From positions 1 through 34,143 of the forward strand of contig CAIVLG010000080.1 in assembly GCA_903906695.1 (NCBI GenBank): DNA of 34,143 nt, in the 5' to 3' direction. Below the pieces are notes generated by a model. It saw only the letters and a list, made by a program, of their open reading frames with translations, was not told where the DNA came from and made no database searches. A program made the position numbers and the translations under genes. Numbering within the stretch: the stretch's first letter is position 1; each line of letters begins with the position of its first letter. Source of the DNA: an uncultured beta proteobacterium. Its GTDB lineage: Bacteria > Pseudomonadota > Gammaproteobacteria > Burkholderiales > Burkholderiaceae_C. Positions 1 to 34,143 of this stretch are shown here, one piece after another.

Positions 1-51
1 GAGCTGCAGACCGTGGACGGGTGAGGTCATGCTGTGGCCTTCGATCGGTAA

Positions 52-1116
52 CTAAAGGAAGGACGGGAACGGCAGGTCAGTGTCTTTGGTGAAGACGTCA
101 TCGAAGCCCCTCTCGTAGTGGTACTCCATGTCGTCCTTGTTTTCGGGGTAGATGAACTTGCCGCCGACCTGCCAGGTGAAGGGCTTGAACGTGTACTTGA
201 GTCGATCCTTCTTCATATTCCACAACATCGTGATCTCGGCCGGGTCGGCCATGAAATTGGACCAGATGTCGTGGTGGTAGGCGATCACCACCTTGCAGTT
301 CAGACATTCGGCCATACGCAGAATGTCTGAAGATGTCATCTTGTCGGTGACACCGCGCGGGTTCTCGCCGTAGCTGCCCAGCGCGACATCGACCACGTGC
401 TCGTTGCCATGCTTGGCGTAGCCGTTGGCGTAGTGCGAATCGCCGCTGTGGTACAGGCTGCCGCCCGGTGTCTTGAACAGGTAATTCACCGCCACGTCGT
501 CCATGTCCGGTGGCATCTTGCCCTTGGCGGTCTGACCGGCGGGAATAGTCAGTGCCATGGTGCGATCAAAAGCTTCCAGCACCACGATCTCGACGTCACC
601 CACCTTGACCACGTCGCCCGGGCGAACGGTGGTGATGCGCTCGCGCGGCACGCCCCATTTGAGCCAGACATCGGTGCTGGATTGCGGCCCGATGAAGGGC
701 ACGGTGGCCGGGCAGTTCTTCAGCACGGCGGCGGCCACGTTGATGTCAATGTGGTCGTTGTGCGTGTGGGTGGACAGCACTGCGTCAACGTTGCGGATGG
801 CGAAGGGGTCGATCACGAAGGGCGACACGCGCAGATTGCGCTGCAGTTTGACGCAGCCTGTCATGCGCGCCATCTGGTGGTGCGCGTCCATCAGCGGGTT
901 CTTCATGGAGCGCTTGCCGGTACCGCACCAGAGGTCGACACAGATGTTGGTGTTGCCCTGGGTCTTGAGCCAGATGCCAGTGCAGGCCAGCCACCACATG
1001 GCGAAGCTGCCGGGTTTCACCACCTCGCGCTCGATCTCTTCATTGAGCCAGGTGCCCCATTGCGGAAAGGTGCTCAGAACCCATGATTCCTTGGTGATTT
1101 CATCTACTTTTGCCAA
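52..1116 (-). CDS. ulaG: UlaG-family L-ascorbate-6-phosphate lactonase
   Basis: Cytoplasmic metallo-beta-lactamase-fold lactonase. Family members open the lactone ring of L-ascorbate 6-phosphate to give 3-keto-L-gulonate 6-phosphate. The protein follows E. coli UlaG almost end to end: [20 protein letters not shown] near the N-terminus, the metal-binding THTHNDHID motif, [17 protein letters not shown] in the middle, and DLPFPSFL at the C-terminus. The frame is open to an ATG at 1185. I prefer the TTG at 1116, which has GAGG eight bases upstream and gives 354 residues, the length I recall for E. coli UlaG. The longer start would also place the putative operator at 1170-1190 inside the gene. It lies downstream of the propeller gene on the same strand, but carries its own upstream motif. 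No UlaABC phosphotransferase or UlaD decarboxylase gene is in the window, so the substrate may instead be phosphorylated by the nearby FGGY kinase (inference). Confidence 0.93.
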
Positions 1117-1169
1117 TTTCTTTTCCTCGTTGCTATTCCAGTCTGCCGTCATATACGGCCAAGGTAAAC

Positions 1170-1190
1170 GATCAATTCGTCTCACTAAAC
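1170..1190 (-). promoter_or_regulatory. Putative DeoR-type operator upstream of ulaG
   Basis: This 21-bp stretch reads GATCAATT-N3-CTCA-N-TAAAC on the + strand. It matches 18 of 21 bases with the copy at 2324-2344 upstream of the propeller gene. It lies 53 bp before the proposed ulaG TTG start. The linked DeoR-family gene at 3970 is the obvious candidate binder, but that is inferred from location only. Confidence 0.5.
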
Positions 1191-1269
1191 TCGCTAACCT
1201 TTCATAATATGATCATCTTTTCGGTCTCTCCAATCATTTTGATCCTATTTCATCGTTTGTTGCGCAAGA

Positions 1270-2307
1270 TCAATAACTGGTGGCGATATACAGCGCCGCC
1301 TCCGCCTTTTCCCGGTTTGCCGCAACGATGATGTCGCGGCCCGACTCGTGCCGAACATAAATATTGCTCGGCCCGACGCCTTCCTCGATCACTTCGAGTT
1401 CAAACTCCAGCGGGTCCACCTTCGATGTGCGAACATAGAAAAGCTGCTGCTTGCCGCGTCGACAACCACCGATGAACACCGGAACGCCTGCCAGGGTGGT
1501 ACCGACCACGACGTGGTAGAACTCGGAGACCTCCGGATGCTCGTAGACCTTGCGGAACTGGCCGTCAATCTTCTTGTAGATACGGAACCAGGAACCGTGA
1601 AAAGGCTCTATCGTGGCAAATTCAAGCTCGCCATCACCGTCGATGTCCACCGCCGAAATGTCGCTAATCGGCCAGCCCATGAATTGCTTGACGGTCCAGT
1701 CGCAATCCGGACTTGCCGGCGGCGTGACTTCGAACGCGCCCTGCTCACAGGTAATCAGGCTTGACAGATTGCCGTTCTGGTTCAGCCGGCTGTAGCCGTG
1801 GTTCTTGCTCAATCCATCCTTCAGCACCCGCACCTGAAGCGAGCCTTTTCCTGTGTACTCGCCAACCCAGATCTTGCCCGGATTTGACCAGTCTTCCTTG
1901 AACTCCTTGGTCGTTGCCAGCGTGCAGCCAATGAAGTAATGCCTGCCACCCACCGTCAGCAAATCGAAGCGGTGGATGTAGGGCAGGTGCAGCACGTCGG
2001 TGACTTCATAGCCCCGGTCTGCCAAGGGCCGTACATGGACGATCTTGGCTTCTTCCCACTGGAACATCTTGAAGAACTTCTGCACCGCTAAAAACTCGCC
2101 GTTGCTGCCAGGAATCGGGACCATGGACATGGTGCCACCAGGCCCACTCCAGACCGTATGGGACTCTCTGTAGTCGGACCCGGTCCAGGCCAGACACGGC
2201 CCTTCTCCTTCGGTGGCCAGCAGGATGCGTGGCTCGCCATCGACCTCGATGCAGTTGGCCGAATAGCATCGGTTCATGGTGGTCAGAAAACGTTTTTCGA
2301 TCTTCAT
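1270..2307 (-). CDS. FG-GAP/VCBS-like beta-propeller protein of unknown function
   Basis: A 345-residue soluble protein with no signal peptide or membrane segment. It shows recurring beta-blade patterns. One FG-GAP-like calcium-binding loop is clear (DIDGDGELEFATIEPFHG, around residues 220-238), which suggests a propeller. I do not recognise an assigned function. It sits between ulaG and the FGGY kinase and carries the same upstream motif as ulaG, so a role in the same sugar-acid pathway is likely, for example as an isomerase, lactonase or rearrangement enzyme. A precedent is the WD40-like-fold enzyme of the Cupriavidus necator H16 L-ascorbate pathway, which catalyses a benzilic-acid rearrangement; homology to it was not tested. 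The start at 2307 is chosen because AAAGGA lies five bases upstream. The in-frame ATG at 2313 would have no spacing to that site. Confidence 0.75.
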   Translation of the reverse strand: MKIEKRFLTTMNRCYSANCIEVDGEPRILLATEGEGPCLAWTGSDYRESHTVWSGPGGTMSMVPIPGSNGEFLAVQKFFKMFQWEEAKIVHVRPLADRGYEVTDVLHLPYIHRFDLLTVGGRHYFIGCTLATTKEFKEDWSNPGKIWVGEYTGKGSLQVRVLKDGLSKNHGYSRLNQNGNLSSLITCEQGAFEVTPPASPDCDWTVKQFMGWPISDISAVDIDGDGELEFATIEPFHGSWFRIYKKIDGQFRKVYEHPEVSEFYHVVVGTTLAGVPVFIGGCRRGKQQLFYVRTSKVDPLEFELEVIEEGVGPSNIYVRHESGRDIIVAANREKAEAALYIATSY

Positions 2308-2323
2308 GGGCATCCTTTGAAAA

Positions 2324-2365
2324 GATCAATTTGACTCATTAAACGGTCAATATGTTCATTTTAAC
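2324..2365. promoter_or_regulatory. Tandem putative operator between propeller gene and kinase
   Basis: Two adjacent 21-bp units lie in the divergent promoter region. The first (2324-2344) has the form GATCAATT-N3-CTCA-N-TAAAC and matches 18 of 21 positions of the ulaG upstream site. The second (2345-2365, GGTCAATATG...TTTTAAC) matches the first at about 13 of 21. The spacing of exactly one unit suggests direct-repeat binding, which is common for DeoR-family repressors. From here both the minus-strand sugar genes and the plus-strand kinase/regulator operon could be controlled. Confidence 0.5.
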
Positions 2366-2439
2366 CATCGCAACAGCACGCGAATGCAGACATTGATCGC
2401 TTGCAGTTCTACAATCAAATCGACAAAAAGGCACGCAAG

Positions 2440-3963
2440 GTGGGCAAGAAAGCAATCATCACCGTCGATATCGGCACGACCAGCAGCAGGGCCAGCCTTT
2501 ACGATGCCTGCGGCCGCGTGCTGCACATGGCGCAGCAAGAAAACCTGCCGATTTTCTTTGACGATGGCAGGGTTGAGCAGGATCCTGTGCGGTGGCAAGA
2601 AGTGCTGCTGACAAGCCTGAAATCCTGCGCTGATGCGGCCCGCAGCGCCGGTCTGGAGCCGCTTGGTATCGCCGTCACGGCCTCACGTTCGTCGGTAATC
2701 CCGGTCGACAGAGTGGGTAGGGCCCTGCATCCGGCCATCATGTGGCAGGACCGGCGCAGCGCTGAAATGGCAGTGGCCATGAACGATTCCAATGCGCTGG
2801 TCTACGGTAAGACGGGTCTGAAGATTTCACCGGTTTTTTCTGCCATCAAGATGCGCTGGCTGCGCCACCATCGTCCCGACATCTGGAGCAAGACGCACAA
2901 GTTGCTGGGCATCCAGGACTGGGTGCTGCATCTCTTGACCGGGCGCTTTGTCACCGACCAGAGCTTTGGCAGCCGCACCAACCTGCTCAATCTTGAAACG
3001 CGCTGCTGGGATGCGGAGTTGCTGGAGCTGTTCGAAGTACCTGAGGCCATGCTGTGTGACTTGGTGGCACCGGGTTCGGTGGTGGGCGGTCTGACTCGCG
3101 CCATGGCCGATGCAATCGGACTGCCAACCGGCCTGCCGATGGTTTCGGCTGCGGGTGATCAGCAATGCGCAGCCCTTGGGCTCGGTCTTTTTTCCGGCGA
3201 ACGCGCCGTCTCCAACGCCGGCACCGGTTCCTACCTCATCGGGCACAGTGCGAAGCCGGCGCTCGATGCCGCCATGCGCCTGGCCTGCAACATATCTGCC
3301 GTGCCCAACGCCTACATCGTCGAAGCCGCCGTGCTGACTTCGGGCACGATTTACCGCTGGTTCAAGGAATCTCTCTGCCAGAACAACAGCGGGGCCGACC
3401 TGACCTTCGAGCAACTCAATAACGAGGCGGCCAATGCAGTTGCCGGCTGCAACGGACTGCTGGCCCTGCCGCACTTCAAGGGCAGCGGATCACCCTACTG
3501 GGACGCCCAGGCCCGGGGTGTCTTCTTCAACCTCACTCTTGCAACCTCGCGTGGCGAGATGGCGCGCGCCATACTGGAAGGCATCGCTATCGAGCTGAAG
3601 GCCAGCCTGGAACTGGTGGAGCACTTGTGCGGCAAAGTGGAATCGGTCAGCGTATCGGGTGGCATGAGCAAGTCCGAGCTTTTCAACCAGATTCAGAGTG
3701 ACGTTTTTGAGCGACCCATGGTCCGCTTTGACAACAACGAAGCCACTTCGCTAGGCGCCTGGATTGCCGCTGCCGTCGCCATGGGGCAGGAAGCCAGCTA
3801 CCCGGCTGCGTTTGCACGAGCGCATAGCGACAGTTGCTCGACTGGTTATGAGCCCAATCCGGCCAACGCCAGCGTCTACTCGCGCAGGCGAGCCCAGTCG
3901 AACGCTTTGTACCAGGCACTGGCCACGCCAGCGCTGCGCGACTTGCTGAAACCACTGGACTGA
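2440..3963 (+). CDS. FGGY-family carbohydrate kinase (pentulose/sugar-acid kinase-like)
   Basis: ATP-dependent sugar kinase of the FGGY family. The N-terminal phosphate-1 motif (ITVDIGTTSSRASLYD) begins about six residues into the protein. The substrate loop MWQDRRS follows, then AAGDQQCAALGLG and SNAGTGSYL in the second actin-like domain, and VSVSGGMSKSELFNQI with LGAWIAAAVA near the C-terminus. The length of about 507 residues is normal. I chose the GTG at 2440 because it places the nucleotide motif right at the N-terminus and has AAGG eight bases upstream; the frame also permits a TTG at 2401. Exact substrate cannot be read. Next to ulaG and a DeoR regulator, and with ulaE/ulaF further away, an L-xylulose, 3-keto-L-gulonate or ascorbate-like substrate is the best inference. 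It may replace PTS phosphorylation. The stop codon lies six bases before the regulator gene. Confidence 0.88.
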   Translation: MGKKAIITVDIGTTSSRASLYDACGRVLHMAQQENLPIFFDDGRVEQDPVRWQEVLLTSLKSCADAARSAGLEPLGIAVTASRSSVIPVDRVGRALHPAIMWQDRRSAEMAVAMNDSNALVYGKTGLKISPVFSAIKMRWLRHHRPDIWSKTHKLLGIQDWVLHLLTGRFVTDQSFGSRTNLLNLETRCWDAELLELFEVPEAMLCDLVAPGSVVGGLTRAMADAIGLPTGLPMVSAAGDQQCAALGLGLFSGERAVSNAGTGSYLIGHSAKPALDAAMRLACNISAVPNAYIVEAAVLTSGTIYRWFKESLCQNNSGADLTFEQLNNEAANAVAGCNGLLALPHFKGSGSPYWDAQARGVFFNLTLATSRGEMARAILEGIAIELKASLELVEHLCGKVESVSVSGGMSKSELFNQIQSDVFERPMVRFDNNEATSLGAWIAAAVAMGQEASYPAAFARAHSDSCSTGYEPNPANASVYSRRRAQSNALYQALATPALRDLLKPLD

Positions 3964-3969
3964 AAGAAG

Positions 3970-4770
3970 ATGAGCACATCCAAACCGAGTCAAACCATGA
4001 AGGTTTCGAACTACCGCCACAAGAAGATTCTGGAGAGGCTGTCGCAGCGCCAGTCGGTCTCGGCCGACGAACTCTCGGCCGAGTTCGGTGTTTCCAAGAT
4101 CACCATCCGACGCGACCTCGACGCCCTGGCCACGCACAAACTACTGGAGCGCACGCGCGGCGGCGCCATCTCGGTCTCGGGACTGCGCATGGAAGAGTTC
4201 TTCGAGGAAAAAGACCATTCCGCCAAACGCGAAAAAAGCCTGATCGGACGTTACGTCGCTTCGCTAATTTCGGAGAATGAAACCGTTTTTGCCAATGGCG
4301 GCTCCACCACGCTGGAAGTGATCCACCATTTGCGCGGAAAAAAGGCCCGCGTCGTCACCAACAACGCTGCCTGCCTGGCGCTCGACCTGGACCCGCATCA
4401 GGAGTTGATCCTGCTCGGCGGCGACTACCGTATCCATTCCAAGTCGCTGGTAGGGGACCTAACCCTGGCCGGGCTGCACGGCATCTTTTCCAGTGTCACC
4501 GTGCTGGGTATCAACGGCGTGAGCATCAAGAAAGGTTGCACCAGCGCCGTCAACACGGAAACCAGCGTCAACAAGGCGATGATCGAGAACTCCAGCGGCA
4601 AGGTGATCATCGTGGCTGACCATACCAAGATGAACTGCGTGTCGAGCTTTCTCACCAGCTCCCTGAGCCGGATCGACCTGATCGTGACCGACTGGTTGAC
4701 ACCACTGGCATTTTGCGAAGAACTCGAGGCCACTGGCGTGCAGGTGGTCCGCGTGCCGGACGAAGCCTGA
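3970..4770 (+). CDS. DeoR-family transcriptional regulator
   Basis: A 266-residue repressor-type regulator. Residues about 15-70 form the DeoR winged helix (LSAEFGVSKITIRRDLDALA, then LLERTRGGAI). The rest is the sugar-phosphate-sensing DeoRC domain, with VTNNAACLALDL, LLGGDYR, LGINGVS and VIIVADHTKMN in the usual order. It is cotranscribed with the FGGY kinase (six bases between them). It most likely senses a phosphorylated intermediate of this pathway and binds the GATC...CTCA motifs upstream of ulaG, the propeller gene and ulaE; that target assignment is inference. The ATG at 3970 follows AAAGAAG closely; an in-frame ATG at 4000 would remove only a poorly conserved leader. Confidence 0.9.
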   Translation: MSTSKPSQTMKVSNYRHKKILERLSQRQSVSADELSAEFGVSKITIRRDLDALATHKLLERTRGGAISVSGLRMEEFFEEKDHSAKREKSLIGRYVASLISENETVFANGGSTTLEVIHHLRGKKARVVTNNAACLALDLDPHQELILLGGDYRIHSKSLVGDLTLAGLHGIFSSVTVLGINGVSIKKGCTSAVNTETSVNKAMIENSSGKVIIVADHTKMNCVSSFLTSSLSRIDLIVTDWLTPLAFCEELEATGVQVVRVPDEA

Positions 4771-4830
4771 TCACTGATCGCGCTGCTTAAAGTACCCGAC
4801 CCATACGGAACGTTCGACGAACACGCTCAT
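4771..4830 (-). pseudogene. vapC: Truncated vapC (PIN-domain toxin) remnant
   Basis: Its ATG (4830-4828) overlaps the TGA of vapB in the ATGA arrangement normal for vapBC operons. It reads for 19 codons, beginning MSVFVERSVWVGYF, and stops at 4771. This matches the first strand and helix of VapC PIN toxins (typically VFVDSSVWIDYF). The catalytic first Asp is Glu here, and the remaining hundred or so residues are gone. The stop abuts the deoR stop codon at 4768-4770, marking a rearrangement or deletion junction. It cannot encode an active ribonuclease. Confidence 0.6.
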
Positions 4831-5033
4831 GAAAGCGTTGCCTGTTCACGACGGCGTGGCACCAGCTCGATCTCTGGCACCTCACCACCCAGCGCCGCAA
4901 GCCGACGCGCGGTCTGCCGCTGGATGAACGCCTTGACGCACTCCCGAATCAGCTCGGATTTCTCCATGCCGGGTTCAGCCAAGGAAATGGCTTTGTCGAA
5001 CAACTGGTCATCAATCGTGAGAGTGGTTCGCAT
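4827..5033 (-). CDS. vapB: VapB-family antitoxin (orphan)
   Basis: A 68-residue protein with an N-terminal ribbon-helix-helix start (MRTTLTIDDQLFDKAISLAE) and the short helical/charged tail typical of VapB-type antitoxins that pair with PIN ribonucleases. The start is well supported by AGGAGCT five bases upstream. The cognate toxin is reduced to a 19-codon stump directly downstream, so this antitoxin is an orphan. It may still act as a DNA-binding autorepressor at the palindrome at 5058-5081. Confidence 0.8.
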   Translation of the reverse strand: MRTTLTIDDQLFDKAISLAEPGMEKSELIRECVKAFIQRQTARRLAALGGEVPEIELVPRRREQATLS

Positions 5034-5057
5034 GGCGGAGCTCCTGCATCAAGAAAG

Positions 5058-5081
5058 GCATCATGTTCAACATCATGATGC
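5058..5081. promoter_or_regulatory. Palindromic operator candidate upstream of vapB
   Basis: Inverted repeat GCATCATG-N8-CATGATGC centred about 36 bp upstream of the vapB start codon. It also contains the perfect palindrome CATCATGATG (5071-5080). Antitoxins of this class usually bind such palindromes to repress their own operon. Confidence 0.5.
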
Positions 5082-5639
5082 GATTGTCACAAGAAATTGA
5101 TCTTGATGACGCTGCCTGTGCCGGACGGACCCTGATCGATACAAACATTCGATTGATGGCATATTCCGTCAAAGCCAGCTTGTCAAACTATTGGGATGAT
5201 GGGTCTGACATTTAGTTCTTGGTGGCTTTGAATTCATTTTCTGTTGCAACAAAAACTTCTTCCCGAGTCGACCAAATTTGGATGCCAGGAAGCGGCCGGT
5301 GATGGGCGCCGGCTGAGTGCCCTTTGCTGACAACCAGAATCTTCTGGACCGGCCGTTCGCGGCGGCTGTCCGGGAAGCCAAAGCAGACGCACACACTGCG
5401 GGTTCGATTTCATTGACGTGACGGGCTCTTTTGCACCTGGTCCTGCGAACCAACTTTTCAATCTGCCTGACGCACAGCAGGTGCTGGAATGACATATCAG
5501 CTTTATTATTCCGCCGTCAGCTCGGTGGAATGCATCTGCATTTTCTGAATTTCGCGTTACTACGAGAGGCCGTAGTAGGGCGCTCTCTATCTTGAGGTGG
5601 CGGGACTCTTGATTTAGCGAATGACTCCGAAGGGCCACC
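5082..5639. other. Non-coding/decayed strip, no supportable gene
   Basis: About 560 bp between the vapB promoter and the lrp stop. Several minus-strand frames of 60-134 codons are open, but they lack a ribosome site, a recognisable domain or a sensible protein composition. One short frame (5212-5394, minus) contains a protein-like stretch (PVQKILVVSKGHSAGAHH) that may be a gene fragment; I cannot name it. A hairpin TACTACG-N6-CGTAGTA (5558-5577) lies about 60 bp downstream of lrp but has no U-tract, so it is not called a terminator. Confidence 0.5.
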
Positions 5640-6083
5640 TCATTCCGGACGCTCCAATTTTGTCGACAGGAGGATAGTCGAAAAGGTATCCAGCACTCCC
5701 TTGACTGTTCGAATCCTGTCGATCACTGTATCGAGTTCATGCGTCGATTCGGTCGACAGCATGGCACACAGATCGTAGCGGCCGCTGACCGAATACAACT
5801 TCGTTATTTCGTGCCGCTTGGAGAGGGCTCGCACCACATCGTGTTCGTTCTTTGATTCGATCGAGATCAGCACCATGGCACGAATGCCAGATGCTGATTG
5901 GGCACGTGTCACTCCCACCGTATAGCCGGTAATCACGCCGCTATCTTCCAATGCCTTCAGGCGCAATTGAACCGTGCTGCGCGAACAAGAAAGGGCCTTT
6001 GCCAAGCGCACGACCGGCAGACGCGCGTTAACCTTGAGAAGCTCAATAAGCTGGCGATCACGTGGGTCCAAGGGGACAGACAT
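5640..6083 (-). CDS. Lrp/AsnC-family transcriptional regulator
   Basis: A feast/famine regulator of about 147 residues. The N-terminal HTH (DRQLIELLKVNARLPVVRLA, then SRSTVQLRLKALEDSGVITG) is followed by the RAM/AsnC ligand-binding domain (RAMVLISIES, then VSGRYDLCAMLS). The ATG at 6083 gives the usual family start (MSVPLDPRDRQL); a TTG at 6098 is the alternative. It is divergent from kamA, so it probably controls the lysine degradation operon in response to lysine or a pathway amino acid, and its own transcription. The ligand is inferred from position. Confidence 0.9.
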   Translation of the reverse strand: MSVPLDPRDRQLIELLKVNARLPVVRLAKALSCSRSTVQLRLKALEDSGVITGYTVGVTRAQSASGIRAMVLISIESKNEHDVVRALSKRHEITKLYSVSGRYDLCAMLSTESTHELDTVIDRIRTVKGVLDTFSTILLSTKLERPE

Positions 6084-6116
6084 AGGCAAATCAGGCAATT
6101 TGTATCAACAACGAGC

Positions 6117-6142
6117 ATTGTGACTGAAATTTGTCGCACAAT
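6117..6142. promoter_or_regulatory. Inverted repeat in lrp-kamA intergenic region
   Basis: ATTGTG (6117-6122) and CACAAT (6137-6142) form an inverted repeat with centres about 20 bp apart, two helical turns, between the divergent lrp-type gene and kamA. This geometry suits an Lrp/AsnC dimer site. No experimental motif is known to me for this regulator. Confidence 0.35.
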
Positions 6143-6219
6143 TCAAGCAATATGCCTATTTGAGCTGGCGAAACGGGCCTCTAGACTTGGTGCCAACGAC
6201 ACTGATTTCGAGATACCAA

Positions 6220-7401
6220 ATGCTGCAAAGAGTCGAATCCAATCTCGCCAGAAAGCTCTTGACCCGCGCCGAACTCGACGCCTACGACCCGGAAGCGGAA
6301 TCCTGGCAAAAGCAGTTCGCTCGTCGCTACACGCACCATGGCGAGCTCGACGGCATTCTGAACAAAATGGAGAATGTCAACCAGACGGTCTACGACAAGT
6401 TCGCCATCGCCATCACGCCTTATATGGCAAGGCTGATGGACCGCGACGACCCGAACTGCCCGATTCGCCTGCAGTACCTGCCCTCGCACCACGAAGAAAC
6501 CAAGCCCGGCTTTGCCACCTCGCTCGACCAACTTGGCGAAGAGGGCGACACCATCCCCGGCACCAGCGTCGTGCACCGCTACCCGCGCCGCGTGCTGTTC
6601 CTGGTCTCCAACACCTGCGCCACGCTGTGCCGTTTCTGCACCAGGAAGCGCATGGTGTCGCAGCCCGACGGATCGGTCGCCAAGGACCAGATTGAAGCCT
6701 CAATCGACTACATCGCCGGCAACAAGAACATCGAGGACGTGCTGCTCTCCGGTGGCGACCCGCTGACCTTCACCGACGAGCGACTGGATCAGATCCTGGG
6801 TGAACTGCGTCGGCGTGCGCCACACGTGCGCTTTTTGCGCATCGGCTCGCGCATGGTGGTGCAGATGCCAACCCGCATTACGCCCGAACTGTGCTCCGTG
6901 CTGGAAAAGCACCGTGTACAGATGCTCAACATCCATATCGACCACCCGAAGGAAATCACACCGCTACTGCGCGCACGCCTGAAGATGGTCCAAAAGGTCG
7001 GCATCATGATGGGCCTGCAAACGGTTTGCCTCAAGGGCATCAACGACAGCGTCGAAGTCATGCGCGAACTCTTCATGCAGGCGATCGAGATGGGCGTGCG
7101 ACCCTACTATGTCTATTCGACCGACATGGTCGAAGGCGCGCACCATTTCATCGTGCCACACAGGCGCATGCTGGAGCTCTACGAAGGTCTACGCGGCTGG
7201 ATCAGCGGCCCGGCTGTGCCGACATTCATTGTCGATGGCATGGGCGGCCTGGGCAAGCTGCCGATCATCCCTAGCTATGTGCGCGAGCAAGCGCGTGCCG
7301 ATGGCAGCGGCACCACTGTCAAGTGCCGTAACTATAAGGGCATGACAGTCGAGATGCCTGGCCTGGGACAGGACTTCAGCCTGCCAACGCAAAGCAATTG
7401 A
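6220..7401 (+). CDS. kamA: Lysine 2,3-aminomutase (radical SAM)
   Basis: Radical SAM/PLP enzyme converting L-lysine to L-beta-lysine (3,6-diaminohexanoate), the first step of the lysine fermentation route. From the ATG at 6220 the protein has 393 residues. The [4Fe-4S] motif CATLCRFC lies at 133-140 and DVLLSGGDPL follows. The PLP-lysine motif VDGMGGLGKLPI has its Lys near 346. Two Asp residues that bind the substrate epsilon-amino group in lysine 2,3-aminomutase (STDMVEG and FIVDG) are both kept; glutamate 2,3-aminomutase has Lys and Asn at those places. This supports lysine as substrate over glutamate, and the neighbouring kdd/kamDE genes argue against the EF-P-modifying EpmB. A TTG at 6160 in the same frame would add 20 weakly convincing residues; neither start has a strong ribosome site. 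Confidence 0.93.
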   Translation: MLQRVESNLARKLLTRAELDAYDPEAESWQKQFARRYTHHGELDGILNKMENVNQTVYDKFAIAITPYMARLMDRDDPNCPIRLQYLPSHHEETKPGFATSLDQLGEEGDTIPGTSVVHRYPRRVLFLVSNTCATLCRFCTRKRMVSQPDGSVAKDQIEASIDYIAGNKNIEDVLLSGGDPLTFTDERLDQILGELRRRAPHVRFLRIGSRMVVQMPTRITPELCSVLEKHRVQMLNIHIDHPKEITPLLRARLKMVQKVGIMMGLQTVCLKGINDSVEVMRELFMQAIEMGVRPYYVYSTDMVEGAHHFIVPHRRMLELYEGLRGWISGPAVPTFIVDGMGGLGKLPIIPSYVREQARADGSGTTVKCRNYKGMTVEMPGLGQDFSLPTQSN

Positions 7402-7414
7402 TATCCACAGCAGC

Positions 7415-8452
7415 ATGAAGCACGGTTCACCCTATGGCACGCATCGCGTGATCGAACCGCTCGGCGTGCTGCCGCAGGGCGCGTGGAAGATCGACAACAC
7501 GATGGCGATCTGGGACAACGAGATCCTGATCGACGTCTCGGCGCTCAACATCGACGCCGCCAGCTTCACGCAAATCAAGAATGAGGCCGGCGGCGACGTG
7601 AGCCGCGTGGCCGACATCGTGCGCTCGATTGTGGCGCAGCGGGGCAAGCATCACAACCCGGTGACGGGATCGGGCGGCATGCTGATCGGCAGCGTGCGCG
7701 CCATCGGGCCTGAACTGGCAGGCAAGATCGACCTGCGGGTTGGGGACAAGATTGCTACGCTGGTGTCGCTGTCACTGACACCGCTGCACATCGCCGAGAT
7801 CATCAAGATCCACCTGGAACGCGACCAGATCGAGATCCGAGGCCAAGCCATCCTGTTTGAAACTGGTCTCTATGCCAAGCTGCCCGCCGACATTCCAGAG
7901 AAGACGGCGCTGGCCATCCTCGACGTTGCCGGCGCCCCGGCACAGACGGCGCGCCTGGTACAAGTTGGCGACACCGTGGTGGTGATCGGTGGCGGCGGCA
8001 AGTCCGGCACGCTGTGCGTCTATGAAGCGAAGAAGCGCGCGGGACCAAGTGGCTCCGTCATCGGTGTCTCGCCCTTCGCGGTCGACTGCCAACGCATGAC
8101 GGACCTCGGCTGGGCCGACCACACGCTGCAAGTCGATGCCACCAACGCGCTGGCCTTGATGGAGGCGGTGGCTGGCGTGACCGACGGCAAGCAGGCCGAC
8201 GTTGTGATCAACTGCGTCAACCTGCCCAACACCGAAATGGGCAGCATCCTGTGCGCCCGCCAGCACGGCAAGATCTACTTCTTCTCGATGGCCACCAGCT
8301 TCACCGCCGCCGCGCTCGGCGCCGAAGGCGTCGGCAAGGACGTGGAGATGATCGTCGGCAATGGTTACGCCACCGGCCACGCCGAGTTTGCGCTCGGCCT
8401 GCTGCGCGAGAACGCCAAGCTGCGCCAGTTGTTTGAAGATCGTTACGTCTGA
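7415..8452 (+). CDS. kdd: L-erythro-3,5-diaminohexanoate dehydrogenase
   Basis: NAD-dependent oxidative deaminase that turns L-erythro-3,5-diaminohexanoate into 3-keto-5-aminohexanoate in lysine fermentation. The 345-residue length matches the Kdd family. A Rossmann-type glycine-rich loop (VVVIGGGGKSGTL) lies near residue 190, preceded by an N-terminal domain that starts GSPYGTHRVIEPLGVLPQGA. It starts 13 bases after kamA and is followed by kamB, so it is plainly part of the kam operon. Recognition rests on family sequence style plus this context. Confidence 0.92.
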   Translation: MKHGSPYGTHRVIEPLGVLPQGAWKIDNTMAIWDNEILIDVSALNIDAASFTQIKNEAGGDVSRVADIVRSIVAQRGKHHNPVTGSGGMLIGSVRAIGPELAGKIDLRVGDKIATLVSLSLTPLHIAEIIKIHLERDQIEIRGQAILFETGLYAKLPADIPEKTALAILDVAGAPAQTARLVQVGDTVVVIGGGGKSGTLCVYEAKKRAGPSGSVIGVSPFAVDCQRMTDLGWADHTLQVDATNALALMEAVAGVTDGKQADVVINCVNLPNTEMGSILCARQHGKIYFFSMATSFTAAALGAEGVGKDVEMIVGNGYATGHAEFALGLLRENAKLRQLFEDRYV

Positions 8453-8465
8453 TGGGAGCGGTCGC

Positions 8466-9563
8466 ATGCCCACAAGTCCTCGGTTCGCCACCGACGCATT
8501 CCGCACCCTCGCCATCATGGGCATGAGCAAGAACACTGGCAAGACGGTGTCGCTGAACCATTTGTTGGCGCACGCGGCACAGGACGGCGTCAGTGTCGGC
8601 GTGACCTCGATTGGGCGCGATGGCGAGGAACGCGATCAGGTCTTCTTCGTTCCGAAGCCGCCGGTGCTCGTCTGGAGCGGCACACTGGTAGCGACAGCGC
8701 GCGCCACACTGGCACGCGCCAAGGTCCGTTGCGAGTTCATTGACGACACCGGCATTGCCAGCGCCATGGGCGAGATCGTGATCGTCAAGACGCTCGAGCA
8801 CGGCGAAATGGAAATCGCCGGCGCATCGCGTGGCAGCGACCAGTGCCAGGTCATCGCACGGTTGCAACGGTGCGGCGCAACGCAGGTGCTGCTCGACGGC
8901 GCACTCGGGCGCAGTCAGCACGCCTCGCCCGCAATTGCCGACGCCGTCATTCTGGCCACCGGTGCTGCGCTCGGCGGCGGCGTCGCGGATGTGCTGCGCA
9001 AGACGCGTGAACGGCTCGCCATTCTGGGCATTGCGGCGGTCGATGCCAGCACAAAGGCTCTCGTCGCGCCGCTGTTCGCGCAGGGCGGCGTGGCACTCTG
9101 GGACGACGCTGGCAAGCTGCTGTTTCAGGAACCCATTGCCACGCTCAATGCCGGCGCCGTGCTGCTGCAACACTGCGAAGCAGAGTTGGGAACTATCGCC
9201 CTCAGCGGCGCGGTCGGACGCTTGCTCTGGCAAGCGCTTATGACACTGGCCGCGCGCCATCCCTGTCTGACCGTGGTGGTAGCCGATGGCACACGGCTCT
9301 TCGTCGAGAACAGCGACCTGCTGGCGTTCGAACAACTCGGCGGACGCCTGCTGGCGTGGCAGGCAATCAAGGTCGCCGGTATCACGCTCAATCCTTACTC
9401 GCCGATGGGTGGCAGCTTTGCGGCGGACGAATTTCTGGCGGCGGCGCGGTTGGCATTTGCCGGCTACGTGGTCAGGGATGTAATGCTGGAGCCTGTCATT
9501 GCGGGTCCCGACCCGCAATCCATAGGGCAGGTGGCAATGGATGCCGGATTGAGTCCGGCATGA
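8466..9563 (+). CDS. kamB: KamB-like reactivase subunit for lysine 5,6-aminomutase
   Basis: A P-loop protein of 365 residues with a Walker A motif at residues 19-27 (GMSKNTGKT) and a helical/Rossmann-like remainder. A small KamB protein, usually paired with the MutS-like ATPase KamC, reactivates B12-dependent lysine 5,6-aminomutase in lysine fermenters. The start at 8466 has GGGAG seven bases upstream, 13 bases after kdd; the frame is open further upstream but that part overlaps kdd. The last 22 or so codons coincide with two palindromic repeat units (9498-9519 and 9541-9561), and the stop codon comes from repeat DNA, so the natural C-terminus has probably been replaced. No kamC is visible in the window. 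Confidence 0.75.
   Translation: MPTSPRFATDAFRTLAIMGMSKNTGKTVSLNHLLAHAAQDGVSVGVTSIGRDGEERDQVFFVPKPPVLVWSGTLVATARATLARAKVRCEFIDDTGIASAMGEIVIVKTLEHGEMEIAGASRGSDQCQVIARLQRCGATQVLLDGALGRSQHASPAIADAVILATGAALGGGVADVLRKTRERLAILGIAAVDASTKALVAPLFAQGGVALWDDAGKLLFQEPIATLNAGAVLLQHCEAELGTIALSGAVGRLLWQALMTLAARHPCLTVVVADGTRLFVENSDLLAFEQLGGRLLAWQAIKVAGITLNPYSPMGGSFAADEFLAAARLAFAGYVVRDVMLEPVIAGPDPQSIGQVAMDAGLSPA
9498..9561. repeat. REP-like palindromic repeat pair overlapping the 3' end of kamB
   Basis: Two short palindromes lie 21 bp apart: ATTGCGGGT-N4-ACCCGCAAT (9498-9519) and ATGCCGGA-N5-TCCGGCAT (9541-9561). The second, followed by TGACG, resembles the dispersed GGATGCCGGA...TCCGGCATGACG palindromes common in proteobacterial intergenic regions. 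Here the element extends into the kamB reading frame and supplies its stop codon. Confidence 0.6.
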
Positions 9564-9606
9564 CGATACGTGTAATCACGCGTGACGTGATCGCAGGAGA
9601 AATTGA

Positions 9607-11163
9607 ATGAGTCAGTTGCATTTGGACCCGGCGCAGATCGAGCGAGCGCGCGAATCGGCGCGGCGGATTGCGCGCCAGGTCTTTGATCAGATGAGCGCCT
9701 ACACCACGACAACGGTGGAACGCGCCACGCTGCGCCTGCTCGGCATCGACGGCGTCGACGGCAACGGCGTGCCGCTGCCCAATCGCGTCGTCAACCATCT
9801 ACAAGAGCAGGGCATCCTGCAGCACGGCGCGGCCACCGCCATCGCTGCCGCCATGCAGGAACGCGGTTGCAGCGCGCAACAGGTGGCGCAGGCGGTGGTC
9901 GATGGTGTGTTGACGTTGACCCGCGCCAAAGACGAAGCAGCATCTCGCGCGAGCGCGCAGTCGGTTGCCGCAGCCGCCTGCCGGAAGATTGCAGCGCAAC
10001 GTGCCTTGCGCGAGGAACGCATCCAGACACTCGGTGAAGGCTCGACGCCATGGCTTTATCTGATCGTCGCCACCGGCAACATCCACGAGGACGTGATCCA
10101 GGCGCGCGCCGCCGCTGAGCAGGGGGCTGACATCATTGCCGTGATCCGCTCCACCGGCCAGAGCCTGCTCGACTACGTGCCGTTTGGTGCCACCACAGAG
10201 GGCTTTGGCGGCACTTACGCCACACAGAAGAACTTCCGACTGATGCGCGCGGCGCTGGATGAGATGGGTGCCAAGCTAGGACGCTACATCCGCCTGACCA
10301 ACTACTGCTCAGGCCTGTGCATGCCCGAGATCGCCGCCATGGGCGCCCTCGAACGCCTGGACGTGATGCTCAACGACTCGATGTACGGCATCATCTTTCG
10401 CGACATCAACATGCAGCGCACATTCATCGACCAGTTCTTCTCGCGCATGGTCAATGCCTTTGCCGGCGTCATCATCAACACGGGAGAAGACAATTACCTG
10501 ACCACCGCCGATGCCTATGAGGCGGCTCACACGGTGCTGGCCTCACAACTGATCAACGAGCAGTTCGCCGTTCTCTCGGGTCTGGAACCAAAGCAGATGG
10601 GCCTCGGCCACGCCTTCGAGATCCACCCCGAGATGGAGAACGGTTTACTGTGGGAATTGGCCCACGCGCAACTGGCGCGCCAGGTGTTCCCCGACGCCAC
10701 GCTCAAGTACATGCCGCCAACCAAGCACATGACGGGCAACATCTTCAAGGGTCAGGTGCAGAACACGCTGTTCAACGTGGTCAGCAGCGTCACACAGCAG
10801 AACATCCACCTGCTGGGCATGATGACCGAGGCCAACCACACGCCCTTCATCCAGGACCGTTTCCTCGCCATCCAGAATGCGCGCTATGTCTTTGGCACGA
10901 TGAAGGACCTGCATTCGGAAATCGAATTCAAGCGCGGCGGCCTGATCGAGCAGCGCGCACAGGCCGTGTTGCTTGACGCCGAACAGATGCTGGCGACCAT
11001 CGAGCGCATCGGCCTTCCCGCAGCCATCAGTCAAGCCATGTTCGCCGAGATCGCACGCACGCCGAGCGGCGGCAAGGGGCTTGATGGCGTGATCGAGAAG
11101 GCTGGCGATTACTCCAACCCGTTTCCGGACTTGATGTTGGCGAAGGGAGCCCGCCATGGGTAA
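9607..11163 (+). CDS. kamD: Lysine 5,6-aminomutase alpha subunit
   Basis: Large catalytic subunit (518 residues, family-typical) of the adenosylcobalamin/PLP enzyme that moves the terminal amino group of beta-lysine to give 3,5-diaminohexanoate. The sequence has the family's N-terminal helical part and a long TIM-barrel region (VIRSTGQSLLDYVPFGATTE, TNYCSGLCMPEIAAMGALER, PTKHMTGNIFKGQ). The start is secure: AGGAG lies seven bases before the ATG. The gene overlaps kamE by 8 bp, so the two subunits are translationally coupled. It works as a complex with KamE in the cytoplasm and needs an adenosylcobalamin supply. Confidence 0.95.
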   Translation: MSQLHLDPAQIERARESARRIARQVFDQMSAYTTTTVERATLRLLGIDGVDGNGVPLPNRVVNHLQEQGILQHGAATAIAAAMQERGCSAQQVAQAVVDGVLTLTRAKDEAASRASAQSVAAAACRKIAAQRALREERIQTLGEGSTPWLYLIVATGNIHEDVIQARAAAEQGADIIAVIRSTGQSLLDYVPFGATTEGFGGTYATQKNFRLMRAALDEMGAKLGRYIRLTNYCSGLCMPEIAAMGALERLDVMLNDSMYGIIFRDINMQRTFIDQFFSRMVNAFAGVIINTGEDNYLTTADAYEAAHTVLASQLINEQFAVLSGLEPKQMGLGHAFEIHPEMENGLLWELAHAQLARQVFPDATLKYMPPTKHMTGNIFKGQVQNTLFNVVSSVTQQNIHLLGMMTEANHTPFIQDRFLAIQNARYVFGTMKDLHSEIEFKRGGLIEQRAQAVLLDAEQMLATIERIGLPAAISQAMFAEIARTPSGGKGLDGVIEKAGDYSNPFPDLMLAKGARHG

Positions 11164-11911
11164 TACAAAAATTCCAGAAAGATGGGTGAAGCCTTACGGC
11201 GACACGCTCGATGACGGCCGGATGCAACTCTCGTTCACGCTGCCGGTGGCGCTCGACGAGACGAGCAAGGAAGGCGCGAAACGGCTCGCGACGCTGATGG
11301 GGCTGCAGGAGCCCGCAGTGGTGCATGCGGAGGACATGGGCCAGGGCTTTAGCTTCTACATCGTCTACGGGCAGTGCCAGCACCGGGTTGATCTCTCCAG
11401 CCTGCAGGTCGTCACGCCCGACTACGAAGTGCTGGACAAGGCTGGCGTTGATGCGCTGATAGAGCGCGTCATGGGCCGGCGCATGGTGGTGATTGGCGCC
11501 TGCATAGAGACCGACGCCCACACAGTGGGAATCGATGCCATCATGAACATGAAGGGCTTCAACGGGCACAAGGGGCTGGAAAGCTACCATCAGATCCGCG
11601 CCATCAACCTGGGAGCCCAGGTCGACTCCGAAGATTTGGTGGCACGCGCCATCGAGGAAAAGGCCGACGTGATCCTGGTGTCGCAGGTGGTGACGCAGAA
11701 AAACATCCACCTCGACAACCTGACCAAGCTCTGTGACCTGCTTGAAGCCGAGGGCCTGCGCGACAGGGTCATCCTGGTCGTCGGCGGCCCGCGCATCAGC
11801 CACGAACTGGCCAAAGAACTGGGCTACGACGCCGGCTTTGGCAGCAAGACCTACGCCGAGGACGTGGCCTCCTTTGCCATCCACGAATGGATTAAACGAA
11901 AGGCCCCCTGA
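11156..11911 (+). CDS. kamE: Lysine 5,6-aminomutase beta subunit
   Basis: B12-binding subunit of 251 residues. It carries the base-off cobalamin motif D120-A-H122-T-V-G125. Eleven residues after the His is Lys133, the equivalent of the lysine that holds PLP in the Acetoanaerobium enzyme (His133/Lys144 there). The C-terminal Rossmann-like B12 domain continues with ILVSQVVTQKN and LVVGGPRISHELAKELGYDA, the usual end. The start follows GGGAG and lies inside the end of kamD. Its stop codon is directly followed by the kal ATG. Confidence 0.95.
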   Translation: MGNTKIPERWVKPYGDTLDDGRMQLSFTLPVALDETSKEGAKRLATLMGLQEPAVVHAEDMGQGFSFYIVYGQCQHRVDLSSLQVVTPDYEVLDKAGVDALIERVMGRRMVVIGACIETDAHTVGIDAIMNMKGFNGHKGLESYHQIRAINLGAQVDSEDLVARAIEEKADVILVSQVVTQKNIHLDNLTKLCDLLEAEGLRDRVILVVGGPRISHELAKELGYDAGFGSKTYAEDVASFAIHEWIKRKAP

Positions 11912-12325
11912 ATGGAAAACCACACCAGCCTGATCCGTCTGCGTATGAGCGCGCACGACGCCCACTACGCCGGCAATCTGGTCGATGGCGCACGCATGCT
12001 TCACCTGTTCGGCGACGTTGCCACTGAACTGCTGATTCGCAGCGATGGAGATGAGGGCCTGTTCGTCGCGTACGATAAGGTCGAATTCCTTGCTCCGGTC
12101 CACGCCGGTGATTACATAGAGGCTAGTGGTCGCATCGTGAGAGTCGGCAAGACCTCGCGCACTATGATGTTTGAGGCGCGCAAGGTCATCATGTCCGCCG
12201 GCGTGGTGGGTCAGCCCTCTGCGACTAACGTCTTAGATGTACCCATCGTAGTCTGCAAGGCGTCGGGGACATGCGTCGTGCCTACCCACTGCCAGCGTCT
12301 CAAGCGCGGATCGAGTGAATTTTGA
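11912..12325 (+). CDS. kal: 3-aminobutyryl-CoA ammonia-lyase
   Basis: Small hot-dog-fold enzyme (137 residues) that removes ammonia from L-3-aminobutyryl-CoA to give crotonyl-CoA. The family pattern is seen in [20 protein letters not shown] at the N-terminus, [19 protein letters not shown], the [17 protein letters not shown] strand and the C-terminal [12 protein letters not shown]. It begins at the base after the kamE stop and overlaps the start region of kce, consistent with tight operon coupling. The assignment leans on operon context as well as sequence. Confidence 0.9.
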
Positions 12326-12327
12326 TC

Positions 12328-13149
12328 ATGCAAAAACTCATCATTACCGCTGCCGTAACTGGCGCCGAAGTTACCCACGAACAGCACTCGGCATTGCCAA
12401 TCAGCCCGGATGAGATTGCGATCGCGACCGAGGAATGCGTCAAGGCCGGCGCCTCGATTGTTCACCTGCACGCACGCAACGCCGACGGCAGTCCCACACA
12501 AGACCGGGAAACCTACCGCGAGATCATCGCGGCCGTGCGCAAGCGCTGCGACGTGATTATCCAGGTGTCAACTGGCGGCGCCGTTGGCATGACGCCAATT
12601 GAGCGCTTGGCCCCGCTGTCACTTGCGCCTGAGATGGCTACGCTCTCGATGGGCACGGTCAACTTCGGCGCCGATGTCTTCATGAATCATCCTTCTGACA
12701 TGGAAGATTTCGCACGCACGATGCAGGAACACGGAGTCAAGCCCGAGCTTGAGATTTTTGACAGCGGCATGCTCACGACGGCGAACCGCTGGCTGAAGAA
12801 GGGCATTCTGAAAGGGTCACAGCATTTTGATTTTGTACTGGGCATTCCAGGCGGGATGGCGGCCACTGCGGAAGCGCTGATCTACCTTAAGACCCAATTG
12901 CCAGCGAACTCGACTTGGACCGTCGCCGGCATCGGCAGCGCCCAGTTACAGCTGGGCACACTTGCCATCATCCTCGGAGGCCATGTTCGTGTCGGATTTG
13001 AGGACAACATCTACTACCGCAAGAATGAACTAGCTTCAAGCAACGCTCAACTGGTTGCGCGAATCGCGAAAATCAGCCGGCTACTGGAGAGAGAGGTGGC
13101 TACGCCAAGCGAGGCTCGCGTGATGTTAGGTATCACTGGTAATGCCTGA
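12328..13149 (+). CDS. kce: 3-keto-5-aminohexanoate cleavage enzyme (BKACE family)
   Basis: Zinc-dependent beta-keto acid cleavage enzyme that converts 3-keto-5-aminohexanoate plus acetyl-CoA into acetoacetate and 3-aminobutyryl-CoA. Family hallmarks are KLIITAAVTGAEV at the start, the metal-binding VHLHAR motif, QVSTGGAVGMTPIERLAPLS, MGTVNFG, and the C-terminal GGHVRVGFEDNIYY. From the ATG at 12328 it has 273 residues; a TTG at 12322 is in frame. It is the last gene of the kam operon; the 14-bp gap to the convergent M19 gene holds no clear terminator. CoA-transferase genes (atoDA) for the acetoacetate branch are not in the window. Confidence 0.94.
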   Translation: MQKLIITAAVTGAEVTHEQHSALPISPDEIAIATEECVKAGASIVHLHARNADGSPTQDRETYREIIAAVRKRCDVIIQVSTGGAVGMTPIERLAPLSLAPEMATLSMGTVNFGADVFMNHPSDMEDFARTMQEHGVKPELEIFDSGMLTTANRWLKKGILKGSQHFDFVLGIPGGMAATAEALIYLKTQLPANSTWTVAGIGSAQLQLGTLAIILGGHVRVGFEDNIYYRKNELASSNAQLVARIAKISRLLEREVATPSEARVMLGITGNA

Positions 13150-13163
13150 GCGATTGTGGAAGT

Positions 13164-14156
13164 TCAACTCGGCGCCTTCCAGACTTGTCGTGCCACGCGC
13201 ATCAGGTTGCCGCCCAAAATGGCTTGCAGGTCGCACTCACGATAGCCAAGACGCATCAGCCCCTCCATGATCTCTTCAAGCTGCTCAGGCCGCACGAAGT
13301 TCATGCCGCTGGCAAAGCCCAACTCTGGGGGAAAGATGTGCTTCATCTCCGCCATCCCTGCGTCGATCTCAGCTTGATCAAAAACATAGTCCAGCCCCAA
13401 AGCGACATGCTGCGGCCCAATCAGTTGCACAGCGTAATCCAGATGACGCACGAAGGTCTCGCTGCGGATGTCGTTGTCGCCAAGGAATGGACCAACGCCG
13501 TTGATACCGACCACGCCACCGGTGGCGGCACATTGGCGCATCAATGCGTCCGAGATGTTGCGCGGGTGCTGGCGCACTGCAGTCGGATTGGAGTGCGAGA
13601 AAACAACCGGCCCTTGGGCATAGGCCATTACATCGCGTGCGGTGCGTTCACCGCTATGACTGCAGCACACTAACATGCCAACGCGGTGCATCTCATCCAT
13701 GAGTCGACGACCAAAATCAGTGAGGCCGCTGTCTTCGTCCAGGCAACCACCCGCAGCTGAATTGTTGCGGTTATAGGCTAACAACATCCATCGCACACCC
13801 AGGTCGAAATAGAGCTGTACGAGACTGGCTTGGTCACCCACCGCATTTGCGCCTTCGATGTCAAAGCTCACCGCCAAACGGCCTGTGGCCCGGGCGTGTT
13901 CAATGTCTTCCACTGTCCGCACCAAGACGTATTCACTGGCGCGCTGCGCCAGCCAGTGCCTGAAGCTGGCGATCATGCGCACATGCTGCTCGATGCCGTC
14001 GTCGCCGAAGCCTATGTTCAGCGATATGTGGTCGATGCCCGCGGCTCGGTAGCGCGCCAGTTGGGGCAAGAAGCTCTCATCATGTGGCCGCAGCGGCAAG
14101 CAACCATGGTTGTCCCAGATCAAGCAGCCATCAATGATGTTCCGCGCGGTTTTCAA
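13164..14156 (-). CDS. M19-family (renal dipeptidase-like) membrane dipeptidase homologue
   Basis: Amidohydrolase-fold dipeptidase family of 330 residues; relatives hydrolyse dipeptides, often with a D-residue at the C-terminal position. Likely zinc-site residues are visible: His17 in WDNHGC, bridging Glu101 in FDIEGAN, His167 in CCSHSGE and His188 in FSHSNPTA. The first-strand Asp of the usual HxD pair is Cys19 here. RNISD and GLDYVFD follow the family pattern. No signal peptide is seen, so it is probably cytoplasmic. The frame demands a TTG start at 14156, without a convincing ribosome site, 13 bases after the XRE-cupin gene and probably cotranscribed. It fits the peptide/D-amino-acid block. 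Confidence 0.85.
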   Translation of the reverse strand: MKTARNIIDGCLIWDNHGCLPLRPHDESFLPQLARYRAAGIDHISLNIGFGDDGIEQHVRMIASFRHWLAQRASEYVLVRTVEDIEHARATGRLAVSFDIEGANAVGDQASLVQLYFDLGVRWMLLAYNRNNSAAGGCLDEDSGLTDFGRRLMDEMHRVGMLVCCSHSGERTARDVMAYAQGPVVFSHSNPTAVRQHPRNISDALMRQCAATGGVVGINGVGPFLGDNDIRSETFVRHLDYAVQLIGPQHVALGLDYVFDQAEIDAGMAEMKHIFPPELGFASGMNFVRPEQLEEIMEGLMRLGYRECDLQAILGGNLMRVARQVWKAPS

Positions 14157-14169
14157 GGCAGGGTCGCTG

Positions 14170-14856
14170 TCACAGTGGTGGCGTGTTAGCGCTCACGACA
14201 ACAGCCTCCTCGTCTCCAAGGTTCCGAAAGCGATGCGGCAGGCGGCTCGGGAACAGGTAAGCGTCGCCGGCTTCAAGGATGCGGGTGATACCGCCAACGG
14301 TGACCTCAAGTTTTCCCTTGATAACCACACCGCCTTCGTCCCCTGAGTGACCGTAGGGGGTCTGAGCCGTCTCAGCATTAGGTTCGTAGTGTTCCAATAG
14401 GACCTGCAACGGCCGTCCAGTGAGGTTGTGCCCTACCTGGCGCAGAGACAAGCCCTTACCGCCGACCTCCAACAACTCCTCGTGGCGGAAGAAGATTTGA
14501 GTGTCGCTTTCAGGGTCGAGCGAAAAGAACTCAGAGAGCGTCATGGGTAGGCTGTCCAGAATCTTGCGAAGCGACCCCACTGACGGACTGATCGCATCAC
14601 GCTCTATGCCGCCCACTGTGCCATGAGTCAATCCCGAGCGGCGTGCCAATTCGCGCTGTGACAAGCCAAATAGCTCTCTCACATGCCGAAGCCGTGGGCC
14701 AATTCCTGGCGATGAATCGTCAACTTCGCTTGCCCTTGCAACCTTTCGTTCTTCGGCGGGAGTTTTCACGCCATCTCTCTTCCGGCCTGTAGTCTCAGTG
14801 TTGCCAAGTGCGATTTCAGATTTTTCGGTTTTGCGAGGGCGCTTCGAGGGTTCCAT
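14170..14856 (-). CDS. XRE-family regulator with C-terminal cupin domain
   Basis: A 228-residue regulator. A basic, low-complexity N-terminus is followed by an XRE helix-turn-helix at about 55-105 (LRHVRELFGLSQRELARRSG, then SPSVGSLRKILDSLPMTLSE). A cupin sensor lies at about 155-225 (HSGDEGGVVIKGKLEVTVGG, then GDAYLFPSRLPHRFRN). This is the PuuR-like arrangement often seen with amino-acid, amine and peptide catabolic genes. It is the only regulator inside the peptide/D-Glu block, so it is the best candidate to bind the repeated TGGATANNWTRTTRWCC motif; that link is inference. Confidence 0.88.
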   Translation of the reverse strand: MEPSKRPRKTEKSEIALGNTETTGRKRDGVKTPAEERKVARASEVDDSSPGIGPRLRHVRELFGLSQRELARRSGLTHGTVGGIERDAISPSVGSLRKILDSLPMTLSEFFSLDPESDTQIFFRHEELLEVGGKGLSLRQVGHNLTGRPLQVLLEHYEPNAETAQTPYGHSGDEGGVVIKGKLEVTVGGITRILEAGDAYLFPSRLPHRFRNLGDEEAVVVSANTPPL

Positions 14857-15061
14857 GAGTCGAATTTAGAGTTGTTTAGTGAGTCATGACCAGTTCGAGG
14901 ATTGGCACCATAAACGACAGGTCCACGAGGTCGGAAAACTTCGAGTTTACGCTGATGAGGGTCATCCGGCCGAGCCTGTCGTCTTGCAATCTGGTTAGGC
15001 CTCAAAGCGCTCCAAACTTCGAGTACTGACGCAAGCCGCAAGGTCGCATGACACGCACTTC

Positions 15062-16444
15062 TCAGGCGGCACTGAGCTCGGTGGCCTTGGCCGCCGCGAC
15101 GGTAGTGGCGTAAGTACGCTGGCAGCGCCAGAGCACGGCCGCTGACAGGAGCAGACTGATGCAAGAGGTCCACACTGCGGCCTGCAGCAGTCCGTCTGGC
15201 CTATCTTTGAGATGGTCCGAAATTGCACCAACCAGTGCCGGGCTGAGCGAACTGCACACTGTATTTACCATGATGATGATGGCGACCAGGCGCGCTCGCA
15301 GGTGGCGCGGCGTCATATCTTGAATCGCGTTTGGAAACGTCATCATGCCGCACATGAGGAGGGTCATTTGGATCCCCAGGACAAGAAACAGTTGTGCCGC
15401 GTTGTGTACTGCAAGAAACATGGAGCTGGTGACTGCCGCCAGCAGCGAGCTGCACGTCAAAACGACGATGGGGAAGTGATCACCAAGTCGCCGGCGCAGG
15501 TATTTGGCTAGTAACTGAGTGAACAGCAGGCCAAGCAAGCTGGAAACGAACGCCGCAACGCCCATGAAGTTGCCGACCTGTACCGGCGTTGCTCCCATCT
15601 GGCGCATGGCCACCACTGGGAGAAATGCGCTGATGGCCGATAGCCCAAATAGCAGCAGACCCATGCCGAGGAAGAAGCTGCCGAAGGTACCCCAGTGCGA
15701 TCGAATAAAAGCGAGGACAGACATCTGCGCGTGTGCAAGTGAAGCGGTTTGCTGCAGGTCGCCATTGGGTCGCATGGACGACTTGACCTGCGCTGACATG
15801 CTCATCACCAAGCCGATGACGAGGATGCCTGGCAGGGCTGCGGCAAAGAATGCCAGACGCCAAGTTTCCAACCCCTGCCAGGCCACGGGAAGTGATGGCC
15901 GCAAGATGTCGACGTAGTAAATCAAATAGCCGCAGAGCGAGAGCACCATGCCCTGGCCGAGTCTGCCGCCCACGGCAAAGACGGAGTTGGCAAGGACACG
16001 CTGCCTTCCCTGGAAGAGCTCGGGGATAAGAGCGTAGGCTATCGGCAGCACACCGGCCTCGCCAGCGGCGACCATGGCGCTGGCAAAGAACAGTCCTGTG
16101 AAATTCTGAGCCAGACCGCAGGCCGCCACGGCCAGACTCCAGATTAAGACGCAGATCGATAGCACGACGCGGCGATCCAGGCGATCAGCGAGCCAGGCAA
16201 TCGGGTAGCCTGCTACGGCGGAGAACAGGGCAACACTCAAACCCTGAACAAGACCAATCTGGAAGTCGTTCAGCCCCATTTGCCGGCGAATTGTCTCGAT
16301 CTGTAAAACAAACACCTGACGGTCCAGCACGACGTACAGGCCGATGAAGACCAAAACTCCCAGGCTCCACCAGGCAATTGGTGATGCCCTGTGTGTTGAT
16401 TCGTCTGAACTGGCGCGGTTATCCGCTATGGCTGTGAGGGTCAT
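15062..16444 (-). CDS. MFS transporter (spinster-like)
   Basis: A 460-residue inner-membrane transporter with about twelve hydrophobic segments. The cytoplasmic loop between TM2 and TM3 has the MFS signature (GYPIAWLADRLDRR). TM1 includes FIGLYVVLDRQVFVLQIETI, a style shared with the spinster subgroup. AAGGA lies six bases before the ATG. It is the last gene of the minus-strand run from dgcN, 30 bases after the M32 carboxypeptidase. Substrate cannot be read; a short peptide, amino acid or product exporter would fit the operon. Confidence 0.88.
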   Translation of the reverse strand: MTLTAIADNRASSDESTHRASPIAWWSLGVLVFIGLYVVLDRQVFVLQIETIRRQMGLNDFQIGLVQGLSVALFSAVAGYPIAWLADRLDRRVVLSICVLIWSLAVAACGLAQNFTGLFFASAMVAAGEAGVLPIAYALIPELFQGRQRVLANSVFAVGGRLGQGMVLSLCGYLIYYVDILRPSLPVAWQGLETWRLAFFAAALPGILVIGLVMSMSAQVKSSMRPNGDLQQTASLAHAQMSVLAFIRSHWGTFGSFFLGMGLLLFGLSAISAFLPVVAMRQMGATPVQVGNFMGVAAFVSSLLGLLFTQLLAKYLRRRLGDHFPIVVLTCSSLLAAVTSSMFLAVHNAAQLFLVLGIQMTLLMCGMMTFPNAIQDMTPRHLRARLVAIIIMVNTVCSSLSPALVGAISDHLKDRPDGLLQAAVWTSCISLLLSAAVLWRCQRTYATTVAAAKATELSAA

Positions 16445-16474
16445 GGGGAGTCCTTCGCATGTTCTTTAGGTGCT

Positions 16475-17968
16475 TCACAGGTAGCGACGCTCAAAGTGTC
16501 GCCGCAAACAGTCGGGGTTCAGCCCTTCCCCGGTGATCTGACGCAGCAGGTCTTCAGCGTTAAATTGCGCGCCTACTTGCCATACCCTGGGTTTTAGCCA
16601 GGAGCCCACGCATCCCAGATCACCGGCAGCAATGCGCACATCCAGATCTGGCATGTCTGCCCTCATTGCGGCATTGCATTGTGCTGCGACCATGGCACCC
16701 ACGAGGTAGGTTGGAAAATAGCCGAACATCCCACGAGCCCAGTGCACATCTTGCAGAGGTCCTTGGCTGAGATAGCCGCGTGTGTCGACGCCAAGCAGGC
16801 GCTGCATGCGCTCGTTCCACGCGGCAGGAATGTCATCGACATTGAGTGCGCCATCGATCAATTCAAGTTCAATTTCAGTGCGCAGGATGATGTGAGCCGG
16901 GTAGGTGAGCTCATCGGCCTCGACCCGAATAGGGCCCGGTTGCACGCGCGTCATCATGCGCGAGAGGTTGTGCGGCTCAAAGGCGACCTGTGTTCCAAAA
17001 GCGGTCTTAAGCAAGGGTGATAGCGCCTGCGCGAACGCCAGCGAAGGCGCTAGCTGCCGCTCAAAACTCAGCGCTTGGCCTTCATGCAGAGCGGCGGAGT
17101 GCGGTTCCGTCAGTGGTTGTCCGAGCCACTCGCGCGGCAAATTTTGAAAGTAGCACGCGTGTCCCGCTTCGTGCATAGCCGCCAACAGGGCTGGTAGGAA
17201 CGTGCCCTCTTTGTACCGGGTAGTCAGGCGGACATCCTCCGGAACGCCGCCGGTAAATGGGTGTGCGCTGGCGTCCAACCGCCCGCGCTCAAAGTCGAAA
17301 CCGAGCATGCCGATAATCGTCTGGCAAAGTTGCCGCTGCGTCTCGATCGGAAATGGACCCTCAGGCTGGATGACATCTTCGGTCGACTGCCGATCGCGCG
17401 CCTGTTGAATCAGTCTAGGCAGCCATTGCGTCACCTCACCGAACAAGCTCTTGACGCGCAAGGTTCGCAGCCCCGCTTCATGGCGTTCGAGCAGTGCGTC
17501 ATAGCGTGATAGACCGAGGGCCTGCCCCAACTGTTCGGCTTCGTCTCGCACAGCCGCAACCAGTCGTGTCAGGGGCGCACTGAAGCTCTGCCATTCGTTT
17601 GCCTGTCGAGCTGAGTTCCAAGTTGCCATGGTGGCATCGCTGCACTGCAGGACGCGCGCCGCGGTATCGTTACTGACGGCCTGTGACAGCCGCTGCTCAC
17701 GCTGCATCAGCTGAAGGTTTACTCGTTTCAACTCGCTCAGAGGTTCCCTCTCGGCGAGCCCGAACTGCGCGTGTAAGCTTGGATCATGCTTCAAGTCGCG
17801 CAGCAGCTGAGCGAGTTCCGCCTGTGCTGCAGCGCGTGCTGAGGCCCCTCCTGCAGGCATCTGGGTCATGCGGTCCCAAGTCGCCAGGGCCTGCATATGC
17901 CCCAAGTGGTGCAAGCGCAGTTGGAGCGCAGTCAGCGTGTCATAGGCTGGGGTGACAGTGCCCATCAT
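16475..17968 (-). CDS. M32-family metallocarboxypeptidase (carboxypeptidase Taq type)
   Basis: Cytoplasmic zinc carboxypeptidase of 497 residues, normal for family M32. The zinc motif HEAGH is at 266-270, with the third ligand likely Glu296 in LHEGQALSFE. Other family marks are HPFTGGVPEDVRLTTRY before the zinc motif, and RVEADELTYPAHIILRTEIE and DVHWARGMFGYFPTYLVG after it. The ATG overlaps the stop of the upstream hydrolase gene (TAATG), indicating translational coupling. It would trim C-terminal amino acids from imported peptides. Confidence 0.94.
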   Translation of the reverse strand: MMGTVTPAYDTLTALQLRLHHLGHMQALATWDRMTQMPAGGASARAAAQAELAQLLRDLKHDPSLHAQFGLAEREPLSELKRVNLQLMQREQRLSQAVSNDTAARVLQCSDATMATWNSARQANEWQSFSAPLTRLVAAVRDEAEQLGQALGLSRYDALLERHEAGLRTLRVKSLFGEVTQWLPRLIQQARDRQSTEDVIQPEGPFPIETQRQLCQTIIGMLGFDFERGRLDASAHPFTGGVPEDVRLTTRYKEGTFLPALLAAMHEAGHACYFQNLPREWLGQPLTEPHSAALHEGQALSFERQLAPSLAFAQALSPLLKTAFGTQVAFEPHNLSRMMTRVQPGPIRVEADELTYPAHIILRTEIELELIDGALNVDDIPAAWNERMQRLLGVDTRGYLSQGPLQDVHWARGMFGYFPTYLVGAMVAAQCNAAMRADMPDLDVRIAAGDLGCVGSWLKPRVWQVGAQFNAEDLLRQITGEGLNPDCLRRHFERRYL

Positions 17969-18858
17969 TAGCGGCGCATCGTGAACTTGATGCCACGGGC
18001 AATCCCGGCAGGTGGCACCATGTTGTGGTCATCACCCGCATGTACGACGGTTTCGATCTCGAACTGCGGGCTCGCCAACGTTGCCAACCTTTCTCCCAGT
18101 TCCTGCACGTTCGGGACCATCCGGCACTCTTCGGTCATGTCGCGAAAGTCTTGCTCGCCGGCGGGCAGGCCCGGGACGAAACGAAACGTAGATTCCAGCT
18201 CGCCCACACTGATCAGGGCACGCGCCTTGACCTGACCGGCGCGCACGCGGTCGCTGAAGGCAGCCTCATGGGCCAGCACGGCGCGGTCGTTGTGCCAGAT
18301 CGACGGGCTGATGGCCACGAAGTGCTGGAACGACGCAGTGTGCCGGAACAGTGCGTGCAGCGTGGTCAGCCCGCCCAGGGAATGCCCCATCAGAACTTGC
18401 TCGTGCTTGTTGATGGCCACCATGGCTTCGACACGTGGCTTGACTTCTTCTTCGATGATTCGAAAGTAGTTATCCATACCGCCGAAGCCTTCGGACGGCC
18501 GTGGCATCTTCGCCATGAAGCCTTTCGTCAGGCGTTCTTCGGAGATTGGCGTCGTCAGGTCGATCATGCGCAAGTCCAGTGCCTCGCTGACACTGTCGGT
18601 GGGGTAGCCGATGCCGACCACGACGGGGTCGATGACATCGGGCCAGCGGGCCTGGATGCGCGCCGTATCGACGGCGATGCCGAAGTGCAGGTTACCGTCG
18701 ATCAGGTAAACGACCACGTGGCCCTCCGGTGGTACAGGTCGCCGCGTGGGGATCGAAACAAACAGCCGGTAGGCGCGGCCATTGACCTTCGATGTGAAGT
18801 CGATGATGCGGGCGTTCAGGGCCATCTCGGCGCTGGAGGAGGAAGATGCAATAGTCAT
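17968..18858 (-). CDS. Alpha/beta hydrolase of the esterase D/IroE-like family
   Basis: A 296-residue hydrolase with the putative esterase (PF00756-like) layout. The nucleophile elbow is GHS160LGG. VVYLIDGN marks an early strand, and the likely catalytic His is in the late VHAGDDHN segment. There is no signal peptide. Relatives cleave esters of siderophores or other acyl groups, and some act on peptide-like substrates. In this operon, between dgcA and an M32 carboxypeptidase, it may release an acyl or ester-linked group from the imported substrate; this is inference. GAGAG lies five bases before the ATG. Confidence 0.85.
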   Translation of the reverse strand: MTIASSSSSAEMALNARIIDFTSKVNGRAYRLFVSIPTRRPVPPEGHVVVYLIDGNLHFGIAVDTARIQARWPDVIDPVVVGIGYPTDSVSEALDLRMIDLTTPISEERLTKGFMAKMPRPSEGFGGMDNYFRIIEEEVKPRVEAMVAINKHEQVLMGHSLGGLTTLHALFRHTASFQHFVAISPSIWHNDRAVLAHEAAFSDRVRAGQVKARALISVGELESTFRFVPGLPAGEQDFRDMTEECRMVPNVQELGERLATLASPQFEIETVVHAGDDHNMVPPAGIARGIKFTMRR

Positions 18859-18916
18859 GCGTGCTCTCGATTGAGGTGAAGAAGTGGAATCTGTATAGGA
18901 TCATGGATTTGACGGA

Positions 18917-19900
18917 TCAACCCCAGAGTTCAGATGAAGGGGGGTGTACCTCTCCGTCAACGTAGCTCATGGCGAATTGACGGTCGCCCCGTTGGAGCAA
19001 GGGACCATCAAGGTCAGTCCAATTTGCCCACTGCGCGACCAGGAAAGCGGGCGCCATGCCCAGTGAAGTCCCACACATATTTCCTACCATCACGTCCAGA
19101 CCGAGCTCGCGCGCCTGGCGCACCATGGCCAAAGCCTCGGTGAGGCCGCCACACTTGTCGAGTTTGATATTGACGGCTTGGTACCGGCCAGCCAGCGCAA
19201 GAAGTGATCCACGATCAGTGCAGGACTCATCTGCAGCAAGTGGTATTGGCGAACGCAAGCGGCCCAGGACTGCGTCTTCATGGCGAGGCAGTGGTTGCTC
19301 GATCAGTTCTACGCCTGCCGCTAGCAGTTGGGGCAAGAGAGCTTCCAGTAGATGTATGTCCCAGGCTTGATTGGCGTCGATGATCAGGCGCACCTGTGGC
19401 AGTTCGTCACGCACAATTTCAACAATATCGATGTGCCGATGCCCATCTGCCTTGATCTTTATTAGCGGCATATTCCTGGCAGCGCGCGCACGCTGACGCG
19501 TCTCTTCTGCCGACCCCAGTCCGATGGTGAAGGAGGTCAGAACCGGCTGAAGTTGCGCCAGGCCGGCTGATTGCCAGGCCGGTACGCCATTGCGTTTGGC
19601 TCGCAGGTCCCAGAGGGCGCAATCCACGGCATTCCTGGCACCACCCGATGGCAATAGGCAGTTGAGCACGTCGCCAGCGATGTCGGCATGCAAATTCTTC
19701 AATATCACCTCAATCTGTGCGGCCATGCTCGCTGGCGTTTCGCCGTCATAGTCAACGCCTGCTGCTTCAGCACGTCCGGACACGCCATTTTGGTCCGTCA
19801 GTGTGATGGTCAACAATGGAAGTTCGGTCATCGTCTCACGGGAGATTTCGAATGGCTCTTTCATTGGCCAGTGTTCGATGGTGCTGTGCAGCGTGAGCAT
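18917..19900 (-). CDS. dgcA: Dipeptide-epimerase-family racemase, probably N-acetyl-D-glutamate racemase
   Basis: Enolase-superfamily enzyme of 327 residues. The catalytic KxK is K148-I-K150. Metal ligands are Asp175 in IIDANQAW, Glu201 in ELIEQPLP and Asp224 in AADESCTD. The opposite-face lysine is near 246 (NIKLDKCGG), and the C-terminal GNMCGTSLGMAPA completes the pattern. By sequence alone it could be an L-Ala-D/L-Glu epimerase. Its overlap (TAATG) with a DUF1611 gene is the arrangement described for DgcN-DgcA, where D-glutamate is N-acetylated and then racemised to the L-form, so I favour that role. The frame is open 49 codons upstream, but that part lies inside the DUF1611 gene; the ATG at 19900 fits the family N-terminus. 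Confidence 0.82.
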   Translation of the reverse strand: MLTLHSTIEHWPMKEPFEISRETMTELPLLTITLTDQNGVSGRAEAAGVDYDGETPASMAAQIEVILKNLHADIAGDVLNCLLPSGGARNAVDCALWDLRAKRNGVPAWQSAGLAQLQPVLTSFTIGLGSAEETRQRARAARNMPLIKIKADGHRHIDIVEIVRDELPQVRLIIDANQAWDIHLLEALLPQLLAAGVELIEQPLPRHEDAVLGRLRSPIPLAADESCTDRGSLLALAGRYQAVNIKLDKCGGLTEALAMVRQARELGLDVMVGNMCGTSLGMAPAFLVAQWANWTDLDGPLLQRGDRQFAMSYVDGEVHPPSSELWG

Positions 19901-20904
19901 TATCCGATCAGCTCGCGTGCGATGGCGTCGACACCACCTCGCATCGGATCGCACACGGGCAGTCCTAGCTCGGCCTGGAACGCGCAGCGATATTGTTGCC
20001 AGACAGCTTCGTCTAGAGAGGATGAATTGACGGCCACGCCGACACAACGCACCTGTGGGTTGGTCAGTCGCCCGGCCTCAACATAGCGGTCAATCGCCGT
20101 TTGCAGACTTGGCAGCGTGATATGGGGGTAGCCCTCGATTGTCTCGCGCGAGGGGTCGTGACATAGCACCAATGCATCGGGTTGCGATCCGTGCAGCAAA
20201 CCCAGTGTGACGCCTGCGTAGGCGGGATGGAACAGCGCGCCCTGACCCTCAATGACATCCCAATGGTCTACATCATTAGCTGGGGACAGCAGTTCTGCCG
20301 CTCCGGCTATGAAATCGGCAACTACCGCGTCAATTGCAATGCCACTGCCTGCGATCATGATGCCGGTCTGGCCAGTGGCGCGAAAGCTGGCCTTGGCACC
20401 CATGTTCTGCATCGCATTCGTAAGCGCCAGGGCGGTGTACTTTTTGCCCAGAGCACAATCGGTGCCTACTGTGAGGAGGCGTTTGCCGCTGCGTTTGATG
20501 CCACTGCCGGTGGGCAGAGGAAGATTGTTGTGGCGGATGTTGATCAACCTGAGACCATTGCGAGCGGCTGCGGCGCTGAGCTCGGTAAAACTCTCCAATC
20601 GAGTGTGCATGCCGCTGATCACATCCATGCCAGCGTCCAGGGCCTCAACTAGCAGGGGTAACCATGTCGCTGGTATCTGGCCGCCGACTGCCGCAACGCC
20701 AATAACCAAGGACGCAGCGCCCTGAGCAGCAGCCTCGCCCGGGCTCAAGTGCCGCAAGCCTAGGCTGATAGTGGCGCCAGGCAATCGGCATTCGCCGATG
20801 ACGTCAGATGCGCACCAATCACGCAGGCCAAAGCCGGTTTTGGCATCGGACTTGAGTGTGACGTCTCCAAGGAAGACCAGGTAGGGCTTGCGCAATGTGT
20901 GCAT
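19900..20904 (-). CDS. dgcN: DUF1611-family protein, probable D-glutamate N-acetyltransferase
   Basis: A 334-residue protein of the DUF1611 family. It has an N-terminal Rossmann-like domain (YLVFLGDVTLKSDAKTGFGL) and a P-loop-like motif LTVGTDCALGKKYTALAL near the middle. ATGQTGIMIAGSGIAIDAVV and VIEGQGALFHPAYAGVTLGL follow. Members linked to a dipeptide-epimerase gene have been characterised as DgcN, which acetylates D-glutamate in a D-Glu utilisation pathway. The ATG at 20904 is preferred. A longer frame to 21039 would run through the putative operator at 20939-20955 and adds residues unlike the family. It is the first gene of the minus-strand operon and is divergent from the S12 hydrolase. 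Confidence 0.8.
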   Translation of the reverse strand: MHTLRKPYLVFLGDVTLKSDAKTGFGLRDWCASDVIGECRLPGATISLGLRHLSPGEAAAQGAASLVIGVAAVGGQIPATWLPLLVEALDAGMDVISGMHTRLESFTELSAAAARNGLRLINIRHNNLPLPTGSGIKRSGKRLLTVGTDCALGKKYTALALTNAMQNMGAKASFRATGQTGIMIAGSGIAIDAVVADFIAGAAELLSPANDVDHWDVIEGQGALFHPAYAGVTLGLLHGSQPDALVLCHDPSRETIEGYPHITLPSLQTAIDRYVEAGRLTNPQVRCVGVAVNSSSLDEAVWQQYRCAFQAELGLPVCDPMRGGVDAIARELIG

Positions 20905-20938
20905 GGAAGTAGCTTCGAGTTTTGGTGAGTTTATCAAG

Positions 20939-20955
20939 TGGATAGTATGTTGTCC
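20939..20955 (-). promoter_or_regulatory. Putative operator upstream of dgcN (copy 1 of 4)
   Basis: TGGATAGTATGTTGTCC on the + strand, an imperfect palindrome 34 bp before the dgcN start. Its reverse complement differs from copy 4 upstream of the TonB receptor at only one of 17 positions. It fits the consensus TGGATANNWTRTTRWCC shared by four promoter sites in this block. Confidence 0.65.
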
Positions 20956-21156
20956 AATAAATCTGATTCTAGTGAATGCTCTGCCTGCGATGGGTTTGCA
21001 TTGCCGGTCGTGGAAACATTGATTCACCCACCACTGCATCTCAGAAGTTCCTGAGATGCATTGGGAATTTCGAACATTCCTGAGCGAAGACGCCGAAGTT
21101 CCACATGTTTGTGCGTCCTGAATTTAGCATTCTTACAATGCATGGGTAGAATATTG

Positions 21157-21173
21157 TGGATACGATATTGACC
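21157..21173 (+). promoter_or_regulatory. Putative operator upstream of S12 hydrolase (copy 2 of 4)
   Basis: TGGATACGATATTGACC, 21 bp before the ATG of the S12 hydrolase, fits TGGATANNWTRTTRWCC. It sits at the far side of the same divergent intergenic region as copy 1, so each divergent gene has its own site close to its start. Confidence 0.55.
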
Positions 21174-21194
21174 AATCACTGATAAGGCGTCTCT

Positions 21195-22514
21195 ATGCCA
21201 GACATCGAATCGCTTCCCGACGATCTTGCTGAACGTCTGCAGTTGAAGGCCAATACTTTCGGCATTCCTGGCTTGGCCGTGGTGTTGGTGTCGACCGGTC
21301 GTCAGGCAATTTGGGTACACGGTGAGGATGCGCCGGGGTCTGGGCGGCCAGTGACAGCCCAGACCTGGTTTTCTGTAGCCTCGGTAGGCAAGCAAGCGAC
21401 TGCCGTCGCCGTCCTGGATTTGGCGCAGCGGGGGCTTGTCGACTTAGCAGCACCAATTGGGCGCTACCTGACGGATGTGCCATCGTCCTGGTCCGATAGA
21501 AGTGTTCTTTCGTTGCTGCGGCACACGAGTGGATTGCCTGAATACTTGAGTCACACCGAGGCGCACGATGTGCCCGAGCGGCGCGAAGCGTTCATGCGAG
21601 CCTTTGCCGGCTTGCAGCCCGCCTGGAATGAGGGCGATGCGTGGATGTACAGCAACACCAACTACATTCTGTTGGGCTTCCTGATCGCCCAGTTATCTGG
21701 TGCCAGCTATGGTGTGGCGCTGCATCGCTTCTTTGAAAGGGTGGGCTGCAAGGGATTGGCTGTATCCAGTCCGACTTGGGCGCGTGCAGCGAATGCGGCA
21801 GGTGCTGGTGAGACTGCCTTGGATCAGGCAAGTTTGCTACGCCAAGTGATCGGTGACGGAGACGTTTCGTTCACGGCGGATGGCGCGGCGGCGTGGCTAG
21901 GATTGATGCTGGGTGACGCCGCGCTGGACGCCCAACACCGGGATGTAATGTTTGCTGCAGCAACGCTGAAGACGGGTCGCCCTTCGCCATATGGCTGTGC
22001 CTGGTTTGTGGATCGACTCGGCGATATGCCGATCTGCCACCATGCCGGGCACTATGACGGCTGGACGGCCATGGCCTATGTCGCCCCAGCCATGGGGTGC
22101 GCCGCGATGGTGATGTGCAACCTGGCCCCTGGCAATACACGAGCGGTTCGATACCTCGCGCAGATGGCACTTGAGGGCTTTGCGCCGGGCTCAACACCAC
22201 TCTCACTGGATTTGCAACCCGATGATGCGCCGGTCCTCACTGCTCGCGCGCGTGCACAGTTGCTGCGCCGAGGTGAACTCGACCCTTCTTTTTTTGCTGA
22301 AGAGTTGACACGTGTGGCGGAGCGTGGGGGTGCAGTACGCAATGTCATCAATCTCTGGTCTGGGCAGGAGCCGCAGGTCTTTGGACTGGTTGAGTCTCAC
22401 GGCTACCCCACGCATCTGCTGCGCCGCTACCGGGTGTCGTATCCGGAGCGTGTTGAGCATCTCTTGGTTGGAACGACGCCGACCGGACAGATCTATTGGG
22501 CTTGGCCCCTCTGA
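21195..22514 (+). CDS. S12-type serine hydrolase (beta-lactamase fold, D-aminopeptidase/esterase class)
   Basis: A 439-residue penicillin-binding-protein-fold hydrolase. The SxxK motif is S63-V-G-K66 in FSVASVGKQATAVAVLDL, and the YxN motif is Y152-S-N154 in WMYSNTNYILLGFLI. LLRHTSGLPEY is typical of the family, and a late HHAGHYDGW segment replaces the usual HSG/KTG box. No signal peptide is seen, so it is not a periplasmic beta-lactamase. Family members hydrolyse D-residue-containing peptides, esters or linear cyclopeptide products such as linearised microcystin (MlrB). The neighbouring dgcNA pair, TonB receptor and M20 peptidase favour a D-residue peptide substrate. AAGG lies seven bases before the ATG. 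Confidence 0.87.
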   Translation: MPDIESLPDDLAERLQLKANTFGIPGLAVVLVSTGRQAIWVHGEDAPGSGRPVTAQTWFSVASVGKQATAVAVLDLAQRGLVDLAAPIGRYLTDVPSSWSDRSVLSLLRHTSGLPEYLSHTEAHDVPERREAFMRAFAGLQPAWNEGDAWMYSNTNYILLGFLIAQLSGASYGVALHRFFERVGCKGLAVSSPTWARAANAAGAGETALDQASLLRQVIGDGDVSFTADGAAAWLGLMLGDAALDAQHRDVMFAAATLKTGRPSPYGCAWFVDRLGDMPICHHAGHYDGWTAMAYVAPAMGCAAMVMCNLAPGNTRAVRYLAQMALEGFAPGSTPLSLDLQPDDAPVLTARARAQLLRRGELDPSFFAEELTRVAERGGAVRNVINLWSGQEPQVFGLVESHGYPTHLLRRYRVSYPERVEHLLVGTTPTGQIYWAWPL

Positions 22515-22560
22515 ACCCGGCAGAGTTCGCCAAGTGTTTTCTCTTTTTGTTGCGCTTTGC

Positions 22561-22577
22561 GGACAATAACCTATCCA
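22561..22577 (+). promoter_or_regulatory. Putative operator upstream of TonB receptor (copy 3 of 4)
   Basis: GGACAATAACCTATCCA, the reverse orientation of TGGATANNWTRTTRWCC, lies 114 bp upstream of the receptor ATG. With copy 4 it makes a pair 74 bp apart, about seven helical turns, which would allow looping or cooperative binding. Confidence 0.55.
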
Positions 22578-22634
22578 TTCATCAGAATTAATCTGAAATA
22601 TTAGTTGTGATCTGCGGGTTTACGATATATTGAC

Positions 22635-22651
22635 GGATAACATACTATCCA
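22635..22651 (+). promoter_or_regulatory. Putative operator upstream of TonB receptor (copy 4 of 4)
   Basis: GGATAACATACTATCCA, 40 bp before the receptor ATG, has perfect GGATA/TATCC arms around six bases. It differs at one position from the reverse complement of copy 1 in front of dgcN. The position suits a repressor site over or just downstream of the promoter. Confidence 0.65.
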
Positions 22652-22691
22652 ACACAATAAATTCGTACCTTATCAAACTGGAGAAAGCAGC

Positions 22692-24824
22692 ATGAAACAT
22701 AGTCTGGCAAAGTGGTATCTCACATCCGTAGCATCAGCCGTCACTGCCATGTCTGCGCTAGCGCAGACCGAGGCACCGGAGCGCACACAACTCGATAAGG
22801 TTGAGGTCACGGCTTCCAAGCGCACACAGTTTGTGGTGGACGTGCCATATTCGGTCAGCGTCATCGGCGGCGCAGAGATCGCCGACCGCGGCGTCACCGA
22901 CATCCAACAGATGCAGTCGGTGGTGCCATCGCTGTTCATCAACCAGAACGCGCCGGGTGCCAGCCGGATCCAGTTGCGCGGCCTGTCCCAGGGTGTGGGT
23001 TATGGCGCTGCCTTGGTGGGGACCTACCTCGACGAAATATCGCTGAACATGCCAGACGCCCAGCGCTCGCTCGACGTACCGCTGGTGGACATGCAGCGCA
23101 TTGAGGTGCTTCGAGGTCCGCAAGGCACCCTCTACGGCGATGGCTCGATGGGCGGTACCATTCGTTTCATCACACGCGCGCCGAAACTGGACAAGTTCGA
23201 AGCTCAGGTCGAGGCGGGCTATGGGCAGCTTAGCGGCGGTGGCTCAGGCTGGCGGGCAAACGGTGTCGTGAATGTGCCGCTTTCTACCGGAGTTGCAGGG
23301 TTGCGCCTGGTGGCGGGTCATGAAGACTTGCCGGGATGGGTCGACAACAGCGTCACTGGCGCCCAGGACATCAATAGCGCCAAGCGTGACTACCTGCGCG
23401 GCAAACTGCTGGTGAAACCGAGCGAAAACGTCGACGTGACAGCGATGTTTTTTCACACGGAGACTGACACCAAGAACAACTCTGGATCATCGGCCGACCG
23501 CACCATCGCGTCTTACATCGCGTCGCCCACCAACGATAAGACTGACTTGTTTAATCTGGTGGTCAATGCCGACTTGGGGGGTATCCACCTGATCAGTTCC
23601 ACCGGATACGTGGATCGCAGGATCGATACCACAGCAGAGCTGAGCGCAATTTACGCAGGTTATCCCTTCAAGACGCTAGTAATGCCCAAGCCCACTTCGG
23701 GTGGCGCGTATCGGCAGGACATGAGTCAGAAGATCACGACTGAGGAACTTCGCCTGGAGTCTGACGACAAGGGCCCGCTTACCTGGACTGCGGGGGCCTA
23801 CTACCGCAAAACCGATACCCATTCCGTCACGTCAGACGTGTGGACCGATGCGACTTTCCGGTTGCAGGGTGGCTACGATGGAAACGCCCCCACGAACGTC
23901 CGCCAGACAGCGCTGTTCGGCGAGTTGACCTATGCCTTGGCGCCGCTATGGACAGTGACAGGCGGCCTGCGCTCGTTCCGCGAAGACGCGGAGAACGTCG
24001 GCACAAAGTTGCCGTCGGGCTTCGCACCGCCCGGAACGCCTTCGACAATCTACAACGACCAAGCCTCGTACAGTGCTAACACGCCGCGGCTAAACTTGCT
24101 GTGGCGATACGACCCCAAGAGTGCTCTGTACCTCACGACGTCCAAGGGTTTCCGCAGCGGCGGTTTCAACGCCACCCAAACACCGCGCGAATACGGCCCA
24201 GAAGACATCTTGACTACTGAGATCGGAAATCGCGGATCCGTACTGGGCGACCGCCTGCAATATGAAGTGGCGATCTATCACAGCAGGTACAACAATGTCC
24301 AGGCACAGGACTTGGCGCCTGGCTGTACACCGGCAACGTGCCAAGCTCTCACAGTGAATAGCGGCCAGGCCTCCGGTCCCGGGATGGACATCACACTATC
24401 GGCAGCGCTCACGAAGTCACTGACCCTTGACGCATCGCTGGGCTACTCGGACCTGGTTTACGACGTGAATACGGCCGAGCGCAACAAGGGTGATCCACTT
24501 AACTACGTACCTAAGATGACGGCTTCGGTCTCTCTGAGTCAACGTTTCCAATGGGCGCCTGCCATGCCTGGCATGGTCCGGCTGGATTACCAGCATTCTG
24601 ACCCGACGAAGATGATCATCCGCAATCAAGGCGTGAATGTCAGTAGCGACGCCGTCGACACCCTCAATGCGCGTATCGGTCTGGAGATGCCGAAGTGGCA
24701 GGTTTACCTCGAAGGCAGGAATCTCACCAACTCGAACAGCATCACCTTCCCGGGCATCTTCGGATTACCCGACTTTCGCGTTGCGCCCCGATGGCTGGGT
24801 GTGACGGCGCGGACCCAGTTCTGA
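22692..24824 (+). CDS. TonB-dependent outer-membrane receptor
   Basis: A 710-residue outer-membrane importer. The signal peptide runs to about residue 25 (ending SAVTAMSALAQT). The TonB box/plug region (LDKVEVTASKRTQFVVDVPY, then ELRGP-like IEVLRGPQGTLYGDGSMGG) is followed by a 22-strand-type barrel that ends in a C-terminal Phe (TARTQF), as usual. The plug motif GGTIRFITRAP is of the FecA/oligosaccharide-peptide type, but ligand cannot be read. Two copies of the shared operator lie upstream. It precedes the M20 peptidase by 56 bases, so it is probably the entry port for the substrate that the peptidases then process. Confidence 0.95.
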   Translation: MKHSLAKWYLTSVASAVTAMSALAQTEAPERTQLDKVEVTASKRTQFVVDVPYSVSVIGGAEIADRGVTDIQQMQSVVPSLFINQNAPGASRIQLRGLSQGVGYGAALVGTYLDEISLNMPDAQRSLDVPLVDMQRIEVLRGPQGTLYGDGSMGGTIRFITRAPKLDKFEAQVEAGYGQLSGGGSGWRANGVVNVPLSTGVAGLRLVAGHEDLPGWVDNSVTGAQDINSAKRDYLRGKLLVKPSENVDVTAMFFHTETDTKNNSGSSADRTIASYIASPTNDKTDLFNLVVNADLGGIHLISSTGYVDRRIDTTAELSAIYAGYPFKTLVMPKPTSGGAYRQDMSQKITTEELRLESDDKGPLTWTAGAYYRKTDTHSVTSDVWTDATFRLQGGYDGNAPTNVRQTALFGELTYALAPLWTVTGGLRSFREDAENVGTKLPSGFAPPGTPSTIYNDQASYSANTPRLNLLWRYDPKSALYLTTSKGFRSGGFNATQTPREYGPEDILTTEIGNRGSVLGDRLQYEVAIYHSRYNNVQAQDLAPGCTPATCQALTVNSGQASGPGMDITLSAALTKSLTLDASLGYSDLVYDVNTAERNKGDPLNYVPKMTASVSLSQRFQWAPAMPGMVRLDYQHSDPTKMIIRNQGVNVSSDAVDTLNARIGLEMPKWQVYLEGRNLTNSNSITFPGIFGLPDFRVAPRWLGVTARTQF

Positions 24825-24880
24825 AAACGGCAAAGGGCCTCGTGTTTTGCGAGGCGCTGGCCTTGTGAAGGCGTGAAGCC

Positions 24881-26038
24881 ATGGATGTTCACATCGCATC
24901 AAGGGATGACGCACTAACCGAAGAAATCCTCGCCGGCATCCGGACCTGGATCGAGATTGAAAGTCCAACGGATGTTCCCGAAGCCATGGGTCGCATGGCG
25001 ACGCGGGTTCACGCAGATTACGAGGCCATTGGCCTGAGGGTTGAACGCATCTCGGCTAGCAACGGAATGGGCGACCATTTGTTGGTCACCGCCGATGCGC
25101 ACTGCCCACCGGAAGCGGCCAGTGGCAAGGGCATTCTGGTGCTCAGTCACATGGATACTGTGCACCCCATGGGCACTCTGATTGGCCCCTTACCCTATCG
25201 CGTGGAGGGCAATCGCGCCTATGGGCCAGGCGCCGAGGACATGAAGGGGGGTACCTATCTCGCGCTTGCGGCCGTTCGGCAGATCCAGCGCGAGGGGGGA
25301 CGAACCTTTTTGCCAATCCGACACTTGATCGTGTCAGACGAGGAAATGGGCAGCGGCACATCTCGTGAACACATCGAACGCGAGGCGCAGCGAGCCAAGT
25401 ATGTGCTCGTGACCGAGCCAGCCCGCTCGGGCGGAAAGATTGTGACCGCACGCAAGGGGTGCGGAGATTTTAGAGTCACCGTGAAGGGTTTGGCGGCTCA
25501 CGCGGGTGTCGAGCATCACCTCGGGCGCAATGCCATCTGCGAGATGGCTCGCCAGATTCTGGCGATCGAAGCGATGACAGATTACAGCCGCGATCTCACT
25601 GTGAGTGTCGGCACGATCAGGGGGGGCACACGCTCGAACGTTGTACCGGACGAGGCAGTCGTCGAGGTGGACGTCCGTGTGCCGAATCAGGAACTCGGAC
25701 GGGAGATTACGCGGCGCATGCTCGCCCTGAAGGCCTATGACCCTGGCTGCAGCGTGATCGTGGAGGGCGGCATTCATCGACCGGGCTACGAAAAGACACC
25801 GGGTATTGCGGCGCTGTTTGAACACGCCAAGTTACTGGCAGCCGAGATCGGCTTCGACTTGCAGGACCTCAAGACCGGCGGTGGCAGCGATGGGAATTTC
25901 ACTGCAGGCTATGCACCCACCCTGGATGGACTTGGCGTCGATGGCGATGGCGGCCATACCCTGGAGGAACGTCTGTACATCTCGTCCATTTTGCCGCGCA
26001 TGCGCCTGCTGAAGCGTCTGATGGAGACTCTCTCGTAA
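24881..26038 (+). CDS. M20-family metallopeptidase (glutamate carboxypeptidase-like)
   Basis: A 385-residue dinuclear-zinc amidohydrolase. Zinc ligands are visible: His90 and Asp92 in LSHMDTVHP, bridging Asp120 in GPGAEDMKGG, catalytic Glu154 with Glu155 in VSDEEMGSG, and a C-terminal GGSDGN segment. The middle dimerisation domain has RKGCGDFRVTVKGLAAHAGV and SVGTIRGGTRSNVVPDEAVV. The pattern resembles carboxypeptidase G2, which removes C-terminal Glu, and related N-acyl amino-acid hydrolases. There is no signal peptide, so a cytoplasmic location is likely. GAAGG lies nine bases before the ATG. It lies between the TonB receptor and the sox operon on the same strand. Confidence 0.9.
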   Translation: MDVHIASRDDALTEEILAGIRTWIEIESPTDVPEAMGRMATRVHADYEAIGLRVERISASNGMGDHLLVTADAHCPPEAASGKGILVLSHMDTVHPMGTLIGPLPYRVEGNRAYGPGAEDMKGGTYLALAAVRQIQREGGRTFLPIRHLIVSDEEMGSGTSREHIEREAQRAKYVLVTEPARSGGKIVTARKGCGDFRVTVKGLAAHAGVEHHLGRNAICEMARQILAIEAMTDYSRDLTVSVGTIRGGTRSNVVPDEAVVEVDVRVPNQELGREITRRMLALKAYDPGCSVIVEGGIHRPGYEKTPGIAALFEHAKLLAAEIGFDLQDLKTGGGSDGNFTAGYAPTLDGLGVDGDGGHTLEERLYISSILPRMRLLKRLMETLS

Positions 26039-26101
26039 GGCCGTGTGTGAAGGCGCTTTCTCGATGGTGAATGGATCTTTACGTGACGGCGGACTTTTCC
26101 A

Positions 26102-27385
26102 ATGATTGGCAAATGGAAATTGAGAACTCGATATTCAGCATGGAACCTCCTGACAGCGGCGCTCAAGGGCCACAGCGACTGGACTCCAGCGTGGCGCGAT
26201 GCCGAACCCAAATCACGTTACGACGTCATCGTGATCGGCGGTGGCGGCCATGGGCTGGCAACGGCCTACTATCTTGCAAAGAATCACGGATTCACCAATG
26301 TCGCCTTGATTGAGAAAGGCTGGATTGGTGGCGGCAATACAGGGCGCAATACAACGATTGTTCGATCCAACTACCTGTTCCCGCAAAGCGCACAACTGTA
26401 CGACTTCTCGGTCAAGCTTTACGAAGACCTCTCACAAGAGCTGAACTTCAACATCATGTTCAGCCAGCGCGGAATCATTACCCTGGCCCACTCGCGACAT
26501 GACCTCCACAACGTATCGCGATGGGCCAACGCCATGCGCTTTAACGGAATCGATGCAGACATTCTAGATGCCCGACAGGTTCAGGAACTAGCACCCCGGC
26601 TGAACTTTGGACCTGAAGCGAGATTTCCCATATTGGGGGGAATGATTCAGAGACGGGCGGGTGCTGCCAGGCACGACGCTGTGGCGTGGAGCTACGCGCG
26701 CGGCGCTTCGGCACTGGGCGTGGACATTATTCAGAACTGCGCTGTTACCGGGTTTATCAAGCAGGATGGAAGAGTCGTTGGAGTAAAGACCAATCACAAA
26801 GGCACAGCGGGTGAAATCCGGGCGGAGAAAGTGGCCATGGCCGTTGCCGGCCATAGCAGCCACGTAGCAGCCATGGCAGGGCTCAGTCTTCCGGTGACGA
26901 GTTATACGTTGCAGGCCATGGTGAGTGAACCGGTAAAGCCGGTTCTGGACACTGTCGTGCTGTCTCCTGCAGTGGGGGCGTACTGGAGCCAGTCAGACAA
27001 AGGCGAGGTAGTCATTGGCGGTGCACTGGATCACTTTCCGTCTTACGCCCAGCGTGGGAGTTTCGGTATCACGCAGCAAGTTCTTGCCGCCACTGTCGAG
27101 ATGTTTCCTTCATTTGGCCGCTTGCGCTTGATGCGTCAATGGGGCGGCATTGTTGACATCGTGCATGACTCCAGTCCGATCATTGGCGCGACCCCCGTGC
27201 CAGGACTCTATATCAACTGTGGCTGGGGAACCGGTGGCTTTAAGTCCATCCCGGTGGGTGGGTGGACCTTGGCCCATGTACTTGCGACGGGAAAGAACCA
27301 CGAACTCGCAGAGCCCTTTCAACTGGATCGTTTTCGCACCGGACGGCTGATAGACGAAGCTGCAGCCGCTGGCATCGCGCACTAG
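26102..27385 (+). CDS. soxB: Sarcosine oxidase beta subunit
   Basis: FAD/FMN flavoprotein subunit (427 residues) of heterotetrameric sarcosine oxidase, which oxidises N-methylglycine to glycine and formyl/methylene-THF plus H2O2. The N-terminal dinucleotide motif is DVIVIGGGGHGLATAYYLA. NTGRNTTIVRSNYLFP and RRAGAARHDAVAWSYARGAS follow; the latter His corresponds to the residue carrying covalent FMN in the family. CGWGTGGFKSIPVGGW closes the protein. It is the first gene of a complete soxBDAG run. The ATG at 26102 gives the usual RYSAWNLL N-terminus. Substrates other than sarcosine, such as other N-methyl amino acids, are possible given the peptide-degrading neighbours. Confidence 0.95.
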   Translation: MIGKWKLRTRYSAWNLLTAALKGHSDWTPAWRDAEPKSRYDVIVIGGGGHGLATAYYLAKNHGFTNVALIEKGWIGGGNTGRNTTIVRSNYLFPQSAQLYDFSVKLYEDLSQELNFNIMFSQRGIITLAHSRHDLHNVSRWANAMRFNGIDADILDARQVQELAPRLNFGPEARFPILGGMIQRRAGAARHDAVAWSYARGASALGVDIIQNCAVTGFIKQDGRVVGVKTNHKGTAGEIRAEKVAMAVAGHSSHVAAMAGLSLPVTSYTLQAMVSEPVKPVLDTVVLSPAVGAYWSQSDKGEVVIGGALDHFPSYAQRGSFGITQQVLAATVEMFPSFGRLRLMRQWGGIVDIVHDSSPIIGATPVPGLYINCGWGTGGFKSIPVGGWTLAHVLATGKNHELAEPFQLDRFRTGRLIDEAAAAGIAH

Positions 27386-27397
27386 AGGGAACAAGAC

Positions 27398-27685
27398 ATG
27401 ATGAAAATACATTGTCCCCAGTGTGGTGATCGCCCGGAAAGCGAGTTCCATTGCGGCGGAACCTCCCATATTCAACGCCCACCGCTGGAATGCAGCGACG
27501 AGGAATGGGGCAGGTATATGTTTGAACGCGAAAACCCCAGCGGATTGCACGCTGAGAGGTGGCGCCACACCTTTGGTTGCAGCCAGTGGTTCAACATGAT
27601 CCGCAACACGATAACGCACGACATTGAGGCGGTGTACGCCATGACAGACCCAAAGCCTGAAGTGGCTGAGGGGGATATGCGATGA
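27398..27685 (+). CDS. soxD: Sarcosine oxidase delta subunit
   Basis: Small zinc-binding subunit (95 residues). The start MMKIHCPQCGDRPESEFHCG shows the CxxC zinc pair, and the middle WGRYMFERENPSGLHAERW and FGCSQWFNMIRNTITHDI are typical of SoxD. It is preceded by AGGGA and lies 12 bases after soxB. Its last codons are duplicated: a 29-bp tandem repeat covers the soxD stop and the original soxA start. Confidence 0.94.
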   Translation: MMKIHCPQCGDRPESEFHCGGTSHIQRPPLECSDEEWGRYMFERENPSGLHAERWRHTFGCSQWFNMIRNTITHDIEAVYAMTDPKPEVAEGDMR

Positions 27686-27718
27686 GTGGAGTGGCTGAGG
27701 GGGATATGCGATGAGTGG
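27661..27718 (+). repeat. 29-bp perfect tandem duplication at the soxD/soxA junction
   Basis: Bases 27661-27689 and 27690-27718 are identical. The unit spans the end of soxD, its TGA and the overlapping ATG. The first ATG (27682) now opens a ten-codon frame (MSGVAEGDMR) that stops at 27712-27714, overlapping the second ATG at 27711 from which soxA is read. Both stop-start junctions keep the ATGA form. Confidence 0.9.
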
Positions 27719-30638
27719 ATCACGTTTATCCGCCCCCCACGGCCTGTGGATCGACCGAGACAACCCTGTCAGGTTTGACTTCAATGGGCGCACGATACAA
27801 GGGCTTGCCGGTGATACGGTCGCCTCGGCGCTGCTCGCCAACGGAGTCCAACTGGTTGGGCGCAGTTACAAATTACATCGGCCCAGGGGAATCTTCTCTT
27901 GCGGCGTAGAAGAACCTACGGCCCTGCTTGATATTGGAAGTGGTTCGCGTCGACTTCCAAACACACGGGCGACCGATATCTTGGCCACTGACGGACTTGT
28001 TGCCACCAGTGGCAACTGCTGGCCGAGTTTGGAGTTCGACGTAGGCAGTCTGATCTCCAGGTTCTCCAGCTTTATGCCAGCGGGCTTTTATTACAAGACT
28101 TTCATGTGGCCGAATTGGCGTCTGTATGAGCCAGCTATTCGCCATATGGCGGCTGCGGCACGTGCCGGTGATGGGCCCGACCCTGATCGCTATGACGAGA
28201 TTTCAGTGAATACTGAAGTGCTGGTGGTGGGCGCGGGTGCAGCCGGCTTGCGCGCTGCCGCGTCCGCGTCACGCGCTGGCAGGAAGGTCCTGCTGATCGA
28301 GTCTGAAAGAGCAACTGGCGGATGGCTCGCCACACAGGAATCTGTGATTACTGGCGCCTCAGTCGAAACGTTGCGACAGCTACGCCAGGAACTGGGTGCT
28401 TGCGGGGCCACACAACAACTCAATTGCACCGCATTCGGTCTGTATGACCACAATCTTGTGACGGCCATTGAGCGCATAGACAGCCCTGGTGATGGTCTGC
28501 GGGAAAGGCTCTGGAAAATCAGGGCGAAACAGATCATTCTTGCCACGGGCGCATTCGAACGACCCATGGTGTTCCCTGATAACGACCGTCCCGGTGTGAT
28601 GCTTGCCGGAGCAGTCGAGCGTTACGTGTCCCACTTTGGGGTGGCCTGCGCAAAGACTGTGGTGGTGGCGACCGCATGCGACAGCGGGTACGCCACGGCG
28701 CAGGCGCTAAAGGCTGCAGGTATTGGCGTGGCAGCGATCATTGACTGCCGCGATGGCTCGCAAAAGGCAGCTTTCAAGACCGAAATACCAGTGCATTGCG
28801 GAGCAAGCGTTGTTGGCGTAGCAGGAAAGACCGGCGTCCAAGGGGTTCAATGGACGCCGAACACTGGCGCCAAGCTTGCATCGATAGACGCTGACTTGAT
28901 CGCGGTTTGCGGCGGCTTCACGCCCAACGTCAATCTCTACTCCCAAGCTGGAGGGAGCTTACGTTGGCTTGCTGAATCTTCCATGTTTGTGCCTGATCGG
29001 CAGATTCCAGGTATTACTGTGGTCGGCGCAGCTGCAGGCGCATTCGATTTCGATAGTGCGATGTCGCATGCAGACGGCGTGGGGGCGATGCCCCCCGGGG
29101 CACTGATGCCATCCGCACCAGTGGGCGGACTTGGTCGCGTACCGGCCGACAACCAGCCGACCGCTGCGGCGTTGCAGGCACTTGGACGAAAGCCAGGCAA
29201 ACAGTTCATTGACCTGCAGAACGATGTGGAGAGTGCGGACATTGAACTGGCTGCGCGGGAAAACTATCGCTCGGTAGAGCATCTCAAGCGCTACACGACA
29301 ACCGGAATGGCGACAGATCAGGGAAAAACCAGCAATATCAATGCAATGGTCTTGCTCGCAAAGGCCACACAGCGCACACCAGAGGAAGTTGGCATCACCA
29401 AATTTCGCCCCCCCTACAAGCCTGTCACACTCAATACCATCGTCGCCGGTAGGTCTGGCGCGCGCTACCGTCCGCTCAAGTTGCTGCCTGGCCGTCACTG
29501 GCATCTGGGGCGCGGCGCACTACTGGAAGAATTTGGAGGATGGGAGCGGCCTGCGGCATATCCGGTGGCAGGTGAAGATCTGATGGCCGCAGCACAACGC
29601 GAGGCTGCTCAGGTGCGTCGGTCAGTCGGTCTTTTCGAGGGCTCTCCGCTTGGGAAGATCGAGATATACGGCCCTGATGCTGCTGCGTTTTTGGACCTGA
29701 TGTACGTCGGAACCATGTCTACGCTGGCCATTGGTGCGGCCCGGTATGGAGCGTTTTGTAACGAGAATGGCATCGTCATCGACGATGGAATCGTCGCGCG
29801 CATTGGTACCAATCACTTCCTTGTGAATACCACTTCAGGCGGCGTCGACCGGGCCGTATTGGCTTTTGAGGAATGGCTGCAGTGCGAGTTCGTGAACTTG
29901 AAGGTCTTCGTGATCCCAGTGACCTCGCAGTGGGGCAACGTCACCGTGAGCGGTCCCAGAGCCTGGGATTTATTAAAGGCCATTGGGATCGATGCTGCGC
30001 TAGCCCCATCCAACATGAAGCATATGACGCTCAGGGAGATCGACTGGCAAGGCTACCCGTTGCGCGTGATGCGGGCAAGCTTTAACGGCGAACTGGGCTA
30101 CGAAATCAATTTGCCTCCGTCCCAGGTAAACGCACTGTTGCATCAGCTCTGGAGCGATGGGCAAACACACGGTGTGTGTGCCTACGGCGTCGAGGCCTTG
30201 ATGATCATGCGGACTGAAAAAGGATTCTTGCATGTGGGCGCGGACACCGATGGGAACACATTGCCTGGAGATGTTGGGCTGGCAAGAGGACTTGCAAAGA
30301 AGGTAGCCAACTTTGTCGGCAGAAGGTCGTTGTCAAGACCTGCTGGCAAGGACGTCAATCGTCTTCAGCTCGTGGGCTTGTTGCCCGTTGATCGATCAAC
30401 CTTGCCTCCAGTAGGCGCGCATCTTTCCCTTCATGCTCCGCCCAGCGATGCCGAGGGATTCGTGACGAGCAGTTGCTTTAGTCCTGCCTTGCACCACCCC
30501 ATCGCGCTGGCGCTGGTCAGGCGGGGATCACAACGTGTTGGGGAAAAGCTGACCGCTTGGTATCTCGGGCAGGCAATACCTTCTGAAATTGTGGCAACGC
30601 CGTTCTATGACCCGGCAGGGGAGCGATTGAATGGTTAA
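27711..30638 (+). CDS. soxA: Sarcosine oxidase alpha subunit
   Basis: A 975-residue subunit. The N-terminal domain is ferredoxin-like (FNGRTIQGLAGDTVASALLA). An NAD-binding Rossmann domain follows at about 165-200 (VLVVGAGAAGLRAAASASRA), then a FAD/NAD oxidoreductase region. The C-terminal third is GcvT-like and folate-binding (GLFEGSPLGKIEIYGPDAAA and NGELGYEINLPPSQ). The THF site channels the methyl-derived C1 unit. It starts in the second copy of the 29-bp duplication and overlaps soxG by 8 bp. Length and domain order match heterotetrameric sarcosine oxidases. Confidence 0.95.
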   Translation: MSGSRLSAPHGLWIDRDNPVRFDFNGRTIQGLAGDTVASALLANGVQLVGRSYKLHRPRGIFSCGVEEPTALLDIGSGSRRLPNTRATDILATDGLVATSGNCWPSLEFDVGSLISRFSSFMPAGFYYKTFMWPNWRLYEPAIRHMAAAARAGDGPDPDRYDEISVNTEVLVVGAGAAGLRAAASASRAGRKVLLIESERATGGWLATQESVITGASVETLRQLRQELGACGATQQLNCTAFGLYDHNLVTAIERIDSPGDGLRERLWKIRAKQIILATGAFERPMVFPDNDRPGVMLAGAVERYVSHFGVACAKTVVVATACDSGYATAQALKAAGIGVAAIIDCRDGSQKAAFKTEIPVHCGASVVGVAGKTGVQGVQWTPNTGAKLASIDADLIAVCGGFTPNVNLYSQAGGSLRWLAESSMFVPDRQIPGITVVGAAAGAFDFDSAMSHADGVGAMPPGALMPSAPVGGLGRVPADNQPTAAALQALGRKPGKQFIDLQNDVESADIELAARENYRSVEHLKRYTTTGMATDQGKTSNINAMVLLAKATQRTPEEVGITKFRPPYKPVTLNTIVAGRSGARYRPLKLLPGRHWHLGRGALLEEFGGWERPAAYPVAGEDLMAAAQREAAQVRRSVGLFEGSPLGKIEIYGPDAAAFLDLMYVGTMSTLAIGAARYGAFCNENGIVIDDGIVARIGTNHFLVNTTSGGVDRAVLAFEEWLQCEFVNLKVFVIPVTSQWGNVTVSGPRAWDLLKAIGIDAALAPSNMKHMTLREIDWQGYPLRVMRASFNGELGYEINLPPSQVNALLHQLWSDGQTHGVCAYGVEALMIMRTEKGFLHVGADTDGNTLPGDVGLARGLAKKVANFVGRRSLSRPAGKDVNRLQLVGLLPVDRSTLPPVGAHLSLHAPPSDAEGFVTSSCFSPALHHPIALALVRRGSQRVGEKLTAWYLGQAIPSEIVATPFYDPAGERLNG

Positions 30639-31173
30639 GACCAGTAATATGAAAGTGCCCCAGTATCGGGAATTGGTGGGAATACACATCGCATCACTGC
30701 GCCATCTTGCACAAGGCAATGACGCACAGAATCGCCTTGAAGGTATTGGACTGCAGTGGCCTAGAGAAATTGGTGCGTTCGCGGGCAATGATCCGTTGGT
30801 GGCATGGCGAAGCCCAACGGAGAAACTGCTGCTGAGTAGTAAAGCTGAGCCTCTGAAATTGGCGTTAACTGAGCTTGCACCGGGCAAATACGACGCGCTT
30901 GTGGCCACTGGATTGTCAGAAGCGCTTTCAGTGCACGAAGTGTCTGGTCCGCACATTGATGAGTGGATGGCGCACCTGGTAGACGCACTCGCAATACCCA
31001 CGCGTTCGGGCACGTGCACTCGGGCGCGAATGGCGGATGTTGCCGTCTTTCTTATCCGGCTTGAGCCTGAAAAACTCTGGCTACTGTCCGACTCAACCAT
31101 AAGACCCTATATCCAAAATTGGCTTGAATTCTCTTTCAACGGAGCCTCTCCGAATACACCAATATCAAAATGA
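30631..31173 (+). CDS. soxG: Sarcosine oxidase gamma subunit
   Basis: A 180-residue subunit of the GcvT-like SoxG family that completes the heterotetramer. It carries IASLRHLAQGNDAQNRLEGI, then GNDPLVAWRSPTEKLLLS and a C-terminal DVAVFLIRLEPEKLWLLSDS. It begins inside the end of soxA. Its TGA overlaps the ATG of a purU-like stump. The sequence is less conserved than SoxA/B, as is normal for the gamma subunit. Confidence 0.92.
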   Translation: MVKTSNMKVPQYRELVGIHIASLRHLAQGNDAQNRLEGIGLQWPREIGAFAGNDPLVAWRSPTEKLLLSSKAEPLKLALTELAPGKYDALVATGLSEALSVHEVSGPHIDEWMAHLVDALAIPTRSGTCTRARMADVAVFLIRLEPEKLWLLSDSTIRPYIQNWLEFSFNGASPNTPISK

Positions 31174-31262
31174 CTGATCCGTTCGTTCTCACACTTCGCT
31201 GCGAAGAAGCAGTTGATGTGCTGGCTCAATTTCTTGAATGTCTGTTAGTTCCGACGCGCTAA
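31170..31262 (+). pseudogene. purU: Truncated purU-like (formyl-THF deformylase) remnant
   Basis: The ATG overlaps the soxG stop (ATGA). The 30-codon frame begins MTDPFVLTLRC and contains a VLAQFLECL segment before TAA. PurU proteins commonly begin with a TFVLTLSCPDRPGIV...FL pattern (the ACT domain), and sox operons usually end in purU. The glycine-containing turn of the ACT domain is already lost and the following 250 or so residues are missing; a terminator begins 48 bases later. I read it as a deletion-born stump. Confidence 0.5.
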
Positions 31263-31310
31263 TTGAGCTCTAACTTTCCAAGGGCACGGGTCACGCAATG
31301 TCCCGTTCTT

Positions 31311-31336
31311 AGTGGCACCACGGTGCCACTTTTTTT
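31311..31336 (+). terminator. Rho-independent terminator of the sox operon
   Basis: Perfect 9-bp arms AGTGGCACC and GGTGCCACT around two bases (a real loop would open one or two pairs), then a run of seven T residues. It ends plus-strand transcription from soxBDAG. The opposite orientation lacks a U-tract. Confidence 0.88.
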
Positions 31337-31574
31337 ATCATGCAACCAGTGCAGATGCCGAGGCCTAAGTGTCTTGCTGCAGGTATGTCGAGGGATCACA
31401 ATCTCGGCTCGTGAATATCCGCTGCGACAGCCGCATGCTTGGTGAATGTCTCCTTTGGAACTCTTGAACCAAATGCCCGCTACTGGTCGTTGACGGGTGC
31501 TCAGTTTGACGAAATCATCCCCACATTGCCGACCATCGGCCTGTTGATATCAACGACCAGTTTGGAGGGGCATT
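31337..31574. other. Gene-free strip with long inverted repeat
   Basis: No supported gene. It holds the inverted repeat CTGGTCGTTGA (31483-31493) and TCAACGACCAG (31550-31560), separated by 56 bp. The right arm overlaps a perfect 12-bp palindrome GTTGATATCAAC (31543-31554). The strip joins the sox terminator to the 3' end of the ula-type genes and may be a recombination junction or an operator; neither can be settled here. Confidence 0.5.
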
Positions 31575-32270
31575 TCATCCCTGCCCGTAATAAGCCCCCG
31601 GACCGTGCTTGCGAAAGAAGTGCTTTTCCAGCAACTGCTGCGGCATCGCCGGCAAGCCGCTGTCCATCTGCAGGGTGAGCAGTGCCATGCGCGCCACCAC
31701 CTCCAGCACGGCGGCATTGTGTACGGCAGCGTCCGCATCGGCACCCCAGGCAAAGGGGCCGTGATTGGCGACCAGCACCGCCGGCATCTGGGTCGGCGTG
31801 ATACCGCGCTCGCGCAGGCAGTCGATGATGGCAACACCGGTTTGCGCTTCGTACTGGCCGGCAATCTGCTGCGCGGTCAGGCCTTGCGTGCAAGGAATCT
31901 CGCCGAAAAAGTAGTCGGCATGGGTGGTTCCCAGCGCCGGGATGCCGCGACAGGCCTGCGCCCAGACGGTAGCCCAGCTCGAATGCGTATGAACGATGCC
32001 ACCCAGTTCGGGAAAAGCACGATACAGCTCCAGATGGGTCGGAGCATCGGATGAAGGTTTCAACTTTCCTTCCAGCACGGCGCCGTTGGCATCGAGCACC
32101 ACCATGTCCATTTCGGTCATGCGCTCGTAGGGCACACCACTGGGTTTGATGACAATGGCACCACTGGCAGCGTCGCGACCGCTGACGTTGCCCCACGTAA
32201 AGTCAACCAGGCCGAGCCGGGGCAGTTCCAGGTTAGCCGCTAACACCTGCTTCTTGAGTGCTTCAAGCAT
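31575..32270 (-). CDS. ulaF: L-ribulose-5-phosphate 4-epimerase (AraD/UlaF family)
   Basis: A class-II-aldolase-fold epimerase of 231 residues, the length of AraD/UlaF. It interconverts L-ribulose 5-phosphate and D-xylulose 5-phosphate, the entry to the pentose phosphate pathway. Motifs are LVDFTWGNVSGRD, the phosphate-binding IKPSGVPYERM, SSDAPTHLELYRAFP, zinc ligands in GIVHTHSSWAT, THADYFFGEIPCT and LVANHGPFAWG. It overlaps ulaE by 8 bp, so the two are one operon. UlaF is chosen over AraD because of ulaE next door and ulaG elsewhere in the window. Confidence 0.93.
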   Translation of the reverse strand: MLEALKKQVLAANLELPRLGLVDFTWGNVSGRDAASGAIVIKPSGVPYERMTEMDMVVLDANGAVLEGKLKPSSDAPTHLELYRAFPELGGIVHTHSSWATVWAQACRGIPALGTTHADYFFGEIPCTQGLTAQQIAGQYEAQTGVAIIDCLRERGITPTQMPAVLVANHGPFAWGADADAAVHNAAVLEVVARMALLTLQMDSGLPAMPQQLLEKHFFRKHGPGAYYGQG

Positions 32271-33123
32271 GGTCGTAACCCCCTTGCTTCATGCGCTCGC
32301 CCACCCACTTGCGGGCCTGCGCAATCTCGGCCAGCGGGTCGGCCGCTTTCTCGGTCCACATTTCCACCAGGAAAGGGCCGGCGTAGCCCAGTGTGTGCAG
32401 GGTCTTGAAGCAGTGAACAAAGTCCACCGTGCCTTCGCCAAACGGCACATCGCGGAACGCACCCGGAAAATTGGGGCCTACCGGTTTCGTTTCCTTGACA
32501 TGAACGCCGACGATATGGTGAATGCCCGCCGTCAGTTCCCGCGCCACGTCGTTGCCCCAGGCCGTGAGGTTACCCAGATCGGGGTAGACCTTGAACCAGG
32601 GCGACGGCAGCCGCTCTTTCAACACCAGGTATTTTGAAATCGAGTTGAGGAAGCTGGTGTCCATGATTTCCAGCGCCAGCATGACCTGGTGCTGCGCGGC
32701 AATTTCGAGGGCTCGCAGCATGCCGTCAACATAGCGCTCTCTGGATTCCAGTGTGGTCGGTTCGTAATAGACGTCGTAGCCAGCCAGTTGAATGACACGG
32801 ATGCCGATGTCGCCGGCAAAACGAATCGCCTTCGCCATGAACTCAGCAGCTTGACTCCGAATCGCCGGGTCTGCACTGCCGAAGGGGATTTTGCGGTGCC
32901 CGGACAAGCACATCGAGGGCACAGGAACACCGCATTCGCGCGACGTCCGGAAAAACTCAAGGCGCTCGCTGAGCGACCAGTCCAACCGCGCCATTCGCTC
33001 GGGTGTTTCATCGACCGACAGCTCCAGAAAATCGTAGCCGGTCTGGCGCGCGGCCTCGAACCTCTCGACCCAACTCATACCCTTGGGAAGGGCTTTCTCG
33101 TAGATGCCAACGGGGTTGTTCAT
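32263..33123 (-). CDS. ulaE: L-ribulose-5-phosphate 3-epimerase (UlaE/SgaU family)
   Basis: A TIM-barrel L-xylulose-5-phosphate 3-epimerase of 286 residues that forms L-ribulose 5-phosphate for UlaF. It matches E. coli UlaE nearly throughout: GIYEKALPKGMSW at the start, DFLELSVDETPERMARLDWS, VPSMCLSGHRKIPFGS, IRVIQLAGYDVYYEP, KVYPDLGNLTAWGNDV and NVPFGEG-type DVPFGEGTVDF with VEMWTEKAADP late on. Conserved Glu/Asp/His residues for the metal site sit in the LEIMD and VHVKETKP segments. A GATC-N2-TT-N3-CTCA motif similar to the ulaG operator lies directly upstream. Confidence 0.95.
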   Translation of the reverse strand: MNNPVGIYEKALPKGMSWVERFEAARQTGYDFLELSVDETPERMARLDWSLSERLEFFRTSRECGVPVPSMCLSGHRKIPFGSADPAIRSQAAEFMAKAIRFAGDIGIRVIQLAGYDVYYEPTTLESRERYVDGMLRALEIAAQHQVMLALEIMDTSFLNSISKYLVLKERLPSPWFKVYPDLGNLTAWGNDVARELTAGIHHIVGVHVKETKPVGPNFPGAFRDVPFGEGTVDFVHCFKTLHTLGYAGPFLVEMWTEKAADPLAEIAQARKWVGERMKQGGYDHA

Positions 33124-33124
33124 A

Positions 33125-33145
33125 GATCGTTTTCGCTCAGGTAAA
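33125..33145 (-). promoter_or_regulatory. Weaker copy of the GATC...CTCA motif upstream of ulaE
   Basis: GATCGTTTTCGCTCAGGTAA on the + strand keeps the GATC-N2-TT-N3-CTCA core of the ulaG and propeller sites, with about 12 of 21 bases equal to the ulaG copy. It begins one base from the ulaE ATG, so binding would cover the start region. Lower confidence than the two better copies. Confidence 0.35.
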
Positions 33146-33238
33146 TTGTACGTGAGCTCCCATATATCGGCATCGTCCGATGCTTCGCCACTTCAGCTAA
33201 AGTCAGGCCATGAACATCCACCAAGCGGGAACCCAACC

Positions 33239-33703
33239 ATGCGCACCGTCACGCTGATTGCCTTCCTTGTCGTCAGCGCAGTTCTGTCAGCGTGTACGGT
33301 CGTGACCGGACTGGCTAAGAACACGGCGCAGTTGCAAGAAGAAGTCGCCGCCACCGAGCGCGCTTTCGCCAAGTCAATGGCCGATCGGGATCACGATGCT
33401 TTCAGTGCTTTCCTATCCGATGAAGCGGTGTTCTTCTCCGGTCCGAAAGTGCTGCGTGGTAAGCAGCAAGTGGCTGCCGCATGGAAGCGTTTTTATGAGG
33501 GGCCGATCGCACCCTTCTCCTGGCAACCCGAACAGGTCGAAGTGCTGCTGTCCGGCGACCTCGCCCTCAGCTCCGGACCGGTGCGCGATGCCAAAGGAAA
33601 GCTGATCGCGACCTTCAGCTCGATCTGGCGGCAGGAAGCACGCGGCGTCTGGCGCATTGTCTTTGACAAGGGCAATGACGTCTGCGATTGCCACACCCCT
33701 TGA
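33239..33703 (+). CDS. NTF2/SnoaL-like (DUF4440-type) lipoprotein
   Basis: A 154-residue secreted lipoprotein. The signal peptide ends in a lipobox (VVSAVLSAC, Cys19), so it is probably membrane-anchored in the periplasm. The mature part has the cone-shaped NTF2-like pattern: an N-terminal helix ATERAFAKSMADRDHDAFSA, then AFLSDEAVFFSG, a central WKRFYEGPIAPFSWQPEQVE and strands SSIWRQEARGVWRIVFDKGN. Function is unknown; relatives range from enzymes to scaffold-like proteins. The ATG at 33239 is chosen because it gives the intact signal peptide; the frame is open 45 codons further upstream without sense. It is divergent from ulaE and 15 bases ahead of the MarC-family gene. Confidence 0.85.
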   Translation: MRTVTLIAFLVVSAVLSACTVVTGLAKNTAQLQEEVAATERAFAKSMADRDHDAFSAFLSDEAVFFSGPKVLRGKQQVAAAWKRFYEGPIAPFSWQPEQVEVLLSGDLALSSGPVRDAKGKLIATFSSIWRQEARGVWRIVFDKGNDVCDCHTP

Positions 33704-33718
33704 GCCCGGAGCGAAACA

Positions 33719-34143
33719 ATGACCATGGACTTCAAACCGCTCGTCACGCTGCTGGCCATCGTCAACCCGTTGGCGATCGTGCCGTTCTTCATCCATTACA
33801 CACAGGACTTCACGCGGGAGCAGCGACGGCGCACGATCTGGATTTCGTCCTTCAGTGCCTTTGTCGTGATTGCCGTCAGCGCGCTCATGGGCCTGCACAT
33901 CCTGGAATTCTTCGGCATCTCGCTGGCCAGTTTCCAGGTCGGCGGCGGCATGCTGCTGCTGACCTCGTCACTGGCCATGCTCAATGCGCAACCGGCCGAG
34001 GCCAAATCGAATGCCGAGGAAATGCACGACGCCGCCGCGCGCGCCAGCATCGCGGTTGTGCCGCTCACGATTCCGCTGCTGACCGGTCCGGCCACCATGT
34101 CCACGGTGGTGATCTATGCCGACAAGGCCAAGACATTCCTGCA
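33719..34143 (+). CDS. MarC-family (UPF0056) integral membrane protein, 3' end outside window
   Basis: The visible 141 codons start with MTMDFKPLVTLLAIVNPLAI and VPFFIHYTQDFTREQRRRTI. A second membrane stretch runs through ISLASFQVGGGMLLLTSSLA, and then a loop and VPLTIPLLTGPATMSTVVIY. This is the MarC/YhcE pattern of about six transmembrane segments; members are of uncertain transport function. GGAG lies seven bases before the ATG. The gene runs off the window, so no C-terminus or length can be given. Confidence 0.88.
   Translation, partial: MTMDFKPLVTLLAIVNPLAIVPFFIHYTQDFTREQRRRTIWISSFSAFVVIAVSALMGLHILEFFGISLASFQVGGGMLLLTSSLAMLNAQPAEAKSNAEEMHDAAARASIAVVPLTIPLLTGPATMSTVVIYADKAKTFL

Follow-up and report, generated by a model that had tools for sequence, protein, structure and literature searches.

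XRE-cupin regulators that act on genes close to their own offer the nearest points of comparison for the locus considered here. According to the accessible text of PMC7901475, the XRE-cupin proteins studied in Pseudomonas are inhibitors of neighbouring genes, the motifs known for some of them are palindromes, and their release by metabolites of the pathway is a working idea. PsdR of Pseudomonas aeruginosa is an XRE-cupin repressor of mdpA and dppA3 (PMC7901475, PMC10965056), and the available portion of PMC10965056 describes it as governing dipeptide genes on TTAAGnnnnnCTTAA and also reports an action on lasR. DbuR represses D-amino-acid catabolism, and according to the part of PMC12724383 at hand its footprint extends over the predicted -10 element and includes a palindrome of 20 bp. 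A literature search among open-licence papers, made by topic and not by operator letters, returned no description of the operator reported in this study; the letters themselves were sought in PMC12565409 only, and are absent from the accessible part of its text.

The window, by which we mean the whole stretch of 34,143 nucleotides that was analysed, is one complete contig of the genome of an uncultured beta proteobacterium (4,423,704 bases in 289 contigs). Its block of interest consists of a minus-strand run of dgcN, dgcA, esterase, M32, MFS, XRE-cupin and M19 genes spanning 13164-20904, and a plus-strand run of S12, TonB receptor and M20 genes spanning 21195-26038 (Table 1). The dgcN product is a close homologue of DgcN that falls below the cut-off of model NF041892 (445 against 480 bits) with 326 of 326 model positions matched, and the dgcA product reaches the cut-off of the racemase model NF042940 (400 against 400 bits as printed). 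As the latter match begins at residue 54, the true start of dgcA probably lies near 19890. The XRE-cupin protein has an HTH_3 domain at residues 56-110 and a Cupin_2 domain at residues 154-222, both above cut-off, and its position downstream of dgcN on the same strand had been missed in the first-pass annotation. Taken together the cluster looks built for the uptake and breakdown of peptides that would contain D-glutamate.

Table 1. Genes of the block and operator sites, in window coordinates (matrix scores are from the matrix built on relatives' sites).
Feature	Position	Strand	Remark
M19 dipeptidase	13164..14156	-	13 bp after XRE-cupin gene
XRE-cupin regulator, HTH_3 + Cupin_2, PuuR-like; proposed repressor	14170..14856	-	
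MFS transporter	15062..16444	-	family model matches
M32 carboxypeptidase	16475..17968	-	family model match
Bes/IroE-like serine esterase	17968..18858	-	family model matches
dgcA, N-acetyl-D-Glu racemase model	18917..20047	-	score at model cut-off
dgcN, DUF1611	19900..20904	-	445 bits; DgcN model cut-off 480
Operator 1, palindrome upstream of dgcN	20939..20956		pattern site 20939-20955 (+); matrix score 25.4
Operator 2, upstream of S12 hydrolase	21157..21174		pattern site 21157-21173 (+); matrix score 18.9
S12 serine hydrolase, D-peptidase / beta-lactamase fold	21195..22514	+	family model matches
Operator 3, distal TonB receptor site	22560..22577		pattern site 22561-22577 (-); matrix score 19.2
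Operator 4, proximal TonB receptor site	22634..22651		pattern site 22635-22651 (-); matrix score 23.8
TonB-dependent outer-membrane receptor	22692..24824	+	family model matches
M20 hydrolase	24881..26038	+	56 bp after receptor gene; no own site

The four sites proposed on first inspection all fit the pattern TGGATANNWTRTTRWCC with 0 mismatches at the positions where they had been placed, and copies 1 and 4 show, as had been claimed, a single difference over 17 positions when put in the same orientation. Their spacing to the start codons (34 bases for dgcN, 21 for S12, 114 and 40 for the TonB receptor) likewise agrees with the earlier description of sites within about 115 bp of a start, three of them within 41 bp. 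A scatter of equally good matches across the genome had been named beforehand as a refuting outcome and is absent: at no more than one mismatch the genome contains the four window sites only, compared with 1 match for the reversed control pattern, and all four fall less than 8 kb from the XRE-cupin gene. The pattern is specific at high stringency only, and this specificity is mostly lost at up to three mismatches, where the genome yields 436 matches against 226 with the reversed control. The window itself yields 9 matches at that stringency against a shuffle mean of 2.81, a test which is partly circular because the pattern was derived from the sites and two of the sites are counted on both strands.

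Either strand of sites 1 and 4 fits the pattern, with a shift of one base, and the element is therefore a palindrome, (T)GGATAnnATnnTATCC(A), a property overlooked in the first-pass annotation. A palindromic site is what is expected for a dimeric regulator; for local XRE-cupin regulators the expectation is a palindrome of about 15-25 bp close to the promoter. The symmetric pattern TGGATANNATNNTATCC, at no more than one mismatch, finds sites 1 and 4 alone in the genome, and at two mismatches it recovers sites 2 and 3 amid scattered matches (22 rows in total; 6 with the control). One half of the palindrome is less perfect in these two.

A search of GTDB genomes with the XRE-cupin protein as query, which depends on shared short peptides and can miss loci, gave 45 loci, which comprise 12 close loci at 57-76% identity and 33 distant loci at 44-54%. 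The close loci come from Rubrivivax, Ideonella, Paucibacter and other Burkholderiales or beta-proteobacteria, together with one Steroidobacteraceae and one Nevskiaceae; L048 belongs to Ideonella sp. A 288, a culturable relative. The site is present at no more than one mismatch in 11 of the 12 close loci and in 0 of the 33 distant ones (Fisher p about 1e-9), although the distant loci are also without the target genes and for that reason this contrast alone cannot part the regulator from its targets. A matrix was trained on 25 sites from the relatives' loci, and both this matrix, which was not built from the window sites, and a later locus outside the training set, L126, provide less circular tests than the pattern does. 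With the relatives' matrix the top four places of the window are the four sites (25.4, 23.8, 19.2 and 18.9) and the fifth scores 8.3; the maximum was 15.1 over 40 order-1 resampled windows and 17.2 over the 572 kb of the 33 distant control loci. Sites in L126 precede dgcN (30.3), M20 (32.1) and the TonB gene (20.0, with a second at 15.0), and its S12/XRE-cupin interval contains nothing above a matrix score of 12. Over the roughly 59 Mb of genome sequence from which the 12 close loci come, the palindrome occurs at no more than one mismatch in 28 places, compared with 1 for the reversed control, and 26 of these are in the cluster: 25 in XRE-cupin loci and one in L105, a second contig piece that carries M20 and a soxB-type gene. 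Two other candidates in the window, one at 21143-21159 that overlaps site 2 and one at 24386 within the TonB gene, were dropped on matrix scores of only 6.7 and 8.3, respectively.

The positions of the sites in the relatives are also informative, most of them falling 5 to 53 bp ahead of a dgcN, S12, TonB or M20 start. At dgcN the site lies 5 or 6 bp before the start codon in nine of the ten close loci with an adjoining dgcN, the distance being 154 bp in L051; TonB sites of the close loci lie 27-53 bp before the start, and M20 sites, in the close loci and L105, 13-45 bp before it. A good site occurs between the divergent S12 and XRE-cupin genes in L041, L042, L046 and L050. This interval holds only a weak to fair site (19.4, more than one mismatch) in L045, the exception among the close loci, and weak sites in L043, L044, L047 and L049 (11.7 to 15.5), and in L048 it holds no site above a score of 11; the remote dgcN of L052 (51%) has no site upstream. 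The order of the genes has changed between the window and its relatives. The XRE-cupin gene stands before dgcN in the relatives and after the MFS gene in the window, and M20, which follows the receptor gene in the window, does not stand behind TonB on the same strand in the relatives, where its orthologs carry an operator of their own and where M19 faces M20 in L041 and L047. Despite this the putative operators follow the promoters, and it is their recurrence at the same promoters, even after the gene order has changed, that supports the original suggestion of one co-regulated set.

The best TonB match in L041 has 37% identity, yet its site is strong (23.9), and that of L049 has 38% identity and is preceded by a weak site (15.2); the receptors of both loci are probably not orthologs of the window receptor. 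In L051 a site lies between a permease-like gene, compared by eye, and dgcN, and in L052 one lies between an amino-acid permease gene (Pfam) and an amidohydrolase gene. Both amidohydrolases have an Amidohydro_3 domain (Pfam) and may be read as D-aminoacylase-like. An aminotransferase-like gene occurs between S12 and TonB in L126 (11901-13115, Aminotran_1_2) and, by eye, in L046 (7255-8442); the corresponding interval of the window is too short to hold one.

The conserved palindrome of 16-18 bp co-occurs with the XRE-cupin gene, and only a comparison made at dgcN separates the regulator from the target, since the distant XRE loci lack the target genes. For this comparison the family to which the Ideonella genome belongs was sampled with 399 genomes, which were searched at thresholds of E 1e-45 for the XRE-cupin protein and E 1e-60 for dgcN; to judge by the genome labels, both searches covered one and the same draw. 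A close XRE-cupin ortholog is held by 2 of the 399 genomes, and 16 genomes hold 17 dgcN loci. The operator is found at dgcN in both of the loci with an adjoining close XRE-cupin gene (30.7 and 30.3) and in 0 of the 15 others (Fisher p 0.007), where the positive arm consists of two loci and absence of the regulator means none at E 1e-45 or better. The best matrix score in the 300 bp upstream of these 15 dgcN genes is 5.3, and they include a second copy of dgcN, the other copy in that genome having both the XRE-cupin gene and the operator. Alignment of the proteins points the same way at one position in a helix of the HTH domain, presumably the one for recognition: the 14 operator-type proteins (window, L041-L052 and L126) all have H there, and 29 of the 33 distant XRE proteins have N. 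The remaining four distant proteins have H (L074, L076 and L077) or S (L078), and all four loci are without a site at no more than one mismatch. This single residue divides the operator-type proteins from most of the other XRE proteins. The dgcN-locus split and the helix residue both strengthen the case, put forward in the first-pass annotation, for the XRE-cupin protein as the likely binder.

A sister genome, G016, might be taken as a counter-example, as it has all four sites and no XRE-cupin match; it counts on neither side, however, as the contig ends at window 18493, before the XRE-cupin gene would be reached, in an assembly that is 82% complete. The same genome has two further places at one mismatch outside the block. 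Plasmid searches returned 613 records with a match to the XRE protein, all below 60% identity and none a close copy, and 998 records with a match to S12, none covering 80% of the query.

Site 1 overlaps a predicted minus-strand promoter of dgcN (20956-20928), where it takes in the -35 and some of the spacer. Site 2 begins 4 bp past the predicted -10 of a promoter at 21124-21152 (plus strand), and site 4 takes in the last part of the -35 and the greater share of the spacer of a promoter predicted at 22630-22658 (plus strand). All three promoters come from a weak scan, in which 1.2 were expected. These positions, and those close ahead of the start codons in the relatives, favour repression as the probable mode of action. 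It is very probable, judging from sequence comparisons, that the four sites are operators of the XRE-cupin protein encoded at 14170-14856, which as a dimer would repress three units until released by a ligand of the pathway. The dimer would bind (T)GGATAnnATnnTATCC(A) over or just past the promoters of the three units. The first of these would run from dgcN through dgcA, esterase and M32 to MFS and might extend by read-through to the XRE-cupin gene and M19; the second would be the S12 hydrolase and the third the TonB receptor with M20. Free of ligand, the protein would block transcription. The cupin barrel would be filled by a pathway metabolite, for which D-glutamate, N-acetyl-D-glutamate and a peptide containing D-Glu are plausible candidates, and the dimer would leave the DNA, so that the genes for uptake and breakdown would be switched on together. 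The presence of dgcN-dgcA, S12, M19 and M20 is what suggests that the inducer could be D-glutamate, its acetylated form or a D-Glu peptide. The 205-bp gap between the MFS and XRE-cupin genes contains none of the 25 best matrix places of the window, and autoregulation in the window would therefore need read-through from the dgcN promoter.

It could also be supposed that the sites belong to a regulator encoded elsewhere, for example of the LysR or GntR type, and that the XRE-cupin protein controls something else. Exact copies of the 17-base palindromic pattern do exist in 9 other genomes among 399 of the order (G408, G075 and seven more), where the surrounding loci of about 3 kb contain, within about 1.5 kb, none of the 27 window query proteins, and another protein may thus read a similar palindrome elsewhere. 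For the cluster itself such an arrangement seems improbable to us. L042 and L048 are free of gaps larger than about 430 bp from the soxA-type gene to the MFS gene, and XRE-cupin is the sole regulator among their matched genes; the extra gene in the S12/TonB interval is an aminotransferase in L126 (Pfam) and looks alike in L046 by eye; and the operator is missing from each surveyed dgcN locus that lacks a close XRE gene (0 of 15). A single DeoR gene was identified in the window (3970-4770); it is located outside the block and has been retained by G017, a congener that is without the block.

If the XRE-cupin protein is accepted as the binder, it might still act as an activator, or as an activator at some sites and a repressor at others. 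Site 3, at 114 bp before the TonB start, could suit an upstream activator, and the XRE-cupin protein NceR is named as an activator in the title of a reference in the accessible part of PMC12724383. The dgcN site at 5 or 6 bp before the start in nine of ten relatives' loci is hard to square with activation, however; sites 1 and 4 overlap predicted promoters, and the Pseudomonas members covered by the available text of PMC7901475 are inhibitors; activation is in our judgement quite unlikely. Similarity arising by chance or through a repeat, with no regulatory meaning, would draw on the fact that the pattern was taken from the sites themselves and that matches with three mismatches are common across the genome. 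The genome scans, the relatives' matrix and the specificity in the 12 relative genomes led us to reject it. The promoters of orthologs carry the sites again in L126 and in 11 of the close XRE loci, and the rest of those genomes is nearly free of them, which leaves it with practically no credibility.

Comparison within the genus gives some indication of how the block was obtained. In G017 the left flank of the window and the right-flank aldolase gene are about 1.1 kb apart, blastn finds no counterpart in this genome to the roughly 26.8 kb of window 4774-31574, and about 5.8 kb separates its matches to window 1115 and 1281. Besides the genome of the window, 1 of 59 other genomes drawn from the genus has an S12 ortholog (G016, which keeps all four sites). 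The block has a patchy distribution in the genus and is probably an acquired catabolic one. Adjoining the regulon is a lysine degradation set at 6160-13149 (KamA-type aminomutase, KDD, KamB reactivase, lysine 5,6-aminomutase alpha and beta, KAL and KCE), upstream of which the matrix finds no operator in the window. On the other side, 26102-31173 encodes sarcosine-oxidase-type soxB and soxA, the latter just under the model cut-off, and a protein of 180 amino acids that has no family match at the thresholds used; a soxB-type gene and M20 share an operator region in L042, L046 and L105. Identity of the Bes-like esterase (17968-18858) to its counterparts varies, reaching 84-89% for some relatives and 76% for L049 but only 63-66% for others, while dgcA in all these loci remains within 59-63%; from this uneven identity the cluster looks like a mosaic.

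The analysis supplies a putative binding site and a regulon for a subgroup of XRE-cupin proteins, and it links genes for D-glutamate salvage (dgcN-dgcA), D-peptidase-type and dipeptidase functions and TonB uptake as one probably inducible pathway. The operator can also be used as a tag for further genes of the pathway, and here it flagged M20 and the receptors of low identity. A wider reading, which we regard as doubtful, is that the operator marks a movable and self-contained regulon for a specific environmental D-Glu peptide, in which the outer-membrane receptor would be swapped for unrelated ones and the operator and regulator kept fixed. Such a peptide would perhaps have ester bonds or N-methyl residues, a guess that is based on the presence of the Bes-like esterase and sarcosine-oxidase-type genes. 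If this were true, the switch rather than the receptor would define the pathway.

When the locus is set against the described systems, PsdR is similar in several respects. Both proteins have the XRE plus cupin architecture, and PsdR acts through a palindrome to repress nearby genes of peptide uptake and dipeptidase function (accessible text of PMC7901475 and PMC10965056); the XRE-cupin gene of the window, compared by architecture and context, precedes an M19 dipeptidase gene. The letters of the operators differ, however, TTAAGnnnnnCTTAA being that given for PsdR in the text at hand and GGATAnnATnnTATCC the one conserved here, and the regulon proposed for the window further includes dgcN-dgcA and the genes of an S12 hydrolase and a TonB receptor. 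DbuR, from the part of PMC12724383 available, shares the XRE-cupin type, a target in D-amino-acid catabolism and a palindrome at the promoter, but it has other palindrome letters and catabolic genes and acts on one operon where the present system would have three units. Among NCBIfam models it is that of PuuR, the putrescine-responsive XRE-cupin repressor of Escherichia coli, which fits the window protein best, over residues 48-226 of 228. The score against this model, NF007408, is 136.7 with a cut-off of 211 bits, and the window protein is therefore not PuuR itself; by the models run there is no puu gene among the identified neighbours of the regulator. The DgcN-DgcA pathway of D-glutamate is matched by dgcN and dgcA side by side and by the DgcA model at its cut-off. 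The described pathway has a LysR-type regulator, DgcR, whereas control here is probably exerted by the XRE-cupin protein. The putative targets of the window protein are few and lie near its own gene, which is a trait of local XRE-cupin regulators. The kind of system is a known one, that of a probable local XRE-cupin repressor like PsdR or DbuR, an ordinary local switch with an operator of its own.
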